Positions 1 to 64,000 of a stretch of 64,000 bases of DNA are shown one piece after another. The notes under the pieces are model-generated. The model had not been told where the DNA came from. It made no database searches and was given only the letters and a program-made list of their open reading frames with translations. Source of the stretch: Pseudooceanicola algae (GTDB lineage: Bacteria > Pseudomonadota > Alphaproteobacteria > Rhodobacterales > Rhodobacteraceae); the NCBI RefSeq assembly GCF_003590145.2, contig NZ_CP060437.1, positions 1-64,000 of the forward strand, read 5' to 3'. A program made the position numbers and the translations under genes. Numbering within the stretch: the stretch's first letter is position 1; each line of letters begins with the position of its first letter.

Positions 1-267
1 GGTGAAAGGCTTGATCAGCCAGTTGATGACCAGTGTCACGATCAGCCCCTTGGGCTGGCGGGCCACACCGGCGACCGCGCCGAAATCGACGCTGACCATC
101 ATCGGATAGACCATTGCCCAGATCAGCACTGCCACGACCAGGTTGATCGAGGCGACCTCGGCCCCCGCAATGGCCTGCACAAGTCGCGGTGCCAGCACGC
201 CGAGCGCGATGCCCGCGATCATGGCCAGCGCAACCCAAAGGGTCAGAAGCCGTTCAAAGGTGCTCAT
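1..267 (-). CDS. acr3: ACR3-family arsenite efflux permease, N-terminal part (cut by window edge)
   Basis: The first 89 residues are visible, beginning MSTFERLLTLWVALAMIAG; the rest lies left of the window. Two hydrophobic segments (about residues 8-28 and 40-60) and the stretch ending in NWLIKPF match the N-terminus of ACR3 arsenite permeases, which extrude As(III) across the inner membrane by proton exchange. The ATG overlaps the arsJ stop by four bases, so it is the last visible gene of the arsenic operon and is probably translationally coupled to arsJ. The call rests on the N-terminal third plus context. Confidence 0.85.
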   Translation of the reverse strand, partial: MSTFERLLTLWVALAMIAGIALGVLAPRLVQAIAGAEVASINLVVAVLIWAMVYPMMVSVDFGAVAGVARQPKGLIVTLVINWLIKPFT

Positions 268-1529
268 ACCGTTCCCTCGTCTTTCTGGTCACTCAACTGC
301 CCGGATGTCAGAGCGGCCAGCGCGACCATGACCGCTGCCGTGCCAAGCACAAGGGACAGCCCGCCAAGTTGATAAGTCAGGCCCGACAGAAGGGTGCCGA
401 TCAGCCGCCCCCCCGCATTGGCCATGTAGTAAAAACCGACATCCATCGTCACCCGCTCGGATTTCGTGAAAGCGAGGATCAGGTAGGAATGCAGCGATGA
501 ATTGATGGCGAAGATCGCGCCGAAAGCCAGCAGGCCAGCCACCAGCGTCGCGGTCAGCCAGGGCGCCGGGCCGGAGGACAGCAGCACGGCGATTGTCAGG
601 GCCGCGGGCACCACGAACAGCGCGGCGGCCCAGCCTCGGGCGGCGGCGATCAGGTCGCTTTCCGGGCGCTCTGCAGCGCGCAGGATCTTCGGGGCCGAGG
701 CCTGAACCGCGCCGTAAAGGATCACCCAGACCGCCATGAACGTCCCGATCATGAAGAAGGCCGCGCGATTGCCCTCTTCGGTGCCATCCGACAGGACGGC
801 GTAGAAATAGATCGGGATGCCGACCACGAACCAGACATCTCGCGCGCCGAACAGGAAGACGCGCGCGGCGGACAACCAGTTGATATTTGGTGACTTCGAG
901 AAGACCTCCGAGAACTTCGCCCCCTTGCGTCCGCGCGGCAGGCCGGCCGGCATGAACAGAGCCACCGCGACCAGGATCACGGCCAGGACAACGGCCATGG
1001 CCAGCACCGCGAAGGTGAACCCGACAGAGGCCAGCAGCGCCGCGCCAAGCAGGAACCCGAACCCCTTCACCGCGTTCTTCGATCCCGTCAGCACCGCGAC
1101 CCAGCGGAACAACCCGCCGCCCTCGGTCGGCGCCAGAAGCTTGACCGCCGATTTCGACGACATCTTGGCCAGATCCTTGGCGACACCGCTGGCCCCCTGC
1201 ACACACATCACGAAAGCGACCGAGGCGCCGATGGCCCAGGTAGGGTCCAGCTGCGACAGCATCAGCAGCGCTACGACCTGCAACCCCAGCCCGGCATAAA
1301 GGGTCGATGTCAGCCCGAAGCGTGCGGCGATCCAGCCCGCCGCAAGATTGGTGACCATGCCCGCGATCTCGTAAAGCACGAACAGATAGGCCAGCTGCAC
1401 CGGGGAAAAGCCAAGGCTGTGGAAATGCAGCAGCACCAGCATCCGCAGGGCGCCGTCGGTCAGCATGAAGGCCCAATAGGCCGCCGTGACGGCGACATAG
1501 GCCGCCATCCCTTGCTTGGTCTCGCTCAT
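264..1529 (-). CDS. arsJ: ArsJ, MFS exporter of 1-arseno-3-phosphoglycerate
   Basis: About 421 residues with roughly twelve hydrophobic segments. It matches ArsJ, the MFS exporter that pairs with a dedicated GAPDH: arsenate is joined to glyceraldehyde-3-phosphate by the GAPDH, and ArsJ exports the 1-arseno-3-phosphoglycerate product. Typical features visible are the N-terminal AAYWAFMLTDGALRMLVLLHF region and the loop with LAPTEGGGLFRWVAVLTGSKNA. An ATG at 1535 is also in frame, but the GGAAAGA box lies seven bases before the ATG at 1529, so I use that one. The GAPDH gene lies 53 bases upstream, and the 3' end overlaps acr3. Confidence 0.92.
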   Translation of the reverse strand: MSETKQGMAAYVAVTAAYWAFMLTDGALRMLVLLHFHSLGFSPVQLAYLFVLYEIAGMVTNLAAGWIAARFGLTSTLYAGLGLQVVALLMLSQLDPTWAIGASVAFVMCVQGASGVAKDLAKMSSKSAVKLLAPTEGGGLFRWVAVLTGSKNAVKGFGFLLGAALLASVGFTFAVLAMAVVLAVILVAVALFMPAGLPRGRKGAKFSEVFSKSPNINWLSAARVFLFGARDVWFVVGIPIYFYAVLSDGTEEGNRAAFFMIGTFMAVWVILYGAVQASAPKILRAAERPESDLIAAARGWAAALFVVPAALTIAVLLSSGPAPWLTATLVAGLLAFGAIFAINSSLHSYLILAFTKSERVTMDVGFYYMANAGGRLIGTLLSGLTYQLGGLSLVLGTAAVMVALAALTSGQLSDQKDEGTV

Positions 1530-1582
1530 GGCCATTCTTTCCGTGTCAGGGCAGCGCGTTCAGGATCCTCGGTGGCCGGGCG

Positions 1583-2581
1583 TCAAAGCGACGCGCCGAC
1601 CATCCGCGCGACATCGACCAGCCGGTTAGCATAGCCGAATTCGTTGTCGTACCAGGCATAGATCTTCACCTGGGTGCCGTTGATCACCATGGTCGAGGGC
1701 GCATCGATGATCGAGGAGCGCGGATCATTGGTATAATCCGTGGACACCAACGGGCGGGTTTCATAGCCCAAGATGCCTTTCAGCGGGCCTTCGGCAGCGG
1801 ATTTGAACAGGGCGTTGACCTCTTCTGCGGTGGTTTCGCGATCGACCTCGAAAACGCAATCGGTCAGCGAGGCATTCAGCAGCGGCACGCGCACCGCGTG
1901 ACCGTTCAGTCGCCCGGTCAATTCGGGATAGATCAGCGTGATGGCCGTAGCCGATCCGGTGGTGGTCGGGATCAGCGAATTCAGGGCCGAGCGCGCCCGG
2001 CGCAGGTCCTTGGCGGGGCGGTCGACGATGGTCTGGGTGTTGGTCACGTCGTGGATCGTGGTGATCGAGCCGTGCTTGATGCCAAGCGCCTCATGGATCA
2101 CCTTGACCACCGGCGCGAGGCAGTTCGTCGTGCAGGAGGCCGCCGTGACGATCCTGTGCCGGTCAGGATCATAGGTGTCGTCGTTGACGCCGTAGACGAT
2201 ATTCGCCGTCGGCCCATCCTTGACCGGCGCCGAGATCACGACCTTCTTCACCCCGGCGTCGAAATAGGGCGCAAGCTTGGCTTCGGTCTTGTAGACGCCG
2301 GTGCAGTCGATCACCACGTCGACGCCATCCAACGGCAGGGCCGACAGGTCGCGGGTGCCGATGAAGGGCAGGCGGGTGCCGTCGATGGTCACGCTGTCGG
2401 CATCATGGGCAAATTCGGCCGACCAGCGACCATGCACCGTGTCGAATTCCAGCAGATGCGCGTGCATTTCCGGATCGCCAACCGCGTCGTTGATCCAGGC
2501 GATCTTCGCGCCGCCTTCCAGCAGCGGTTTCAGGGCAAGCTTGCCCATGCGGCCAAGGCCATTCAGTGCGTATGTGGTCAT
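1583..2581 (-). CDS. gap: Glyceraldehyde-3-phosphate dehydrogenase of the ArsJ arsenate-resistance pathway
   Basis: A 332-residue GAPDH with an N-terminal Rossmann fold (NGLGRMGK, residues 7-14), catalytic Cys150 in SCTTNC, the partner histidine near residue 177 ([10 protein letters not shown]) and the C-terminal [11 protein letters not shown]. Here it probably makes 1-arseno-3-phosphoglycerate for ArsJ rather than serving glycolysis. That is inferred from its place between arsR-arsC and arsJ and from known gapdh-arsJ pairs. It overlaps the arsR-arsC stop by four bases (2578-2581), which suggests coupled translation. Confidence 0.93.
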
Positions 2582-3426
2582 GCCGGGGTCTCGGTCTTGC
2601 TGCGGCCGATCTCGTCGACGGCGGATTGAAGGGCGATCCGGTCAAGGCTTTCGACCGGCAGGGCCACGAAGGACAGGATGCGATTGCGCAGCGCGCCGTA
2701 GGCCTGCTGGAAGGCGAGGCTTTTCTCGGCATCGGTGCCCTCGACCTTGACCGGATCCACCATGCCCCAGTGGCCGCTGACCGGCTGGCCTTCCCAGGCG
2801 GGGCATTCCTCGTTCGCGGATTGGTTGCAGACGGTAAAGACGAAATCAAGCTCGGGCGCGTCCTGGCCCGAAAATTCGCTGACGTTCTTGGACCGCAAAG
2901 GGGAAATGTCATGCCCCTTGTCTTCCAGCACCTTCAGCGCAAAGGGATTGAGCTCGGAAAAGGGGCGGGTCCCGGCGGAATGGACGTTGAACCGATCCCC
3001 GGCGAGGTCGCGCAGGATGGATTCGGCAAAGATCGAGCGCGCGGAATTGCCCACGCAGATGAACAGGACGTTGTACTTGCGATCTGGGGATGTGGGTTCG
3101 GACATGGTGGCAGCTCCTGCGCTGGACGGCATGCAAAGGTTTGGACGACCACGGCAACAATCGAGGAACAGATAATCGAACATCTGTTGCACGCGTGTCA
3201 TTTGAACGGAGTAGAGAAGCGACGTTCCGGCCCGTTCCTGGCTGACCAGCCCGGCACGTTGAAGCGCTGCCAGATAGGCCGACATCGTGCTGGCCTTGAC
3301 GTCGAGCGCGGCACAAAGCTCTCCCGCCGGGACACGGTCGGGAAAGCGGCGCATCAACAGGCGAAACACGGCAAGGCGTTGCGGGTGGCCCAGGGTGGCC
3401 AGTTGGTCGGGAATCTCTTTTTCCAT
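2578..3426 (-). CDS. arsR-arsC: ArsR-ArsC fusion: arsenic-responsive repressor joined to a low-molecular-weight arsenate reductase
   Basis: A 282-residue two-domain protein. Residues 1-90 form an ArsR/SmtB winged helix ([17 protein letters not shown]; recognition region [13 protein letters not shown]). Cysteines 90, 91 and 98 follow directly, a spacing like the C-terminal As(III) site known from Acidithiobacillus ferrooxidans ArsR. Residues 117-275 form an LMW-phosphatase-like arsenate reductase with the P-loop C124-VGNSAR-S, the [12 protein letters not shown] segment and the [10 protein letters not shown] loop. One polypeptide would thus sense As(III) and make it from As(V). It heads the leftward operon, and a perfect palindrome overlaps its start. 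No Shine-Dalgarno sequence is visible before the ATG. Confidence 0.92.
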
Positions 3427-3449
3427 ATTTCATGAAATATAGGATTATA
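3425..3449 (-). promoter_or_regulatory. ArsR-type operator palindrome and -10 box of the ars operon
   Basis: Bases 3425-3440 read ATATTTCATGAAATAT, a perfect 16-base palindrome covering two bases of the arsR-arsC start codon. Bases 3444-3449 are TATAAT on the minus strand, a perfect -10 box just upstream. The expected transcript start falls inside the palindrome, only about 10 bases before the ATG. A bound ArsR dimer would block initiation, and the mRNA would be nearly leaderless. No good -35 box is visible. Operator function is inferred from position and symmetry. Confidence 0.6.
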
Positions 3450-3480
3450 AGCCGGGCGCAAATGAAGTTTCGATGACAGG

Positions 3481-3740
3481 GCCCGAAGCCGACCATGGTC
3501 ACCGGAAAGATCGCCACCATGACTTCCTGCAGTGCCCGGCTGACGAGGATGCGCTGCACGACCTGCCGCGCCTCAGGCACGTCTTGGATGTTGACGACGG
3601 CGGGCAGGCCGCGTTCGGAACAGATCTCGGTCAGCAGGCGCATGATCTGGCGGCTGGTTTCGGATCAAGGCTGGCCCCAGGTTCCTCGACCAGCAACAGA
3701 TCGGAGTCCTGCATCAGGGCCCGCGCGATACCAAGTCTTA
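3481..3740 (-). pseudogene. Decayed phosphonate-type ABC transporter remnant (phnC C-terminal part running into phnE-like sequence)
   Basis: Reading leftward from about 3735, one frame gives LGIARALMQDSDLLLVEEPG followed by ASLDPK, a Walker B region of a PhnC-type ATPase. After a one-base shift near 3655 the next frame gives SRQIMRLLTEICSERGLPAV then VNIQDVPEARQ, the normal PhnC continuation. From about 3555 the sequence instead resembles a PhnE permease segment (RALQEVMVAIFPVTMVGFGP). There is no start, no Walker A and no intact frame. Such transporters occur in some arsenic islands, so this is probably a relic of a larger ars/phn locus. The PhnE part is less certain than the PhnC part. Confidence 0.6.
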
Positions 3741-3745
3741 CAACA

Positions 3746-3892
3746 ATCTATCAAAGGCCATGACCCACAGGGGGTCAGCCGCCGAAGCATCATTCCATAG
3801 GCCTGCCGAACGGCCAGCGCCTGTTCCGCAGGACCGCCAACAGCCCGGACCAGGTCCGGGCTGCCCCAATGGGCCGAGACCGGCGACCCGGC
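3746..3892 (-). pseudogene. Fragment of a second arsC (C-terminal part)
   Basis: A leftward frame reads GSPVSAHWGSPDLVRAVGGP then AEQALAVRQAYGMMLRRL, closely paralleling [20 protein letters not shown] and [18 protein letters not shown] in the intact arsR-arsC fusion 700 bases away. Similarity starts abruptly and ends in scrambled sequence. There is no P-loop and no start, so this is the tail of a lost arsenate reductase. It differs enough from the fused copy that it is not a simple recent duplication. Confidence 0.65.
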
Positions 3893-3927
3893 AGGGGCGG
3901 ACGCCGCGTGTGACACGCGGGCCCGGA

Positions 3928-4680
3928 TCACCCGTTTCCCGCGCACAGGAAGCTGTCGAGCGCGGCGATCGCGTCTTCGGACGCGAGGTTGGCAGAGGCT
4001 TCGCCCAGAACCTCGGACAGCGCGGCGCGGGTGCGGGGACCCGGCAGGCCGTCAACCGGACCGGGGTCGGCCCCTGCCGCGATCAGCAGGCGTTGGAATG
4101 TGACGCCGGGGGTGCCTTCTTCTATTGTCGCCAGACCGCAGGGCGCAGGTGGCACGAGGTCGGAGTCGTCCGCGACTTCGAGGTCTTCGGCCACTTCGGT
4201 CGTTTCAGTCTGAGGCGGGGGTGACAGGGCCCAGCCATCGGTGGACGGCGCCACCACCGCAGGCGGCGAAGGCATTTCCGCAGAGGTGGCGACGCTTTCA
4301 GGCGCGGTAAAGCACAGCCCCATCTGTTCCGCCACGCGCAGGGCAGGCTCGGGCGGGGTGCCTTCTGTCGTCTGGGCGCAGGTCTTGGCAGCGGAATCGC
4401 ACTGGACGGATATTTCCCAGGCAGGTTCCGGTGCCGGATCGCTTACCGAGGCCTCGCCATTGGCATAGATCTGGTAAGCATAGCCGCCAATGCGCCCCTC
4501 TTGCCACAAGCCGGGGAAGCGGGGCGAGGGCACGTCGGCAAAGCCCGTCACCACGTCCGTCGCCCCGGGAAAGATGCGGTCATACCCGGCGCCGACGCAG
4601 GGCGCGGCCTGGGCCTGCGTCGCAGCCAATGCGCCCGACAGCAAGCCACCGCCAAGCCATGCCAGCCGACGCGCGGTCAT
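3928..4680 (-). CDS. Secreted protein with C-terminal peptidoglycan-binding-like domain, last gene of the glycan operon
   Basis: 250 residues with a signal peptide (MTARRLAWLGGGLLSGALAA, cleavage near AQA-AP). Residues about 40-110 form a small Cys-containing module (GGYAYQIYANG then VQCDSAAKTC) that also occurs near the N-terminus of the outer-membrane protein at 15615-17171. A proline/acid-rich linker follows. Residues about 195-235 (GVTFQRLLIAAGADPGPVDG then PGPRTRAAL) resemble a PG_binding_1 three-helix fold. The ATG overlaps the DUF3131 stop, so it is translationally coupled. A periplasmic, wall-associated role in glycan assembly or anchoring is inferred. No catalytic residues are visible. 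Confidence 0.7.
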   Translation of the reverse strand: MTARRLAWLGGGLLSGALAATQAQAAPCVGAGYDRIFPGATDVVTGFADVPSPRFPGLWQEGRIGGYAYQIYANGEASVSDPAPEPAWEISVQCDSAAKTCAQTTEGTPPEPALRVAEQMGLCFTAPESVATSAEMPSPPAVVAPSTDGWALSPPPQTETTEVAEDLEVADDSDLVPPAPCGLATIEEGTPGVTFQRLLIAAGADPGPVDGLPGPRTRAALSEVLGEASANLASEDAIAALDSFLCAGNG

Positions 4681-6041
4681 TGGTTGGCCCGGCCAAGCGG
4701 CCCATGCGCGCGGAAGGCCAGGGCGGCCAGCACCACGGCGTTGGTATTCGTGGTGACCGAACTGTTCACCGACCCGTCGACCTCGTAAAGCCCTTCGGGC
4801 CAGCCCGTCTTTTCATCGCCAAGCGGAGCAAGGGCGTCGATCAGCGTCTGGGTATATTCCGTGCCGAACAGGGCGTACCAGGCGAAGGCCGTCTTGACGG
4901 TGACCGTGCGCTTGCTGTCCAGACGTTCGCCGCGGAATGTCATCACGGCCCAGGGCGCGCCGCCACCCCAGATCGTGGAATAGACGAAATAGGGCGCCTC
5001 ATCGAGATGGCTTTCACTGACTGCCGTCAGGGTGCCGGTTTCGCGATACCGTTCCTCCTGCGCCTTGTAGATCGCGGTGGCGAAGCGGTGGGACCGCGCG
5101 TCAAAGCCGAACTCGAGCCCGTCAAAGACATAGGGCTCGGAAACCGTGAAGGCCGGGGTCACGTTGCGGTGCAGGCGATCGTCGACCGGGATCGGCTGGC
5201 CCATGACCTCTTCCACCATCATGTGATCTTCGGCACGGTAGGCGCGATACATGTCGTAGCCGTAAAGCATCATGGCCTTGGCGGCATATTGGCCATAGCC
5301 AAGGCGCCCTTCCTGGTCGCGGCGCAATTCACCATCGACCATGTTGCCGCCGATCAACTGGCCGTCCTCGACCATCTCATCGACGTCCCAGTATTCCAGC
5401 ACCGAGGCAACCTGGCCCGCCAGATCGGGATAGGCCTGTTCGACATGTGACAGGGCACCGATCATGCGGGCGATGTCCAGAGCCGACCAGCCAAGGCCGC
5501 GTTCGACCGGCTGATTGGTGTAATCGACAAGGGCGCCGGTCTGCACGTTATAGGCCTTGTTCGGCAGGATGTCGTCGAACAGGCGCATGGTCGCCAGCGT
5601 GTCCAGCGCCCGGCTGATCCGTGCCGTCGCCTCGGCCTTTTCGATCAGTCCCAGCAGATCGGCCGAGATTACCGCGATGAAATAGGACCCGGTTTCCCAC
5701 ATGGTGGTCGACGGGTATTGATCCGCGGAATTGACCAGCCCGGTATCGGCGTTGGTGTTGTTCTCGAAATAGGTCCAGGCGATGCGTGCATAGGCCAGAT
5801 CCTCGGGGGTGCTGTCCCCGGTGATGGCCAGCGGCAGCGGGTCGATATCTTCGAAGACGGACATGACCGAAAGGGTCTCCTGCGGTTGATCCGGAAGGCC
5901 GTGCGGCGCGGGTTGTCCCGCCTGCGGCGTGGTCTTCGAAATGGCCCCTTCCAGCGAGATCACCAGACCCAGCCCACAGAACAGGGCGACCAGAAAGATG
6001 ATGCCGCTACGGGCCTTGATCAGGTTGTCACGAAAGCTCAT
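4677..6041 (-). CDS. DUF3131 protein B, membrane-anchored, of the glycan operon
   Basis: 454 residues with one N-terminal membrane segment (about residues 13-32) that anchors a periplasmic domain. The body matches DUF3131 as I remember it: AYARIAWTYFENNTNADTGL, YPSTTMWETGSYFIA, a GWSALDIARMIGAL helix, GYGQYAAKAMMLYGYD and a late WYALFGTEYTQ helix. The alternating helices and conserved acids suggest an alpha/alpha barrel that could act on or bind glycans. The enzymatic activity is unknown. It is a paralog of the protein at 9009-10811. The ATG follows an AAGGTGA box and lies two bases after the glycosyltransferase stop. Confidence 0.82.
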   Translation of the reverse strand: MSFRDNLIKARSGIIFLVALFCGLGLVISLEGAISKTTPQAGQPAPHGLPDQPQETLSVMSVFEDIDPLPLAITGDSTPEDLAYARIAWTYFENNTNADTGLVNSADQYPSTTMWETGSYFIAVISADLLGLIEKAEATARISRALDTLATMRLFDDILPNKAYNVQTGALVDYTNQPVERGLGWSALDIARMIGALSHVEQAYPDLAGQVASVLEYWDVDEMVEDGQLIGGNMVDGELRRDQEGRLGYGQYAAKAMMLYGYDMYRAYRAEDHMMVEEVMGQPIPVDDRLHRNVTPAFTVSEPYVFDGLEFGFDARSHRFATAIYKAQEERYRETGTLTAVSESHLDEAPYFVYSTIWGGGAPWAVMTFRGERLDSKRTVTVKTAFAWYALFGTEYTQTLIDALAPLGDEKTGWPEGLYEVDGSVNSSVTTNTNAVVLAALAFRAHGPLGRANQ

Positions 6042-6043
6042 GT

Positions 6044-7870
6044 CTATTCACCTTCTTTGCTTGCATCGGGTTGCCACAGGGCGGCGCTGATCATCCCGCT
6101 CATGGCAAAGCAGTTGTTCAGGCCCCAGAGAATATTGGCCACGACGCCACTGGCCGAGTGGCTTGTGCCGCCGATCAGCAGCGCGCCGATGGCCCAGGCC
6201 GCCCCTCCGAGCGTCAGCGCGATGACGGCGATCTGCGGTCGGACAAGGGTCAGGAAATTGCCCGCCTGCCGGGTCTTGGGGGTCACCTTGAACGAGATCT
6301 TTTCGCCCCGCGCCACGGTCATGATCGCCTTCAGGCCAAGCGGAAAGAACGACAGGTAGCTGGCCTTGGACGCATATCCCGCGATGCCCCAGGTGCCGGC
6401 CATGATGGCCAGTTCCAGCGTGACGAGGAAGGGGATCAGATGCAGGAAGAAGTCCGCCGAATAGGCCGTGACCGGAGAGACGGCCGTGAACAGGTAGATG
6501 GCCGGGGCCAGAAGGAAGATCACGTTCCACAGCGGCGCGAGGTAGGAATAGAAGGTGGTCCCGTACATCAGGCGCTGGCCAAGGGTCAGCCCCTTGCGGA
6601 AGATCGGGTTGTCATGGATCAGGATATCCAGACTGCCGCCCGCATATTTGAACCGCTGCACCGTCCAGGTCAGAAGATCCTGCGGCGACAGCATCTTGCT
6701 TTCCACGATCGGGTGCATCTTGGATTTCCAGCCGCGTTCGGCATCCGAATGCAGCACGATGGAGGTATAGATGTCTTCGGACACGTGGAAGCGGTAGGGG
6801 GTCAGGATCTCGGTCGCGGCGGCCTCGGTCTTGATCGCTTCCATCAGTTCCGTCGCGACCTCGCGTTCCCGCGAAGAGACGGTGACGACCTCTTCGACGG
6901 CCCAGGTGCGTTCCTGCACCTTGGAGCCGAAACTGCGCAAGGCAGCCTCCATCACCGCTTCGCGCCGGTGAATTGACCCGGCCCCGCAGCAGAACGAGGC
7001 ATTCACCCAGTTCCGCCGCCGCTGAATGATGTCGTAGAACATCTTGGGATCGCTTACGAAGGGATCATCGCCCAGGGTGACCGGCCCGATGACCTTTTCG
7101 ACGCCGCGCCCGATGATCTCTCCGGTTCGCCCAAACCGTCTGGCCAGCCGCGCGGGCAGGCGTTCGCCTTCGGGCAGGTCATAGAACCATTGCGGCGTCT
7201 GTACCCAGGCCATCCGGGGGTCGCGGAAATAGCCAAGGGTATGTTCAAGAAGCGTGGGGAAGGGCCGCGTATCCGCATCGCAGATCACCAGGAAATCGCC
7301 GTAGGTTTCCTCCATCGCGTGGCGCAGGTTGCCGGCCTTGAAGCCTTCGTTGGACAAGCGCGAGATATAGTTCGCGCCCTCGTCTTCGGTCACCGCCCGC
7401 ATTTCGGGGCGGCGGCCATCATCCAGCACGTGAACCCGGATCGCGATGGGATGGGGATAGGTGATGCGCTTGGCATCGCGGATACCCAGGCGGACCAGTT
7501 CGGGGTCTTCGTTGTAGGTGGCGAACATCACATCGACGGTCAGGATCCGGTCGCCTTCGGGGTGTTTGGGATCAACGTCCCGCAACAGGGCGGGCGGTTC
7601 TTCCAACTTGATCGGCTCGTCTTTCCAAAGGTTGAAGACGAACAGGATCATCCCGATGAAGGCACAGGTTTCCGCCACTGCCAGCGGCACGGCGAACCAC
7701 ATGGCATCGGGGTTCAGGGAATGGGACCAGCGCCACAGGATGTACCAGCCCCCGACCACCAGCGCGACCGTGGCCAGGAATTGCCACACCCCTTCGCGCA
7801 CGGGGCTGTAGGGCAGCGGTTCGGGCGGCGTCCGATGTTCGTACTTCAGGAAATAGTCGTCTTCGATCAT
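6044..7870 (-). CDS. Membrane family 2 glycosyltransferase, BcsA/cellulose-synthase-like, without PilZ domain
   Basis: 608 residues. Two N-terminal membrane helices (about 28-48 and 57-80) precede a cytosolic GT-A domain. It has VMFATYNED (114-122), LDDG (149-152), the DxD motif CDAD (197-200), a TED-like SEDIYTS (364-370) and QRFKY (405-409) in place of QxxRW. Further C-terminal helices (about 430-600) would form the channel. This layout is that of processive synthases such as BcsA, which polymerise and extrude a beta-glycan. The C-terminus ends soon after the last helix, so the c-di-GMP-binding PilZ domain of BcsA is missing. No bcsB, bcsC or bcsZ is nearby, so the product need not be cellulose. 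Coupled by overlap to the acyltransferase. Confidence 0.88.
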   Translation of the reverse strand: MIEDDYFLKYEHRTPPEPLPYSPVREGVWQFLATVALVVGGWYILWRWSHSLNPDAMWFAVPLAVAETCAFIGMILFVFNLWKDEPIKLEEPPALLRDVDPKHPEGDRILTVDVMFATYNEDPELVRLGIRDAKRITYPHPIAIRVHVLDDGRRPEMRAVTEDEGANYISRLSNEGFKAGNLRHAMEETYGDFLVICDADTRPFPTLLEHTLGYFRDPRMAWVQTPQWFYDLPEGERLPARLARRFGRTGEIIGRGVEKVIGPVTLGDDPFVSDPKMFYDIIQRRRNWVNASFCCGAGSIHRREAVMEAALRSFGSKVQERTWAVEEVVTVSSREREVATELMEAIKTEAAATEILTPYRFHVSEDIYTSIVLHSDAERGWKSKMHPIVESKMLSPQDLLTWTVQRFKYAGGSLDILIHDNPIFRKGLTLGQRLMYGTTFYSYLAPLWNVIFLLAPAIYLFTAVSPVTAYSADFFLHLIPFLVTLELAIMAGTWGIAGYASKASYLSFFPLGLKAIMTVARGEKISFKVTPKTRQAGNFLTLVRPQIAVIALTLGGAAWAIGALLIGGTSHSASGVVANILWGLNNCFAMSGMISAALWQPDASKEGE

Positions 7871-9012
7871 GAACCCGCCCTGCTGGATTTACCGGCTTCC
7901 CAGGGCAATGGGCCCAGGCCGATGGTCCAGGCCAATACACCGACCCGCGACAGGCCGACCGTGAAAAGGAACGCGCCGGGCAGGGCGACGGCGTAGCGCA
8001 GCACGACGATGGCCGTGGGCGACATCACCTCGTAAAAGCCGGATGTGAACAGCGCGATGTCGTAAAGGTCGATGACTGCCGGGTGCACCAGGTAGACGCC
8101 GAAGGTGTACTTGGCCCAGTTCGACCAGCGCGGCGACCAGTCGAGGTATTGCCCCCCGATGAAGATCAGGAAGATGCAGATCGGCATCAGGAAGTGACCG
8201 TAGAAGTCCCATCCGCTGCGCACGCCCCAGTTGCCGGTCTGATAGGCCACGACAAAGAAGGGCAGCGTGGCGACATAGGCCAGCGCGGCGAAATACAGAC
8301 CGCCACGCCGCAACAGGCGGCTTTCGCCGCGCGGGATGCCGTCTTTCCAAAGGCCATACATGGCAAAGGCCGCGAACCCGTAACCCACGTAGCCAAAGAT
8401 CTTGAGCGCCCGGATGATATAGCCCCGCAGCTCGGGGTCGATACCCAGCCCCCAGACCATGGCCTGCGTGTTGTTCATGATCCCCAGGGTCAGAAACAGC
8501 GTCAGGCCAAGGATCGGGTATCGCGTCGCCCCCCGCATCAGCGGATAGAAGAGGAACAGCGCGAACAGCGTCGGCAGGAAGTGCATGTGGTACTGGACAT
8601 CGCCCAGCAGGAAATACCCGACCCAGCTTTGCACCTGGGTCACCTGCGTCCAGATGTAGTCGGTGTACCCGAATGCCGCGGCCTTGAGCAGGCGGAAGAA
8701 GGCGTAGAACACGACCCAGAAGGCAAAGGGGATCAGCAGGCGCTTGGCCTGGGTGCCGATGGCCTGCCCATAGCCCGGCAGTTTCCGGTCGACCCGTATC
8801 GCCATCAGGAACAACGAGAAGAAGAAGAACATCTCGGAACCCGAGAATTCCCCGATCGAGCGCAGCAGGATCGGGACAAGGCGTTCATCGGGCGTGGCGG
8901 CGGCAAAAGGCTTGCCGCCGAAATCGGTGGTGGAATGGATCAGCACGACGCCAACCGCGGCGACCACGCGGTTGGCGTCGAACCAGACCAGACGGGACTT
9001 GGCTGCGCTCAT
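7867..9012 (-). CDS. Acyltransferase family 3 membrane protein (OpgC-like glycan acyltransferase)
   Basis: 381 residues with about ten hydrophobic helices. It opens with the family signature RLVWFDANRVVAAVGVVLIH, containing the histidine usual in acyltransferase 3 proteins. HMHFLPTLFALFLFYP lies near residue 142 and GVYLVHPAVIDL near residue 313. Such proteins carry acetyl or succinyl groups across the membrane onto glycans; OpgC, which succinylates osmoregulated glucans, is one example. Lying between a DUF3131 gene and the glycosyltransferase with overlaps on both sides, it probably decorates the polymer made by the synthase. The acyl group cannot be told from sequence. Confidence 0.85.
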   Translation of the reverse strand: MSAAKSRLVWFDANRVVAAVGVVLIHSTTDFGGKPFAAATPDERLVPILLRSIGEFSGSEMFFFFSLFLMAIRVDRKLPGYGQAIGTQAKRLLIPFAFWVVFYAFFRLLKAAAFGYTDYIWTQVTQVQSWVGYFLLGDVQYHMHFLPTLFALFLFYPLMRGATRYPILGLTLFLTLGIMNNTQAMVWGLGIDPELRGYIIRALKIFGYVGYGFAAFAMYGLWKDGIPRGESRLLRRGGLYFAALAYVATLPFFVVAYQTGNWGVRSGWDFYGHFLMPICIFLIFIGGQYLDWSPRWSNWAKYTFGVYLVHPAVIDLYDIALFTSGFYEVMSPTAIVVLRYAVALPGAFLFTVGLSRVGVLAWTIGLGPLPWEAGKSSRAGS

Positions 9013-10811
9013 GGCTGGGCGGTTCCCGGTGCGCTACAGGATTGCGGCAGCACCTTGCGCGGGCTCGGCGGGGCCAGATTGTGCTTTTGCGGGCGACAAT
9101 CGGTTGCGGCGGTCTCGCCTTCGGTCGGAACAGCCCGGCAATACAGGAATTCCTCCAGCGGGATGACCGGCGGAATCTGATCCTGCGCACAGGAGCAGCA
9201 CTGGACGACCTCTTCCATCAGGCGGGGATGGCATTTGTTGTCCCGCAGGTCGGTCCCCGCATAGGCGGTGTTCCAGTACTGTGTGTTGTCGCTGACCTGT
9301 TGCAGGATCGGCCCCTGAACCTTGTAAAGCAGCGAGGCCAGGATGATGCCGTTGTTGTTGGCGGTCTGCAGCGGAATGTAGCCGTTGCCGTTTTCGTACA
9401 GCCCTTCGTAGAAACCGGCGTCCGGCTCATAGAGGTCGGCGACGCTTTCAAACAGCAGATCCGTGTAATCCGTGTCCCACAGCGCCCAGAGACCGATGGC
9501 CGCCTTGGCCGCGATGGCGGCGCGGTCGGGCTGGTATTCGCCCGTCGGGTCCAGCGTGTTCCAGGGATAGCCGTCGGCAAAGATCGAATCGTAGACGAAG
9601 TAGGGTTTGCCGTTGACCTGGTGTTCGGACCGGGCCGTGATGATACCGGTCTGTTCATAGCGCCGCTGCTGCACCAGATAGATCCGGTTGGCGAATTCCG
9701 CGCGCCACCCATGCGAGGCGGTCAGCCCGTCATTGGTCCGGTCGGTCGGCAGATCCCACCCCATTTCCAGACCATCAAGGATGTAACCTTCGGTCAGGAC
9801 ATAGTTCTGGTTCTTGAAGATCCGCGGATCCCGCCCGTCGTAGGGCACCTTCACGTCGTAGATCATGGTGTAGTTGACCGGCTCGGGCGACAGCGCCCGC
9901 GCCACGTCGAAGCCCCAGAGCGCAAAGCCCTTGGCGGCATATTCCTCGTACCCCAGACGGCCTTCCTGAACGTAGCGGGTTTCGCCGTCCCCTTGGGTGA
10001 AGGCGCCGAACATGCGCCCGTCTTCGTTCACCAGGTTGCAGAAGTTCCAGCGCATCGGGATGTTGTCGACGCTGTTGGCCAGGTGCGGGTGCCGCTCCTT
10101 CAGGATGCGCAGCCAGACGAGCATCCGGCCGATATCCAGCGCGGACATGCCGACTTCGCCGGGTTCGTTGGCATAGTTCACCTTCGCGCCCGTTTTGGTG
10201 TTGTAGACCTTGTTCGGGGCTTCGCCGCGATAAAGGTCGAGATTGCGCAGGGTATTGGTCAACTGGGTCGCCCGCGTATCGAATTCCCGCTTGTCGATCA
10301 CGCACAGCTCATAGGCCGCGACAAGCGCGCTGATATAGGATGCGGTGTCCCAAAGGGTCGTTGACGGGTAGGAGCCGACGGCATTCACCAACCCCGTATC
10401 GGGCTGGAAATACTTGTCAAAATAGGACCAGGCGGTGCGCGCCATCTGGTATTCGCGGTCGGTCAGGGGGGCGCTGCGTCCGAAATGGGCGCTGCTGATG
10501 TTCTTCGGACCGCGGTTGCATTCCCCCATCCGCACGCGGTTCGTCTCATCGAATTCGATCATCAGTGGCGATTCAGACCAGATCGTGACGCTGTTGTATT
10601 CGGCTCCGTTCAGGGTGACGTTGTCGATCGTCACCGACTGCGGCGCCGCCTCGACGTTGTCATCCTGCGCATTGAGCGCAGCGGGCAGGGCCAGCAAGCC
10701 GATAAGCATGCCACTTGCCACTGTTCCGGCGCTGTTTGCCTTCAAGATCATCGTCTTCATCATCGCACTCCGAACACGGTACATGGACAGGTTACATATC
10801 TTGTCGCTCAT
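9009..10811 (-). CDS. DUF3131 protein A, secreted, with Cys-rich C-terminal tail
   Basis: 600 residues. Signal peptide core GMLIGLLALPAALNA ends near residue 48, with an unusually long N-region if the first ATG is used. That ATG overlaps the stop of the RsbW-like gene, and the internal ATGs at residues 17 and 18 are alternatives. The DUF3131 body (about 115-520) repeats the landmarks of its paralog at 4677-6041: AWSYFDKYFQPDTGL, YPSTTLWDTASYISA, GMSALDIGRMLVWL, GYEEYAAKGFALWGFD, LWALWDTDYTDLLFE. The last 75 residues are extra and hold seven cysteines, including a CCSC cluster. No active-site claim can be made. Confidence 0.82.
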   Translation of the reverse strand: MSDKICNLSMYRVRSAMMKTMILKANSAGTVASGMLIGLLALPAALNAQDDNVEAAPQSVTIDNVTLNGAEYNSVTIWSESPLMIEFDETNRVRMGECNRGPKNISSAHFGRSAPLTDREYQMARTAWSYFDKYFQPDTGLVNAVGSYPSTTLWDTASYISALVAAYELCVIDKREFDTRATQLTNTLRNLDLYRGEAPNKVYNTKTGAKVNYANEPGEVGMSALDIGRMLVWLRILKERHPHLANSVDNIPMRWNFCNLVNEDGRMFGAFTQGDGETRYVQEGRLGYEEYAAKGFALWGFDVARALSPEPVNYTMIYDVKVPYDGRDPRIFKNQNYVLTEGYILDGLEMGWDLPTDRTNDGLTASHGWRAEFANRIYLVQQRRYEQTGIITARSEHQVNGKPYFVYDSIFADGYPWNTLDPTGEYQPDRAAIAAKAAIGLWALWDTDYTDLLFESVADLYEPDAGFYEGLYENGNGYIPLQTANNNGIILASLLYKVQGPILQQVSDNTQYWNTAYAGTDLRDNKCHPRLMEEVVQCCSCAQDQIPPVIPLEEFLYCRAVPTEGETAATDCRPQKHNLAPPSPRKVLPQSCSAPGTAQP

Positions 10812-11221
10812 TCTCGCCCCCTGAAGGCGAGTCTCAGCCGGTTTCTGTCGCCTTCCGCGCCATAATCAACACGGTCTGCGCATTCGAGTATCAGCCCCAG
10901 CCCACGGCCACCTTCCGCAAGAAGGTCGACTTCGGACAGCGCCGCCGCCTTTTCCCGAAGGTCGAAGGCCGCCGCACCGGGCGGATCGAAGATTTCGATC
11001 ACGATGTCCTCGCCGACCGTCGCCAGCGCGATATCGACCTGGGCGTCCGGGTCCGTAGAGCGGGCATGCAGCACCAGATTGGTCAGCGCCTCGCTGACGC
11101 AGATGTTGAAGCGAAACTGCACATCCATCGCAAGGTGACCTTCCACCTGCCCCTTGAGCGCGAGGACCATGGGATCCACCGCATCGAGCCTCTTGGGCAT
11201 ATGAAAGATCTGCGGTTTCAC
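10808..11221 (-). CDS. RsbW-like anti-sigma/switch-protein serine kinase
   Basis: 137 residues with a HATPase_c fold. An N-box-like helix, NICVSEALTNLVLHA, lies at about residues 39-53; EIFDPPGAA is the G1-type loop and GGRGLGLI the G2 loop. In partner-switching systems this kinase phosphorylates a STAS antagonist and binds a sigma factor or another effector. Its gene overlaps the STAS gene upstream and the DUF3131 gene downstream by four bases each, fixing it inside the glycan operon. No sigma-factor gene is in the window, so its second partner may be elsewhere or may be a non-sigma target. Confidence 0.85.
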   Translation of the reverse strand: MKPQIFHMPKRLDAVDPMVLALKGQVEGHLAMDVQFRFNICVSEALTNLVLHARSTDPDAQVDIALATVGEDIVIEIFDPPGAAAFDLREKAAALSEVDLLAEGGRGLGLILECADRVDYGAEGDRNRLRLAFRGRE

Positions 11222-11562
11222 GCTTTTTCGCTCAGGGCTTGGATCGCGCTGGCCTCGTCACGGTAGACCGTGAACACCCGGTCCATGCGGCAGATCCGGA
11301 ACAATTGCTCGACCTCGGCCGACAACCCACAGACGACCAGGTCCCCACGATGGCCGATCTTCTTCAGCACCCCGGTCAGGGCGCCAAGGCCCGAGGAATC
11401 GAGGAACGTCGTTTCCTTGAAGTCGATCACCAGACGCCCGGCGCCGGCTTCGACCAGGGCGCCTACTTCTTCCTTGAAGGTCTTGGCATTGATCGCCGTC
11501 AGGCGTTCGACGCCGGGGCGCACCACGGTAATGTCATGGGAATGCGGAGTAGAATGGATCAT
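11218..11562 (-). CDS. STAS-domain anti-sigma factor antagonist
   Basis: 114 residues covering one STAS domain (RsbV/SpoIIAA type). The motif FLDSSGLGALTG at about residues 53-64 contains the serine pair in which RsbW-type kinases phosphorylate one residue. Dephosphorylation would be done by the PP2C phosphatase encoded just upstream (four-base gap). The STAS protein would then compete for the RsbW-like kinase encoded just downstream. The three-gene order phosphatase, STAS, kinase is that of a complete partner switch. Confidence 0.88.
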   Translation of the reverse strand: MIHSTPHSHDITVVRPGVERLTAINAKTFKEEVGALVEAGAGRLVIDFKETTFLDSSGLGALTGVLKKIGHRGDLVVCGLSAEVEQLFRICRMDRVFTVYRDEASAIQALSEKA

Positions 11563-11566
11563 GTCG

Positions 11567-12742
11567 TCAGGTCCTTTTCAAAGCCACTACGGTCAGGTCG
11601 TCTTCAAGCGCGAGTCCACCGCGCCATTCATCCAGGGCCTGAAAGATGGTATCGGGAATATCGTCTATGCGGGCACCATGGGCCGCGGCGACGAGGTGCT
11701 GCAAGCGTTCCGAGCCGAAGGGGATCTTGCCGGCGCTCTCTGCTTCTGGCGCCGCGTCCGAACAGATCACCATGGTGCCACCATGTTCGAAATCCATGCT
11801 GTTGTTTTCATAACTTGCGTCAAAGAACATGCCCACCGGGAACCCGCCGTCCCCGACAGGCCGGGTCCGCCCGTCCGGCGCCGTGTAGAAGGGCGACGGA
11901 TAGGCTGCGTGGCAATAGGTCAGCTCGCCGGTTTCGCTATCCAGAACCCCGCAGAACATTGTGAAATAATCGTCGTTCTCCGAGACGCTGAAGCGCGCGT
12001 TCAGATCCGCGACCAGCGCGGCAGGGTCCGGCGGCGCCCCGTTCCCGAGGACGGTATTGGCAAAATAATCCGGTGTGATCAGATGCCCGATCGCGACCGA
12101 CAGAAGCGAGGCGTGGATCCCGTGGCCCGAAACATCGACCGTGTAGAAACCAAGCCGGGTCTCGTCCAGCGGCACACAGCCGTACATATCGCCCGAGATG
12201 ACCGCTGAGGGCACAAAGACCGAGGCAAAGCGCGTCCCCAAGATATCCTTGTGAATATTGGGCAGCAGTTGGCGCTGCGCATTGGCAGCGGCGCGCAGAT
12301 CCTGATTGATCCGGTCGTTGGTCTCTTTCAGGATGCGGTGCTGCTCGGCCAGTTCCCGTGCATGATGGATCAGACGCGTCGCTGCCCGGACCCGCGCCCG
12401 CAGGGCCACCGGATCGTGCCCTTTGCTCAGGAAATCATCCGCCCCGGCTTCCAGTGCCTGACCCCGCACATCGCCTTCTTCGCTGCCGGTAATGAGGATG
12501 ATATGGACGTAATGATCCATAGCGAGCGCCCGAACCGCCTTGGTCAGATCCAGACCATCCATGTTTGGCATGTTGTAGTCGCTGATCACGATCTGCGCAT
12601 CCGTGCGCTTCACCAGGTCCAGCGCCTGAAGGCCGTCTTCGGCCGGCAACGCCTTGTAGCCCAGCTTTTCCACCACCCGCACCAGATACATGCGCTGCAC
12701 CAGGTTATCTTCGGCAATTATGATTTCCAGCGGCTTCGTCAC
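11567..12742 (-). CDS. Response regulator with PP2C (RsbU/SpoIIE-type) phosphatase output
   Basis: About 391 residues. Residues 5-120 form a receiver domain with acidic pocket ED (11-12), phospho-acceptor Asp55 (VISDYNMPNMDG) and the LSKG lysine. A short coiled coil follows, then a PP2C phosphatase (about 165-390) with SGDMYG, DVSGHG and EDDLTVVALK metal-site motifs. Phosphorylation of the receiver should gate dephosphorylation of the adjacent STAS protein. The frame opens at a TTG (12757), but the GTG at 12742 has a GGAG box nine bases upstream, so I use it. This is the first gene of the glycan operon and faces the H-NOX/hybrid-kinase pair, its most obvious upstream signal. Confidence 0.88.
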   Translation of the reverse strand: MTKPLEIIIAEDNLVQRMYLVRVVEKLGYKALPAEDGLQALDLVKRTDAQIVISDYNMPNMDGLDLTKAVRALAMDHYVHIILITGSEEGDVRGQALEAGADDFLSKGHDPVALRARVRAATRLIHHARELAEQHRILKETNDRINQDLRAAANAQRQLLPNIHKDILGTRFASVFVPSAVISGDMYGCVPLDETRLGFYTVDVSGHGIHASLLSVAIGHLITPDYFANTVLGNGAPPDPAALVADLNARFSVSENDDYFTMFCGVLDSETGELTYCHAAYPSPFYTAPDGRTRPVGDGGFPVGMFFDASYENNSMDFEHGGTMVICSDAAPEAESAGKIPFGSERLQHLVAAAHGARIDDIPDTIFQALDEWRGGLALEDDLTVVALKRT

Positions 12743-13234
12743 GGCACCAGGCTCCAATCCGCACAGGCCCTTGGACCCCCGTCGCGCAGAGGCCGAATTG
12801 TCCCGCCCGACCGGGGGCGGGGCACGGACATGCTCGAAGGGCTCGTTTTCGATTGGAGCACAATTAGTCTACCTATTTCAACCAGTACAAAGCCGATGTT
12901 CTTGCAATCTTTCTACTTCAGTCCGCCCTTTTTCGAAATGACCCTGAAGGTGAGTCCCGACTATCTTGTGCGCAGGGACGTAGCCGAAGGGATATGGCGG
13001 GTATCCGCAAGTTCCTGGCACCGCCCCTAATGGCTCTCTTCTTTGAAACTCTTTTGGCGGTATAAAGAAGCCTCTCGACAGATCGCGATTGTTGGCTCTT
13101 GAACGCTTGAAACCGGTCCTTTGTGACAAGGTCGAACCGGGCGGATACAGGAACCGCGATGATCTAAGTCCGATGACCCGTCGAACAGCGCCATGCGCTG
13201 CGGGAACCGTAGATACTGCAGAAAAGGTGCGATC
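12743..13234. other. Divergent intergenic region between the glycan operon and the H-NOX/kinase operon
   Basis: About 490 bases with no convincing coding frame. It must carry the leftward promoter of the partner-switch/glycan operon and the rightward promoter of the H-NOX operon. Bases around 12855-12920 are AT-richer than the flanks. An imperfect dyad, CCTTTG-TGA-CAAGG, lies at about 13117-13130. A GAAAAGGTG ribosome-binding region precedes the H-NOX ATG. I see no FNR/NNR-type TTGAT-N4-ATCAA box. Nothing else is recognised. Confidence 0.5.
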
Positions 13235-13777
13235 ATGAAGGGTGTGATCTTTGTTGAACTGATCAAGATGGCCGAGGGCGCCTTTGGCGAAGACACGGTC
13301 GACATGGTCATCGAGAAGGCCGATCTGGACAATGACGGGGCGTTCACGGCCGTGGGCAACTATCCCTGTTCGGAACTGGTCAAGATCGTCATGGCATTCA
13401 GCGACCATTCCGGGCTGAGCCCCGAAGTGCTGCAGCGCAAGTTCGGTCACTGGATGCTGGGCTTCTTCGTCGACAATTACCCGGAATTCTTTGCCGACAA
13501 GGATTCGGCCTTTGCCTTGCTGGAATCCGTCGATCAGGAAATTCATGTCGAAGTTAAGAAGCTGTATCCCGATGCGGACCTGCCCCGTTTCGACACCAAC
13601 CGTCCGGGTCCCGGCCGGCTGGAAATGGTCTATTCGTCGGCCAATCGGCTCGACGCCTTCTGTCATGGCCTGATCGAAGCCTGCATGGAGCGCTTCGAAG
13701 AGGAAGGCGATGTCGTCCGAGCGCCCCATCCGACCGAGCAGAACGCGATAGCTTTTGACATTACATTGAAAAAATGA
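13235..13777 (+). CDS. H-NOX (heme NO/O2-binding) sensor protein
   Basis: 180 residues, the usual length of a stand-alone bacterial H-NOX domain. It opens with KGVIFVELIKMAEGAFGEDT (family pattern: MKG.IF..L...V...FG...). The proximal heme ligand is His104 in QEIHVEVKKLYPDADLPRF, and the late strand LEMVYSSANRLDAF with GLIEA follows. The family YxSxR heme-propionate motif reads Y133-S-S135-A-N137, with Arg one place later. Stand-alone H-NOX proteins next to kinases sense nitric oxide and modulate autophosphorylation. An upstream in-frame ATG exists at 13193, but the ATG at 13235 has the GAAAAGGTG box and matches the family N-terminus. The kinase gene starts ten bases after the stop. Confidence 0.9.
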   Translation: MKGVIFVELIKMAEGAFGEDTVDMVIEKADLDNDGAFTAVGNYPCSELVKIVMAFSDHSGLSPEVLQRKFGHWMLGFFVDNYPEFFADKDSAFALLESVDQEIHVEVKKLYPDADLPRFDTNRPGPGRLEMVYSSANRLDAFCHGLIEACMERFEEEGDVVRAPHPTEQNAIAFDITLKK

Positions 13778-13787
13778 GTGTCTAGCC

Positions 13788-15557
13788 ATGATGACTGATA
13801 CAACCGATGATCGAGTATCCCGCCGTCGATACGACCGTGAGTGCCAGGCCCGGAAAGAAGCCGAGGCGCTTCTGGAGCAGAAAAGCCGCGCGTTGTTCAA
13901 GGCGAACGATGAACTGTCCCAGAATGCGGCGCGGCTTGAACAGGCGGTGCAGGAACGCACGGCCGAACTGAGCCTTGCGCTGGAACGGGCCGAGGCCGCC
14001 TCGACCGCACGCAGTCGGTTCATCGCCACCATGAGCCACGAGATCCGAACGCCCCTGGGCGGGTTGCTCGGCATGATCGACCTGCTGTCGATGGACGAAG
14101 TGGACCCCGGCAAGCAGGAACTGCTGGATTACGCCAATACCGCCGGCACCGGCCTGAGCCGGATCGTCAACGATGTGCTCGACTTTTCGAAGATGGAGGC
14201 AGGCGTTTTCCTGTTCGAACAGGAAAATGTCGATATCCGCGCGCTGATCGAAAGCATCCGCATCCTGCTTGCGACCCATGAACATGGCACGAACCGCCGG
14301 ATCCTGGCCCGGATCGACGACAGCGTGCCCAAGCTTTTCCTTGGCGATGCCACGCGGATGCGTCAGATCATCTCCAACCTCGTGAACAATGCGCTGCGCT
14401 ATTCGACGGACGGGCCGATCATCGTCCGGGCCGGCGCCAAGGCTCACCCCGATGGTGTCCTGTTGCGAGTCGAAGTCGAGGATTTCGGCGTCGGCATCGC
14501 CGAAGAGAATATCGACAACCTGTTCAAGGACTTCACGCAGATCGCCAACCCGCTGACCGCCGCTGCGCAGGGCACGGGGCTGGGGCTGGCGATTTGCAAG
14601 CGCATCGTACTTGGCATGGGTGGGGTCATTTCTGTCGACAGCCGGTTGAACGACGGGTCGACCTTCTGGTTCGAGGTCCCGGTTCAGCCCGTGTCGAACC
14701 CGGATGCCCAAGGCTCCAATGGCAGCAAGGCCGCCCATGGCCTGCCGCCGGAAGGGATCGTCGGCCGCCGTGTATTGCTGGCCGAAGACAACCTTATCAA
14801 CCAGAAGCTGCTGCTGACCTATCTGGACCGCATGGGGCTGCATGTCGATCTGGCCGAAAACGGCCGCATCGCGTTGGAAAAATTCGCGCCGGGGAAATAC
14901 GATCTGGTGCTGATGGACGTAGCCATGCCGGAAATGGACGGGCTGGAAGCAACCCGTCGCATTCGGGACAAATGGTCCGACGCGCAGATTCCCCCGATGC
15001 TGGCCCTGACCGCCCATGTCATGGACGCGGTCGAGGAAGAGGCCAAGCTGGTCGGTATCGACCGCATCCTGTCCAAGCCGATTCCCTACGAGGATCTCAA
15101 ACTGGCCATCGAAATCGAAATCGCCGCGGCATCCGGGAAAAACGCACCAACGTCAGCGCCTGTTGCATCCGTCCGGCCTGATGCGCCGGAGCCGACCCCC
15201 GAAACGGGCACCGAAGCTAGGACCTTTTTCGATCTCATGGCGCCGACAGCCGCGGAAAGCCTTCTGGACATTTTCGGGCACGACGGACTGATCGACTTTG
15301 CCGGGAAGTTCATCACCGATTCAAACAGCCGCATCGAACAGCTTCTGGCTGCCGAACGTTCCGGCGACGTCAAGACCGTGACCGATCAGGCCCATTCGCT
15401 GAAGGGGGCTGCACTGGCCCTTGGGTTCGCGGATCTGGCCGAATGGGCGCGTCGCATCGAACATGGTGAAACGCATCTGGACAAATGGACGGTCGCAGAG
15501 ACCGCCGCCAACTTCCAGGCGCGTCTGGACTATCTGGACAAGGTGCTGAAGAACTGA
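13788..15557 (+). CDS. H-NOX-associated soluble hybrid histidine kinase (HisKA-HATPase-REC-Hpt)
   Basis: 589 residues without membrane segments. An N-terminal coiled coil (about 20-75) leads to HisKA with His84 (ATMSHEIRTPLGG), an ATPase domain (N-box NLVNNAL near 198-204, DFGVGI, GTGLGL), a receiver with Asp377 (LVLMDVAMPEMDG) and a C-terminal Hpt with His536 (AHSLKGAAL). With no sensory domain of its own, it depends on the H-NOX protein encoded ten bases upstream, as in known H-NOX-associated kinases. The His-Asp-His chain would hand phosphate to a separate receiver. The response-regulator phosphatase across the intergenic region is the best candidate, but that link is inference. Confidence 0.9.
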   Translation: MMTDTTDDRVSRRRYDRECQARKEAEALLEQKSRALFKANDELSQNAARLEQAVQERTAELSLALERAEAASTARSRFIATMSHEIRTPLGGLLGMIDLLSMDEVDPGKQELLDYANTAGTGLSRIVNDVLDFSKMEAGVFLFEQENVDIRALIESIRILLATHEHGTNRRILARIDDSVPKLFLGDATRMRQIISNLVNNALRYSTDGPIIVRAGAKAHPDGVLLRVEVEDFGVGIAEENIDNLFKDFTQIANPLTAAAQGTGLGLAICKRIVLGMGGVISVDSRLNDGSTFWFEVPVQPVSNPDAQGSNGSKAAHGLPPEGIVGRRVLLAEDNLINQKLLLTYLDRMGLHVDLAENGRIALEKFAPGKYDLVLMDVAMPEMDGLEATRRIRDKWSDAQIPPMLALTAHVMDAVEEEAKLVGIDRILSKPIPYEDLKLAIEIEIAAASGKNAPTSAPVASVRPDAPEPTPETGTEARTFFDLMAPTAAESLLDIFGHDGLIDFAGKFITDSNSRIEQLLAAERSGDVKTVTDQAHSLKGAALALGFADLAEWARRIEHGETHLDKWTVAETAANFQARLDYLDKVLKN

Positions 15558-15614
15558 TCGCCGTCGTCAGATTGCCGCTTGACCACGCCCCGCGCCTTGC
15601 CCCCGCGATGGCCG

Positions 15615-17171
15615 TCAGAAGGTGAACCGGTAGGTCAGGGACACATTGCCGCCCGTCAGGCCCGGTCCGGGGCTGCTGCCTTCGTTCCAGGGCCAGCGAT
15701 TGTTGCTGTAATTGCTGTAGCTCACCAGCCAGTCGTCGTTGATCCGGTAGCTGGCGGTATAGCTGTAGTCAGGCTCGTAGGTATCCTGACCACCGGGTGT
15801 GTAGAAATACGCGGCCATGTTGACCCGCAGCTTCTTTGTCACGGCATAGCCGCAGGACAGGTTGAGGCTTTGGTCGGTAGGGTCGGGCAGGCCGATACTG
15901 GCGACACAGGGTATCGTCTTGTCGTTCGGCAGCGGGATCGCCGGCAATTTGTAGCTGCCGCGGAAATCACCGCCGAACAGCCCGTCGACCGGGTTGCCGC
16001 CATCGGTGAACCGCGCCGAGTAATTGCTGTAGCCGAGGGTGATCTTGTCCGTCATGCGGTAGACGAAGGCATAGGTATAATCCGGGTCCCATGGATCCTG
16101 CTCTGACGGAACGAGGTAGCGGATCAGGGACAGGCGGACCGTGACTTTTTCGTGCAGCGCCGCGCTGCAGCCAAGGCTGACCCGCGCCTTGGCGTCCCGG
16201 CGTTCATGGGCGTTCCGGGTCAGGAACCCCAGCCCCGAGGTCGTCGAGACCGAGCAGTTCACCCTGTACTTGTCCACGAGGCGCTCCTGGCGGACTGCCT
16301 CGGGTTGGACGGGTTCGACAGGATCGGGGGTCTTGGCAGGCGCGACCGGCGCCGGCTTTCTTGCCGCGCGTTTCGGCTGCGCGACCGCGACGACCTCCGG
16401 CTTCATCGGTTCCGTCGGCTGGGAACAATCCGTGGGAACAAAGGGCTCTGCTTCGGAGCACACGGGCCCCACGTCGGCGTCCGCCAGAGCGGCCTCCACC
16501 GAAGCGACAAGGGTGGCGCCGGCGGCGACCTGATCGGCGGTCTCGTCCGGCGCGGGGGAGGCCTCGGCCTCGCTTTCCTCTGCGACCAACTCCGGCGCGG
16601 GCTGAGTTTCCGGCGCGACGGGGGCGGGCTCATCCACCACCGGCTCTGCTTCGACAAGAGCGGATGGCGGTGCGGTTCCCGCAAGGATCCATTCCGAAAG
16701 GTAGCGGGCCACGTTGTCCAGATCCATGTCCTGCGGCGCATCGGGGCGTTCGCCCAGGCCCACGGGAACCTCGAAATCCGTCCCGTCCGTTTTGCTGACC
16801 AGGCATGAAACAGCAGCTTCACATACAAGATCGGCCCGGACCTGCGAGCGTTCCGAATCGTCCATGATCTTGGCGGACCCGTCAGGGTAGATTACGTAGA
16901 CCCATTGCCCCAATGTGCCACGCTGGTAGAGCGAGGAATGCAGCGCACTCGGCAGGTCAAGGATGACCTCCTGCGCGTCGGGTGTCGCGAGTTCGGTCGT
17001 ATTTACAAAGTCTTCGCCAAGCGCTTCGGCTGGGGTCTCCGGCGCAGCGACTTGCGCGGTGGCCCCGGATGCGAAACAGCCCGCAACCATGGCGAGACAG
17101 ACCGCGCGACGCGCGACAGGAGAGGGCGGTGTGACGAGGCGCTTACGCATGATGCTACGATAATCCGGCAA
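15615..17171 (-). CDS. Outer-membrane beta-barrel-like protein sharing a module with the glycan operon
   Basis: 518 residues with a signal peptide ending near GATAQ. Residues about 75-130 (GQWVYVIYPDGSAKI then VCEAAVSCLVSKTDGT) match a module in the secreted protein at 3928-4680. A long Pro/Ala/Glu linker follows (about 165-300). The last 210 residues are aromatic-rich beta strands in two similar halves (DPDYTYAFVYRMTDKITLGY against EPDYSYTASYRINDDWLVSY), ending in TYRFTF as barrels usually do. The start is a TTG five bases after AGGAAG; the later ATG at 17150 lacks a box. It is convergent with the kinase gene. A role in export or surface display of the glycan is inferred from the shared module only. 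Confidence 0.65.
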   Translation of the reverse strand: MPDYRSIMRKRLVTPPSPVARRAVCLAMVAGCFASGATAQVAAPETPAEALGEDFVNTTELATPDAQEVILDLPSALHSSLYQRGTLGQWVYVIYPDGSAKIMDDSERSQVRADLVCEAAVSCLVSKTDGTDFEVPVGLGERPDAPQDMDLDNVARYLSEWILAGTAPPSALVEAEPVVDEPAPVAPETQPAPELVAEESEAEASPAPDETADQVAAGATLVASVEAALADADVGPVCSEAEPFVPTDCSQPTEPMKPEVVAVAQPKRAARKPAPVAPAKTPDPVEPVQPEAVRQERLVDKYRVNCSVSTTSGLGFLTRNAHERRDAKARVSLGCSAALHEKVTVRLSLIRYLVPSEQDPWDPDYTYAFVYRMTDKITLGYSNYSARFTDGGNPVDGLFGGDFRGSYKLPAIPLPNDKTIPCVASIGLPDPTDQSLNLSCGYAVTKKLRVNMAAYFYTPGGQDTYEPDYSYTASYRINDDWLVSYSNYSNNRWPWNEGSSPGPGLTGGNVSLTYRFTF

Positions 17172-17241
17172 GAAAACTTCCTAAACCCCCGCCTCGTAAC
17201 AAAACCGTGGCGATTGGATGATCCGCCTGAAAGCCGATCAT

Positions 17242-17334
17242 TTATGTGTCCAGTCATAAGGTCGATCATGCGCCGATGTGAATAGTCTGAGCTGTTCAGA
17301 AGGCTTTCTTGGACGATTCTGAGGCAAGAAAGCC
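17242..17334. repeat. Inverted repeats upstream of the beta-barrel gene
   Basis: Two dyads lie in the 268-base gap between the barrel gene and the dehydratase gene. TTATG-N8-CATAA occupies 17242-17259, 70-90 bases before the barrel start, where an operator could sit. GGCTTTCTTG (17302-17311) and CAAGAAAGCC (17325-17334) form a perfect ten-base stem with a 13-base loop. The latter is downstream of the leftward dehydratase gene and could act as its terminator, though it has no T-run. Functions are not demonstrated. Confidence 0.35.
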
Positions 17335-17439
17335 ATGATGCTCAGCAGAAAAGCGCGGAATGCGTTCATCAAGGGCGCTGGCCTTCGGACGGGATGCCTG
17401 CCCGAAGGGCCGCCCGGCCTTGCCCCGGCAGGCCGGTGG

Positions 17440-19149
17440 TCAATCCTGAGGCAGATCGACGAGGAACCCGAAATCACAGCCCTGTTCGGCCTGCAGGACT
17501 TCGCGGTCGTAAAGCAGATCATACCCCCGTTTGCGGGTTTGGGCGCGGGCGGGCAGGGCGGCGCGACGGGCGGCCAGCTCCGTGTCCGTGACCAGCAGGT
17601 CTAGGCTGCGGTTGCGCACGCTCATCCGGATACGGTCGCCACTGCGCACCAGCCCGATGGTCCCGCCCGAGGCCGCATCCGGCGAGACATGCAGCACGAT
17701 GGTGCCATAGGCCGTGCCGCTCATCCTGGCGTCCGAGATACGGATCATGTCCGTCACCCCGGCGCGGGCCAGCTTTTTCGGGATCGGCAGATAGCCGGCT
17801 TCGGGCATCGCCGCCGCGCTGGTCGGGCCGGCGTTCTGCAACAGCAGGATATCTTCGGCCGCGACATCCAGATCCGGATCGTCGATCCGCGCCGCGAGGT
17901 CCTCGAGCGAGGTAAAGACCACAACGCGCGCCTCGGCCTCGAACAATGCAGGATCGGCCGCCGAGCGTTTCAGGATCGCGCCGTTCGGTGCCAGGTTGCC
18001 GTATAGCGCAACAAGACCGCCGGTGTCGCGGATCGGGCTGGCGGCGGCGGCGATCACCTTGCGGTCGACCCAATCCTCAGCGGCCTCGATGCGGTCCCCG
18101 ATGGTTTCGCCGGTGATCGTGGGCGCGTCCAGATGCAGGACATCGCGCAATTCACGCATCACGGCGGGGATGCCACCGGCATAATGCAGGTCCTCCATGT
18201 AGAAGGCCCCGGTCGGTTTCAGATCCACCAGCACCGGCGTCCGGTCCGAAATCCGGTTGAGCCTGTGCAGGTCAAGGTTCAGCCCCACGCGCCCGGCTAT
18301 GGCCGCCAGGTGCAGCACGGCGTTGGTCGAACCGCCAAGCGCCAGCAGCACGGTCACCGCATTGTCCAGCGCCTCCTGGGTCAGGATGCTGCGCGGGGTC
18401 CGCCCGGACCCGATCAGCCGGACGGCCAGACGCCCGGTTTCCTCGGCCATGCGCAGACGGTCGGCGCTGACGGCCGGGATCGCCGCGCCATAGGCGGGCA
18501 TCATCCCCATGGCTTCGGTCAGGCTGGCCATGGTCGATGCCGTGCCCATCACCGCGCAGGTGCCAGAGGTGGCGGCCAGCTTGCCCTCGATCTGGTCGAT
18601 TTCCTGCTCGTCGATTCCCCCCGCGCGGAACTGCTGCCAGAAGCGGCGGCAATCCGTGCAGGCGCCCAGCCGGTGGTCCTTGTGCCGCCCGGTCGACATC
18701 GGCCCGGCCACCAGTTGCACTGCCGGCAGGTTGGCCGACATGGCCCCCATCAGCTGGGCCGGCACCGTCTTGTCACACCCCCCCAGCAGCACGACGGAAT
18801 CCATCGGCTGGGCGCGCACCATTTCCTCGACATCCATCGACATGAGGTTGCGGAACTTCAGCGAGGTGGGAGAGACGAAGACCTCGCCCAGGGAAATCGT
18901 CGGAAAGTCGAGGGGCAGCGCCCCCGCCGCCAGAACGCCGCGCTTCACGGCCTCGATCATCTCGGGGAAATGTCGGTGGCAATTGTTGAAGCCCGAGGCG
19001 GATTGCGCGATGCCGACGATGGGCCGGTCGAGCATTTCGCGCGAGTAGCCCATCGAGCTGGCAAAAGAGCGCCGCAGATACTTTGAAAAGGCCGCATCGC
19101 CGTAATTCGTCAGCCCGCGTGCGATTCCCTTTGCCTTTTCCTCGGTCAT
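17440..19149 (-). CDS. IlvD/Edd-family dehydratase, probably sugar-acid (aldonate) dehydratase
   Basis: 569 residues of the IlvD/Edd family, which dehydrates dihydroxy or aldonic acids using an Fe-S cluster and Mg2+. Three candidate cluster cysteines are visible: Cys57 (FNNCHRHF), Cys125 (GGCDKT) and Cys198 (SGTCAVMG). The NNCHRHF form is closer to L-arabinonate-type dehydratases than to biosynthetic IlvD, and the catabolic context agrees. The frame runs back to 19191, but AGGGAGGA seven bases before the ATG at 19149 fixes the start. It is last in a leftward run amidohydrolase, MFS carrier, IclR regulator, dehydratase. The substrate is not determinable. Confidence 0.85.
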   Translation of the reverse strand: MTEEKAKGIARGLTNYGDAAFSKYLRRSFASSMGYSREMLDRPIVGIAQSASGFNNCHRHFPEMIEAVKRGVLAAGALPLDFPTISLGEVFVSPTSLKFRNLMSMDVEEMVRAQPMDSVVLLGGCDKTVPAQLMGAMSANLPAVQLVAGPMSTGRHKDHRLGACTDCRRFWQQFRAGGIDEQEIDQIEGKLAATSGTCAVMGTASTMASLTEAMGMMPAYGAAIPAVSADRLRMAEETGRLAVRLIGSGRTPRSILTQEALDNAVTVLLALGGSTNAVLHLAAIAGRVGLNLDLHRLNRISDRTPVLVDLKPTGAFYMEDLHYAGGIPAVMRELRDVLHLDAPTITGETIGDRIEAAEDWVDRKVIAAAASPIRDTGGLVALYGNLAPNGAILKRSAADPALFEAEARVVVFTSLEDLAARIDDPDLDVAAEDILLLQNAGPTSAAAMPEAGYLPIPKKLARAGVTDMIRISDARMSGTAYGTIVLHVSPDAASGGTIGLVRSGDRIRMSVRNRSLDLLVTDTELAARRAALPARAQTRKRGYDLLYDREVLQAEQGCDFGFLVDLPQD

Positions 19150-19238
19150 TTGGCCGTCCTCCCTTTTGATCGCGAAACGTCGGGTCCTCAACGCTGTCTG
19201 CGCAGGAATATCCGACGTACGCCGCCCCGCAAATGCGT

Positions 19239-20129
19239 CTAGCGGCAGACCGAGGAAATTTCTCGCGCGGCCTTGCTGACCTTCAGCTGCAGGGTCTGCA
19301 GGCTGACCGGGTCGTAATCCGAGGCCGGGATCGAAACGCCAACCGATCCGATCACCGCCCCTGCCTTTTCGCGGATCACGCAGGCAATGGCGATTTCGTC
19401 CTGCCGGAATTCACGATCCTCGACCGCGAAGCCGTGGCGTCGGATCTGGCGCAGGCTTTCCACCAGTTCACCAAGCGAGACGATGGTGCGTTCGGTAAAG
19501 GCCGGCAGGCCGTGGTCGGCCACCACGCGGGCGATCTCGGGTTCGGGTAGCCAGGCCAGGATCGCCTTGCCAAGCGCCGAGGCATGGGCGGCCGAGGCAT
19601 GGGCCGACCGTTCGGGACGTCCGGCGCCCTGACGCGAGACCTCGCACAGGGTGGTCAGGTCAGTGTCCTCGAAGGCGGCAAGGCGGATCACGGCGCCGGT
19701 ATCCTCGGCCAGTTTTTCAAGAAACGGCCGCGCGGCACGGACCAGATCGAACCGCGCGCCCCGCATCGAAGCAATTTCCGTCAGCCGTGGCCCAAGGAAA
19801 TATGCCCGCGGCTTGTCCAGCTTGGCGACATAGCCGCGCCGCAGCAGGGTGTTCAGCAAGTGATGGCAGGTCGAGACCTTCAGCCCGGTCATCCGCGCGA
19901 TGTCCTGCAGGCGCAGTTCCTGCTTGGCTTCGGCGAGAGCCTCCAGAAGGTTGATCGCCCGGTCGACCGCCTGCACGGTCGTGTGGTCGCCGGACTTGTC
20001 GCTGCCCACGTCCCGGCCCGGCGTGGCGGGCACCTGCTGGGCATCCTCCATCGACACCCGCGTGCGATCCGGAGTGATATCTGCGGGCTCCAGCCTTTGG
20101 GCTACCGGCAGTTCCATGTCGTCGTCCAT
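19239..20129 (-). CDS. IclR-family transcriptional regulator
   Basis: About 296 residues. After a variable N-terminus, residues about 50-110 form the winged helix (AVDRAINLLEALAEAKQELR then LQDIARMTGLKVSTCHHLLN). Residues about 125-290 are the IclR effector-binding domain (GKAILAWLPE, GFAVEDREF, and GSVGVSIPASDYDP). The ATG at 20129 follows the MFS stop by ten bases and has an AGGGAC box; the longer frame to 20198 overlaps the MFS gene. It is the obvious local regulator of the amidohydrolase/transporter island. Repeats at 22819-22852 are a possible binding site. Confidence 0.9.
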   Translation of the reverse strand: MDDDMELPVAQRLEPADITPDRTRVSMEDAQQVPATPGRDVGSDKSGDHTTVQAVDRAINLLEALAEAKQELRLQDIARMTGLKVSTCHHLLNTLLRRGYVAKLDKPRAYFLGPRLTEIASMRGARFDLVRAARPFLEKLAEDTGAVIRLAAFEDTDLTTLCEVSRQGAGRPERSAHASAAHASALGKAILAWLPEPEIARVVADHGLPAFTERTIVSLGELVESLRQIRRHGFAVEDREFRQDEIAIACVIREKAGAVIGSVGVSIPASDYDPVSLQTLQLKVSKAAREISSVCR

Positions 20130-20139
20130 ACATCTGTCC

Positions 20140-21351
20140 CTAGGTGCCGCGGCTGCCGGTTCCATCATGATTGTTCGCGGGGTCCAAGGCAAACCCATAG
20201 CTGCGCGCGATGATCAGGGCCGCCAGGGTGACCGCGACCCCGAGCAAGGTCACGCCGGTCCAGCCGAAGAAATGCCATGCCTGACTGCCCGCGAAGGTCC
20301 CGAGCGCGGCGCCCCCGAAGCGGATCACCATGTAGATCGTGTTCATCCGGTTGCCCGCGGCCGGGTCCAGCTGCAACACCTGCGACATCGAGGTCACATG
20401 CGACACCTGCATCCCGAGATCCAGCAGGACCACTGCCGGGATGATCCAGGCCATGCCGCCGCCCGTCGCGCCCATCAGAACGAAAGACAGCAGCATCAGC
20501 GCCCCGCTGACGGTCAGGATCATGTCCGCGCTCAGCTTTTCGGAAAGTCGTCCGGCAACCGGGGCGGCCAGCACGCCGACCGCTCCGATCAGCGCCAGCA
20601 GGCCGACAGTCAGCGTTGCCTGGCCTTCCATGCTGCGTTCGGCGTGAAAGACGATGGTCGTCCAGAACATCGCGAAGGCGCCGAATTGCAACGCCGCCAC
20701 GCTGGCCAGCACGCGCAGGCGGCGATGGCGCAGGAACAGGCTGCCGAGGCTGCGGATCAGGCTGCCATAGCTGCCCTGAAACGTGGGGGCCATGACCGGC
20801 AGGCTGCGCCGCAGCAGTACCAGCAGGATCAGCATCAGCCCGGCGGCGACCAGATACAGCACCCGCCAGCCGATGATCCCGCCGATCACGCCCCCGACGA
20901 AGCGCGACAGGATGATGCCCAGCAACAGCCCACCCATGACGGTGCCCACGGCCCGCCCGGCCTGACCCTTGGGGGCCAGTCGCGCCGCGATCGGGGGCAG
21001 GAACTGCGGCACGACCGAGGAAAAGCCGACAAGGAAACCGACCGCCATCAGCGGATGCAGCGACCCCATCGTCCCGAAGGCCACCAGCATCGCGCTGGAG
21101 GCCACCAGCAGGATCGAGATGATCCGCCGCCGCTCCACCATGTCGCCAAGCGGCAGCAGGAACAGCAACCCGAGCGCATAGCCCACCTGCGTGAGCGTCG
21201 CGATCAGCGCCGCCGCCCGTTCGCTGGCGTTGAAATCCGCCGCGATCTCGGCCAGCAGCGGCTGGTTGTAGTAATTGTTCGCCACCACCACGCCGGCGGT
21301 GACGGCCATCAGCCAGATCAGCCGGCGCGGGGCCCGTTCATTCATCTCCAC
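20140..21351 (-). CDS. MFS transporter
   Basis: 403 residues with about twelve membrane helices. It has the NNYYNQPLLAEIAADF opening found in a large family of small-molecule MFS carriers, the PLGDMVERRRI loop A-type motif between helices 2 and 3, and APKGQAGRAVGTVMGG midway. It starts four bases after the amidohydrolase stop and ends ten bases before the IclR gene. It could be an uptake route for the same substrate as the ABC system, or an exporter of a product. Direction and substrate are not readable. Confidence 0.85.
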   Translation of the reverse strand: MEMNERAPRRLIWLMAVTAGVVVANNYYNQPLLAEIAADFNASERAAALIATLTQVGYALGLLFLLPLGDMVERRRIISILLVASSAMLVAFGTMGSLHPLMAVGFLVGFSSVVPQFLPPIAARLAPKGQAGRAVGTVMGGLLLGIILSRFVGGVIGGIIGWRVLYLVAAGLMLILLVLLRRSLPVMAPTFQGSYGSLIRSLGSLFLRHRRLRVLASVAALQFGAFAMFWTTIVFHAERSMEGQATLTVGLLALIGAVGVLAAPVAGRLSEKLSADMILTVSGALMLLSFVLMGATGGGMAWIIPAVVLLDLGMQVSHVTSMSQVLQLDPAAGNRMNTIYMVIRFGGAALGTFAGSQAWHFFGWTGVTLLGVAVTLAALIIARSYGFALDPANNHDGTGSRGT

Positions 21352-21355
21352 GTGA

Positions 21356-22789
21356 TCACCAGGCGATATCGGGATAGCCGGCGTCGGCCATAAGACGCGG
21401 GCCCCGGCTGCGGATCTCGGACAGGGCGCGGGCTTCGGCGGCGCTGTCGATCAGCTTGCCGTGGCGCTTGCGGATCTCGCCGTCGATCAGCACCGTGTCG
21501 ACATTGCCCGGATGGGCGAACATCGCCACCGCGTTTTCCGGGTTCAGCGCCGGCGACAGGTTCCAGTCATCGCGCCGCAGCAGCACGATATCGGCCTTCT
21601 TGCCCGGCGTCAGCGACCCAATCCGGTGCTCCATCCCCAACACGGCGGCATTGTTGATCGTCGCCCATTTCAACGCCTCGCCGGTGGTGATGTACTCTTT
21701 CTGATAGACGCCGCCGCCGGTGCCTATGGTCTTGAGGTTTTCTGCCTCAAAGGCCGCCGCTGCCGGGTTGGTGCCCTCTTCCAGCTCTCGCTGGGTCTGG
21801 ACGTTGCGATAGAAGCGGTCCGCCTGCAACGACAGCCGCAGGGTCGAGAACATGTCGCCGCCCACCCCGACCTCGGTATCATTGGCGACCGATGGCCGAC
21901 CGCCCTGCGCCGCGACCCGCCCGATCAGCGGCGGCACGCCGTGGCCGCGCAGTTCTACCGGCGGGGTCGCGGTGATGGTGCAGCCGGCCTCGACCAGCGC
22001 CCTGATTTCCTCGTCCGGGATATAATTGGCGTGAACTGCATTGTGCCCTGCGGGCAGCAACCCTTCCTTCAGCAGGTCGAGGTAGCCGCCGGGATTGAGC
22101 CGGTTGCGCCGCCCCCAGACATGCGCCGAAGAGATCAGCCCCATTTCCTTCGCCAGCGCGAAATCCTGACGACAGACATCCAGAGTGGCGTAGTCCGGCC
22201 CCAGAACGCACATGGCCAGCGTCACCAGCGCGTCGTCAGAGGCCAGCCGCCCCTTGCGCAGCCGTTCGATATGGGCGCGGGGATGCGGGATTTCGGAAAA
22301 ATGCGGCTCGCCCGGCTTGGGCTTGGGCTTAACCGTGCCATGACCGAACAGGGCGCGCACGCCGCTGGCCTGCAAGCCGTCGATGGCCGCGTCGGAATGC
22401 TCGGGCGTCGGGTTGTTGTGGCACCAGTCGAAAACCGTGGTCGTACCGCTGTCGATCGAGGCAAGGCCACCGGCCATTTCGGAATAGAGAATATCCTCGG
22501 GGGTGAAGCGCGGCGCGGCCCCGGCATGCAGGTAGTTGAAGTAATCCGACCCGGCGAAATTCGATCCGATGCCTCGGATGACCGTCTGCCACAGGTGGTT
22601 GTGTGCATTCACGAGGCCCGGCATGGCGATCATGCGGCTGCCGTCGATCACTTCTGCGTCCTCGACCGCCAGATCGGGGCCGACCGCGACGATCCGGTCG
22701 CCTTTCACCAGAATATCCCCGCAGGAAAGGTTTCCGATTTCAGGATCGACCGAGACGATCGCCGCCCCTCGAATCACATAATCCGCCAT
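21356..22789 (-). CDS. Amidohydrolase (TrzN/AtzB/SAH-deaminase-like), copy 1
   Basis: 477 residues of the amidohydrolase superfamily. The metal site is visible in NAHNH (about 62-66), GHGTVKPKP (about 138), the HANYIPDEE histidine and the late VANDTEVG aspartate. The ATZ/TRZ subgroup removes amino or similar groups from heterocycles. AAAGGTGAC before the ATG at 22789 sets the start; a longer frame reaches 22873. It is a close paralog of 28365-29753, with HFS...PHP, RLRKGRL and LGPDY shared. It is divergent from the adjacent ABC transporter, which presumably imports the substrate or its precursor. Confidence 0.88.
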   Translation of the reverse strand: MADYVIRGAAIVSVDPEIGNLSCGDILVKGDRIVAVGPDLAVEDAEVIDGSRMIAMPGLVNAHNHLWQTVIRGIGSNFAGSDYFNYLHAGAAPRFTPEDILYSEMAGGLASIDSGTTTVFDWCHNNPTPEHSDAAIDGLQASGVRALFGHGTVKPKPKPGEPHFSEIPHPRAHIERLRKGRLASDDALVTLAMCVLGPDYATLDVCRQDFALAKEMGLISSAHVWGRRNRLNPGGYLDLLKEGLLPAGHNAVHANYIPDEEIRALVEAGCTITATPPVELRGHGVPPLIGRVAAQGGRPSVANDTEVGVGGDMFSTLRLSLQADRFYRNVQTQRELEEGTNPAAAAFEAENLKTIGTGGGVYQKEYITTGEALKWATINNAAVLGMEHRIGSLTPGKKADIVLLRRDDWNLSPALNPENAVAMFAHPGNVDTVLIDGEIRKRHGKLIDSAAEARALSEIRSRGPRLMADAGYPDIAW

Positions 22790-22818
22790 TTTGTCACCTT
22801 TTTCATATCGCGAAATAT

Positions 22819-22852
22819 ATTCCGGTCCGCTGGAATTCCTCCCGATTATTCC
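22819..22852. promoter_or_regulatory. Phased ATTCC/GGAAT repeats in the divergent promoter region
   Basis: Between the amidohydrolase and ABC permease genes, ATTCC (22819-22823) and GGAAT (22832-22836) form a dyad with an eight-base spacer. The second half extends to GGAATTCC (22832-22839), and another ATTCC follows after eight more bases (22848-22852). Regular phasing in a divergent promoter region beside an IclR gene suggests an operator. The assignment is inference. Confidence 0.35.
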
Positions 22853-22977
22853 TCGACCAATTTCAGCGCACAAGGGGCTTTTGTCGTAATTTTTTCATGA
22901 TGTGCGTTGACACACCCTATTTCTTCCAGAGATGCTGAAAAACAGATCAACAATATTTTCACAATGGGAAATAAACG

Positions 22978-23895
22978 GTGCTAGCTTTCGCCCTGAAACG
23001 TCTTGGCCTGACCTTACTTGTTCTGGTCAGCGTCTCGATCATCACCTTCTCGCTGGTGCGGCTGGCCGGGGATCCGGCCATCGCGCTGGCCGGACCCGAA
23101 GCCTCGACCCAGGAAATCGAGGCGATCCGTCTCGCCTATGGCTTCGACAAGCCGCTGCCGGCGCAATATGCCAGCTGGCTGGGGGACGTGATGCGGGGCG
23201 ACCTGGGCTTTTCCAACATCCTGCAACGCCCGGTGCTGGACGTGGTGATGGAACGGCTGCCGGTCACCGCCAAGCTTGCCTGTCTGTCGCTGCTGTTCGC
23301 GGTGATCGTGGCAATTCCGCTTGGCGTGCTGGCCGCGGTCAAGCGCAACACCATGCTGGATCGCGCCGCCCTGTCCATCGCCGTGGTCGGACAGGCACTG
23401 CCGAACTTCTTCTTCGCGCTGGTGCTGATCCTGATCCTCGGGGTAAAGCTGCGCTGGCTGCCGATCTCGGGCGACAAGACCTTTCTGCATTATGTCATGC
23501 CCTCGATCGCGCTTGGCTATTTCGCCGCCCCGGCGATCATGCGCCTGACCCGCGCCGGGATGATCGAGGTGCTGGACAGCGACTATGTCCGCACCGCGCG
23601 CGCCATGGGGCTGCCGCGCTTTCGCGTCGTGATGAAACATGCGTTGCGCAATGCGTTGATCCCGGTGGTCTCGCTGACGGCCGTGCAGCTTGGTTTCATG
23701 CTGTCGGGCTCGATCATCATCGAATCCGTGTTTTCGATGAACGGGATCGGGCGGCTTGGCTGGCAGTCGATCCAACGGACCGACCTCGAAGTAATGCAGG
23801 CGCTCGTCCTGATCATCGCCGTCATCTACCTCGCCCTGAATTACCTCGCCGACCTGGTGAACGGGCTTCTCGACCCGCGGCTGCGCGTCCAGTGA
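22978..23895 (+). CDS. Peptide/opine-type ABC transporter permease (DppB-like), operon 1
   Basis: 305 residues of the DppB/OppB family. A membrane helix at residues 9-29 is followed by GDLGFSNILQRPVLDVV and four to five more helices. The coupling motif reads YVRTARAMGLPRFRVVMKHA, followed by RNALIPVVS. The start codon is GTG after GGGAAA. It is the first gene of a five-gene rightward operon (permease, permease, two ATPases, binding protein) ending in a strong terminator. Import of a small amidated or heterocyclic compound is suggested by the flanking amidohydrolases. Confidence 0.92.
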   Translation: MLAFALKRLGLTLLVLVSVSIITFSLVRLAGDPAIALAGPEASTQEIEAIRLAYGFDKPLPAQYASWLGDVMRGDLGFSNILQRPVLDVVMERLPVTAKLACLSLLFAVIVAIPLGVLAAVKRNTMLDRAALSIAVVGQALPNFFFALVLILILGVKLRWLPISGDKTFLHYVMPSIALGYFAAPAIMRLTRAGMIEVLDSDYVRTARAMGLPRFRVVMKHALRNALIPVVSLTAVQLGFMLSGSIIIESVFSMNGIGRLGWQSIQRTDLEVMQALVLIIAVIYLALNYLADLVNGLLDPRLRVQ

Positions 23896-23932
23896 CCCCG
23901 TTGCCGCCCGCCAGACCGGAGCCCAACAAGAA

Positions 23933-24850
23933 ATGACCCATCAAGACATGACAGATACCTCTGCAACCATGACGCCCCCCGAGGACGCCTCCCCCCGGCG
24001 ATCATCCGACAGCTGGCGGCGTGCCAGCCGCCACACCGGGTTGTTGATCGGCGCGGGGCTGGTCCTTGGCATCCTGCTGATGGCCTTGCTGGCCCCGGTG
24101 CTGGCGCCGCATGACCCCTATTTGCAGGACCTCGACAATCGGCTGGTTTCGCCCATCTGGTCGGGCGAGGGCACCTGGGTCCATCCCCTTGGCACCGATG
24201 CGCTTGGCCGCGATTACCTGTCGCGCCTGCTGTACGGGGCACGGATTTCCCTGCTGATCGGCTTTGGCGCGACGGCGATTGCCGGTGTGATCGGCACCAC
24301 CATGGGCGTTCTGGCGGGCTATTTCGGCGGCAAGGTGGATTTCGTCGTGACCTTCATCGTCAACGTCCGCCTGGCCCTGCCGGCGATGCTGGTGGCGCTT
24401 GTGGTCGTCGCGCTTGTCGGGGGGTCCTTGAACGTGGTGATCTGGACCCTGGGCCTGCTGGTCTGGGACCGCTTTGCCGTGGTCATGCGCGCCGCGACCC
24501 AGCAGATCCGCACGCTGGATTACCTGTCCGCCGCCCGCGCCGCCGGGGCCTCGGTCGGGCGCATCCTGCTGACCGAGGTAATGCCCAACGTGCTTGGGGC
24601 GCTGATCGTCGTGGCCACGCTGGAAATCGCCCAGGCGATCCTGTTCGAAGCCGCGCTCAGCTTCCTCGGCCTCGGGGTGCAGCCGCCGACGCCGTCCTGG
24701 GGCCTGATGATTTCCGAAGGCAAAAGCCACATGTTCTTCCGGCCCTGGGTCATCGCCCTGCCGGGGGCGGCGCTGTTCATCCTTGTTCTTGCCATCAACC
24801 TGCTCGGCGACGGCATCCGTGACGTCACCGCACCGGAGGGCCGCACATGA
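23933..24850 (+). CDS. Peptide/opine-type ABC transporter permease (DppC-like), operon 1
   Basis: 305 residues. It has a polar N-terminus of about 40 residues, then the OppC_N helix and the family sequence APHDPYLQDLDNRL, HPLGTDALGRDYLSRLLYGA, and the coupling loop LDYLSAARAAGASVGRILLT. The late FLGLGVQPPTPSWGLMI is characteristic of DppC. It pairs with the GTG-started permease upstream, and its stop overlaps the ATPase start by four bases. An alternative start at the second methionine (MTDTS) is possible. Confidence 0.92.
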   Translation: MTHQDMTDTSATMTPPEDASPRRSSDSWRRASRHTGLLIGAGLVLGILLMALLAPVLAPHDPYLQDLDNRLVSPIWSGEGTWVHPLGTDALGRDYLSRLLYGARISLLIGFGATAIAGVIGTTMGVLAGYFGGKVDFVVTFIVNVRLALPAMLVALVVVALVGGSLNVVIWTLGLLVWDRFAVVMRAATQQIRTLDYLSAARAAGASVGRILLTEVMPNVLGALIVVATLEIAQAILFEAALSFLGLGVQPPTPSWGLMISEGKSHMFFRPWVIALPGAALFILVLAINLLGDGIRDVTAPEGRT

Positions 24851-25824
24851 GCCTGCTCAACGTCGAAGACCTATGTATCGACATCGCCCATCCGCGCGGC
24901 ACCCTGCATGCGGTGCGCGGCGTCAGCTTTCATGTCGAAAAGGGCGAGACCCTGTGCATCGTGGGGGAATCCGGGTGCGGCAAGTCCCTGACATCCCACG
25001 CGCTTCTGGGCCTTTCGCCCAAGGTGGCCAAGGTCGAGGCCGCCGAGCTCAGCTTTGACGGCACCGACCTGCGGCGCCTGAAGGAACGCCAGTGGCGCGG
25101 GCTGCGGGGGCTGAGGATGTCGATGATCTTCCAGGATCCGATGACCTCGCTCAATCCCAGCTTCACCATCGGCGCACTGCTGCAAGAGGTCTATCTGCGC
25201 CACCACAAGGCCAGCCGCGCCGAGGCCCGCGCCCATGCCGAGGAGATGCTGAGAAAGGTCGGCATCGCCAATGCGGGCGAACGGCTGAACCAGTATCCGC
25301 ACCAGCTTTCGGGTGGGTTGCGGCAAAGGGTGATGATCGCCATGGGGCTGATTTGTGGCCCCGACCTGCTGATCGCGGATGAGCCGACGACCGCGCTTGA
25401 CGTGAACATCCAGCTTCAGATCCTGCGTCTGTTGCAGGAGTTGAAGCAGGACATGGGACTGGGCATCCTCTTCGTGACCCATGACCTTGGGCTGGTGGCG
25501 CGTTTTGCCGACCGGGTTGCGGTCATGTACGCCGGGCGGGTCGTAGAAACAGCCCCCGTTCAGCAACTGTTCGAACGCCCCTGCCATCCCTATACCCGCG
25601 CGCTGATCAACTGCATCCCGGTGCCGGGGCGCACCTTGCCGGGCGCCCGTCTGGGCGCGATCCCCGGCGTCGTGCCATCGCTGGTCGGGCCGCAGTCGGG
25701 TTGCGCCTTCCGCGACCGCTGCACCCATGCCACGCCCCTGTGCTCAACCCGGCTGCAACGCCGCCGGGACAGCGCCGAGCACGTCTACGAATGCCATTTC
25801 ACCCCGGAGGAAACCGCAGCATGA
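24847..25824 (+). CDS. ABC transporter ATP-binding protein (DppD-like), operon 1
   Basis: 325 residues. Walker A is GESGCGKS (about 38-45), followed by the Q-loop in FQDPMTSLNP, the signature LSGGLRQRV, Walker B LLIADEP and the switch His in VTHD. The C-terminal oligopeptide-transporter extension (GCAFRDRC, about 285) carries the cysteines that bind a 4Fe-4S cluster in some family members. Both ends overlap neighbours by four bases. One of two ATPases of the transporter. Confidence 0.93.
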   Translation: MSLLNVEDLCIDIAHPRGTLHAVRGVSFHVEKGETLCIVGESGCGKSLTSHALLGLSPKVAKVEAAELSFDGTDLRRLKERQWRGLRGLRMSMIFQDPMTSLNPSFTIGALLQEVYLRHHKASRAEARAHAEEMLRKVGIANAGERLNQYPHQLSGGLRQRVMIAMGLICGPDLLIADEPTTALDVNIQLQILRLLQELKQDMGLGILFVTHDLGLVARFADRVAVMYAGRVVETAPVQQLFERPCHPYTRALINCIPVPGRTLPGARLGAIPGVVPSLVGPQSGCAFRDRCTHATPLCSTRLQRRRDSAEHVYECHFTPEETAA

Positions 25825-26639
25825 CGGACGAAGTGCTTCTGACTGCCCGTGACATCCGCCGCGATTTCCGGGTCTCTGCCGGGTTCGGCCGCCGCATGCG
25901 CACGGTTTCGGCCGTGTGCGGCGTCAGCCTGGACGTGAAACGCGGTGGAGTCCTTGGAATCGTTGGGGAATCGGGCTGCGGCAAGTCCACCCTGGCCAAG
26001 ATCATCCTGGGCCTCGATGCGCCGACCGGCGGCGAGGTCCTGTTCCAGGGCCGCTCGCTTACCGAGATGGATCGCAAGGAACGCGCGCGCCATATCCAGC
26101 CGATCTTTCAGGATCCCTACCTGTCGCTGAACCCGCGCAAGCGGATCGACACGATCATCGGGCTGCCGTTGCGGGTGGCCGGGATGCGCGAAGGCGAAAT
26201 CCGCCAGCGGGTTCGCGACATGATGGACCTGACCGGCCTGCCGACCCGGCTTGCAGGCGCCTATCCCAGCCAGATGTCGGGCGGCCAGCGCCAGCGTGTC
26301 GCCATTGCCCGCGCCCTGATCTCGCGCCCCGAACTGGTGGTCTGCGACGAACCGACTTCGGCGCTGGATGTCTCGATCCAGGCGCAGATCCTGAACCTGC
26401 TGCAGGACCTGCGGCGCGAGCTGGGCCTGACCTATGTGCTGATTTCGCACAACCTTGCCGTGGTCGAACATATCGCCACCGAAGTCATGGTGATGAACCA
26501 TGGCGAGGTGATCGAACACCGCGCGACAGAGGATCTCTTTGCTGCGCCAGCCTCTGCCTACACGCAGATGCTGCTCGATTCCATTCTCACGCCCGAACCG
26601 GACAAGGGGCTTCCCGACATTTCCTTCACCGAAGCCTGA
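25821..26639 (+). CDS. ABC transporter ATP-binding protein (DppF-like), operon 1
   Basis: 272 residues. Walker [10 protein letters not shown]-loop [11 protein letters not shown], signature MSGGQRQRV, Walker [15 protein letters not shown] and switch ISHN are all intact. The frame can be read further upstream, but the ATG at 25821 overlaps the DppD stop and gives the family N-terminus. The C-terminal extension is shorter than in DppD, as usual for DppF. It forms the ATPase heterodimer with the preceding protein. Confidence 0.93.
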
Positions 26640-26664
26640 CACGACAGAACCCAGGAGAAACCAC

Positions 26665-28206
26665 ATGACATTCTTCCACAAGGTCGCGCTTGCCGGCGCG
26701 ACGGCGCTACCGCTTTGCCTGACCTCACCCGCCTATGCGGGGCCGGACGACAACTCGCTGATCTGGTCCACGGACCGCGAAATCAGCCTGCCCTTCGTCT
26801 GGTGGGACACCGTGACCGAAATGGGCGCGATGATGTACCACATCTACGACACGCTGGTTTACCGGAACCCCGAGACGATGGCCTACGAACCCCTGCTGGC
26901 CAGCAGCTGGGAATGGATCGACGACACCACGCTGGAATTCAAGCTGCGCGAGGGCGTCACCTTTCACGACGGCTCGGACTTTAACGCCGACGACGTGGTG
27001 AAAAGCTATTCCATGCTGCTGGACCCCGAGACGGGCGTACGCAACGAGTCCTTCGTCAGCTGGATGAACGAGGTGGTGAAGGTCGACGATTACACCGTCC
27101 GCATGAACCTCGCCGCGCCCTTCCCGGCAGCGCTGGAGTTCCTGGCCGGGACCCGCATGGCCATTCCCTCGGCCGAAGTCTGGGATGACCTTCCGGTCAA
27201 GCCCGACGGGACCACCGATTTCGCGCAGATGCCCTCGATCGGGACCGGACCCTACAAGATGGAAAGCTTCACCCCCGGCGAAGGCATGACCCTGACCCGC
27301 AACGCCGACTATTTCGACGGCCCCAAGGGGCTGCCCGAAATCGAGACCATCGAATTTCGCACCATTCCCGATCAGGAAACCCGCGTGGCCGAGCTGATGG
27401 TGGGCGGTCTTGACTGGATCACCGACCTGCCATCCGACATGATCGAACAGTTGGGCGCGATGCCCGGTGTCGACGTGATGAGCGGGCCGGATATGCGCAT
27501 CGCCTATCTGGTGCTTGACCGCACCGGACGCTCCGAAGGGACGCCGGTTGCCGATGTGAAAGTGCGCAAGGCCATCGCCCATGCCATCGACCGCGAAGCC
27601 ATCGCCAAGCAGATCGTCGGCCCCGCCGCCGAAGTCGTGAATGCTGCCTGCTACCCCACGCAGGTCGGCTGCACCGACGACATCCCGCATTACGACTACG
27701 ACCCTGAACTGGCGAAACAACTGCTGGCCGAAGCGGGCTACGGCGACGGGATCTCGGTCGAGATGGGCGCCTACCGCGAACGGCCCCACGCCGAAGCGGT
27801 CATGGGCTACCTCGCGGAAGCCGGCATCGATACCAAGCTGACCTACCTGCAGTGGTCCGGCCTGCGTGAACGGCTGACCAAGGGCGATATCGACATGGCG
27901 ATCCGCACATGGGCCTCCTCGGGGCTGAACGACATCTCGGCCATCGCCTCGGTCCAGCTGTCCGGCGCGCCGGACGACATTTGCCAGTCGCCGGAAATCC
28001 AGGCCGCCCTGGCCAAGGGTGACACCACCGTCGACCCCGAGGCCCGCGCCGCGGCCTACAAGGACGCCCTGACCATGGTCGCGGACGAGGTCTGCTGGAT
28101 CCCGCTGTTCTCCTATTCGAAATCCTACGGCGTGAACGAAGCACTGGACTTCTTCCCCACGGCCGACGGCTTCCCGCTGTTCTTCCTGGCCAGCTGGAAA
28201 GACTGA
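26665..28206 (+). CDS. Extracellular solute-binding protein family 5, operon 1
   Basis: 513 residues with a signal peptide (MTFFHKVALAGATALPLCLT, cleaved near AYA). The SBP_bac_5 fold is recognisable from YDTLVYRNPETMAYEPLLAS, FKLREGVTFHDGSDFNADDV, GTGPYKMESFTPGEG and VRKAIAHAIDREAIAKQI. CCAGGAGAAACC before the ATG at 26665 fixes the start. It is closely related to the binding protein at 29828-31360, including the unusual CYPTQVGC segment and the shared WIPLFSYSK/WIPLYSHSK end. A strong terminator follows. The ligand is unknown. Confidence 0.92.
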   Translation: MTFFHKVALAGATALPLCLTSPAYAGPDDNSLIWSTDREISLPFVWWDTVTEMGAMMYHIYDTLVYRNPETMAYEPLLASSWEWIDDTTLEFKLREGVTFHDGSDFNADDVVKSYSMLLDPETGVRNESFVSWMNEVVKVDDYTVRMNLAAPFPAALEFLAGTRMAIPSAEVWDDLPVKPDGTTDFAQMPSIGTGPYKMESFTPGEGMTLTRNADYFDGPKGLPEIETIEFRTIPDQETRVAELMVGGLDWITDLPSDMIEQLGAMPGVDVMSGPDMRIAYLVLDRTGRSEGTPVADVKVRKAIAHAIDREAIAKQIVGPAAEVVNAACYPTQVGCTDDIPHYDYDPELAKQLLAEAGYGDGISVEMGAYRERPHAEAVMGYLAEAGIDTKLTYLQWSGLRERLTKGDIDMAIRTWASSGLNDISAIASVQLSGAPDDICQSPEIQAALAKGDTTVDPEARAAAYKDALTMVADEVCWIPLFSYSKSYGVNEALDFFPTADGFPLFFLASWKD

Positions 28207-28246
28207 CCTCCCCGCTGCCGCCGCAACTGCGGTGGCGGCCCTGACT

Positions 28247-28274
28247 GGGGGCGCTTGCCGGCGCCCCCTTTTTT
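28247..28274 (+). terminator. Rho-independent terminator of ABC operon 1
   Basis: GGGGGCGC (28247-28254) pairs with GCGCCCCC (28261-28268) around a six-base loop, followed directly by six T residues. It lies 40 bases after the binding-protein stop. Confidence 0.9.
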
Positions 28275-28310
28275 CGTGCCTGCGCCTTCGCGACGGCACA
28301 GCGCCCATGC

Positions 28311-28340
28311 AAAAGCCCGCCGGCATCGCTGCCGGCGGGC
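28311..28340 (-). terminator. Rho-independent terminator of the leftward amidohydrolase/binding-protein operon
   Basis: An 11-base perfect stem (GCCCGCCGGCA, 28315-28325, with its complement at 28330-28340) and a TCGC loop. Read leftward, it ends in four T residues (AAAA at 28311-28314). It lies 25 bases past the end of amidohydrolase copy 2, back to back with the terminator of the converging ABC operon. Confidence 0.8.
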
Positions 28341-28364
28341 CTTGTCTGCTGATCAGGCGGCGCC

Positions 28365-29753
28365 TCAGGTCTCGATGGGATAAGCCGCGAACAGCCGGCT
28401 GGCCGAGGCCGCCTGGTCAGACGCCAGCCGCGCCATGTCCACGCCCAGCACCTTGCCGCCGCGCTTCTTGATCTGGCCGGCGATCATCACCGTGTCGATG
28501 TCGGCGTTCTGGGCGAAATGCACCACCGCCTGGGCGGCATCGGTGGTGCCCATCATGCAGAGCGAATCGCGCCGGATTACCAGCAGATCCGCCTGTTTGC
28601 CGGGGGTCAGCGACCCGATGCGATGATCCAGCCGCAGTGCCCGCGCGTTGTCGATGGTCGCCCATTTCAGCGCCTCGACCGAAGCGACCGGCGGCGAGGT
28701 GACCCGCGCCGTCGGAACCGCAACCTCGCGCACCTCGGTGTCCTCGGCGCCAAGCTGGGCATCAAGGAAGTGGGTGTTGTAAAGCCGCGCGCCCATCAGC
28801 GACATACGGATGGTTTCCAGCATCCCGCCGGTCACATCGACCTCGGCGTCCGGCCCGATAGAAGGACGCCCGCCGGCACGCAGCACCCGGCTGACCAGGG
28901 GTTCCACCGGATGTGATCCCAGTTCCAGCGGCGGGGTCGAGGTGATCGAAGCGCCGTGATCGAGGATCACCTTCAGTTCCTCGTCGCCGATGTAATTGGC
29001 ATGGACGATGTTGTGATCCGGGCCAAGCAGCCCTTCGCGGGCGATGGTCATGTAGCCATCGGCCACCAGCCGGTTCAGGCCCCAGATATGGGCGCTGGAC
29101 AGCAGTCCGAAGTCGCGTGCCATGCGGAAATCCTGCCGGCAGACCTCGATCCCGGAATAATCCGGGCCAAGGATGCAGGCCGCCAGTGTCACCAGCGCCG
29201 TATCCGAAGACAGCCGCCCCTTGCGAAGGCGTTCGATCTCGGCGACCGGATGGGGGACGGTCGAGAAATGCGGCTCTCCCGCGCGGGGCTTGGGCTTGAC
29301 CGTGCCGTGACCGAAGACCGCCCGCAGGCCCGAGGCCTCAAGCGCATCGATGGCCGCGTCGGTATGGGCCGGGGTCGCATTGTTGTGACACCAGTCGAAC
29401 AGCGTGGTCGTGCCTGCCTCGATCTGGGCCAGCGCCCCGACCAGCGTACCGATCCGCGTGTCTTCCGGTGTGTAGCAGGGCGAGATCCCCGCGTGGACAT
29501 ATTTGAAATAGCCGCCCGAGGGCCAATCGGCCCCGATGGCCCGGATCGCGCCCTGCCAGGTATGCATATGCGCGTTGATCAGGCCCGGCATCACGATGGC
29601 GCCCGTGGCATCGATCACCTCGGCATCCCCGGCGTCGATATCGGGCGCCACGGCGATGATGCGGTCCCCCTCGATCAGCACGTCTCCGGTCAGCCGCCCG
29701 ATGTCGTCGTCCATCGAGAGGATCTCTGCGCCCTTCACCAGGATCTTGGTCAT
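28365..29753 (-). CDS. Amidohydrolase (TrzN/AtzB/SAH-deaminase-like), copy 2
   Basis: 462 residues. Metal-site motifs are NAHMH (about 61-65), GHGTVKPKP, HANYIGDEE and the late aspartate in GPDAEVD. Overall it is a clear paralog of 21356-22789, sharing DWCHNN, AAIDALEASG/AAIDGLQASG, RLRKGRL and SLTPGK. The internal region after ETIRMSL differs most, consistent with a different but related substrate. It lies 74 bases downstream of the second family 5 binding protein, probably in the same transcript, and ends at a terminator. Confidence 0.88.
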   Translation of the reverse strand: MTKILVKGAEILSMDDDIGRLTGDVLIEGDRIIAVAPDIDAGDAEVIDATGAIVMPGLINAHMHTWQGAIRAIGADWPSGGYFKYVHAGISPCYTPEDTRIGTLVGALAQIEAGTTTLFDWCHNNATPAHTDAAIDALEASGLRAVFGHGTVKPKPRAGEPHFSTVPHPVAEIERLRKGRLSSDTALVTLAACILGPDYSGIEVCRQDFRMARDFGLLSSAHIWGLNRLVADGYMTIAREGLLGPDHNIVHANYIGDEELKVILDHGASITSTPPLELGSHPVEPLVSRVLRAGGRPSIGPDAEVDVTGGMLETIRMSLMGARLYNTHFLDAQLGAEDTEVREVAVPTARVTSPPVASVEALKWATIDNARALRLDHRIGSLTPGKQADLLVIRRDSLCMMGTTDAAQAVVHFAQNADIDTVMIAGQIKKRGGKVLGVDMARLASDQAASASRLFAAYPIET

Positions 29754-29827
29754 GTCTTTCCTTCCTTCATGTCACGACAGGGCGCCCCCGCAAGGACGCC
29801 CCACCAGCTTTTCAAGGGACCCGCAGG

Positions 29828-31360
29828 TCAGTCCCAGCTTGCCAAAAAGAACAGCGGAAAGCCGTCTGCCGTGGGGAAGAAGTCCAGCGCCTCGTTATAG
29901 GCATAGGGCTTGGAGTGGGAATAGAGCGGGATCCAGCAGACCTCGGCGGCGATGGTATCCAGCGCCTCCTTGTAGGTCGCGGCGCGCAGTTCGGTGTCGA
30001 TGGTGATATCGGCCTTGTCCAGCAGTTCCTTCACCTTCGGGTTCTGGCAGGAATCGTCCGGCGTCATCTTCAGCAGGACCGAGGCGATGCCCGAGATGTC
30101 ATTCAGCCCGGAAGAGGCCCAGCCGGTCTGCACCACCTCGACCTCGCCGTCGTTCATCTTCGAACGCAGGCCCGCCCATTGCAGCATGTTGATATCCGCA
30201 TCGATGCCGACTTCGGCCAGATTGCCCAGGATCGCCTCGAGAAGGTAGCGGTCGCGATAGGCGTCGATGGTGATCTGGATGCCGTCGCCGTAGCCCGCCT
30301 CGGCCAGCAGAGCTTTGGCCTGTTCGGGGTCATAGGCATAGGGCTCCACCTCCTGCGAACAGCCGACCTGGGTCGGGTAGCAGCCCGCATTCAGCACCTG
30401 CGCCGCCGGTCCGACCAGGTTGCGCGCGATCGAGCCCTTGTCGATGGCATGGGCAATCGCCTGGCGCACCTTCAGATCGGCAATCGGCGTGTCGCCGGAC
30501 CGCCCCGTGGCATCCAGTTGCAGGTAGGAAACCCGCATGTCCGGCCCGTCCAGCACCTCGAGCCCCGGAATAGGGCGCAGGCTGTCCACAGCGTCCTGCG
30601 TCAGTCCGGTCACCCAGTCGACCTGACCGACCATCAGTTCCGCAATGGCGGTTTCGCTGTCGAGGATCGTCTTCATCTGCAGGGTCTTGATTGCCGGCTG
30701 CCCCTTGGGCCCGTCGTAGTAATCCTCGAACCGCTCAAGGATCATGTCGCCGCCCGGCACAAAGCTGACCATCTTGTAAGGCCCGGTGCCGATCACCGGC
30801 ATATTGGCATAATCGGGGGTGCCATCGGCTGTCATCGGCGGGTTTTCCCAGACCTCGGAGGGCATCACGCCCATGCGGGTGCTCGACAGGAATTCGAAAG
30901 CCGCCGGAAAGGGATGCGCCGTATGCAGGCGGATGGTCATGTCATCGACCTTTTCGACCGATGAAATCCAGTTCACCAGGCTCGAATTCATCACATGGCT
31001 GTCCGGGTTGATCAGGTGCGAATAGCTGACCACCACGTCATCGGCGTCAAAGGCCGATCCGTCGTGGAAGACCACACCCGGCCGCAGCTTGAATTCCAGG
31101 GTCAGGTCGTCGATGCGTTCCCAGCTGGTCGCCAGCAGGGGTTCATATTCCATCGTCTCGGGGTTGCGATAGACCAGCGTGTCGAAAAAGTGGTGCTGCA
31201 TGGCCGCGATATCGATCAGGTTTTCCCACCAGACCAGCGGCACATTGGCTTCGCGGTTCGTCACCCAGACCAGAGTATCATCATCGGGCGCGGCATGGGT
31301 CGCCGGCGCCACCAGGCCCATCATCGCGACGCTCAGAGCCGCGCAAGTACGTTTCATCAT
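29828..31360 (-). CDS. Extracellular solute-binding protein family 5, stand-alone paralog
   Basis: 510 residues with a signal peptide (two start methionines, cleavage near ATHA-AP). SBP_bac_5 landmarks: FDTLVYRNPETMEYEPLLAT, FKLRPGVVFHDGSAFDADDV, GTGPYKMVSFVPGGD, VRQAIAHAIDKGSIARNL. It parallels the binding protein at 26665-28206 along its whole length, but no permease or ATPase genes accompany it. It probably delivers a second ligand to the operon 1 transporter. It is transcribed leftward with amidohydrolase copy 2. Confidence 0.9.
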   Translation of the reverse strand: MMKRTCAALSVAMMGLVAPATHAAPDDDTLVWVTNREANVPLVWWENLIDIAAMQHHFFDTLVYRNPETMEYEPLLATSWERIDDLTLEFKLRPGVVFHDGSAFDADDVVVSYSHLINPDSHVMNSSLVNWISSVEKVDDMTIRLHTAHPFPAAFEFLSSTRMGVMPSEVWENPPMTADGTPDYANMPVIGTGPYKMVSFVPGGDMILERFEDYYDGPKGQPAIKTLQMKTILDSETAIAELMVGQVDWVTGLTQDAVDSLRPIPGLEVLDGPDMRVSYLQLDATGRSGDTPIADLKVRQAIAHAIDKGSIARNLVGPAAQVLNAGCYPTQVGCSQEVEPYAYDPEQAKALLAEAGYGDGIQITIDAYRDRYLLEAILGNLAEVGIDADINMLQWAGLRSKMNDGEVEVVQTGWASSGLNDISGIASVLLKMTPDDSCQNPKVKELLDKADITIDTELRAATYKEALDTIAAEVCWIPLYSHSKPYAYNEALDFFPTADGFPLFFLASWD

Positions 31361-31683
31361 ATCACGTCTCTTTTCATATTATTAAATTTTTTATCCTGTT
31401 GGTCTCTGAATTCAGGCACGGTTTGAAATTTGCGTCAAGAATCTTTGCCTATCCGGTCACTGAACGCCGAGACAACTGACTGATTAGCGAACAATTTTCA
31501 TATAGAGAAAAATGATGCCGCTTGGCATGCGGGGGCCTGTTGCAAAACACCCGCGCGTGCCGGGGTCTCTGCCCGACATCTCAGCGCTGAACCAAGGGCG
31601 ACGCACCGGGACCGCCCAGAAGACGACTCCACACCTGCCATTTAACCTTGCAAAGCTTCCATCGAATAGCATAAATGCAAGGT
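31361..31683. other. Intergenic region between the binding-protein and DUF4143 genes
   Basis: About 320 bases without a convincing gene. Bases 31370-31400 are very AT-rich and should hold the leftward promoter of the binding protein; a second AT-rich patch is at 31490-31515. The sequence GGGGGCCTGTTGCAAAACAC near 31531 recalls the ends of some insertion sequences, but no transposase or partner end is present. Nothing else is recognised. Confidence 0.4.
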
Positions 31684-32847
31684 ATGATTACACGCTCTCA
31701 CCTGCACTCCGTGGAAGAGGCCTTGCGCCATCAGGCCGGAGTCGTCCTGCTGGGGCCGCGCCAGGTCGGCAAGACGACTCTGGCGCAGGACATCGCCGAC
31801 AGCCGCGACGCGGTCTACCTCGACATGGAGCGTGCAGCCGACCGGCAGGTGCTTGAAGAACCCGACCTCTACCTTGACGAACAGGCCGGGCGGCTGGTGG
31901 TCATCGACGAAGTGCAACTGATGCCGGACCTGTTCAAGGCGTTGCGCGGCCAGATCGACCGCCGCCGCCGACAAGGGCACCGGACCGGGCAGTTCCTGCT
32001 GCTCGGGTCGGCCTCCGACAGCCTGCTGCATCAAAGCGCGGAATCCCTGGCCGGGCGGGTCAGCTACCACGAGCTGACGCCCTTTACCCTGACGGAAACC
32101 GGGGCCGAGGCGCAGACGCCCCTGTGGCTGCGCGGCGGCTTTCCCGAAAGCTTTCTGGCCGCCGACGACCGCGCCAGCCTGAGGTGGAGAGAGGATTTTA
32201 TCCGCACCTACCTGGAACGCGACATCCCCGCCTTCGGGTTGCGCATTCCGTCCGAAACCCTGCGCCGGTTCTGGACCATGCTGGCCCATGAGCAGGGCGG
32301 GTTGCTGAATGCGGCAAAGCTGGCCGGGAACCTGGGCGTGTCGGGGCAAAGTGTGGCGCGTTACCTCGACCTGCTGGTCGACCTGATGCTGGTGCGCCGG
32401 CTGCCGCCCTGGCATGCCAATGCGGGCAAGCGGCTGGTGAAATCCCCCAAGGTCTTTATCCGCGACGCCGGGCTGGCCCATTCCCTGTTGGGCATCGGCA
32501 CGCAGGAGGCGCTTCTGGGCCATCCAGTGGTCGGCGGCAGCTGGGAAGGCTTCTGCATCGAAAACCTGATCGCCGCTGCGCCGCGCGGCAGCGAAGCCAG
32601 CTTTTACCGCTCCGCGGCGGGGGCCGAGATCGACCTGCTGCTGAAGCTGCCCGGAGGCGCCCTTTGGGCGATCGAGATCAAGCGGACCACCGCCCCCAAG
32701 GTCACACGTGGCTTTCACATCGCCGCCGCAGAGTTGGACGCGACCGAACGCCTGCTGGTCTATGCCGGGGACCGCGGCGTGCCGGGGCAGGGCGGGCTGC
32801 GCGCCATGCCGCTGGAGGCCGCGATGACACGGCTGGCGGCGGCATAG
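31684..32847 (+). CDS. AAA ATPase with DUF4143 domain
   Basis: About 387 residues. Walker A is GPRQVGKTT (about 24-32) and Walker B RLVVIDEVQ (about 75-83), with sensor region FLLLGSAS. The C-terminal DUF4143 part ends with a restriction-endonuclease-like core (GAEIDLLLKL then WAIEIKRTT). This is a common stand-alone family of unknown function, often transferred and sometimes linked to defence or toxin modules. The ATG at 31684 is preferred; one at 31675 is nine bases upstream. No neighbour suggests a partner. Confidence 0.88.
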   Translation: MITRSHLHSVEEALRHQAGVVLLGPRQVGKTTLAQDIADSRDAVYLDMERAADRQVLEEPDLYLDEQAGRLVVIDEVQLMPDLFKALRGQIDRRRRQGHRTGQFLLLGSASDSLLHQSAESLAGRVSYHELTPFTLTETGAEAQTPLWLRGGFPESFLAADDRASLRWREDFIRTYLERDIPAFGLRIPSETLRRFWTMLAHEQGGLLNAAKLAGNLGVSGQSVARYLDLLVDLMLVRRLPPWHANAGKRLVKSPKVFIRDAGLAHSLLGIGTQEALLGHPVVGGSWEGFCIENLIAAAPRGSEASFYRSAAGAEIDLLLKLPGGALWAIEIKRTTAPKVTRGFHIAAAELDATERLLVYAGDRGVPGQGGLRAMPLEAAMTRLAAA

Positions 32848-32951
32848 GCCCCACCGACACGACCCACCCCAGGGAAAGCCAAGGGCGAAGGCAGCCGATG
32901 AAGTTTTGCCCCCGACCGCCGCGGTTGGCTCGGGGTAACCCGGCTTCCGCC

Positions 32952-32980
32952 TTGACTTGTATTTTGACCATGCGGTTAAT
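32952..32980 (+). promoter_or_regulatory. Candidate sigma-70 promoter of ABC operon 2
   Basis: TTGACT (32952-32957) and GTTAAT (32975-32980) are separated by exactly 17 bases, about 80 bases before the binding-protein ATG. The match to the -35 consensus is five of six, and to the -10 four of six. Confidence 0.45.
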
Positions 32981-33061
32981 CTGCCAATCGAAGCCGGATG
33001 AACCGGACCAGGTCGCATCACATCGATGCCCCCGTAGATCTTTGACAGAGAGGAATACGAC

Positions 33062-34657
33062 ATGCTTCATAGCCGTTTTCTGGCCAGCGTTGCGCTGAGC
33101 GCGCTCATGCTGGGCGCCACCCCCGCCATCACCCTTGCCGAGACCCCCGCCGACACGCTGATTCAGGCCTGGTCCATCGATGACATCATCTCGCTCGATC
33201 CGGCCGAGATCTTTTAATTCACAGCCTCGGAAATCGCCGGCAACACCTATGAGACGCTGATCGGCTACGATCCGCAGAACGTGTCCGACATCTTTGGCAA
33301 GGCCGCCGAAAGCTGGACCGTGTCCGAGGACGGCATGACGATTTCCTTCACCATGAAGGAAGGCCGCGAATTCGCCTCCGGCAACCCGATCACCGCCGAG
33401 GACGCGGTGTTTTCGCTGGTCCGCGCAGTCAAGCTGAACAAATCCCCGGCCTTCATCATCGGCCAGCTTGGCCTGACGGCGGAAAATGCCGACGCCAACA
33501 TCGTGCAGACCGGTCCGATGACCTTCGACTTCATCATGGACAAACCCTATTCGCCCTCGCTGGTGCTGTATTGCCTGACCGCCACCGTGGCCTCGGTCGT
33601 GGACAAGACGCTGGCGATGGAACACGAGGCGGATGGCGATTTCGGCTATGAATGGCTGAAAACCAACTACGCCGGTTCCGGCCCCTTCATGATCAGTGAC
33701 TGGCGCCCGAACGAAGCCGTGATCCTGCAGCGCAACCCCAACTATTCCGGTGACGCGCCGGCCATGGAACGGGTCGTCTATCGCCACATCCCGGAAACCT
33801 CGACCCAGCGTCTGCTGCTGGAAAAAGGCGATATCGACATCGCCCGCAACCTGACGGCCGAAGATATCTCGGCGCTGGAAGACAACGAGGACGTGAAGAT
33901 CGAAAGCGGCGCCAAGGGGTCGCTCTATTATCTGGGGATGAACCAGAAAAGCGAATATCTGTCGGTGCCCGAAGTGCGCCAGGCAATGAAATACCTGATC
34001 GACTACGACACGATTGCCAACACGATCATGGCCGGCAAGGTCAAGGTACACCAGGGCTTCCTGCCCGAAGGCTTCCTGGGCGCCTATAACGAGAACCCCT
34101 TCTCGCTCGACGTGGAAAAGGCCAAGGCGCTGCTGGCCGAAGCCGGTCTGGAAGAGGGCTTCAAGGTGACCATGGACACCCGCAACACGCCGGAAATCAC
34201 CGCCATGGCCCAGGCGATGCAGCAGTCCATGGCCCAGGCCGGGATCGAGCTTGAACTGATTCCCGGGGACGGCAAACAGACGCTGACCAAGTATCGCGCC
34301 CGCAACCACGACATCTACATCGGTCGCTGGGGTCCGGATTTCCAGGATCCCCATACCAATGCCTCGACCTTTGCCTACAACCCCGACAATGCCGATGATG
34401 CGGCGTCCAAGCCGCTGGCCTGGCGCAACGCCTGGGACATCCCCGAGTTGAGCGCGGCCACAGATGCCGCCATGGTCGAAGCGGACGCAGACGCGCGCGC
34501 CGAGATGTACATCGAAGCGCAGAAATCCGTCATGGAAACCGGTCCCTTCGTGATCTACGCGCAGGAAATCGAGGTCATGGGCGAACGCGCCAATGTCGAA
34601 GGCGTCGTGGTCGGCCCGTCGTTCAACGACAACAACTTTGCCCATGTGACCAAGTAA
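33062..34657 (+). pseudogene. Family 5 solute-binding protein interrupted by an in-frame stop (operon 2)
   Basis: The frame from the ATG at 33062 encodes a normal signal peptide (MLHSRFLASVALSALMLGAT, cleaved near LAE) and the start of the mature protein. It meets TAA at 33215-33217 (codon 52), then continues in the same frame to 34657 with a full SBP_bac_5 domain. That domain includes NTYETLIGYDPQ, GRWGPDFQDPHTNASTF and the rest, about 531 codons in total. Homologs usually read DPAEIFEFTASE here, so GAA probably became TAA by one substitution. Reinitiation at the ATG at 33281 would make a protein without a signal. Everything downstream is intact, so the mutation is recent, an assembly error, or suppressed. 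Confidence 0.85.
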
Positions 34658-34658
34658 C

Positions 34659-35711
34659 ATGGCTTCAGGAACTCTCGGAGGGCGCCGCGGCGCCCTCTGG
34701 CTTCGCAAGGGGGCCTCGACACTGGGAACGGTGGCGGTGACCTTCCTCGGGCTTCTGATCGTGACCTTCCTGATCGGGCGCGTGGTGCCGGTGGATCCGG
34801 TGCTGTCGGTCGTGGGCGACCGCGCGACACAGGCGCAGTATCAGGCCGCCTACGAGGCGCTCGGCCTCGACAAGCCGCTGATCCAGCAGTTCTGGATCTG
34901 GCTGATGAATGTCATGCAGGGCGATTTCGGCACCTCGAACCTGACCACCCGCCCCATCGCGCAGGACATCGCCCGGGTCTTCCCGGCGACGCTGGAGCTG
35001 GCCACGGTGTCGATCGTGATCGGCACGGTCATCGGCATTCCGATGGGCGTCTGGGCGGCGGTCCGGCAGGGCCGCGCGGTGGACCACATCGTGCGCGTCG
35101 TCGGGCTGGTGGGCTATTCCGCGCCGGTGTTCTGGCTGGGGCTGATGGGGCTGCTGCTGTTCTACTTCAAGCTGGACCTGATCTCGGGGCCGGGACGGGT
35201 CGATATCTCGTATGAATTCGACTTCACGCCGAAGACCGGGCTGTTCCTGGTCGACACGGCGATGCAGGGCGCCTGGGGCGCCTTCCGCAACGTGCTGTCG
35301 CACATCATCCTGCCGGCCTCGCTGCTCGGCTACCTGTCGCTGGCCTATATCAGCCGGATGACCCGCAGCTTCATGCTGAACGAGTTGGCGCAGGAATACG
35401 TCATCACCGCCCGCGTGAAGGGCGTGCCGGAATGGCGCATCATCTGGGTGCAGGCGATGCGCAATGCCGCCGTGCCGCTGGTGACGGTGATCGCGCTCAG
35501 CTATGCCAACCTGCTGGAAGGCTCGGTGCTGACGGAAACCGTCTTTGCCTGGCCGGGCCTCGGGCAGTACCTGACGAACTCCCTTCAGAACGCGGACATG
35601 AATGCGGTGCTGGGCGGCACGCTGGTCATCGGGGCGATCTTCGTCGGCCTGAACATGTTCTCGGACCTGCTTTACACCCTGCTGGATGCCCGCACGAGGA
35701 ACCGGAAATGA
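34659..35711 (+). CDS. Peptide-type ABC transporter permease (DppB-like), operon 2
   Basis: 350 residues. A membrane helix at about residues 22-44 (VTFLGLLIVTFLIGRVVPVDP) is followed by the large periplasmic loop, GDFGTSNLTTRPIAQDIARV, and the coupling loop YVITARVKGVPEWRIIWVQA. The ATG begins two bases after the binding-protein stop and has no ribosome-binding box of its own, so it relies on coupling. With the upstream frame interrupted, its expression is worth checking. A 20-base perfect palindrome lies over codons 7-13. Confidence 0.9.
   Translation: MASGTLGGRRGALWLRKGASTLGTVAVTFLGLLIVTFLIGRVVPVDPVLSVVGDRATQAQYQAAYEALGLDKPLIQQFWIWLMNVMQGDFGTSNLTTRPIAQDIARVFPATLELATVSIVIGTVIGIPMGVWAAVRQGRAVDHIVRVVGLVGYSAPVFWLGLMGLLLFYFKLDLISGPGRVDISYEFDFTPKTGLFLVDTAMQGAWGAFRNVLSHIILPASLLGYLSLAYISRMTRSFMLNELAQEYVITARVKGVPEWRIIWVQAMRNAAVPLVTVIALSYANLLEGSVLTETVFAWPGLGQYLTNSLQNADMNAVLGGTLVIGAIFVGLNMFSDLLYTLLDARTRNRK
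34678..34697. repeat. 20-base perfect palindrome at the start of the operon 2 permease
   Basis: GAGGGCGCCGCGGCGCCCTC is its own reverse complement. It lies 21 bases after the binding-protein stop and inside the first codons of the permease. A GC-only hairpin here could protect the binding-protein mRNA 3' end and lower permease translation. There is no T-run, so it is not a classic terminator. Confidence 0.5.
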
Positions 35712-36613
35712 CCCCGACACGCGCATGGCTTCTGAGCGATCAGCCGATCTCGCGCCGGCAGGCCCGGCTGGGGCAGCTTTACCGGACCTGGCTGGGGTTC
35801 CGCACCAACGGGCTGGCCATGTTCGGGCTGGTGATCGTGGTGGCGCTGGTACTGGTCGCGATCTTCGCGCCTTGGCTGGCGCCGCATGATCCGCTGGTCG
35901 GAGACCTGAACAACACCCGCCTGCTGCCGCCGCTGAGCGACGGTTTCCTGCTGGGCACCGACGACCAGGGCCGGGACATCCTGTCCCGCCTGATCCACGG
36001 GTCCCGGATCACGCTGGCGGTGGTCGCACTGGTGGCGGTGATCGCCACGCCGGTCGGTCTGCTCGTCGGCACATCGGCGGGGTATTTCGGCGGCTGGGTC
36101 GACACGGTGCTGATGCGGATCACCGACATCGTGCTGGCCTTTCCCAAGCTGATCCTGGCGCTGGCCTTCGTCGCCGCCCTCGGTCCCGGCATCGAGAACG
36201 CGATCATCGCCATCGCCATCACCGCCTGGCCGCCCTATGCGCGCCTGGCGCGGGCCGAGACGCTGACCATCCGCAACTCCGACTTCATCGCCGCGACCAA
36301 GCTGCAGGGGGCATCGTCCCTGCGGATCATCTGGAAACATATCGTGCCGCTCTGCATGTCCTCGGTGATCGTGCGGGTGACGCTCGACATGGCCGGGATC
36401 ATCCTGACGGCCGCGGGCCTCGGCTTTCTTGGCCTCGGCGCGCAGCCTCCGCAGCCAGAATGGGGCGCGATGATCGCCGGCGGGCGCAACTTCCTGGTCG
36501 ATTACTGGTGGGTCGCGACCATGCCGGGGCTGGCGATCTTCCTGGTCTCGCTAGGCTTCAACCTGCTGGGTGACGGCCTGCGCGACGTACTGGACCCGAG
36601 GGGGCAGAAATGA
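35708..36613 (+). CDS. Peptide-type ABC transporter permease (DppC-like), operon 2
   Basis: 301 residues with OppC_N helix (MFGLVIVVALVLVAIFAPWL), APHDPLVGDLNNTRLLP, GTDDQGRDILSRLIHGS, coupling loop NSDFIAATKLQGASSLRIIW and the DppC-typical FLGLGAQPPQPEWGAMI. It overlaps both the DppB-like stop and the ATPase start by four bases. Forms the membrane pore with the preceding permease. Confidence 0.92.
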   Translation: MTPTRAWLLSDQPISRRQARLGQLYRTWLGFRTNGLAMFGLVIVVALVLVAIFAPWLAPHDPLVGDLNNTRLLPPLSDGFLLGTDDQGRDILSRLIHGSRITLAVVALVAVIATPVGLLVGTSAGYFGGWVDTVLMRITDIVLAFPKLILALAFVAALGPGIENAIIAIAITAWPPYARLARAETLTIRNSDFIAATKLQGASSLRIIWKHIVPLCMSSVIVRVTLDMAGIILTAAGLGFLGLGAQPPQPEWGAMIAGGRNFLVDYWWVATMPGLAIFLVSLGFNLLGDGLRDVLDPRGQK

Positions 36614-37437
36614 GCCTTCTGGAAGTCGAGAACCTGCGCGTCACCTTCCCGACGCGCAACGGCCCGTCCGAGGTCGTGCGCGGCGTGAACTTTACCCTGG
36701 GGCGCGAACGCCTTGGCATCGTGGGCGAAAGCGGGTCGGGCAAGTCCCAGACCGGACGCGCGATCCTGGGCCTGACCTCGCAGCCCGGCGTGGCCACCGC
36801 CGACAAGCTCAGCTTCGACGGCACCGACCTGCGCGGCCTGACGCCCCGGCAGTGGCGGGGCCTGCGTGGCAAGCGCATGTCGATGGTGATGCAGGACCCG
36901 AAGTTCTCGCTCAACCCCGTGATGCCCGTCGGCAAGCAGCTGATGGAGACCCTGCGGACCCATGGCACGGGGCGCGGCGAGGCCCGGCGCAAGGCGCTGG
37001 CGATGCTGGAGGCCGTGCAGATCCGCGACCCCGAGCGCGTCTTCCGCGCCTTCCCGCACGAGCTTTCGGGCGGCATGGGCCAGCGGGTGATGATCGCCAT
37101 GATGCTGGTCGCCGAGCCCGACCTGCTGATCGCGGACGAACCGACATCGGCGCTGGACGTGACCATCCAGATCGAGGTGCTGCGCATTCTCGACCGGCTG
37201 GTGACGGATCAGGGCATGGGACTGATCTTCATCAGCCACGACCTGCGGCTGGTCAGCAGTTTCTGCGACCGGGTTCTGGTGATGTACGCCGGCCACGTGG
37301 TCGAGGAACTGCGCGCCGATGCGCTGGACCAGGCGCAGCATCCCTATACGCGCGGGCTGCTGAACTGCCTGCCCAGCATCGACGAGGACCGCTATCCGCT
37401 GCCGACGCTGGACCGGGACGCGGCGTGGTCGCTATGA
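36610..37437 (+). CDS. ABC transporter ATP-binding protein (DppD-like), operon 2
   Basis: 275 residues. Walker A GESGSGKS, Q-loop MQDPKFSLNP, signature LSGGMGQRV, Walker [15 protein letters not shown] and switch ISHD are all present. It is about 50 residues shorter than its counterpart in operon 1, and the C-terminal cysteine-containing extension (CAFRDRC type) is missing. The stop overlaps a possible in-frame ATG of the next gene. Confidence 0.92.
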   Translation: MSLLEVENLRVTFPTRNGPSEVVRGVNFTLGRERLGIVGESGSGKSQTGRAILGLTSQPGVATADKLSFDGTDLRGLTPRQWRGLRGKRMSMVMQDPKFSLNPVMPVGKQLMETLRTHGTGRGEARRKALAMLEAVQIRDPERVFRAFPHELSGGMGQRVMIAMMLVAEPDLLIADEPTSALDVTIQIEVLRILDRLVTDQGMGLIFISHDLRLVSSFCDRVLVMYAGHVVEELRADALDQAQHPYTRGLLNCLPSIDEDRYPLPTLDRDAAWSL

Positions 37438-37454
37438 AGGAAGGTACAGAGAAC

Positions 37455-38213
37455 ATGCTGACCGTCGAGAACCTGGAAGTCACCTTCACGACGGGCGCGG
37501 ATGAGGTGAAGGCCGTGCGCGGCGTCAGCCTGTCGGTGAAACAGGGCGAAAGCTATGGCATCGTCGGGGAATCCGGGTCCGGAAAATCCACTGTGCTGCG
37601 GGCGATCTGCGGCCTGGCGCCGACCTCTGCCGGGCGTGTGCGGCTGGACGGCGAAGACATTCCCAGCCCGCGCACCCCGGCCTTCTACCGCCGGGTGCAG
37701 ATGGTGTTCCAGGACCCCTATGCCTCGCTCCACCCGCGCCACACGATCGATTCCGTCCTGTCCGAGCCACTGACGATCCAGGGCTTCGACCGGCGCGACG
37801 AACGCATTGCGCAGGCGCTGGAAGATGTCGGGCTGGGCGAGGGGTTCCGCTTTCGCTATCCGCACCAGCTTTCGGGCGGCCAGCGTCAGCGTGTCGCCGT
37901 CGCCCGTGCGCTGATCCTCGAGCCGCAGATCCTGCTGCTGGATGAACCGACCTCGGCACTTGATGCCTCGATCCAGGCCGAGGTGCTGAACCTGCTGGAA
38001 CGCCTGCGGCGCGAACGCGGGCTGACCTATGTCATGGTGTCCCATGATCTCGCCGTGATTTCGCATATGTGCGAACGCCTGCTGGTGATGGAACGGGGCC
38101 TCGCGGTCGAGGAATTGACACGCGCCGATCTGCGCAACAGACGGGCCGCGACCGATTACACGAAAAAGCTGCTGAAAGCCTCGGCAGGCTATACGAAAGA
38201 AGAACCTGCATGA
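37455..38213 (+). CDS. ABC transporter ATP-binding protein (DppF-like), operon 2
   Basis: 252 residues. Walker A GESGSGKS, Q-loop FQDPYASLHPRH, signature LSGGQRQRV, Walker [14 protein letters not shown] and switch SHD are intact. Two starts compete. The ATG at 37434 overlaps the DppD stop but has no box; the ATG at 37455 has AAGGAAGG about ten bases before it and begins at the usual MLTVENLEV. I use the latter. The stop overlaps the dipeptidase ATG. Confidence 0.9.
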   Translation: MLTVENLEVTFTTGADEVKAVRGVSLSVKQGESYGIVGESGSGKSTVLRAICGLAPTSAGRVRLDGEDIPSPRTPAFYRRVQMVFQDPYASLHPRHTIDSVLSEPLTIQGFDRRDERIAQALEDVGLGEGFRFRYPHQLSGGQRQRVAVARALILEPQILLLDEPTSALDASIQAEVLNLLERLRRERGLTYVMVSHDLAVISHMCERLLVMERGLAVEELTRADLRNRRAATDYTKKLLKASAGYTKEEPA

Positions 38214-39271
38214 GCGAGATTGTCCCGGTCTTCGATGGTCACAACGATTTTCTGCTGCGCCTGTTGCGCGATCCCGACAGCCGCGACATCACCTGGCTGA
38301 CCGATACCGGGCAGGGGCACCTGGACCTGCCGCGGATGCGGGCCGGCGGCTTTGCCGGTGGGTTCTTTGCGGTCTATATTCCTTCGCCGAAGGCGCATGA
38401 CGACCCGAATTTCGAAGCCATCATGCGCAATCCGCCCTTCGTGTTGCCCCTGCCGGAGGAGATTCCCTTTGCCGCCGCGCTGCCCGTCGCAATGAAGATG
38501 GTCGGCCATCTGCTGTGGATGGAACGCGAAGGCAGCCTGTCCATCTGTCGCAGTGTCGCCGATATCCGCGCCGCGATGGCTGGCGGCAAGATCGCCGCCA
38601 TCCTCCATTTCGAGGGCGCCGAGCCGATCGACCCCGATCTGGACGCGCTGCATGTCTGGCACAGCCTTGGGCTGCGCTCGCTTGGGCCGGTGTGGTCACG
38701 GCCGACGGCCTTTGCCCATGGGGTGCCCTTCGCCTTCCCGTCCTCTCCCGATACCGGCGATGGCCTGACCGAAGCGGGCAAGCGGCTGGTGAAGGAATGC
38801 AACCAACTGAAGATCATGCTGGATCTGAGCCACCTGAATGAGAAGGGCTTTGACGATATCGCCGCACTCAGCGATGCGCCGCTGGTCGCCACCCATTCCA
38901 ATGCCCATGCGCTGACCCCGTCGTCGCGCAACCTGACCGACCGGCAACTGGCGGTGATCCGCGACAGCGACGGCATGGTCGGGATCAACTACGCCACCGG
39001 GTTCCTGCGCGCGGATGGCATCGCCGAGACCTTCGCCGGATTCGATCCCGTCATGCGCCACCTCGATCACCTGATCGAGACATTGGGCGAAACCCGCGTC
39101 GGGCTGGGGTCTGATTTCGACGGTGCGACCATTCCGTCGGACATGGGCGACGTAGCGGGCCTGCCCCGGCTGATCGACGCGATGCGCGCCCATGGATATG
39201 ACGAGGCGCTGATAGCGAAGCTGGCGCATGAGAACTGGCTGGCCGTGCTGGAACGGACCTGGGGCGGCTGA
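38210..39271 (+). CDS. M19-family membrane-dipeptidase-like peptidase
   Basis: 353 residues of the renal-dipeptidase family (M19), binuclear zinc enzymes that split dipeptides or beta-lactam-like amides. The metal-site motifs DGHND (9-13), EGAE (about 128-131), DLSH, THSNAH and GSDFDG are all visible. No signal peptide, so it is probably cytoplasmic. It overlaps the last ABC gene by four bases, which suggests the operon imports a dipeptide-like compound hydrolysed by this enzyme. A terminator follows. Confidence 0.92.
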   Translation: MSEIVPVFDGHNDFLLRLLRDPDSRDITWLTDTGQGHLDLPRMRAGGFAGGFFAVYIPSPKAHDDPNFEAIMRNPPFVLPLPEEIPFAAALPVAMKMVGHLLWMEREGSLSICRSVADIRAAMAGGKIAAILHFEGAEPIDPDLDALHVWHSLGLRSLGPVWSRPTAFAHGVPFAFPSSPDTGDGLTEAGKRLVKECNQLKIMLDLSHLNEKGFDDIAALSDAPLVATHSNAHALTPSSRNLTDRQLAVIRDSDGMVGINYATGFLRADGIAETFAGFDPVMRHLDHLIETLGETRVGLGSDFDGATIPSDMGDVAGLPRLIDAMRAHGYDEALIAKLAHENWLAVLERTWGG

Positions 39272-39301
39272 CGCGCGCCGCCCGCGACCCCGGAAACGAG
39301 A

Positions 39302-39331
39302 AAAGGCGCCGGGATCCCTCCCGGCGCCTTT
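39302..39331. terminator. Bidirectional terminator between operon 2 and the PQQ dehydrogenase gene
   Basis: A 13-base perfect stem, AAAGGCGCCGGGA (39302-39314) with its complement TCCCGGCGCCTTT (39319-39331) and a four-base loop. It has A residues on the left arm and T residues on the right. It lies 30 bases past the dipeptidase stop and 22 bases past the end of the converging dehydrogenase gene, so it can serve both. Confidence 0.85.
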
Positions 39332-39352
39332 CGTTTGCGTCAGGGGCCGACG

Positions 39353-41674
39353 TCAATCCGGCAGCGCGTAGACCGCCAGTTGGTCACCCACGGCGGGCTT
39401 CAGGATCGAATTCCCGCCCGAGATGAAGGCGACATACTGCTTGCCCCGGTATTCATAGACCGCCGGGTTGGCGACGACGGGCGCCTCAAGCTGGTCCGAC
39501 CAAAGCTCTTCGCCGGTTTGCAGATCATAGGCGCGGGCGCGGGCATCCATGGTCGCACCGATGAAGATCAGCCCGCCCTTGGTCACGGCCGGACCACCGA
39601 TGGTGGGCGAGCCCATGCTTTCGGGCATGAAGAAACCCATGCTTTGCGACATGCCGATGGGCTTGCGCCACTTCACGTCGCCGTTTGTCATGTCGAGCGC
39701 GACAAGTTCACCAAAGGGCGGTTTCCAGCAGGGCATCCCAAGCCAGTTCATCGCGTTCATCAGGCTCATGCCATAGGGCGCGCCCTCCTGCGGGTAAAAA
39801 CCGCTTTCATTGCCCGATCCGCCGGTCTGATTGTCGTAATCCTCGCGGGCGAACAGCTTGATGTACTGCACGATATGCGAGGTATTCACGACCGCCGTCT
39901 GGGTTTCGGGATCAAAGGCAACGCCGCCCCATTGCACGCCACCGGCGCTGTCCGGATAGGTCAGCACGCCTTCACCCTTGGTCGTGGGCGGGCTATACAT
40001 GCCCTCGTACGACAGATTGTCGAACAGTTCGGTGCAGGACCCAAGGCCGACCAGATCGGCAATCTTCCAGACCTCGGGCTTTTCGGCCTGGTCCAGAAGC
40101 GGCGCGGGCTTGGTCGGGAAGGGCTGGGTGGGGGCGTAGTATTCGCCGTCGATCGTGCCATCGCCACCGGGGACGGGGCGTTCCTCGATCGGCCAGACGT
40201 CTTCGCCGGTCTCGCGGTTCACCACGAAAAGAAAACCCATCTTGGTGGCCTGCATCAGCGCCGGGATCTCTTCGCCGTCAACCGTGATATCCATCAGGGT
40301 CGGGGCCGAATTGATGTCGTAGTCCCAGATGTCGTGATGCACCCACTGGCGGGACCAGACGACTTCGCCCGTGTCGAGATCCAGCGCCGTGGTGGAGGTC
40401 GCATAGGGGATCTCCTGCGTCCGGTTCCCGCCCCAGTAATTGGGCGACGGCGAGGCGACGGGCAGGTAGACAAGGTTCAGCCCTTCGTCCACCGACATAT
40501 GTGTCCAGACGTTGGCGGTGCCGGTCTGCCGGCGAATTTCCTCAGGCAGGGTTTCAAAGGACCATTGCAGTTCGGCCGTCTGCGGATCGACCGAGAAGAC
40601 AGCACCGGGAGGGGCTTCTGCGTATTCCCAGTCCGAGCCAGCCCAGCCCAGCACAAGGTGATTGCCCGCCACGGTCGGCGGCTGAAGCACCGAGAAGGGG
40701 AAGCGGTCGTTGACGGTGTTCCACTGGTTCACGTCCAGCGCGCCACCATTGCCGAAATCCTCGCAGGCCTCGCCGGTGTCCGCATCCACGGCGAACAGCT
40801 GCGCATCCATGGTGCCGATGTAGACGATCTTCTGACAGGCCTCACCTTCGACGGGATCGGGGCTTTCCCAATAGGCAACACCGCGGTTCTTGAGGGCGGG
40901 CTGAGTCAGGGGTTCAAGGGCGGAATCCGTATCAAAGCTCCACTTTTCCTCGCCCGTGCCGGGGTCGAGCGCGATGATCCGGTAGAAGGGCGTCCCGATG
41001 TAAAGCGTGTCATTGGCAAAGATCGGCGTGGCCGACCAGACCGTTTCGGCCAGGTCGCCGGAGCCGTCGGACAGGTCACCGGTGTGGAAATCCCAGACCT
41101 TTTCCAGATCGCCGACATTCTCGACCGTGATCTGATCAAGGGGCGAATACTTCTGCGCATTCCCCTGACCATGAAAGCTGGTCCAGTCGGTCGTTCCCGG
41201 CACCAGCGGAATGTCCGAGCGACTGCGCCCGGCGGTGTTCAGGATCGGATCGGCAACGCCGGGATAGATATCCTCGGGCGTGGTGTCCTCGGCAGATTGT
41301 TCCTCGGTCGCCGCCTCTTCGGGGACCGGCTGCTCAGTGGCCGGTTCTTCAGTCGCCGGTTCTTCAGTCGCCGGTTCTTCAGTCGCCGGTTCGGCGGGGG
41401 CGGGTTCTTCGACAACCGGTTCGTCGGGGGCGGCCTCTTGGGTCGTTTCCGGCGCGGGGTCCTCTGTCGCCGCATCGGGCGTGGCTTCCGGAGCCGTCTC
41501 TGTCGTGGCCTCGGGGTTCGTTTCCGGCGTTTCGGAGGCCTCCGGGACCGGGGCCGTTTCGGGCGCCGGCGTGGTTTCCGTGCTTGTCGGGGCCTCGGAG
41601 GCGTCCTGGGCGTTCAGGCCGAAGGGCAGGGTTGCCAGCGCAATGGCCACCAGGGGAAGGGAAAGCTGTCTCAT
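39353..41674 (-). CDS. PQQ-dependent dehydrogenase (membrane glucose/polyol dehydrogenase family), periplasmic part
   Basis: 773 residues. Signal peptide (MRQLSLPLVAIALATLPFGL, cleaved near LNA), then a Pro/Thr/Glu-rich linker of about 120 residues with tandem EEPAT units. The eight-bladed propeller of the quinoprotein GDH family follows: DWTSFHGQGNAQKYSPLDQI, WSFDTDSALEP, HHDIWDYDINSAPTLMDI, KMGFLFVVNRETGE, GSPTIGGPAVTKGGLIF, QYVAFISGG. It would oxidise a sugar, polyol or cyclic alcohol in the periplasm and pass electrons to ubiquinone. The usual N-terminal membrane helices are absent and appear to be encoded by the overlapping upstream gene. Substrate not assignable. Confidence 0.88.
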   Translation of the reverse strand: MRQLSLPLVAIALATLPFGLNAQDASEAPTSTETTPAPETAPVPEASETPETNPEATTETAPEATPDAATEDPAPETTQEAAPDEPVVEEPAPAEPATEEPATEEPATEEPATEQPVPEEAATEEQSAEDTTPEDIYPGVADPILNTAGRSRSDIPLVPGTTDWTSFHGQGNAQKYSPLDQITVENVGDLEKVWDFHTGDLSDGSGDLAETVWSATPIFANDTLYIGTPFYRIIALDPGTGEEKWSFDTDSALEPLTQPALKNRGVAYWESPDPVEGEACQKIVYIGTMDAQLFAVDADTGEACEDFGNGGALDVNQWNTVNDRFPFSVLQPPTVAGNHLVLGWAGSDWEYAEAPPGAVFSVDPQTAELQWSFETLPEEIRRQTGTANVWTHMSVDEGLNLVYLPVASPSPNYWGGNRTQEIPYATSTTALDLDTGEVVWSRQWVHHDIWDYDINSAPTLMDITVDGEEIPALMQATKMGFLFVVNRETGEDVWPIEERPVPGGDGTIDGEYYAPTQPFPTKPAPLLDQAEKPEVWKIADLVGLGSCTELFDNLSYEGMYSPPTTKGEGVLTYPDSAGGVQWGGVAFDPETQTAVVNTSHIVQYIKLFAREDYDNQTGGSGNESGFYPQEGAPYGMSLMNAMNWLGMPCWKPPFGELVALDMTNGDVKWRKPIGMSQSMGFFMPESMGSPTIGGPAVTKGGLIFIGATMDARARAYDLQTGEELWSDQLEAPVVANPAVYEYRGKQYVAFISGGNSILKPAVGDQLAVYALPD
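41326..41392. repeat. 15-base tandem repeat encoding the EEPAT linker
   Basis: CCGGTTCTTCAGTCG occurs three times exactly (41341-41385), with a partial fourth unit (41386-41392) and a degenerate copy before (41326-41340). On the coding strand it gives repeated EEPAT. In-frame units of 15 bases allow linker length to vary by slippage without a frameshift. Confidence 0.9.
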
Positions 41675-42039
41675 GCGATGGCTCCGGAACTTGCGGTGCG
41701 CGACTGTGCGATATCGAAAGCCAGGCCGGCCAGGGTGATCGCCATGGCGACGATCAGCCACCATTCATGCAGGAAATAGGCGGCGAGGGCGGTCAGAACG
41801 GCCCCCAAGCCGACGAGGAAACGGAAGATCCCGCGCAGGATGCCGGGCGGGCTGAACTGGATGACAAAGGCGCCGAGGATCAGCAGGACGCAGGCAAGGA
41901 TGACCAGTCCGGCGCCAAATGTCCCTTCGACGCCGGTCAGGGGAGTTGCATAATTGTAAATGGAAACGGCGAGTCCCCCGAGCGCGCCTGCGACGATGAC
42001 GATCGTGCGGGCCGTTCCGGGACGGGATGATTGCGACAT
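41671..42039 (-). CDS. Small four-helix membrane protein, probable anchor subunit of the PQQ dehydrogenase
   Basis: 122 residues, almost entirely hydrophobic, with four predicted helices (about 12-30, 43-62, 68-88, 93-110). Its stop overlaps the dehydrogenase ATG (ATGA), and CGGAGG precedes its own ATG. In classic membrane glucose dehydrogenases the four to five helices and the propeller are one chain. Here size, position and the HEWW segment near the last helix suggest the same anchor as a separate polypeptide. I do not recognise the protein independently, so the role is inferred. Confidence 0.7.
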   Translation of the reverse strand: MSQSSRPGTARTIVIVAGALGGLAVSIYNYATPLTGVEGTFGAGLVILACVLLILGAFVIQFSPPGILRGIFRFLVGLGAVLTALAAYFLHEWWLIVAMAITLAGLAFDIAQSRTASSGAIA

Positions 42040-42164
42040 CAAAACCTCCGACAATGGGAATACCCTGAACAGCTAGTGCGGGGAATAAATTGTCAAAGGC
42101 AAATCGGTCCGAAGATGCAGGATCGCCAGAGGTCGCCCTGCCTCCGCGCGGTCTTCACGGCGGA

Positions 42165-43073
42165 TCACCTGAGGCAATCACGGATCCAGGCGCAGATCGC
42201 GGCAAAGCTTTCCCCCGCCCTGGCGGAGCGGTGGCGTGCGCGCAGATAGCCATGCGGCAACTGCAGTTCGTTGCGCCAGTCGGCCCGGACGCCGACAGCC
42301 TGCAGCGCCGCCTGATAGGCCGGGCCATCGTCGCGCAGCGGATCCACATCCGCCGTGACGATGAAGGCCGGCGGCAGCCCATCGAACCGTGCCGCCCGCA
42401 GCGGAGAGACCTCCGGGTTAGTGCGCTTCAGGGACATGTCCCCGCCGGTGATCAGCCCGGAATAGGCCTCCAGATCCTTTGTCCGCAGCAAGGGGGCCTT
42501 GGCGTTATCGCGGTAACTGGGGGCGGTCATGTCGCCCCCCAGATCGGGATAGATCAGCACCTGCGCCAGGGGCATCGGCCCGCCTGTTCCCAGCATCCGG
42601 TGACATAGCCCGGCCGACAGGTTCCCGCCCGCGCTGTCACCCACCACAAGGCCGCGCCGCCCCCTCGCCGTTTCCGCCGACCAGACCGCCGCCACATCGT
42701 CGATCTGCGCCGGATAAATATGCTCTGGCGCCAGCCGATACTCTACCGCCACCACTTCGCAGCCCGTCGCCACGGCCAGTTCGGCGCAGACATCATCGTG
42801 GCTGTCCAACCCACCAAGGACATAGCCCCCGCCATGGGAATACATCAGGAAGGGCCGCGTTTCGCAGCCCTCGGGGCTGTAGCGGCGCACCGGCACCCCG
42901 GCGACCTGTTCGTCCCGCACAGGCAGGCCTTCGGGGCGCGGCGCCCGAAAGAGCGCGCACATGGCGTCATAAAGGCGCCGGTTTTCCGCGACCGAGGCGC
43001 CATTGGCCTCGTCCGGATAGGCCGCCTGGGTGTCAGCGATGAATTTCACCACTTCGGGATCGGTGATCTGCAT
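42165..43073 (-). CDS. Alpha/beta hydrolase of the hormone-sensitive-lipase family
   Basis: 302 residues. The oxyanion motif HGGGYVLGG, nucleophile GDSAGG, acid DVDPLRDDG and late histidine (LPHGYLRA) make a complete HSL-family esterase, cytoplasmic with no signal. It is downstream of the carnitine dehydrogenase (79-base gap, same strand). Short-chain O-acylcarnitine hydrolysis would feed the pathway, and alpha/beta hydrolases do this in pseudomonads, but that role here is inference. The start is MQITDP at 43073; the frame continues upstream without a better start. Confidence 0.85.
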   Translation of the reverse strand: MQITDPEVVKFIADTQAAYPDEANGASVAENRRLYDAMCALFRAPRPEGLPVRDEQVAGVPVRRYSPEGCETRPFLMYSHGGGYVLGGLDSHDDVCAELAVATGCEVVAVEYRLAPEHIYPAQIDDVAAVWSAETARGRRGLVVGDSAGGNLSAGLCHRMLGTGGPMPLAQVLIYPDLGGDMTAPSYRDNAKAPLLRTKDLEAYSGLITGGDMSLKRTNPEVSPLRAARFDGLPPAFIVTADVDPLRDDGPAYQAALQAVGVRADWRNELQLPHGYLRARHRSARAGESFAAICAWIRDCLR

Positions 43074-43152
43074 GGCCTGGACCTTTTCCTGTCTTCTAAG
43101 ATCTGGCCCAGCTACTCCGGATCGGTTTCCGGCGTCGAGCCAATCAGCAGCG

Positions 43153-44652
43153 TCATACGGGCTCCGGCCAGCCAATATCGCGGATCGGGCGGCCCGCATG
43201 AGCGGGTGCCGTCAACCCGCGCTGACCGCGAGAGAGCCGGGCAAGCCTGTCGGTCAGCGGCGCTTCGAGCGGGCTCGCCTTGCCGGCATTGGTATCGACA
43301 TGCATCAGCATATGTTCCGACGTTGCCTGCACATTGCCCGCCTCGTCGACCATCTCGTGATGCAGGCGGATGCGCCTGGCGTCGTGGCCGAGCACGCAGG
43401 TACGCACGCAGAGCCGGGTGTCGACGCTGGTCTCCGCAAGGTGGCGTATGTGGCTTTCAACTGTATAGACAGACCGGCCCGGCGCGCGATAGGCCGCGTC
43501 CATGCCGATATGGCCCAGGAAGGCATCCGTCGCATCGCCAAAGACCTGAAGATAGCGGTATTCGGTCATGTGGCCGTTGTAATCCAGCCAGTCGCCCGGC
43601 ACCCGCGTTTCATGCAGCACCAGCGGGGCGGCATAATCCGGCGCGGCGGCGGCGGCGCTGTCCTTGGCGCGTTCAAAGAAGCGGTCTTCCATCTCGCGCA
43701 GGGTCTTGCCCGCGCCCCAGTCATTGGCCTTCAGCGCCTGGTAGATGCCGACAAGGTTGTCGTCGCGGATGCGCTCCAGTTCGCGGATCGAGTGCATGCC
43801 CGATTGCGCGTCGGACTGGTCCCCGATCTTGGTGGCCAGATCGTCGGTCATCTCCGGCACATCCATCAGCTTGGTCCAGGGCCATTTCAGGGCCGGGCCG
43901 AACTGTTCGATGAAATGCTTCATCCCCGCTTCGCCACCGGCGATGCGATAGGTTTCGAACAGCCCCATCTGCGCCCACCGAAGACCGAAGGAGAACCGGA
44001 TCACGTCGTCGATCTCCTGCGTGGTGGCGACATCGTCATGCACCAGCCACAGGCTTTCGCGCCAGACGGCTTCCAGCAGGCGATCCCCGATATGGGCGTC
44101 GATTTCCTTGCGCACGCGCAGCGGATGCAGGCCGGTTTCGCGCTGGATCTCCATCGCGCGGCTCAGCGCAGCCTCGTCGTTGACGGGCGAGCCGACGACC
44201 TCGACCAGCGGCACAAGGTAGACCGGGTTGAAGGGATGCGCGACGAACAGACGTTCGGGATGCGCCATCCCGACCTGCAATTCCGACGGCTTGAACCCCG
44301 AGGTGGACGAGCCGATCAGCGCATCGGGCCGCGCGGCGGCCTCGATGGCGGCAAAGACCCTGTGCTTGAGGTCCAGCCGTTCGGGCACGCTTTCCTGGAT
44401 GTATTCGGCATCAGCGACAGCCTCGGCCAGATCATCATGAAAGGTCAGCGCGCCTTCGGGACCAAGCGGCGCATTCATCATCGCGCGGTAGGCATGCCGG
44501 GCATTGTCGAGCACTTCGCCGACGATGCGGCGGGCTTCGGGGTGCGGGTCATGCACCGCGACGTCGATGCCGTTCAACAGGAACCGGGCAATCCAGCCGC
44601 CCCCGATGACACCACCGCCCACGCAGGCGGCCTTCTGAATTATCCGGGACAT
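43153..44652 (-). CDS. lcdH: L-carnitine dehydrogenase fused to a betainyl-CoA thioesterase
   Basis: 499 residues in two parts. Residues 1-320 form a 3-hydroxyacyl-CoA-dehydrogenase-like carnitine 3-dehydrogenase: NAD motif VGGGVIGGGW (11-20), SSTSGF (115-120) and catalytic His139 (AHPFNP). Residues about 340-490 form a hotdog thioesterase with LDYNGHM (356-362). The first makes 3-dehydrocarnitine from carnitine. The second releases glycine betaine from betainyl-CoA, the product of the BKACE enzyme encoded upstream. Both steps flank the BKACE reaction, explaining the fusion. GAGG precedes the ATG. Confidence 0.93.
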   Translation of the reverse strand: MSRIIQKAACVGGGVIGGGWIARFLLNGIDVAVHDPHPEARRIVGEVLDNARHAYRAMMNAPLGPEGALTFHDDLAEAVADAEYIQESVPERLDLKHRVFAAIEAAARPDALIGSSTSGFKPSELQVGMAHPERLFVAHPFNPVYLVPLVEVVGSPVNDEAALSRAMEIQRETGLHPLRVRKEIDAHIGDRLLEAVWRESLWLVHDDVATTQEIDDVIRFSFGLRWAQMGLFETYRIAGGEAGMKHFIEQFGPALKWPWTKLMDVPEMTDDLATKIGDQSDAQSGMHSIRELERIRDDNLVGIYQALKANDWGAGKTLREMEDRFFERAKDSAAAAAPDYAAPLVLHETRVPGDWLDYNGHMTEYRYLQVFGDATDAFLGHIGMDAAYRAPGRSVYTVESHIRHLAETSVDTRLCVRTCVLGHDARRIRLHHEMVDEAGNVQATSEHMLMHVDTNAGKASPLEAPLTDRLARLSRGQRGLTAPAHAGRPIRDIGWPEPV

Positions 44653-44857
44653 TGCGGGCCTCTTTCAGTCTGGAGTTTCAGGGATAAGGGCGCCCCGCCG
44701 CGCAACCGGCAGCAGGGCAGGGCGCGGTCAGATTGTCCACCGGCGTTGCACGGCCTTCCAGCCGATTTGCAGCGTCACATCCATGCTGCCACGCCGCGCA
44801 TTGTGGAACCGGTCGTCCGGGCATATCGCATGGCCCTTCTCCCGGTGCCTTCGCATC

Positions 44858-45751
44858 TTACCAACGCTTCTTGAGGTTGAGCCTTTCACGCACCTGCGCC
44901 GGGGTCATGAGGGTCACATTCATGGCCGTCAGCATGGTCGCGGTCCGTTCCACCAGATCCCCGTTGGAGGCTTTCACGCCCTTTTCCAGCCAGATGTTAT
45001 CTTCCAGGCCGACGCGCACGTTGCCGCCCGCCAGAACCGCCTGCGCGGCATAGGGCAGTTGCATGCGCCCGATGGAAAACATCGAATAGACCCAGTCGGA
45101 GGGGATGTTGTTGACCATCGCCATCAGCGAATTCAGGTCGTTCGGCGCGCCGAAGGGAATGCCCATGCAAAGCTGGATCAGCACCGGATCGTCGATCAGC
45201 CCTTCGTTGACCAGCGTCTTGGCCAACCAGAGGTGCCCGAGGTCAAAGACCTCGATTTCTGGTTTCACACCGGCGTCCTGCACCCGCTTGGCCATGGCGC
45301 GCAGGGTGCCCGGCGTGTTGGTCATGACGTAATCGGCCTCGGCAAAGTTCATCGTACCGCAGTCCAGCGTGCAAATCTCCGGCAGCAGTTCTTCGACATG
45401 GACCAGCCGTTCGGTGGCACCGATCAGGTCCGTCCCTTCGGCGTTCAGCGGCAACGGAGCCTCGGGCGAGCCGAGCACAATATCGCCGCCCATGCCGGCG
45501 GTCAGGTTCAGGATCACGTCGGTGCCGCTGTCACGCACCCGCGCCACGACTTCACGGTACAGCGCCGGGTCGCGCGACGGGTTGCCGGTTTCGGGATCGC
45601 GGACATGGCAATGGGCGATGGCGGCCCCGGCCTGTGCGGCCTCGACGCAGGCCTCTGCGATCTGTTGCGGGGTGACGGGGACCTTGTCGCTTTTCAGATG
45701 GCTCTGGCCAGAGCCCGTCACGGCGCAGGTTATGAATGCGTCCCAGTTCAA
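44858..45751 (-). CDS. BKACE-family enzyme, probable 3-dehydrocarnitine:acetyl-CoA trimethylamine transferase
   Basis: 297 residues of the beta-keto acid cleavage family (DUF849). The zinc-site motif HCHVRD (about 47-52), GTDVILNLTAGMGGD and the late GLEDNIWLEKGV are visible. In carnitine-degrading bacteria this enzyme turns 3-dehydrocarnitine plus acetyl-CoA into betainyl-CoA and acetoacetate. The neighbouring dehydrogenase-thioesterase fusion provides the steps before and after. A 205-base gap without a recognisable gene separates them. It is divergent from the CdhR-like regulator. Confidence 0.92.
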   Translation of the reverse strand: MNWDAFITCAVTGSGQSHLKSDKVPVTPQQIAEACVEAAQAGAAIAHCHVRDPETGNPSRDPALYREVVARVRDSGTDVILNLTAGMGGDIVLGSPEAPLPLNAEGTDLIGATERLVHVEELLPEICTLDCGTMNFAEADYVMTNTPGTLRAMAKRVQDAGVKPEIEVFDLGHLWLAKTLVNEGLIDDPVLIQLCMGIPFGAPNDLNSLMAMVNNIPSDWVYSMFSIGRMQLPYAAQAVLAGGNVRVGLEDNIWLEKGVKASNGDLVERTATMLTAMNVTLMTPAQVRERLNLKKRW

Positions 45752-45816
45752 GGTGTCGCCTCCGAAGCTTTGAATTGCCTTTATCCCGCGAAGCTAGCCG
45801 CGAATCTGGCTGTTCG

Positions 45817-45846
45817 TTTTGCGAAATGCGCCATATATTTTGCGAA
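45817..45846 (+). promoter_or_regulatory. Direct repeats, candidate CdhR binding site
   Basis: TTTTGCGAA occurs at 45817-45825 and again at 45838-45846, 21 bases apart start to start. That is two helical turns, the arrangement AraC-family regulators usually bind. Weaker CGCGAA copies lie at about 45787 and 45800. The region is between the BKACE and regulator genes, so both promoters could be controlled. Confidence 0.45.
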
Positions 45847-46772
45847 TGCCGTCATTTTCGCCTGTCCAGATCACCTTCCTGCTGCTCGACGGTTTTTCCA
45901 ACATGGTGCTGGCCAGCGCCATCGAACCCCTGCGCGCGGCCTGCGACCTGTCGGGGCGGAGGCTGTTCAAGTGGCGGATCGCCAGCATCGACGGCGCGGG
46001 CGTGCGGGCCTCATCCGGGTTGATGTTGCAGGCCGATCTTGCTCTGACCCAGGCTGGGCGGGTCGATGTCCTGGTCGTGATCGCGGGGTACGGCGCCAGG
46101 GAGCAGGCCGCGCGGTCCGATCTGCGCATCGCCCTGCGAAAGGCGGCCCTGAAGGCGGATGCGCTGGTCGGGCTCGACATGGGTGCCTGGATCGCCGCCG
46201 CCGCAGGGCTGCTGACAGGACGGCGCGCCACCGTCCATTGGCATGAGGTCGATGCCTTCGCCGAGGAATTTCCGGGCGTGACCGTGGTGGCCGAAAGCCA
46301 CGTCGGCGACCCCGACCGGATGAGCGCGGGCAGCGCAAATTCCGCCATGGCTCTGATGCTGGACGTGATCCGACGGGCGGCGGGGGATGCGCTGGCCTAT
46401 GATGTCAGCACGCTGTTCGTCCACGATTCCAGGGAAGCCCGCCGCGACGATAGCGGCCTGCTGTCGCCCGGTCTGGGCCGGGCGATCCGCGCGATGCTGA
46501 AGCATGTCGAGGACCCGCTGCCGATGGTACAGATCGCCGGGCATGCCGGCCTGTCGCTGCGCACGCTCGACCGGCATTTTCGACAGGAACTGGACGTCTC
46601 GGCGGGGGCCTATTACCGCTCTGTCCGGCTGGCGCGGGCGCAGAGCCTGGCGGTCGAGACCAGCCTCACGGTCCGGGAGATCGCCACCCGGACCGGCTTT
46701 TCCTCGTCCGCGACACTGGCCCGCGCCTTTCAGGCCCACTACGGTCGGACGCTGACTGCCACACGGGGATAG
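45846..46772 (+). CDS. cdhR: AraC/GlxA-family regulator, CdhR-like
   Basis: 308 residues. Residues 1-170 form a DJ-1/PfpI-like (GATase1-like) domain: QITFLLLDGFSNMVLASAIE, then GLDMGAWIAAAAGLL, where the usual Cys is Asp-Met-Gly. Residues about 215-305 form an AraC helix-turn-helix pair (VQIAGHAGLSLRTLDRHFRQ, VREIATRTGFSSSATLARAF). CdhR activates carnitine genes in pseudomonads, and the divergent carnitine genes support the same role. The ATG at 45846 is used; a TTG at 45819 is also in frame, and no clear ribosome-binding box decides between them. Confidence 0.85.
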   Translation: MPSFSPVQITFLLLDGFSNMVLASAIEPLRAACDLSGRRLFKWRIASIDGAGVRASSGLMLQADLALTQAGRVDVLVVIAGYGAREQAARSDLRIALRKAALKADALVGLDMGAWIAAAAGLLTGRRATVHWHEVDAFAEEFPGVTVVAESHVGDPDRMSAGSANSAMALMLDVIRRAAGDALAYDVSTLFVHDSREARRDDSGLLSPGLGRAIRAMLKHVEDPLPMVQIAGHAGLSLRTLDRHFRQELDVSAGAYYRSVRLARAQSLAVETSLTVREIATRTGFSSSATLARAFQAHYGRTLTATRG

Positions 46773-46794
46773 TCTGGACCCGGGTCCGCCCCCG

Positions 46795-47595
46795 TCAGCC
46801 GGCTTCCAACCCGAGAAAGGCGCGCATCCGGGCGCCCTGATGCGCGGCCATCTCGGCCCCTTGAACGACCCGCACCCCGGCGGCACGGGCCAGGGCGATC
46901 AGCACGGTTTCCGCCGGATCGGTCACCGCATCGGCCACGCAGGTCGCGGCTTCGATGACTTTCGCAGGGAAGGGCGCATCAAGCATGCCAGGGCTGCCGG
47001 CGGGCGAGGCATTGATCAGGATCTCTGCCGCGTCGGCCATTTCGGCGGGACCGGTCGCAAGCTCGGTCTTTCCAAGGCCGGCAAGGCGGGCGACAAGCGC
47101 TTCGGCCTGTGCGGGCACCATGTCGCTGATGAACAGACCCGCGGCGCCGCGTCTGATCGCCTGGATCGCAATCGCGCTGCCGGCAGCTCCGGCCCCGCAA
47201 AGGGCGATCCGAGCGCCCCGAATCCGGGCTCCGGTGGCCTCGATCGCATCCAGCATCCCATGACCGTCGAACATTTCTCCGATCAGGGTTCCGTCGGGAT
47301 CACGGCGGATCGTGTTGACCACCCCCAGGATCTGCGCATCCGGTTCGACCCGGTCGCAGGCCTCGGTCAAGGCGGCCTTGTGGGGGATCGTCGTCAGGAA
47401 ACCGGGCAGATTGTCGGACAGGCGCACCCAGGCGACAAAAGCGTCAAGCCCCTGTGCGGGCAGGGAAATCGGCACGCAGACCGCATCCTGTCCGGTCCGG
47501 GCGAACTGGGCATTCCAGATGCCCGGCGTCGAGACCTGGGCAACCGGGTCCCCGAGGATCGGGATGACGCGGGTGGCTGTAAGGTCGGTTTTCAT
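46795..47595 (-). CDS. Shikimate/quinate dehydrogenase-like protein (AroE family), atypical
   Basis: 266 residues with AroE architecture. A substrate domain with TTIPHK (catalytic Lys about 71) and GVVNTI is followed by FDGHG and a Rossmann fold with GAGAAGSAIA (about 133-142). The substrate-binding S-x-S loop near the N-terminus reads VAQVSTPGIWN, so one of the usual serines is replaced. That points to an AroE-like enzyme with a different substrate, such as quinate or another cyclic hydroxy acid, not the housekeeping enzyme. Divergent from a GntR regulator and near a NitT/TauT-type transporter. Confidence 0.8.
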   Translation of the reverse strand: MKTDLTATRVIPILGDPVAQVSTPGIWNAQFARTGQDAVCVPISLPAQGLDAFVAWVRLSDNLPGFLTTIPHKAALTEACDRVEPDAQILGVVNTIRRDPDGTLIGEMFDGHGMLDAIEATGARIRGARIALCGAGAAGSAIAIQAIRRGAAGLFISDMVPAQAEALVARLAGLGKTELATGPAEMADAAEILINASPAGSPGMLDAPFPAKVIEAATCVADAVTDPAETVLIALARAAGVRVVQGAEMAAHQGARMRAFLGLEAG

Positions 47596-47683
47596 CGGTG
47601 ATGTCCTTGACTATTCATTTGGATTATTATTAAGAAAGTTACACGTTTTTGCAATCGCGTCATGAATGGGAGGTCATGAGACG

Positions 47684-48364
47684 ATGTTCAGCCGCAAATC
47701 TCATGATTCCAGGAATACCGCCGAGACGGTCGTTTCCGTTCTGGCCGGCGCGTTGCGCCGCGACATTTCCTTTGGCGAACTGCCCCCCGACGCCAAGCTC
47801 AAGATCGAGGCCCTCCGCGCCCGATACGGCGGCTCGAACCATTCCGTCCGCGAGGCTCTGACCCTGCTGGCCGCCGAAGGTCTGGTCGAAGCCAGTGCGC
47901 AACGCGGCTTTCGCGTCGCCTCGGCCACCGCCGAAGATCTGCGCGACATCATCCGCCTGCGCGCCGAGCTGGAGCCCATGGGCCTGCGCTGGTCGATGAA
48001 GCACAGCGATGTCGCCTGGGAAGGCCGGGTCATAGCCGCGCATCATGCCGCCGCACGGGCCACCGATCAGCTGCTGGAGGACCCCGACGGCGCCGCGCTG
48101 ATCTGGGACGAATCCGGGCGCTCGCTGCACCGGGTCATCGTGTCGGCCTGCGGGTCGCCCCGGATGATCCGCATGTTGGGCCAGTTATATGACCAGTCGC
48201 GCCGGTTCCGCCTGGCCGCGCTGCGCGAAGGGGCCTGCGATCCCCGCCTCATCAGCGATCACCGCGCAACGCTGGTCGCCGCCATCCTGGACCACGACGC
48301 CGACCGCGCGGTCACCGCGTTGCTGGCCGATATCAAACACGATCTGGGTGGGCCGGCCCTTTAG
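47684..48364 (+). CDS. GntR-family regulator with FCD domain
   Basis: 226 residues. Winged helix (about 15-80: LKIEALRARYGGSNHSVREA then LTLLAAEGLVEA) followed by an FCD ligand domain (DLRDIIRLRAELEPMGLRWS, HRVIVSACGSPRMIRML, DHRATLVAAILDHDADRAV). FCD regulators usually respond to small organic acids. GGAGGT eight bases before the ATG at 47684 sets the start; an upstream ATG at 47666 overlaps that box. It lies between the AroE-like gene and the ABC operon, and is the likely regulator of both. Confidence 0.88.
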   Translation: MFSRKSHDSRNTAETVVSVLAGALRRDISFGELPPDAKLKIEALRARYGGSNHSVREALTLLAAEGLVEASAQRGFRVASATAEDLRDIIRLRAELEPMGLRWSMKHSDVAWEGRVIAAHHAAARATDQLLEDPDGAALIWDESGRSLHRVIVSACGSPRMIRMLGQLYDQSRRFRLAALREGACDPRLISDHRATLVAAILDHDADRAVTALLADIKHDLGGPAL

Positions 48365-48417
48365 GCCCCCATCCACCAACGGCCCCGGGGAGGGGCCTGC
48401 TTGAGGGAGGATTCCAC

Positions 48418-49434
48418 ATGAGCACTTTCACCCGCCGCGCCACGCTTGGTCTGCTGGGCGCCACACTTGCGACGCCCTTCATCGTCCGTTCTGCCCGCGC
48501 CGGCACGGCCATCAACGTCGGTGCAATGCGTCTGGCCAGCCATGCGCCAAGCTATATCGCCTATGAGCGGGGCTATTTCACCGAAGCGGGCCTCGACGTG
48601 AACTTCGACTATTTCGAAGCCGCCCAGCCGATGGCCGTGGCGATTGCCTCCGGCGATACCGGCTATGCGATGACGGCGATTTCCGGCGGGCTGATCTCGC
48701 TCGCGGAAAAGGGCGTCGCCAAGGTCATCGGCGGTGCGCTGAGCGAGGAACAGGGGATCCCGGGGCAGAAGATCCTGGTGTCCAACGCGGCCTACGAGGC
48801 CGGCGTGACCGAACCGTCCAAGCTGGACGGCAAAAGCTGGGGCATCACGCAGGCCGGGTCGTCCTTCCACTACATGGGCTCCAAGATCGCGGCCCGCGAA
48901 GGGATCGAACTGCGCTTCAAGCCGCTGCAGAAGACTGGTGCCGTGATCGGCGCAATCAAGTCCGGCCAGATCGACGGCTGGTCCATTGTGCCCAATCTCG
49001 CCGCGACGCTGGCGGATGCGGGGGCGGTCCAGATCATCGGCGAAGTGGCCAATTACATACCCGACTACCAGGTCACGACGGTCTTCACCTCGGCGACGAA
49101 TGCCGAGAAGGAAGAGGCGCAGACCAAGGCCTACCTGCAGGCGCTGGCGCGCGGTACGGCGGATTACAACGCCGCGCTGGTCGATGAGACCACGGATGCC
49201 GCCGAGAAGGAGGCGCTGGTCAAGCTGGTCGCCTCCTACGTCTATCCGGACCGTCCGATCGAAGAGGCAAGTGCCTCGATCCTGGCCGGTGCCATGCGGA
49301 TCAATGCCGACATGGCGCTGAACAAGACCTCGGTCATGGATCAGCTGGAATGGTTCAAGGCCGGCGATCTGGTCAAGGACAGCATCACCTATGAAACTCT
49401 GGTCGACGATCGCTACGTCGACATCCTTTCCTGA
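48418..49434 (+). CDS. NitT/TauT-type ABC transporter substrate-binding protein
   Basis: 338 residues with an N-terminal TRRATLGLLGATLATPF, a Tat-like signal ending near ARA. The NMT1/SsuA-type fold is visible in PSYIAYERGYFTEAGLDVNF, MAVAIASGDTGYAMT, LDGKSWGITQAGSSFHYMGS and KSGQIDGWSIVPNLA. It heads an operon with an ATPase, a permease and an FAD oxidoreductase. A GGGAGGA box precedes the ATG. The ligand is unknown; aromatic or cyclic acids are suggested by the neighbours only. Confidence 0.9.
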   Translation: MSTFTRRATLGLLGATLATPFIVRSARAGTAINVGAMRLASHAPSYIAYERGYFTEAGLDVNFDYFEAAQPMAVAIASGDTGYAMTAISGGLISLAEKGVAKVIGGALSEEQGIPGQKILVSNAAYEAGVTEPSKLDGKSWGITQAGSSFHYMGSKIAAREGIELRFKPLQKTGAVIGAIKSGQIDGWSIVPNLAATLADAGAVQIIGEVANYIPDYQVTTVFTSATNAEKEEAQTKAYLQALARGTADYNAALVDETTDAAEKEALVKLVASYVYPDRPIEEASASILAGAMRINADMALNKTSVMDQLEWFKAGDLVKDSITYETLVDDRYVDILS

Positions 49435-49490
49435 ACCGAAACGACCCTGTGCCCGATCCGGCGCGGGGTCCGACCTGCTAGGATCTTCCC

Positions 49491-50258
49491 ATGGAACTGA
49501 GACTTGAAGGGGTCTCGCATCACTACGGTGATGTCGAGGTCATTCGCGATATCAACCTGTCGATCCCCAAGGGGCGCATCGTCTGCATCGTCGGACCCTC
49601 GGGCTGCGGCAAATCCACCCTGTTACGTTTCCTCGGCGGGCTGGAACGGCCCACCGGCGGACAGGTGACCCAGGTCGGCGCCCCGCCCGAAGACAGCATC
49701 AACCCGCTGACCTATGTATTTCAGGACTTCGCCCTGCTGCCCTGGCGCACGGTCGAGGGGAACATCTCGTTCATCCTGTCCGATCACGGGGTGCGCGGCG
49801 CGCGGGCCGAGAAGATCATCGCCGATGTGCTGGCCCGCACCAAGCTGAGCGACTTCCGCAAGGCCCTGCCCAAGCAGCTTTCGGGCGGCATGAAGCAACG
49901 CGTGGCGATTGCCCGCGCGCTTGCGGTGAACCCGGCCGTGCTGCTGATGGATGAACCTCTGTCGGCACTGGACAGCCAGACGCGCGAATTGCTTATGGAT
50001 GACCTCGTTACCCTCTGGACCCGTCAGCCGTTCACCTCGGTCTATGTCACCCACAACCTGGCAGAGGCCGTGCGCCTTGGCCATCGCATCGTCGTGCTGT
50101 CGCGCCGCCCCGGTCAGATCCGCGAAGTGGTCGAAATCGACATGCCGCTGGAAGACCGGACCCTTGGGGATCCCGAACTAGAGCGGATGCAGAAACATCT
50201 CTGGACGCTGATGCGCGCCGAGGCAGAGGCCGCAGACATGGAGCTGGTCAATGACTGA
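49491..50258 (+). CDS. NitT/TauT-type ABC transporter ATP-binding protein
   Basis: 255 residues. Walker A GPSGCGKS (about 34-41), Q-loop FQDFALLPW typical of the SsuB/TauB group, signature LSGGMKQRV, Walker B LLMDEPLSALD and switch THNLAEA are all visible. It lies 56 bases after the binding protein, and its 3' end overlaps the permease by eight bases. Confidence 0.92.
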   Translation: MELRLEGVSHHYGDVEVIRDINLSIPKGRIVCIVGPSGCGKSTLLRFLGGLERPTGGQVTQVGAPPEDSINPLTYVFQDFALLPWRTVEGNISFILSDHGVRGARAEKIIADVLARTKLSDFRKALPKQLSGGMKQRVAIARALAVNPAVLLMDEPLSALDSQTRELLMDDLVTLWTRQPFTSVYVTHNLAEAVRLGHRIVVLSRRPGQIREVVEIDMPLEDRTLGDPELERMQKHLWTLMRAEAEAADMELVND

Positions 50259-51084
50259 TATTTCAAGCGCAGGGGGATCGATCCCGCAGGCCGATACCCA
50301 AAGCCGTCCAGTGCATTTCCGCGGTGGCGGGTTCAAGCCGAAGTCGCCGGGCTGGATCGGCATCGTGGTCTTCGTCGTGCTGATCGCTTTCCTTGAATGG
50401 GGTACGCGTGCGGGCTTCATATCTTCCCTGACCGTGCCACGCCCATCTGATGTCTTTGCGACCCTGGTCGAACTGGCAGAGTCCGGCGGGCTGTGGAAAA
50501 ATCTGCATCCTTCGCTGATGCGGCTGTTCGTCGGTGGCACACTGGGGGCGCTGGTCGGGGTCGGCGTCGGGGTCATGATCGGCCTGTTCTCGGTCGCAAG
50601 GGCCGGCTTGGTGCCGCTGGTGGCCGCGCTGTTCCCGATCCCCAAGATCGCGCTGCTGCCACTCTTCGTGATCTGGTTCGGCATCGATGAGACCTCGAAA
50701 TACGCGCTGATCGCCTTCGGCACCTTTACCCCCACGGTCGTGGCCACCTATGGCGCGGTCGACAATGTGGACCGGTCGCTGATCCGCATGGGTCAAAGCT
50801 TTGGCCTGAAATGGACCACCATCGTGCTGCGCATCGTGCTGCCCGGCGCCATGCCCGGCATCCTGTCGGGGCTGCGCATCAGCCTTGCCATCGCCATCAT
50901 CCTGCTGGTCGCGGCGGAAATGCTGGGCGCAGAATACGGCATCGGCGCCTATATCCTGCAAGCCGGGTCGCTGTACGATCTTGAACGCCTGTTCGCCGGG
51001 GTCACGATCCTGTCGCTGCTCGGCGTGCTGCTGTCCGGCGCGGTCGGCCTGATCGAGAAACAGCTGCTGGGGTGGCGTTCATGA
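50251..51084 (+). CDS. NitT/TauT-type ABC transporter permease
   Basis: 277 residues with six hydrophobic helices after a polar N-terminus of about 30 residues. Family features are LTVPRPSDVFATLVELAESG, LFPIPKIALLPLFVIWFGID, and the coupling loop MGQSFGLKWTTIVLRIVLPG followed by AMPGILSGLRIS. It overlaps both neighbours and forms the transmembrane pore of this importer. Confidence 0.92.
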   Translation: MTDISSAGGSIPQADTQSRPVHFRGGGFKPKSPGWIGIVVFVVLIAFLEWGTRAGFISSLTVPRPSDVFATLVELAESGGLWKNLHPSLMRLFVGGTLGALVGVGVGVMIGLFSVARAGLVPLVAALFPIPKIALLPLFVIWFGIDETSKYALIAFGTFTPTVVATYGAVDNVDRSLIRMGQSFGLKWTTIVLRIVLPGAMPGILSGLRISLAIAIILLVAAEMLGAEYGIGAYILQAGSLYDLERLFAGVTILSLLGVLLSGAVGLIEKQLLGWRS

Positions 51085-52337
51085 GCCGCAAGACCGAAAG
51101 CGAGTACGATGTCCTGGTGGCCGGCGGCGGCGCCGGCGGCATCGGGGCAGCCCTTGGCGCGGCCCGCGCGGGGGCCAAGGTCTGCCTGATCGAGAAATAC
51201 GGCTTTCTCGGTGGGGCGGCCACCACGTCGCAGGTGCTGGCCTATTGCGGCTTTTTCCAGCAAGGCCCGGAACCAGTCCCGGCCGTCGGCGGGGCAGGGG
51301 AGCTTGTGCTGCAGGCCATGCGCGACATCGGCATGGACGGGCAGGCGCATTGTTCGGAAACCACCGGCAACTGGATCATCCTGCTGAACCCCGAGGGGCT
51401 GAAGCTGGCACTGGACCGGGTGCTGGCGGATCACGGGGTCGATGTGTTGCTGCATTCCCGGGTGGCCGCAGCGACCCGCACGGCGCAACGGATCGAATCC
51501 CTGACTGTCGCAGGCATGGAAGGCCGCCGCCGTATCGCAGCCGAAGGCTTTGTCGATGCGACGGGGGATGCGAACCTGTCGCTGGTCTCTGGCGTGCAGA
51601 TGCGCGAAGGCGACGACAAGGGGCGGCTTCAGGCGGTCTCCGCACCGATCCGCATCGGCGGGCTGGACCGCAACATCCCGATCGAGCGTGAGGCGGTGAA
51701 GGCCGCCATTCGCGAATACAACAAGGACGGGCGCTTTCCGATCACCCGCGAAGACGGTGGCATCTATACCCTGGTACCCGGCTCGGGAGAACTGTGGTGG
51801 ATGGTGATCGACCTGCCTTTGCCCGACCTCGGTTCGGCCAGCTTCACCCGCGCCGAACAGCAGGCCCGCGCCATGGCGCATGACTACGTCGAGATGCTGC
51901 GCCGACATGTGCCGGGTTGCGCCCGGTGCTACCTGGCGCAATCCGGGCCGCAGATCGGCATCCGCGAAAGCCGCCATCCCGCCGCGCGCTACGAGATGAC
52001 CGGTCAGGATCTTTCCAGCGGTCGCCAACGCGCCGACAGCGTGGCCCGCGCCGCCTGGCCGGCGGAACTGCACGGCGAGGCGGGCAAGCCGGTCTATTAC
52101 GCGGTCGGCGGGCCGGGCTATGCTTCGGTGCCGCTGGACAGCCTGCGGGTGCGGGGGCTTGAAAACCTGTTCCTGGCCGGGCGGGTGATCGGGGCCGATC
52201 CGGTTGCCTACGGGTCGGTCCGGGTCATGGGCACGGCCTTTGCCACGGGCGAAGCGGCCGGCGTCGCCGCGGCCCTTGACGGGGCCACCGGCGAAGACGT
52301 GGGCGAGGCGGTCCGCCGTCTTGGCGGCCTGACCTGA
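51081..52337 (+). CDS. FAD-dependent oxidoreductase (FAD_oxidored family)
   Basis: 418 residues. The dinucleotide-binding motif VLVAGGGAGGIGAALGAARAG (about 11-31) is followed by GFLGGAATTSQV. EGFVDATGDANLS lies near residue 155 and the late FAD-contact region ENLFLAGRVIGADPVAYGSV then RVMGTAFATGEAAG. The family oxidises diverse organic substrates in catabolic loci. The ATG overlaps the permease stop, so substrate import and oxidation are coupled. The substrate is not determinable. A long terminator hairpin follows. Confidence 0.88.
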   Translation: MSRKTESEYDVLVAGGGAGGIGAALGAARAGAKVCLIEKYGFLGGAATTSQVLAYCGFFQQGPEPVPAVGGAGELVLQAMRDIGMDGQAHCSETTGNWIILLNPEGLKLALDRVLADHGVDVLLHSRVAAATRTAQRIESLTVAGMEGRRRIAAEGFVDATGDANLSLVSGVQMREGDDKGRLQAVSAPIRIGGLDRNIPIEREAVKAAIREYNKDGRFPITREDGGIYTLVPGSGELWWMVIDLPLPDLGSASFTRAEQQARAMAHDYVEMLRRHVPGCARCYLAQSGPQIGIRESRHPAARYEMTGQDLSSGRQRADSVARAAWPAELHGEAGKPVYYAVGGPGYASVPLDSLRVRGLENLFLAGRVIGADPVAYGSVRVMGTAFATGEAAGVAAALDGATGEDVGEAVRRLGGLT

Positions 52338-52381
52338 CTCGCCATACCGGCGAACAGCATCCCGACAGACAGCCAGGGCGA

Positions 52382-52415
52382 CGGGCCCGGGGGAATGATG
52401 TTTCCCCCGGGCCCG
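52382..52415 (+). terminator. Terminator-like hairpin after the FAD oxidoreductase
   Basis: A 14-base perfect stem, CGGGCCCGGGGGAA (52382-52395) with its complement at 52402-52415, and a six-base loop. A short CTTTC follows. It lies 45 bases past the stop codon and 134 bases before the sulfate-binding protein start. Confidence 0.75.
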
Positions 52416-52549
52416 CTTTCGTGGAACAGATATCCTTGCGCGGAAAAGCTTTGCCGACAGGTGTCTTTTCGCTGGTGCGGGGGCTTGCCCATGCGGGGAT
52501 CCGTGGCATTTATCGCTGCAAAACAATCCTCTGCGAGAAGAAGGTCATC

Positions 52550-53563
52550 ATGTTTCATCTTCCCCGTATCGCCACGACCCTGGCCGCTGCCGCCATCGCC
52601 GTGACCTCCGGCCTTGGCACGGCCCGCGCCGAGCCCGTCGAAATCCTCAACGTCTCCTATGACATCGCCCGTGAACTCTACGCCAAGGTCAATCCGGTCT
52701 TCATCGAGCATTGGAAGACCGAAACCGGCGACGATCTGACGGTCAATCAAAGCCATGCAGGCTCCTCCAAGCAGGCGCGCGCGATCCTGCAGGGCCTGCA
52801 AGCCGACCTGGTGACCTTCAACCAGGTGACGGACGTACAGGTGCTGGCCGATCGCGGCTTTGTCGCCGAGGACTGGAAAACCCGGTTCGGCAACAATGCC
52901 TCGCCCTATTATTCGCTGCCCGCCTTCATGGTGCGGGGCGGCAACCCAAAGGACATCCAGGATTGGGATGACCTGATCCGCGATGATGTCACGCTGGTCT
53001 TCCCGAACCCCAAGACCTCGGGCAACGGGCGCTATACCTACCTTGCCGCCTATGCCTATGCGCTGCAGAAATATGACGGCGATGACGCGCAGGCGCGCGG
53101 CTTTGTCGACAAGCTGCTGGCCAATGTCGAGGTCTTCGACACCGGCGGGCGCGGCGCGACCACCACCTTTGTCGAGCGCAATATCGGCGACGTGCTGATC
53201 ACCTTCGAAGCCGAGGTCGAGAACATCCGCCAGGCCGAGGACGAAGGCGCCTATGATCGCGTTGTCCCCTCGCTGTCTCTGCTGGCCGAATTCCCCGTCG
53301 CCGTGGTCGACCGGGTGGCCGAAAAGCGCGGGACGGTGGATGTGGCAAGCGCCTACCTCGACTTCCTCTACAGCACCGAGGGCCAGGAGATCCTCGCCTC
53401 GTTCAACAACCGGGTGCATGACGAAGCGGTCGTAGAGGCCAATGCCGACAAGTTTCCCGAGGTCGATCTGGTGACGGTCGAAGACGTCTTCGGCGGCTGG
53501 GACGCGGCCATGGAAACCCATTTCGCCTCTGGCGGTGTGCTGGACGACCTGCTTGCGAACTGA
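52550..53563 (+). CDS. cysP: Sulfate/thiosulfate ABC transporter substrate-binding protein
   Basis: 337 residues with a signal peptide (MFHLPRIATTLAAAAIAVTS, cleaved near ARA). It matches Sbp/CysP: ILNVSYDIARELYAKVNPVF, the anion-binding NQSHAGSSKQARAI, FNQVTDVQVLADRG, VFPNPKTSGNGRYTYLAAYA and FDTGGRGATTTFVER. The frame runs back to 52421, but the ATG at 52550 has AAGAAGG before it and gives a proper signal peptide. It begins the sulfate uptake operon with cysT, cysW and cysA. Confidence 0.95.
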   Translation: MFHLPRIATTLAAAAIAVTSGLGTARAEPVEILNVSYDIARELYAKVNPVFIEHWKTETGDDLTVNQSHAGSSKQARAILQGLQADLVTFNQVTDVQVLADRGFVAEDWKTRFGNNASPYYSLPAFMVRGGNPKDIQDWDDLIRDDVTLVFPNPKTSGNGRYTYLAAYAYALQKYDGDDAQARGFVDKLLANVEVFDTGGRGATTTFVERNIGDVLITFEAEVENIRQAEDEGAYDRVVPSLSLLAEFPVAVVDRVAEKRGTVDVASAYLDFLYSTEGQEILASFNNRVHDEAVVEANADKFPEVDLVTVEDVFGGWDAAMETHFASGGVLDDLLAN

Positions 53564-53613
53564 GATCATCGGTCCCGGACCGACCCCTTGTTGATCCGCC
53601 CCTGACACCCCCG

Positions 53614-53640
53614 TGCCCCGCCGGTTCCTTCGGCGGGGCA
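53614..53640 (+). terminator. Intercistronic hairpin between cysP and cysT
   Basis: TGCCCCGCCG (53614-53623) pairs perfectly with CGGCGGGGCA (53631-53640), with a seven-base loop and no T-run. It is probably a partial terminator or mRNA-stabilising stem that keeps the binding protein more abundant than the permeases. It supports starting cysT after it. Confidence 0.6.
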
Positions 53641-53660
53641 CAGCGCTAGGATCCTTGCCC

Positions 53661-54500
53661 GTGCCGACCCGTGCTGCCCCCCGTTCGCCCCTGCCGGGGC
53701 TTGGCCTGTCCCTTGGGACGACCCTGCTGTTCGTGACGCTGATCGTCCTGTTGCCACTGGCCGGGCTGGCCTGGCAATTGGCGCAGCTGAGCCTGGCCGA
53801 TTACCTGCGGGTGATGGGTGACCGGCGCGTGCTGGCGGCCCTGCGGGTGACGATCACGGCGGCGGCGGCGGCGACACTTGTCAATGGCTTGGGCGGTCTG
53901 CTGCTGGCCTGGGTCATCGCGCGCTACCGCTTTGCCGGGCGGCAGGTGCTGGATGCGCTGGTCGATTTGCCCTTTGCCCTGCCGACTTCGGTCGCGGGGA
54001 TCGCGCTTGTGGCGCTTTATGCCGAGGACGGCTGGATCGGCAGCCTGCTTGCGCCCTTCGGCATGGCGCCTGCCTATACTTGGTACGGGATCGTGATCGC
54101 CATGGCCTTCACCTCGCTCCCCTTCGCGGTGCGCGCCATCCAGCCCCTGATCGAGGAACTTGATCCGGCGCAGGAACAGGCCGCCCGCACCCTGGGGGCC
54201 AGCGACACCCAGATCTTTGCCCAGGTGATCCTGCCCAACCTGATGCCCGGCATCCTGACCGGCACAGGCCTGTCCTTCGTCCGCTCACTGGGGGAATTCG
54301 GCGCGCTGATCTTCATCGCCGGCAACCTGCCCTTCAAGACCGAGATCACATCGCTGCTGATCATGATCCGGCTGGATGAATTCGACTACCCGGCCGCTGC
54401 CGCCATCGCGGGCACCCTGCTGGGGCTGTCGCTGATCCTGCTGGTGGCCATCAACGTGCTGCAAACCCGGCTTTATCGCCGCTTCGAAAGAGGAAGCTAG
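53661..54500 (+). CDS. cysT: Sulfate ABC transporter permease CysT
   Basis: 279 residues with six membrane helices: LGTTLLFVTLIVLLPLAGLA at the start, ALVDLPFALPTSVAGIALVA midway, and the coupling loop EEQAARTLGASDTQIFAQVI-like sequence (AARTLGASDTQIFAQVILPN). GTG at 53661 is chosen over GTG at 53613 because AGGA lies about nine bases before it and the earlier start would put the intercistronic hairpin inside the gene. It overlaps nothing; cysW starts three bases after its stop. Confidence 0.92.
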   Translation: MPTRAAPRSPLPGLGLSLGTTLLFVTLIVLLPLAGLAWQLAQLSLADYLRVMGDRRVLAALRVTITAAAAATLVNGLGGLLLAWVIARYRFAGRQVLDALVDLPFALPTSVAGIALVALYAEDGWIGSLLAPFGMAPAYTWYGIVIAMAFTSLPFAVRAIQPLIEELDPAQEQAARTLGASDTQIFAQVILPNLMPGILTGTGLSFVRSLGEFGALIFIAGNLPFKTEITSLLIMIRLDEFDYPAAAAIAGTLLGLSLILLVAINVLQTRLYRRFERGS

Positions 54501-54503
54501 GAC

Positions 54504-55325
54504 ATGACCCGCGCCCTGCATCCCCGCCAGCGCCTGCTGATCCTTGCGGCCCTTGCCTTTGTGCTGCTGATGATCGTCGCCCCGGTGGCCGCGATCCTGT
54601 CCCGTGCCTTCGGCGAAGGCCTTGCCACCTGGTGGGCCGCGATTTCCGACCCCGAAACCCTGCATGCGATCTGGCTGACCGTGCTGACGGCGCTCATCGT
54701 GTTGCCGGTCAACGTCGTGTTCGGCGTCGCAGCGGCCTGGGCCATCGCGCGGTTCCGCTTTCCGGGACGGCGCGCGCTGCTGATCCTGATCGAACTGCCC
54801 TTTGCCATTTCCCCGGTCATCGCCGGCCTGTGCTTCTTGCTGGTCTACGGCGCCTATGGCCCGGTCGGTGAGCCGCTGATGAACCAGGGCATCCAGCTGA
54901 TGTTCAACCTGACCGGCATCGTACTGGTGTCGCTGTTCGTCACGTGCCCCTTCGTGATGCGCGAGGTCCTTCCGGTGTTGCAGGTCACCGGCGAGGACGA
55001 GGAACTGGCCGCCCTGACCCTGGGCGCGAACGGCTGGCAGATCTTTCGGTTCGTCACCTTCCCCAACATTCTCTGGCCGCTGCTGCACGGCGCGATTCTG
55101 GCGACGGCGCGGGCGATGGGGGAATTCGGCGCGGTCTCGGTCGTCTCCGGCGCGGTGCGCGGGCAGACCATGACGCTGCCGTTGCAGGTCGAACTGCTTT
55201 ACAACGATTACAATACGACAGGGGCTTTCGCGGCGGCGACGGTGCTGACGGCACTGGCGCTCGTGACGCTGGTCCTGCGCGGCGCCGTCGCGGCGATGCA
55301 CCCCGATGCCGGAGGCCGGACATGA
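54504..55325 (+). CDS. cysW: Sulfate ABC transporter permease CysW
   Basis: 273 residues with six helices. Family sequences are LILAALAFVLLMIVAPVAAI, IELPFAISPVIAGLCFLLVY, the coupling loop ELAALTLGANGWQIFRFVTF and the following MGEFGAVSVVSGAVRGQTMT, and a periplasmic QVELLYNDYNTTGAFAAATV that is highly typical of CysW. The stop overlaps the cysA ATG. Confidence 0.94.
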   Translation: MTRALHPRQRLLILAALAFVLLMIVAPVAAILSRAFGEGLATWWAAISDPETLHAIWLTVLTALIVLPVNVVFGVAAAWAIARFRFPGRRALLILIELPFAISPVIAGLCFLLVYGAYGPVGEPLMNQGIQLMFNLTGIVLVSLFVTCPFVMREVLPVLQVTGEDEELAALTLGANGWQIFRFVTFPNILWPLLHGAILATARAMGEFGAVSVVSGAVRGQTMTLPLQVELLYNDYNTTGAFAAATVLTALALVTLVLRGAVAAMHPDAGGRT

Positions 55326-56056
55326 GTTTCGAAGTTCAAGACATCACCAAGTCCTTCGGGGGCGAAACCGTTCTGGATGGCGTCTCGCTTGCCGTGCCCG
55401 AGGGCGAATTCGTCGCGCTTCTGGGCCCCTCTGGGTCCGGCAAGACGACCCTGCTGAACATCATCGCCGGGCTGACCGCCCCGGACAGCGGCAAGTTGCT
55501 GCTGGAGGGAGCCGAGATCACCGATCTGCCTGCCGGGCAACGCCGCTTCGGCATGGTGTTCCAGTCCTATGCGCTGTTCAAGCACATGAGCGTGGCGGAC
55601 AACATCGGCTTTGGCATGCGGGTGCTTCCCCGCAACCAGCGCCCCGGTCGGCAAGAGCGGCGGGACAAGGTGCAGGCCCTGCTGGAGATGATCGAGATGA
55701 CCGACCTCGGCGACCGCTACCCGGCGCAACTGTCGGGCGGCCAGCGTCAGCGCGTCGCCACGGCCCGCGCCCTTGCCATCGACCCACGCCTTCTGCTGCT
55801 GGACGAACCGTTTTCCGCACTGGACGCCAAGGTACGCCAATCCCTGCGCGCCTCCGTCCGGGACCTGCAGAAACGCGTCGGCGTGGCAGCGATCCTTGTC
55901 ACCCATGATCAGGAAGAGGCCTGGGCCCTGGCGGATCGTGTCGCGGTTATGAACGCTGGCCGGATCGAACAGTTCGACACGCCCGAGCGGTTGCGCAGCG
56001 CCCCGGCGACCGAATTTGTAGCCGATTTCATCGGGGCCATGCAGCCTGCGTCCTGA
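55322..56056 (+). CDS. cysA: Sulfate ABC transporter ATP-binding protein CysA, short form
   Basis: 244 residues. Walker A GPSGSGKT (about 36-43), Q-loop VFQSYALFKHMSV, signature LSGGQRQRV, Walker B LLLDEPFSALDAKVR and switch THDQEEA are intact. CysA proteins are usually 330-360 residues with a C-terminal regulatory TOBE-like domain. This one ends right after FVADFIGAMQPAS, so that domain is missing. The ending is clean with no leftover coding similarity after it, so it seems a natural short form. Confidence 0.92.
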   Translation: MSFEVQDITKSFGGETVLDGVSLAVPEGEFVALLGPSGSGKTTLLNIIAGLTAPDSGKLLLEGAEITDLPAGQRRFGMVFQSYALFKHMSVADNIGFGMRVLPRNQRPGRQERRDKVQALLEMIEMTDLGDRYPAQLSGGQRQRVATARALAIDPRLLLLDEPFSALDAKVRQSLRASVRDLQKRVGVAAILVTHDQEEAWALADRVAVMNAGRIEQFDTPERLRSAPATEFVADFIGAMQPAS

Positions 56057-56361
56057 TGCGGGGGGCGCCGGTCGCGGCACTGTCGGAATGTTAATAATCC
56101 ATCTTATGTAATCTTTGACATCGTTTGCACGCCTGCGATTCCGGACCAACGACAGGCGCTGGCACGGTCTCGGGGCTACGAGACAGGAAAATCGGGCCGC
56201 GCGCTTGCATTCGGGAAAGATTTTCGCTCATAAGCGCAACAAACATGCACCTCCCAAGCCTCTTTGCGCAGCTATACGCAATCGGGCCGCGGGGGTGCTG
56301 ACCGTTTAGAGCCCCGGAGCGGATCGCACCGCTTCATCATTGCACCTGTCTGGGAGGACAC
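56057..56361. other. Intergenic region before the TRAP operon
   Basis: About 305 bases between cysA and dctP. It is AT-rich at 56090-56120, where TTGACA (56115-56120) could be a -35 box, but no good -10 follows at the right distance. A GGAGGACAC box precedes the dctP ATG. A 64-codon frame at 56115-56309 has no recognisable similarity or ribosome-binding site. Confidence 0.4.
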
Positions 56362-57348
56362 ATGACCTATCTCGTGAAAACCGTCGCGCTGGCGGCCCTG
56401 ACGCTGGCCGGTTCGACGCTGTCGGCAAACGCCGAAATCGAACCCGTGACCCTGCGCCTGGCGCATGTGGTGAACGAACAGGACGCCTATCACGCGGCCT
56501 CGGTGAAATTCCAGGAACTGGTTGCCGAACGCTCGGACGGCGCGATCACTGTCGAGATCTTCCCGAACGCGACCCTTGGCGATGAACGTACCCTGCTGGA
56601 AGGCATGCAGATCGGCACCGTCGACATGGGCCTGATCACCAATGGCCCGGTCTCGAACTTCGTCGAGGAAATGGCCGTCTTCGAACTGCCCTTCCTGTTC
56701 TCCTCGCCCGAGGCGGCCTATGGGGTGCTGGACGGCGACATCGGACAGGATCTTCTTGACCAGCTGTCCGAGGTCAACCTGAAGGGCCTCGCCTATGCCG
56801 AACGGGGCTTCCGCAACCTGACGAATTCCAAGCGCGCCGTGGAAACCCCGGCCGATCTGGACGGCATGCGCATTCGCGTGATGGAGAACCCGGTCTATAT
56901 CGACACCTTCCGCGAACTGGGCGCCGATGCCATCCCGATGGCCTGGACCGAAGCCCTGACGGCCATGCAGCAAGGCACCATCGACGGCCAGGAAAACCCG
57001 GTCAACGTGGTTTATTCGTTCAAGCTGAACGAGACCCAGACCAACATGAGCCTGACGCGCCACACCTATGCCCCGGCGATCTTCGTCATGGGCATGCCGA
57101 AGTGGAACCAGCTGTCCGAAGAGACCCAGGAAATCGTCCTGCAAGCCTCCCGGGACGCGGCACAATACGAACGTGAGCTGAACGCGAAAGCCGAAGGCGA
57201 ACAGCTGGCCGCCCTCAAGGACGCTGGCATGAACGTGGTGGAAACCCCCGATCTGTCCGCCTTCACGGATGCCATCGCGCCGGTCTACGAAAAATACGGT
57301 GCCAAGTTCGGCGACTACCTTCCGCGCATCCAGGAGGCGCTGAAGTAA
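56362..57348 (+). CDS. dctP: TRAP transporter substrate-binding protein (DctP family)
   Basis: 328 residues with a signal peptide (VKTVALAALTLAGSTLSANA). The DctP fold is clear: LRLAHVVNEQDAYHAASVKF, FPNATLGDERTLLEGMQIGT, the conserved arginine in MRIRVMENPVYIDTFRELGA, and PMAWTEALTAMQQGTIDGQE. The arginine binds a carboxylate of the ligand, so an organic acid is expected. First of three genes dctP-dctQ-dctM. Confidence 0.93.
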   Translation: MTYLVKTVALAALTLAGSTLSANAEIEPVTLRLAHVVNEQDAYHAASVKFQELVAERSDGAITVEIFPNATLGDERTLLEGMQIGTVDMGLITNGPVSNFVEEMAVFELPFLFSSPEAAYGVLDGDIGQDLLDQLSEVNLKGLAYAERGFRNLTNSKRAVETPADLDGMRIRVMENPVYIDTFRELGADAIPMAWTEALTAMQQGTIDGQENPVNVVYSFKLNETQTNMSLTRHTYAPAIFVMGMPKWNQLSEETQEIVLQASRDAAQYERELNAKAEGEQLAALKDAGMNVVETPDLSAFTDAIAPVYEKYGAKFGDYLPRIQEALK

Positions 57349-57349
57349 G

Positions 57350-57892
57350 ATGCTGAACGGGCTGGCGTGGATCGACCGAATGCTGGGCGAGGTGCTGAAA
57401 CCCGTCGTCTTCGCCGGAATGGCGGGGCTGACGGCGGTCATCACCTTGCAGATCGTGTCGCGGGTTTTCTTCACCTCTGTCGGATGGACCGAAGAGGTGG
57501 CGCGTTTCCTGCTGATCTGGATCACCTTCATCGGTGCCACGCTGGCCTATCAGCAAGGGCGGCATATCGCGGTCACGCTGCTGCGTGACAAGCTGCCACC
57601 CCTTCCGCGCCGGATCGTCCTCGGCGCGGGTTACCTGATCGCCATTGCCTTTCTCGTCACCCTGGGGGTGATCGGCTGGCGCTACATGAACCTGCAAAGC
57701 TTTCAGAAGTCGCCCTCGCTGCGCCTGCAGATGACCTACGTCTACGCGGTCATGCCAGCCGCCGCCCTGCTGATGGCCGGGTTGACGGCCATCGACCTGA
57801 TCCGGCTTCTGGCAGGCGCCCCCCTGCGCGCCGCGCATGTCGAGATCGACAGCGCCCTCGAGGCGGACCTGCAAGCGGAGACCGGCAAATGA
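57350..57892 (+). CDS. dctQ: TRAP transporter small membrane subunit (DctQ)
   Basis: 180 residues with four helices. VFAGMAGLTAVITLQIVSRV is followed by the family motif GWTEEVARFLLIWITFIGAT, then AYQQGRHIAVTLL. It starts one base after the dctP stop, and its end overlaps dctM by four bases. Confidence 0.92.
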   Translation: MLNGLAWIDRMLGEVLKPVVFAGMAGLTAVITLQIVSRVFFTSVGWTEEVARFLLIWITFIGATLAYQQGRHIAVTLLRDKLPPLPRRIVLGAGYLIAIAFLVTLGVIGWRYMNLQSFQKSPSLRLQMTYVYAVMPAAALLMAGLTAIDLIRLLAGAPLRAAHVEIDSALEADLQAETGK

Positions 57893-59136
57893 GCCTTGTT
57901 CTTGGCGGTCTCTTCGCCCTGTTCCTTCTGCTGGGTCTGCCGGTCGCCATCGTGATCGGCGCCGCCACGATGACGGCGCTGAACCTGTCGGGCATGCCGC
58001 TGATGGTGGTGCCGCAGCAGATGTTCGCGGGCATCAATTCCTTTGCCCTTGTCGCCGTGCCGATGTTCGTCCTTGCCGGGGACGTGATGGCGCAGGGCGA
58101 GATTTCCAAGCGGCTGGTGGCCTTTGCCGACAGCCTGTTCGGCTTCATCAAGGGCGGCCTGTCCATCGTTTCGGTGCTGGCGGGCATGTTCTTTGCCGCG
58201 ATTTCCGGATCAGGCGCGGCGACCACGGCGGCGGTCGGTGCCAGCCTTGTGCCCGAGCTGAAGCGCAAGGGTTATGACCCGGCCTCGGCGGCCTCGCTGA
58301 TCGCGGCGGCCGGGACCATCGGCGTGGTCATCCCGCCCTCGGTCCCGATGATCATCTACGCGGTAATCGCCCAGGAATCCGTGCGCGCACTGTTCCTCAA
58401 CGGGTTCATCCCCGGCGTAGCCATGGGCGTCGGCCTGATCGGCGTGGCGCTGATCCAGGGTCACCGGCGCGCCTATCCGCGTGGCACGGCGCTGAACCTG
58501 CGGACCATCGGGCGCAGCTTCCTGTCGGCAAGCTGGGGTCTGATGGCGCCAGTCATCATCCTCGGCGGCATCTTTTCCGGGGTCTTCACCCCGTCCGAAG
58601 CCGCCGTCGTCGCGGTGAATTACGCCATCCTCGTCTCTCTGTTCGTCTACCGCGACATGACCCTGAAACAACTGTACCACATCATGGTGCGCGCCGGGGT
58701 CACCACGGCAGTCATCATGTTCGTGATCGCGGCCTCCTCGGTGCTCAGCTGGACGCTGTCGAGTTGGCAGGTGCCCAACCAGGTTGCGCAGTCGGCGTTG
58801 TCGCTGTCGTCCAACACCTATGTGCTGCTGTTGCTGGTCATGGCCGTGATCCTGCTGGCGGGAGTCTTCCTTGAAACCGCATCGGCGCTGATCATCCTGA
58901 CCCCGATGCTGCTGCCGCTGGCCGCGCAACTGGGGATCGGGACCGTGCATTTCGGCATCATCATCGTGGTCGGTCTGGCCATCGGGATGGTGACACCGCC
59001 GGTGGCGATCAACCTGTTCGTGGCCTCGACCACCGCTGGCCTTCCGATCGAGCGGATCACCCGCGCCGTGCTGCCCTACCTGGCCGTGCTGGTTCTGGTC
59101 TACCTGCTGATCGCCTTCGTGCCGCTGCTGTTCTAG
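57889..59136 (+). CDS. dctM: TRAP transporter large membrane subunit (DctM)
   Basis: 415 residues with about twelve helices. Family sequences are FALVAVPMFVLAGDVMAQGE, the AISGSGAATTAAVGASLVPE substrate-path motif, AAGTIGVVIPPSVPMIIYAV, GIFSGVFTPSEAAVVAVNYA and the late VGLAIGMVTPPVAINLFVAS. It is the sodium-driven transporter channel. The 227 bases after it, up to the CBS gene, show nothing recognisable, not even a clear terminator. Confidence 0.94.
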   Translation: MSLVLGGLFALFLLLGLPVAIVIGAATMTALNLSGMPLMVVPQQMFAGINSFALVAVPMFVLAGDVMAQGEISKRLVAFADSLFGFIKGGLSIVSVLAGMFFAAISGSGAATTAAVGASLVPELKRKGYDPASAASLIAAAGTIGVVIPPSVPMIIYAVIAQESVRALFLNGFIPGVAMGVGLIGVALIQGHRRAYPRGTALNLRTIGRSFLSASWGLMAPVIILGGIFSGVFTPSEAAVVAVNYAILVSLFVYRDMTLKQLYHIMVRAGVTTAVIMFVIAASSVLSWTLSSWQVPNQVAQSALSLSSNTYVLLLLVMAVILLAGVFLETASALIILTPMLLPLAAQLGIGTVHFGIIIVVGLAIGMVTPPVAINLFVASTTAGLPIERITRAVLPYLAVLVLVYLLIAFVPLLF

Positions 59137-59363
59137 ACACGCCTCTGCGCCCAGGCTCGGTCGGGCGCACATCCCTGACCGGGCTTGAGCAGACCCTGAC
59201 AGTCGACAAGGGCCACGCCGTCCAGGACCGGAACGCAGGACCGCCGCGCAAAGTCGCGCGCGGTCGGTCAGGGTCAGTGCCGGACCTGAAAAATCCGTGC
59301 TGCGGAAATCATTGACGCCCTTCGCAACCATTGTTCAGCAGTTCCACCCGGAACAGTGCTTCG

Positions 59364-59756
59364 TTACCCCAAACGCACCAATTCCGTCAGAATGTCCGAA
59401 CGGTGCACAAGCCCCACCAATTGCTCGGCATCGCAAACGGGCAGGATCCTGTGCGGATAGGCCAGGAACATCTCGGCCAGCTTGATCAAGTCGTCATTCG
59501 CATCTGCAAACACGACGGTCCGGCTCATGTGGTCGGAGACGTTTCCCGTCCATTCGCGGTAATAGCTCGCGTGCAACGCCGAGCGGAAACAATCCTTCTG
59601 CGTCAGCAGGCCAACCATCTGGCCATCGTCGTGCAAGACCGGGGCGACGGCTTCGCGGGACTCGACCAACAGGGCGGTGGCGCGGCGGATCGGCGTTTCC
59701 GGGGCCAGGGTCAGGTATTGCGTCCTGATAAGCGGCGTTATCGGCACCCTGGTCAT
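59364..59756 (-). CDS. Small CBS-domain protein at the end of the NQR operon
   Basis: 130 residues covering a pair of CBS domains (PIRRATALLVESREAVAPVL, GQMVGLLTQKDCFRS; DLIKLAEMFLAYPHRILPVC, LVGLVHRSDIL). CBS pairs bind adenine nucleotides. The ATG overlaps the stop of the NqrM-like gene, so it belongs to the same leftward transcript. Its job there is not known; sensing of nucleotide or redox state for the pump is a possibility only. Confidence 0.88.
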   Translation of the reverse strand: MTRVPITPLIRTQYLTLAPETPIRRATALLVESREAVAPVLHDDGQMVGLLTQKDCFRSALHASYYREWTGNVSDHMSRTVVFADANDDLIKLAEMFLAYPHRILPVCDAEQLVGLVHRSDILTELVRLG

Positions 59757-59932
59757 CGCGTCGCCTCATCGTCCTTGCGTCGGCGCAGCGGGCAATCGGC
59801 GCAACGCCCGCCCGGGCCGTTCGCGGCGGCACTGCAACTGGTCAGGGCCGGTCCGCGCCCAAGCATCAATCCCAGCCCCAGCCCCATCGCGGCCAGGCCC
59901 ATGATCGCAACTGCGGCAAATACTTCGATCAT
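59753..59932 (-). CDS. nqrM: NqrM-like small membrane protein with cysteine motif
   Basis: 59 residues. One membrane helix (AVAIMGLAAMGLGLGLMLG, about 7-25) is followed by SCSAAANGPGG and CADCPLRRR. NqrM, required for inserting iron into NQR, is a similarly small protein with one helix and a Cys-rich tail and is encoded downstream of apbE in nqr operons, exactly as here. The cysteines are Cys33, Cys44 and Cys47. Its stop overlaps the CBS-domain gene start, and it begins 12 bases after apbE. The family call rests on size, layout and place. Confidence 0.7.
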   Translation of the reverse strand: MIEVFAAVAIMGLAAMGLGLGLMLGRGPALTSCSAAANGPGGRCADCPLRRRKDDEATR

Positions 59933-59944
59933 CGTGGCCTTCTT

Positions 59945-60913
59945 TCATGCAAGAACATCGCCCATGCCCCCCGTCACCACCCGGCACAAGGCCGTGTCCG
60001 TTTCATAAAGGAACAGCGCCGGCACGTCGTGCGCGCGGGCCAAATCAGGGCCACCCTCGTCCCCCGCCGCGAAAAGGGCTGTCGCCCAACCGTCGGCGGT
60101 CATCGCATCCGGGGCCAGTACCGAGACGGCGCGCAGCCTGCCTTCCACGGGCCCGGCGCGGTTCGGATCCATGATATGCCCCCAGACGCGCCCGTTCAGG
60201 ACATAGCCCTGCGCCGAAACCCCGGAGGTGGCGACCGCCATGCCGGCGGGCAGGTGCAGGATGGCGGCGACGGACTGTCCCGGCAGGGGGCTTTCAATCG
60301 CCACGCGCCAATCGCGGCCCTCAGGATGGCCCCCGAGCGCGCGCAATTCACCCCCGAGGTCAAACAGCAGATGTTCGGCCCCCTGCCCCCGCATCAGGTC
60401 CACGGCGCGATCCAGCGCCCGGCCCTTGGCGATACCGCAAAGATCCAGCGTCAGGTCGCTCTCCGCCTTGCCAAGCTGGCCGCCCTGCAAAGACAGGTTC
60501 CGCCAATCCGGCGCGGCGCCCTGTTCGATCGGGCCGAAACCCCAGCGGGCCACCAGGGGGCCGACCGTGGGGTCGAAGGCGCCCTCGCTTCGGCTGGCCA
60601 GATCAAGGGCCACCTGCACGACGCGGGACATCTCTGCGCTGACGGGCATTCCCGAGTTGCTGGCGTTGAAGCGGCTGATGGTGCTGTCGGCGCGCCAGGG
60701 CGACATCTCGCAATCGATATCGGCGAAAAGGGCTTCGATGGATTGGCGGGATTGGCCCAGCCCCGACGGGCCGGTCAATTGCCAGCGCGTTCCGAAGGCC
60801 GCGCCCGACAGGTCTTCGATGGGGCTTGCGCTGGCGTGGCCGAGCGCCGGTGCCGCGCAGGCTGCGCCCAGACCGGCCAGGAAGGCGCGCCGTGATGGCT
60901 GAAGTCGCTGCAT
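59945..60913 (-). CDS. apbE: ApbE-type FAD:protein FMN transferase
   Basis: 322 residues with a Tat-like signal (SRRAFLAGLGAACAAPALGH). The ApbE fold is visible in AFGTRWQ, FNASNSG, the GAFDPTVGPLVARWGFG region, DLCGIAKGRALDRAVDLM and the metal-binding late segment DAMTADGWATALFAAG. ApbE transfers FMN from FAD onto threonines of NqrB and NqrC outside the cytoplasm. It lies three bases after nqrF. Confidence 0.94.
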   Translation of the reverse strand: MQRLQPSRRAFLAGLGAACAAPALGHASASPIEDLSGAAFGTRWQLTGPSGLGQSRQSIEALFADIDCEMSPWRADSTISRFNASNSGMPVSAEMSRVVQVALDLASRSEGAFDPTVGPLVARWGFGPIEQGAAPDWRNLSLQGGQLGKAESDLTLDLCGIAKGRALDRAVDLMRGQGAEHLLFDLGGELRALGGHPEGRDWRVAIESPLPGQSVAAILHLPAGMAVATSGVSAQGYVLNGRVWGHIMDPNRAGPVEGRLRAVSVLAPDAMTADGWATALFAAGDEGGPDLARAHDVPALFLYETDTALCRVVTGGMGDVLA

Positions 60914-60916
60914 GTC

Positions 60917-62140
60917 TCAGGCTCCAAAATCGTCGTAAAAGATGGACTCGGGCTCGACGCCCAACCGTTCAAGTGTTCCCAGCACCGCCGAGATCATGAC
61001 GGGCGGGCCGCAAAGGTAGTATTCGCAATCCTCGGGCGCCGGATGCGCGATCATCTCGGCCCGCAGGATCTCGTGGATGAAGCCGGTCGCCCCGGTCCAC
61101 CGATCACAGGGAGCGGGATCGGACAGGCCGGGCGTCCAGCTGAAATTGGCATTCTCCCGCGCCAGCGCCTCGAATTCATGGGTGTAAAGCAGGTCAGAGG
61201 CACTGCGGGCGCCATAGAAATAGCGCACCCGGCGGGCTGTGCCGCGCCCCAGTTGCTGATGGATCATCGCCCGCAGGGGCGCCATGCCGACGCCACCGCC
61301 GACAAAGACCATCTCGCGCTCGGTGGGCTGGACGTGGAATTCTCCGAACGGACCGGAGGCCATCACCTGATCGCCCGGTTGCAGCGAGAACAGCCAGGAA
61401 GACACCAGACCGGGCGCCACCTCGTCTTCCCGCCCGGCGGGGGGGACGGCAAGGCGGATGTTGAACACGGCGGTACCTGCGTCCTGGGGTCGGCTGGCTA
61501 GCGAATAGGCGCGGGTGACCTCCGTTTCAGAGGACACCTCGAGGCCCGACCAACCGGCGATGTCCCATGCGTCGCGGAAGGTCTCGGCCAGATCCAGCGT
61601 GCTGAAATCCAGACGAAACGGCGGCGCGGTGACCTGCATGAAATCGCCGGCATGAAAGTCGGTCGGGCGATCCTCTGGCAGGGTCAGCACGATCTCCCGG
61701 ATCAGCGGCGCCAGCATCCGGGTCGAGGCCAGCGTGCAGGCAAAGCCCGCGCCGGCGCTCAGGATGCCTTCGGGGACCTGCACCGCGCAATCCCCACGCA
61801 GGCTGGTCTGACAGGCAAGACGCACCCGGTCGCGCCGTTCCCCTGGCGACAGCAGGCTGCGTTCCGTTGCCTTGGGTTCGCCCGCGCCCTCGCCGGTCAC
61901 GATGACGCGGCACAGCCCGCAGGTCCCCTTGCCGCCGCAGGCCGCCGGGATGGGAATATCGGCATTCTGCAGCGCGTCGAGCAGGCGGTCGCCCCTTTGC
62001 GCCGGCACATGCCGTATGTCGTTGACGGCGATATCCAGCGCGACCGCCGGGATCAGCCGCCGCCGCAGGACGACCAGCCCGGTCGCCAGCCCAAGGACCA
62101 GCGCCACGATGACAAGGGTGGCAAGCGCGATCTCTGTCAT
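60917..62140 (-). CDS. nqrF: Na+-translocating NADH:quinone reductase subunit F
   Basis: 407 residues. One N-terminal membrane helix (about 5-25), a 2Fe-2S ferredoxin domain with Cys68, Cys74, Cys77 and Cys110 (ACGGKGTCGLCR, LAC), then an FAD domain (RAYSLAS) and an NADH domain (FVGGGVGMAPLRAMI, YLCGPPVM) ending in FYDDFGA. This is the electron-input subunit and distinguishes NQR from RNF. It overlaps nqrE by four bases. Confidence 0.96.
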   Translation of the reverse strand: MTEIALATLVIVALVLGLATGLVVLRRRLIPAVALDIAVNDIRHVPAQRGDRLLDALQNADIPIPAACGGKGTCGLCRVIVTGEGAGEPKATERSLLSPGERRDRVRLACQTSLRGDCAVQVPEGILSAGAGFACTLASTRMLAPLIREIVLTLPEDRPTDFHAGDFMQVTAPPFRLDFSTLDLAETFRDAWDIAGWSGLEVSSETEVTRAYSLASRPQDAGTAVFNIRLAVPPAGREDEVAPGLVSSWLFSLQPGDQVMASGPFGEFHVQPTEREMVFVGGGVGMAPLRAMIHQQLGRGTARRVRYFYGARSASDLLYTHEFEALARENANFSWTPGLSDPAPCDRWTGATGFIHEILRAEMIAHPAPEDCEYYLCGPPVMISAVLGTLERLGVEPESIFYDDFGA

Positions 62141-62751
62141 TGCGTCGCCGCCATCTGCGCGAAGGAGGCAAACCCCAGCGACATCAACCCCGTCAGGACA
62201 AAGGCGATGCCAAGCCCGCGCAGCCCCACCGGAAGATCCGCATAGGCCAGCCGCTTGCGCAACGCGCCGAGCAACCCGACCGCAATGGCAAAGCCCAGCC
62301 CGCTGCCCAGCCCGAAGACGGCGGATTCCGCCAAACTATAGGCCCGGTCCACCATGAACAGGCTACCAGCCAGGATCGCGCATTGCACGGTCAGCAGCGG
62401 AAGGAACACGCCAAACGACGCATGGACCGCGGGGAAAAACCGATCCAGCAGCATTTCCAGCAATTGCACTGTCGCGGCGATCACTCCGATGAAGGCGATC
62501 AGCACCAGATAGGACAGATCAAGATCGGGCTGCCCCGCCCAGGCCCATGCGCCGGGCGCCAGCAAGCCCCGGTAGATCAGCCAGTTAAGCGGCACGGTCA
62601 CCCCCAGCACGCCGGTCATGGCGATGCCAAGGCCCATGGCGCTGGCCGGCCGCCGGGACAGCGCGAGAAAGGTGCATAGCCCCAGGAACAGCGTCAGCGG
62701 CATGTTGTCCACGAAGGCCGCAGTCAGGAAAAGGGTCCAAAGCTCGGTCAT
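62137..62751 (-). CDS. nqrE: Na+-translocating NADH:quinone reductase subunit E
   Basis: 204 residues with six helices. AFVDNMPLTLFLGLCTFLAL, DLSYLVLIAFIGVIAATVQL and GVFLPLLTVQCAILAGSLFM are the family landmarks; the cysteines near Cys26 and Cys120 (GLCTF, VQCAI) correspond to those that hold the iron centre between NqrD and NqrE. Overlaps nqrD and nqrF by four bases. Confidence 0.95.
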   Translation of the reverse strand: MTELWTLFLTAAFVDNMPLTLFLGLCTFLALSRRPASAMGLGIAMTGVLGVTVPLNWLIYRGLLAPGAWAWAGQPDLDLSYLVLIAFIGVIAATVQLLEMLLDRFFPAVHASFGVFLPLLTVQCAILAGSLFMVDRAYSLAESAVFGLGSGLGFAIAVGLLGALRKRLAYADLPVGLRGLGIAFVLTGLMSLGFASFAQMAATQ

Positions 62752-63413
62752 TCGATGGCCCTGACGTCTGCCGGGGGCACATGGTCGGGGGCTTCGGCCT
62801 GCGTCGGAAGAAGGGTCCGGATGGCCCAGATCACGCCGCCCAACAGGAAGAAGGCCGAGGGCGCCAGCAACATCAGGCTGAGCGGCGTGAACCAGCCGCC
62901 GGCCTCGGCCAGGGGCAAGACCTGCCAGCCGAACAACTGCCCGCGCCCGAAGACTTCGCGCAGGCCTCCGACCAGCAACAGGATCAGCGAATAGCCCAGC
63001 CCATTGCCGAAGGCGTCCACCGCTGCGTGGAGCGGCGGGTTATGGCGGGCATAGGCCTCGGTCCGGCCCAGCACGAGGCAATTGGTGGTGATCAGGCTGA
63101 CGTAGATCGACAGGGCGCTGCTGATATCCGCGAAATAGGCCTGCAGCACCTGGTCGATGACGATCACCAGCGATGCGACGATGATGATCTGCACGATCAG
63201 GCGGATGCTGTCGGGGATATGGCGGCGGATCACGCTGATGATCATGGCCGACAGCGTCAGGACCACAGTCAGGGAAACCGACATGGTCAGCGCCGTGGAC
63301 AGTGACGTGGTGACCGCAAGCGCCGAACAGATGCCGAGGATCTGCAGCGTCACCGGGTTTTGCCGGATCAGGGGCTCGGTCAGGGTTCTCCGGACGTCGA
63401 AACGCGCGGCCAT
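62748..63413 (-). CDS. nqrD: Na+-translocating NADH:quinone reductase subunit D
   Basis: 221 residues with six helices: NPVTLQILGICSALAVTTSL, VSLITTNCLVLGRTEAYARH, and NGLGYSLILLLVGGLREVFG. Cysteines in GICSAL and TTNCLVLG match those expected for the NqrD/NqrE iron centre. The C-terminus is somewhat extended (QAEAPDHVPPADVRAIE). It starts three bases after nqrC. Confidence 0.95.
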   Translation of the reverse strand: MAARFDVRRTLTEPLIRQNPVTLQILGICSALAVTTSLSTALTMSVSLTVVLTLSAMIISVIRRHIPDSIRLIVQIIIVASLVIVIDQVLQAYFADISSALSIYVSLITTNCLVLGRTEAYARHNPPLHAAVDAFGNGLGYSLILLLVGGLREVFGRGQLFGWQVLPLAEAGGWFTPLSLMLLAPSAFFLLGGVIWAIRTLLPTQAEAPDHVPPADVRAIE

Positions 63414-63416
63414 GGC

Positions 63417-64000
63417 TCAGAACTCCCCCCGGTTGATCGCGCGGAGCAAGGGGCCGTAGCCATCCGGCCCCAGCCAGAATTGCACCATGTTCGAGACCCC
63501 GCGCCCGGTGCGTGTCGCCCCGGTGATCCCGTCCACCTGGTAGGGGGTGCTCGCAGTGCCCCGCGCGACACCAAAGCGCAGCTCGCCTCCTTCGTCGCGC
63601 AGCAGGGTGCCGGGGAAACGCGCCTGCCAGGACGGGTCCTCGATCCGGCCGCCAAGACCGGGGGTCTCCGAATGGCCGGTGATCGCGATGCCCGCGATGG
63701 TGTTCATGTCCCCTTCCAGCGCAAGGATCGCGTCGATCCGACCACCATAGCCCTGCCCGGTCAGCGGCAGCAGAACCAGCGATATCTCCTCCCCGGTCCG
63801 CAGCAGGAAGATCTGCGCATAATCAGGGCGTTGCGCCAGCCCGGCGATATCGGCGGCAGGCTCGAGCGCTGTCCAGTTCGCCGTATCCGCAAGGACCGTC
63901 GCAAAGGTCTCGGTCGTCACGTCCTGCGCCGCGCGCCCGTCGTCGAGGTCAATCACCACGGTCGACAGGGTGCCGCCCGATTGTTCCAGCAGGTCGGTCA
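63417..64000 (-). CDS. nqrC: Na+-translocating NADH:quinone reductase subunit C, C-terminal part (cut by window edge)
   Basis: The frame is open to the window edge; about 193 residues are visible. They include the periplasmic FMN domain with GGRIDAILALEGDMNTIAGI then AITGHSETPGLGG. The covalent FMN site TGATRTGRGV follows, whose second threonine is modified by ApbE. An N-terminal membrane helix and upstream nqrA and nqrB should lie to the right. Confidence 0.93.
   Translation of the reverse strand, partial: TDLLEQSGGTLSTVVIDLDDGRAAQDVTTETFATVLADTANWTALEPAADIAGLAQRPDYAQIFLLRTGEEISLVLLPLTGQGYGGRIDAILALEGDMNTIAGIAITGHSETPGLGGRIEDPSWQARFPGTLLRDEGGELRFGVARGTASTPYQVDGITGATRTGRGVSNMVQFWLGPDGYGPLLRAINRGEF

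Follow-up and report, generated by a model that had tools for sequence, protein, structure and literature searches.

The stretch of DNA analysed here (the window), 64 kb of Pseudooceanicola algae, carries an H-NOX gene and a hybrid kinase gene, which face a run of eight genes across a divergent intergenic region. The domains and coordinates of these ten genes were verified with open reading frames and Pfam, and the features of the locus are as follows.

3928..4680, minus strand: last operon gene, secreted protein with a weak peptidoglycan-binding match (PG_binding_1 15.8 bits, cut-off 23)
4677..6041, minus strand: DUF3131 protein b (PF11329 410.7 bits)
6044..7870, minus strand: GT2 synthase, BcsA-related (Glycos_transf_2 47.1 bits; CelA 221 of 699 cut-off bits; BcsA chains in PDB)
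7867..9012, minus strand: membrane acyltransferase (Acyl_transf_3, PF01757 78.5 bits)
9009..10811, minus strand: DUF3131 protein a, probably secreted (PF11329 402.6 bits)
10808..11221, minus strand: RsbW-like serine kinase, 137 aa (HATPase_c_2 57.1 bits)
11218..11562, minus strand: STAS protein, 114 aa (STAS 65.6 bits)
11567..12742, minus strand: REC-PP2C with SpoIIE-type output, 391 aa, start codon GTG (Response_reg 83.8 and SpoIIE 111.6 bits, scan began at 12757)
12743..13234, no strand: divergent intergenic region between operon and H-NOX gene (divergent in 13 of 15 H-NOX loci)
13235..13777, plus strand: H-NOX, putative sensor, 180 aa (HNOB 120.6 bits, cut-off 25.5, scan began at 13193)
13788..15557, plus strand: hybrid kinase HisKA-HATPase_c-REC-Hpt, 589 aa (Pfam; no sensor domain matched)
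15615..17171, minus strand: predicted outer-membrane beta-barrel with N-terminal domain, start codon uncertain (from homologues and a model)

The tight spacing that the initial annotation had described for the eight-gene run is correct, its seven junctions being five 4-base overlaps and two gaps (4 and 2 bases). The eight members also stand, with the placement of the DUF3131 genes corrected: one lies before the acyltransferase gene and one after the GT2 gene. The barrel gene was absent from the locus as first drawn. No FNR/Nnr or CtrA-like box was found in the divergent region of the window, and none of the FNR/Nnr, CtrA or NsrR-like sites was consistent across 14 such regions. Single matches with 1-3 mismatches occur in a few of these; the window has one NsrR-like match with 3 mismatches alone.

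Putative sensor, hybrid kinase and partner switch

Judged by its sequence, the window H-NOX is likely a NO sensor. Its heme-proximal His104 and Pro117 are kept in all 28 aligned copies, which are a part of the copies found. YxSxR is the heme-propionate motif of H-NOX; in the window this site reads YSSAN, with Asn137 replacing the Arg and an Arg following at 138. The motif Arg is kept in 26 of the 28 copies, the Mameliella copy (L120) among them, with the window and locus L199 as the exceptions, and the NO-sensing step must be taken with caution because of this loss. A heme site damaged in this way might no longer sense NO, so that the locus would answer another signal or be constitutive. But with His104 and Pro117 intact, an Arg at the next position and the whole arrangement kept in a congener (G394), we regard this as quite improbable. 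A search of the own genome for NnrS gave no match, and the control search likewise matched nowhere.

The kinase gene follows the H-NOX gene closely (in 15 relatives the spacing ranges from -11 to 15 bases), and by Pfam its product has the traits of the HahK type: a HisKA-HATPase-REC protein adjoining hnoX, without a sensor domain of its own. The relay residues proposed at the outset, His84, Asp377 and His536 of the kinase and Asp55 of the receiver, were all confirmed and are kept in relatives: all 27 aligned kinases share the first three, and 54 of 56 REC-PP2C rows have Asp55. All 56 rows have the four PP2C Asp positions. STAS Ser56 is invariant in 62 sequences, of which 59 have a second Ser at position 57 and the remaining 3 a Thr there. 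RsbW has Glu44, Asn48, Gly105 and Gly107 in 50/50 sequences and Asp79 in 48/50. By domains and residues the RsbU/V/W partner-switch set is complete: PP2C, STAS with its phosphoacceptor Ser, and an RsbW-type HATPase.

RsbW-type kinases often bind sigma factors. The STAS proteins BgrV and HsbA, according to passages of PMC8457831, act on diguanylate cyclases. Both would fit a partner switch that controls a distant sigma factor or diguanylate cyclase and affects the glycan genes only through transcription or c-di-GMP. However, a Pfam scan of 19 proteins from the locus and its flanking regions brought up no sigma factor or GGDEF family above cut-off, and the GT2 synthase has no PilZ match. Outside the family, the switch adjoins GT2 in 5 of the 11 loci examined, and it does so on Pantoea and Sphingobium plasmids as well; in the other 6 of the 11 a complete partner switch was not seen within the stretches examined. 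A distant target seems to us somewhat unlikely.

Linkage of the H-NOX/kinase pair with the operon

Among 394 genomes of the same family, the operon was found in 12 with its relative gene order kept (one of them broken), a count that may lack loci interrupted at the end of a contig. These 12 came from the surroundings of the 35 genomes with DUF3131 matches of at least 300 bits, to which the search was confined. H-NOX of the window type is present in 9 of the 12 operon genomes versus 31 of the 382 others (table 9, 3, 31, 351). Fisher's test gave p = 8e-8, or 6e-7 without the window; it ignores phylogeny, and the genomes, a sample of one family, represent 393 genera. Where both are present, the pair with the Hpt kinase is adjacent to the operon in six genomes and elsewhere in three (G345, G155 and G123; in G155 on another contig).

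A further set comprised 47 operon loci (46 named and one on a plasmid) with REC-PP2C, STAS, DUF3131a, acyltransferase, GT2 and DUF3131b all present; RsbW was recognised in 46 of the 47, and three Pacificibacter marinus strains were counted as separate loci. Marine Rhodobacterales that carry the locus include Celeribacter halophilus and Actibacterium lipolyticum. The two sets are not independent because at least nine loci occur in both, and they were never summed. H-NOX and kinase stand beside the operon in 15 of the 47 loci. In 13 of these the pair lies upstream in divergent orientation and in 2 (L127 and L161) it is downstream and co-directional, so the linkage survives rearrangement. Adjacency across relatives, on which the initial annotation had staked its reading, thus speaks for a linkage of the pair with the operon (9/12 versus 31/382 genomes; 15/47 loci). 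Neighbourhood by chance was rejected on the p value of 8e-8 and the recurrent adjacency.

An Hpt is encoded by the gene next to H-NOX on its downstream side in 9/9 operon genomes versus 3/31 others (p = 8e-7), and a Pfam check of 14 of these others was concordant, with Hpt in 3 and none in 11. Three of the 12 genomes with an Hpt-type pair (G056, G230 and G296) have H-NOX and Hpt kinase with no operon found, as might be expected if the pair chiefly serves another regulator and the glycan operon is its companion by linkage alone. A candidate is a second REC-PP2C, for which a match of 31-35% identity was obtained in 11 of 12 genomes searched, including G056 and G296; in G230 the match spans the PP2C part only, and G211 has none. 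In the own genome, which has four Hpt and four SpoIIE-type matches, this second REC-PP2C lies at C1:2903333-2904520 of the main contig, close to a stand-alone Hpt (C1:2904958-2905137). We consider such a service to another regulator unlikely, however: the pair adjoins the operon in two different placements, the presence of Hpt follows that of the operon, and the same place holds other kinases in other lineages. Kinase and REC-PP2C show modest co-divergence (mirror-tree partial r 0.45, without a null model), and the partials for RsbW and REC-PP2C equal or exceed it; we take these correlations as weak evidence for the pairing of kinase and REC-PP2C.

Probable glycan machinery

Synthesis and export of a sugar polymer are the probable function of the cluster. 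The GT2 synthase has QRFKY instead of QxxRW, and Q(R/K)xKY stands at this site in 63/63 GT2 sequences. BcsB, BcsC and BcsZ families were absent among the ten locus genes. An ordinary cellulose synthase was rejected because of the CelA score (221 bits against a cut-off of 699) and the replaced QxxRW.

The model of DUF3131a (pTM 0.72) resembles an (alpha/alpha)6-type fold like that of beta-1,2-glucanases. Its Foldseek ranks 1-19, from this one structure-search program, are beta-1,2-glucanase-like (alpha/alpha)6 enzymes, cyclic glucan synthase entries or putative glucoamylases, with 10-14% identity. A sequence search of DUF3131a against solved structures gave no match at E <= 1.

The last operon gene had been called a secreted peptidoglycan-binding protein. 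It is kept here as a secreted protein, and the binding call is weak when its sub-threshold PG_binding_1 match is taken alone; one homologue reaches 23.3 bits, and the copy in L111 is without a Pfam match. A homologue stands at the operon end in 39 of the 47 loci.

The product of 15615-17171 is a probable outer-membrane barrel. The model shows C-terminal strands at low overall confidence, and outer-membrane channels are among the top Foldseek matches with low TM-scores, the best listed being 0.55 (target-normalised) for KdgM. Homologues of this gene occur in 31 of the 47 operon loci and in 11 of the 15 H-NOX loci.

Proposed circuit, known systems and sensor swapping

At the sequence level the genes, their order, the relay residues and the linkage of H-NOX and kinase with the operon are established. 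We hold with reasonable confidence that the operon serves to synthesise and export a polysaccharide under the control of a partner switch, with a NO sensor as its input module. Without NO the kinase would be active, and phosphate would pass from His84 to Asp377, His536 and then Asp55 of REC-PP2C. The activated phosphatase would remove phosphate from Ser56/57 of STAS, a step that RsbW would reverse, and unphosphorylated STAS would free or activate glycan production. GT2 would make the polymer and the acyltransferase decorate it; outside the cytoplasm the DUF3131 proteins would trim the polymer or transfer it, and the barrel would be the exporter. H-NOX with bound NO would inhibit the kinase, so NO would lower glycan production. 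The opposite effect is described for P. denitrificans, whose biofilm is stimulated by NO (PMC5588039). The route from H-NOX through the Hpt hybrid kinase, REC-PP2C and STAS/RsbW to the glycan machinery had already been suggested, and it gains comparative backing because the adjacency occurs in two arrangements, other kinases stand at the same operon and Hpt tracks the operon; its NO-sensing step keeps the caution given above.

The syp polymer genes of Vibrio fischeri differ from those of the window. The circuit logic has a precedent there, in HnoX-HahK-SypF-SypE-SypA. The initial annotation held that each half was known only separately, which must be corrected: passages of PMC12369376 and PMC8256260 already describe an H-NOX-controlled kinase acting through the Hpt of SypF, SypE and the STAS protein SypA on polysaccharide. 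As proposed for the window, H-NOX inhibits a receiver-bearing kinase, and an Hpt leads to a phosphatase-type regulator, STAS and polysaccharide. Unlike in the window, hnoX-hahK is a separate operon, HahK depends on an Hpt in SypF or LuxU, SypE doubles as a serine kinase, and SypG adds transcription control.

PMC12974863 lists DUF3131 (with no function given there), cellulose synthase, hybrid kinase and partner-switch genes in Klebsiella. A cellulose-synthase-like enzyme, OpgC, hybrid kinase, anti-sigma antagonist and partner-switch genes are common to the sets of Klebsiella block 3b and Salmonella SGI3 (PMC12974863, PMC3401170) and a plasmid locus of Pantoea piersonii, where DUF3131 is also annotated. 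These sets differ from the window in their order and their three DUF3131 genes, and no H-NOX is named in the passages or found. The Pantoea locus has a PAS-type hybrid kinase, and its OpgC is unmatched to the window acyltransferase. Passages of a paper that joins H-NOX, partner-switching and polysaccharide do not describe the window layout.

To our knowledge, the Bgr system of Sinorhizobium meliloti has no H-NOX and no DUF3131. It resembles the window as a partner switch over a (mixed-linkage) glucan in an alphaproteobacterium, but acts on the diguanylate cyclase BgrR, according to passages of PMC8457831. In Pseudomonas aeruginosa, HptB-PA3346 (HsbR)-HsbA likewise runs from Hpt to a phosphatase-type response regulator and STAS; unlike the window, its separate Hpt is shared by several kinases, the regulator is also a kinase and the output is FlgM or HsbD (passages of PMC8256260 and PMC8457831). 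Rhodobacter capsulatus RbaVWY, also from Rhodobacterales, has the same three domains, but acts on viability and on the production of gene transfer agents, with rbaY apart from rbaVW, as passages of PMC3999984 describe; the word 'glycosyl' is absent from that paper's text.

If the proposal is true, a single locus would provide marine Rhodobacterales with a self-contained circuit from NO to polysaccharide, which would be a compact system for testing STAS partner-switch action on polysaccharide machinery and a hint at a role of DUF3131. H-NOX as universal for the operon was rejected, being absent from the examined stretch in 31 of the 46 named loci. Most operon loci without adjoining H-NOX carry a different kinase at that place, so that the sensor changes on an operon that stays the same; the different kinase would feed the same Asp55. 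Histidine kinases were found in 42 of the 47 loci, and none was recognised in the flanks examined of L119, L145, L147 and L160. The cassettes are of three kinds, H-NOX, a molybdopterin-domain protein with a PAS kinase, and kinases inside the operon. Tentatively, one partner-switch/DUF3131 operon might offer a universal Hpt-to-receiver socket for interchangeable sensor cassettes, and NO might control an undescribed, probably glucan, polymer with a synthase lacking c-di-GMP binding and a new outer-membrane barrel. A quick tree gave at least three cassette changes, and the swaps were few since sensor labels are strongly clustered on it. The loci form a natural series of sensor swaps upon one output, which extends even within the window's genus, where two genomes have H-NOX and three have an internal kinase.

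Gene content and signalling residues of the locus

The ten genes named in the initial annotation were all confirmed at their positions and with their domains. The window covers the opening 64 kb of a contig of 202,410 bases. The features discussed here are:

13235-13777 (+), H-NOX
13788-15557 (+), hybrid kinase with terminal Hpt
12742-3928 (-), eight-gene operon in the order REC-PP2C, STAS, RsbW-like, DUF3131a, acyltransferase, GT2, DUF3131b, small secreted protein
15615-17171 (-), predicted outer-membrane barrel gene
264-3426 (-), MFS transporter, GAPDH and HTH/LMW-phosphatase fusion, a set which we take to resemble an arsenate-resistance operon of ArsJ/Gap type

The operon is as tightly packed as had been described: neighbouring genes overlap by 4 bases at five of the seven junctions and are separated by 4 and 2 bases at the other two. 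The proposed phosphorelay residues were also correct, with His84, Asp377 and His536 kept in 27/27 aligned kinases and receiver Asp55 in 54/56 aligned REC-PP2C rows; the two deviating rows are a single locus fetched twice, of whose tandem genes the second was aligned. In this locus (L091/L137, tandem REC-PP2C genes at 365-2630) the second gene seems to lack the start of the receiver, phosphoacceptor position included. In the window's genome, the main contig carries a second REC-PP2C with a stand-alone Hpt close by (G000:C1:2903333-2905137), possibly an RbaY-like pair.

In H-NOX, His104 and Pro117 were kept in 28/28 aligned copies. The Arg of the YxSxR motif, which helps hold heme, is replaced by Asn137 in the window and by Asn in locus L199, and is Arg in the other 26/28. 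The axial His is present in the window H-NOX, whereas H-NOX of P. denitrificans is described without it in an excerpt of PMC5588039. The main contig encodes a second, weaker H-NOX (G000:C1:1392413-1392880, E = 1.3e-22) of a type common in the family.

Linkage of the sensor pair to the operon

PF11329 matches were found in 89/394 same-family genomes, and the surroundings were inspected for the 35 genomes with matches of at least 300 bits, window's genome included. Twelve had the operon (G000, which is the window's genome, G007, G015, G097, G123, G127, G155, G211, G243, G258, G307 and G345), and the remaining 23 had DUF3131 genes, often with GT2 and acyltransferase near, without a full partner switch in front. 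The last gene was not recognised in G015, an extra kinase is inserted in G258, and G155 has two REC-PP2C genes. The operon of G123 is broken: acyltransferase and GT2 were not found and the DUF3131 frames are interrupted. This decaying operon (L117) coexists with an H-NOX/kinase pair kept elsewhere in the genome (L038).

Window-type H-NOX, defined by search with the window protein at E <= 1e-15, was present in 40/394 genomes. It occurred in 9/12 genomes with the operon against 31/382 others (Fisher p = 8.3e-8; 6.2e-7 excluding the window), which supports the proposed conservation of the two halves together. H-NOX adjoins the operon in six genomes (G000, G007, G097, G127, G211, G307) and lies apart from it in three (G123, G155, G345).

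A second genome set gave at least 80 scanned loci, of which 46 hold REC-PP2C, STAS, DUF3131a, acyltransferase, GT2 and DUF3131b. These 46, among the matches listed, and a Paracoccus seriniphilus plasmid form a 47-locus set, to which the locus counts below refer. H-NOX and kinase adjoin the operon in 15/47 loci among the matches listed, from 13 genera: Mameliella, Tropicimonas, Octadecabacter, Pacificibacter, Actibacterium, Loktanella, Pelagimonas, Sulfitobacter, Monaibacterium, Yoonia, Celeribacter, Pseudoprimorskyibacter and Silicimonas. The pair is divergent in 13 of these 15, and downstream on the same strand in L127 and L161.

An Hpt is required for a kinase that has a receiver of its own to reach the REC-PP2C receiver. 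Using a profile derived from the Hpt region of H-NOX-linked kinases, we detected Hpt in the gene beside H-NOX in 9/9 genomes with the operon versus 3/31 without (G056, G230, G296; p = 8e-7). Because this profile could miss distant Hpt domains, 14 of the 31 operon-less genomes were scanned with Pfam, which confirmed the match in the three positive genomes (G230 at 23.4 bits, just below the 24.6 cut-off) and gave none in 11 profile-negative genes (8 kinases, 3 GGDEF-EAL proteins); for the remaining 17, absence is based on profile and length (450-531 residues in frame). The kinase probably feeds the REC-PP2C of the operon.

Terminal Hpt matches were also seen in a P. seriniphilus PAS kinase (22.0 bits, cut-off 24.6), one kinase internal to an operon (28.9) and a Pantoea kinase (45.2). 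Hpt-less H-NOX/kinase pairs adjoin an FMN-dependent dehydrogenase gene in both loci scanned (L039:10372-11535, L205:8068-9276). Window-type H-NOX is found beside a GGDEF-EAL protein in three loci (L247, L248, L046) and beside a large PAS/GAF hybrid kinase in four (L036, L206, L216, L217).

Exchange of sensor cassettes

Among the matches listed, 32/47 loci have no adjoining H-NOX and kinase. A protein related to the molybdopterin-domain protein of P. seriniphilus (the latter being the only one scanned for PF00174) is encoded in 11/32, and 9 of these 11 also carry a PAS-type hybrid kinase; in 17/32 an internal kinase follows the switch genes and precedes DUF3131a (16 recognised by motif, L163 by tblastn). 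L171 has both internal kinase and molybdopterin-domain protein, and the H-NOX locus L128 carries both H-NOX and molybdopterin-domain cassettes. None of the three was found in four loci listed: L119, L142, L160 and contig-cut L137. A histidine kinase was present in 42/47 loci among the matches listed (39 by motif; L141, L161 and L163 by tblastn), and was recognised by neither method in L119, L137, L145, L147 and L160.

At L118:4257-7272 the gene for the small molybdopterin-domain protein (PF00174 in L118) adjoins that for a PAS hybrid kinase, and likewise at loci of this kind in L128, L129, L131-L134, L136, L143, L146, L151, L152, L155, L165, L167 and L171. The protein looks as if it were the sensor partner of that kinase.

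The sensor states are strongly clustered on a quick tree built from GT2, DUF3131b and acyltransferase, where L171 and L161 form long branches; the three states need at least three changes, the possible minimum being two. DUF3131a occurs in 5/22 genomes of the window's genus, with H-NOX in the window and G394 and an internal kinase in G399, G401 and G402.

GT2 relatives (E <= 1e-90) were found in 15/398 Pseudomonadota genomes. Outside the family there are 11 loci; PP2C, STAS and RsbW homologues lie beside GT2 in 5/11 of them (L264-L268), and H-NOX matched in 0/11. Six loci of one small-genome family (L269-L274), mostly short contigs but 19.9 kb in L273, have GT2 and DUF3131 genes; no complete partner switch was recognisable in the fetched stretches, L271 giving only a STAS-like match. 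A Pantoea piersonii plasmid has GT2, three DUF3131, OpgC, PP2C, STAS, ATPase and hybrid kinase, and Sphingobium RAC03 has GT2, PP2C, STAS, ATPase, CHASE3 kinase, receiver and Hpt with no DUF3131 annotated. Comparable gene lists appear in excerpts on Klebsiella block 3b (PMC12974863) and Salmonella SGI3 (PMC3401170). By gene content, the partner-switched DUF3131/GT2 set extends beyond the window locus.

Proposed control and nature of the glycan output

The initial annotation observed the locus rightly, and its route from H-NOX through kinase and partner switch to glycan synthesis has strong comparative support; the circuit logic is already known in V. fischeri. There, according to parts of PMC12369376, HnoX acts as an inhibitor of HahK and mediates the inhibition of biofilm by NO, and SypE in its phosphorylated form favours biofilm. 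At the window locus the partner switch very likely controls glycan function. By analogy with the V. fischeri sign, the effect of NO would be to reduce glycan output, a direction that we favour slightly. No description of the H-NOX version was found in the literature searched, which covers few subscription journals; new here are this compact form with its link to NO and the exchange of sensor cassettes.

GT2 resembles BcsA in PDB matches, scores 221 bits against the CelA model (699 required), and has no PilZ match in the window; the Q(R/K)xKY motif is in 63/63 GT2 sequences. For the predicted DUF3131a model (pLDDT 72.8, pTM 0.72), Foldseek ranks 1-19 were 11 beta-1,2-glucanase chains, 4 cyclic glucan synthase chains (two presumably so, judging by the name Cgs) and 4 putative glucoamylases, with identities of 10-14%. 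The predicted fold suggests a glucan-handling enzyme and leaves the substrate undefined.

Homologues of the 15615-17171 gene, which lay outside the range first annotated, were found in 31/47 loci and 11/15 H-NOX loci among the matches listed. The model of its product, which shows a C-terminal run of strands, is of low confidence overall (pLDDT 66, pTM 0.43) and matched mainly outer-membrane channels with low TM-scores. A one-to-one BLASTP comparison (E = 6e-10) indicated that this product and the last operon protein (3928-4680) have related N-terminal parts.
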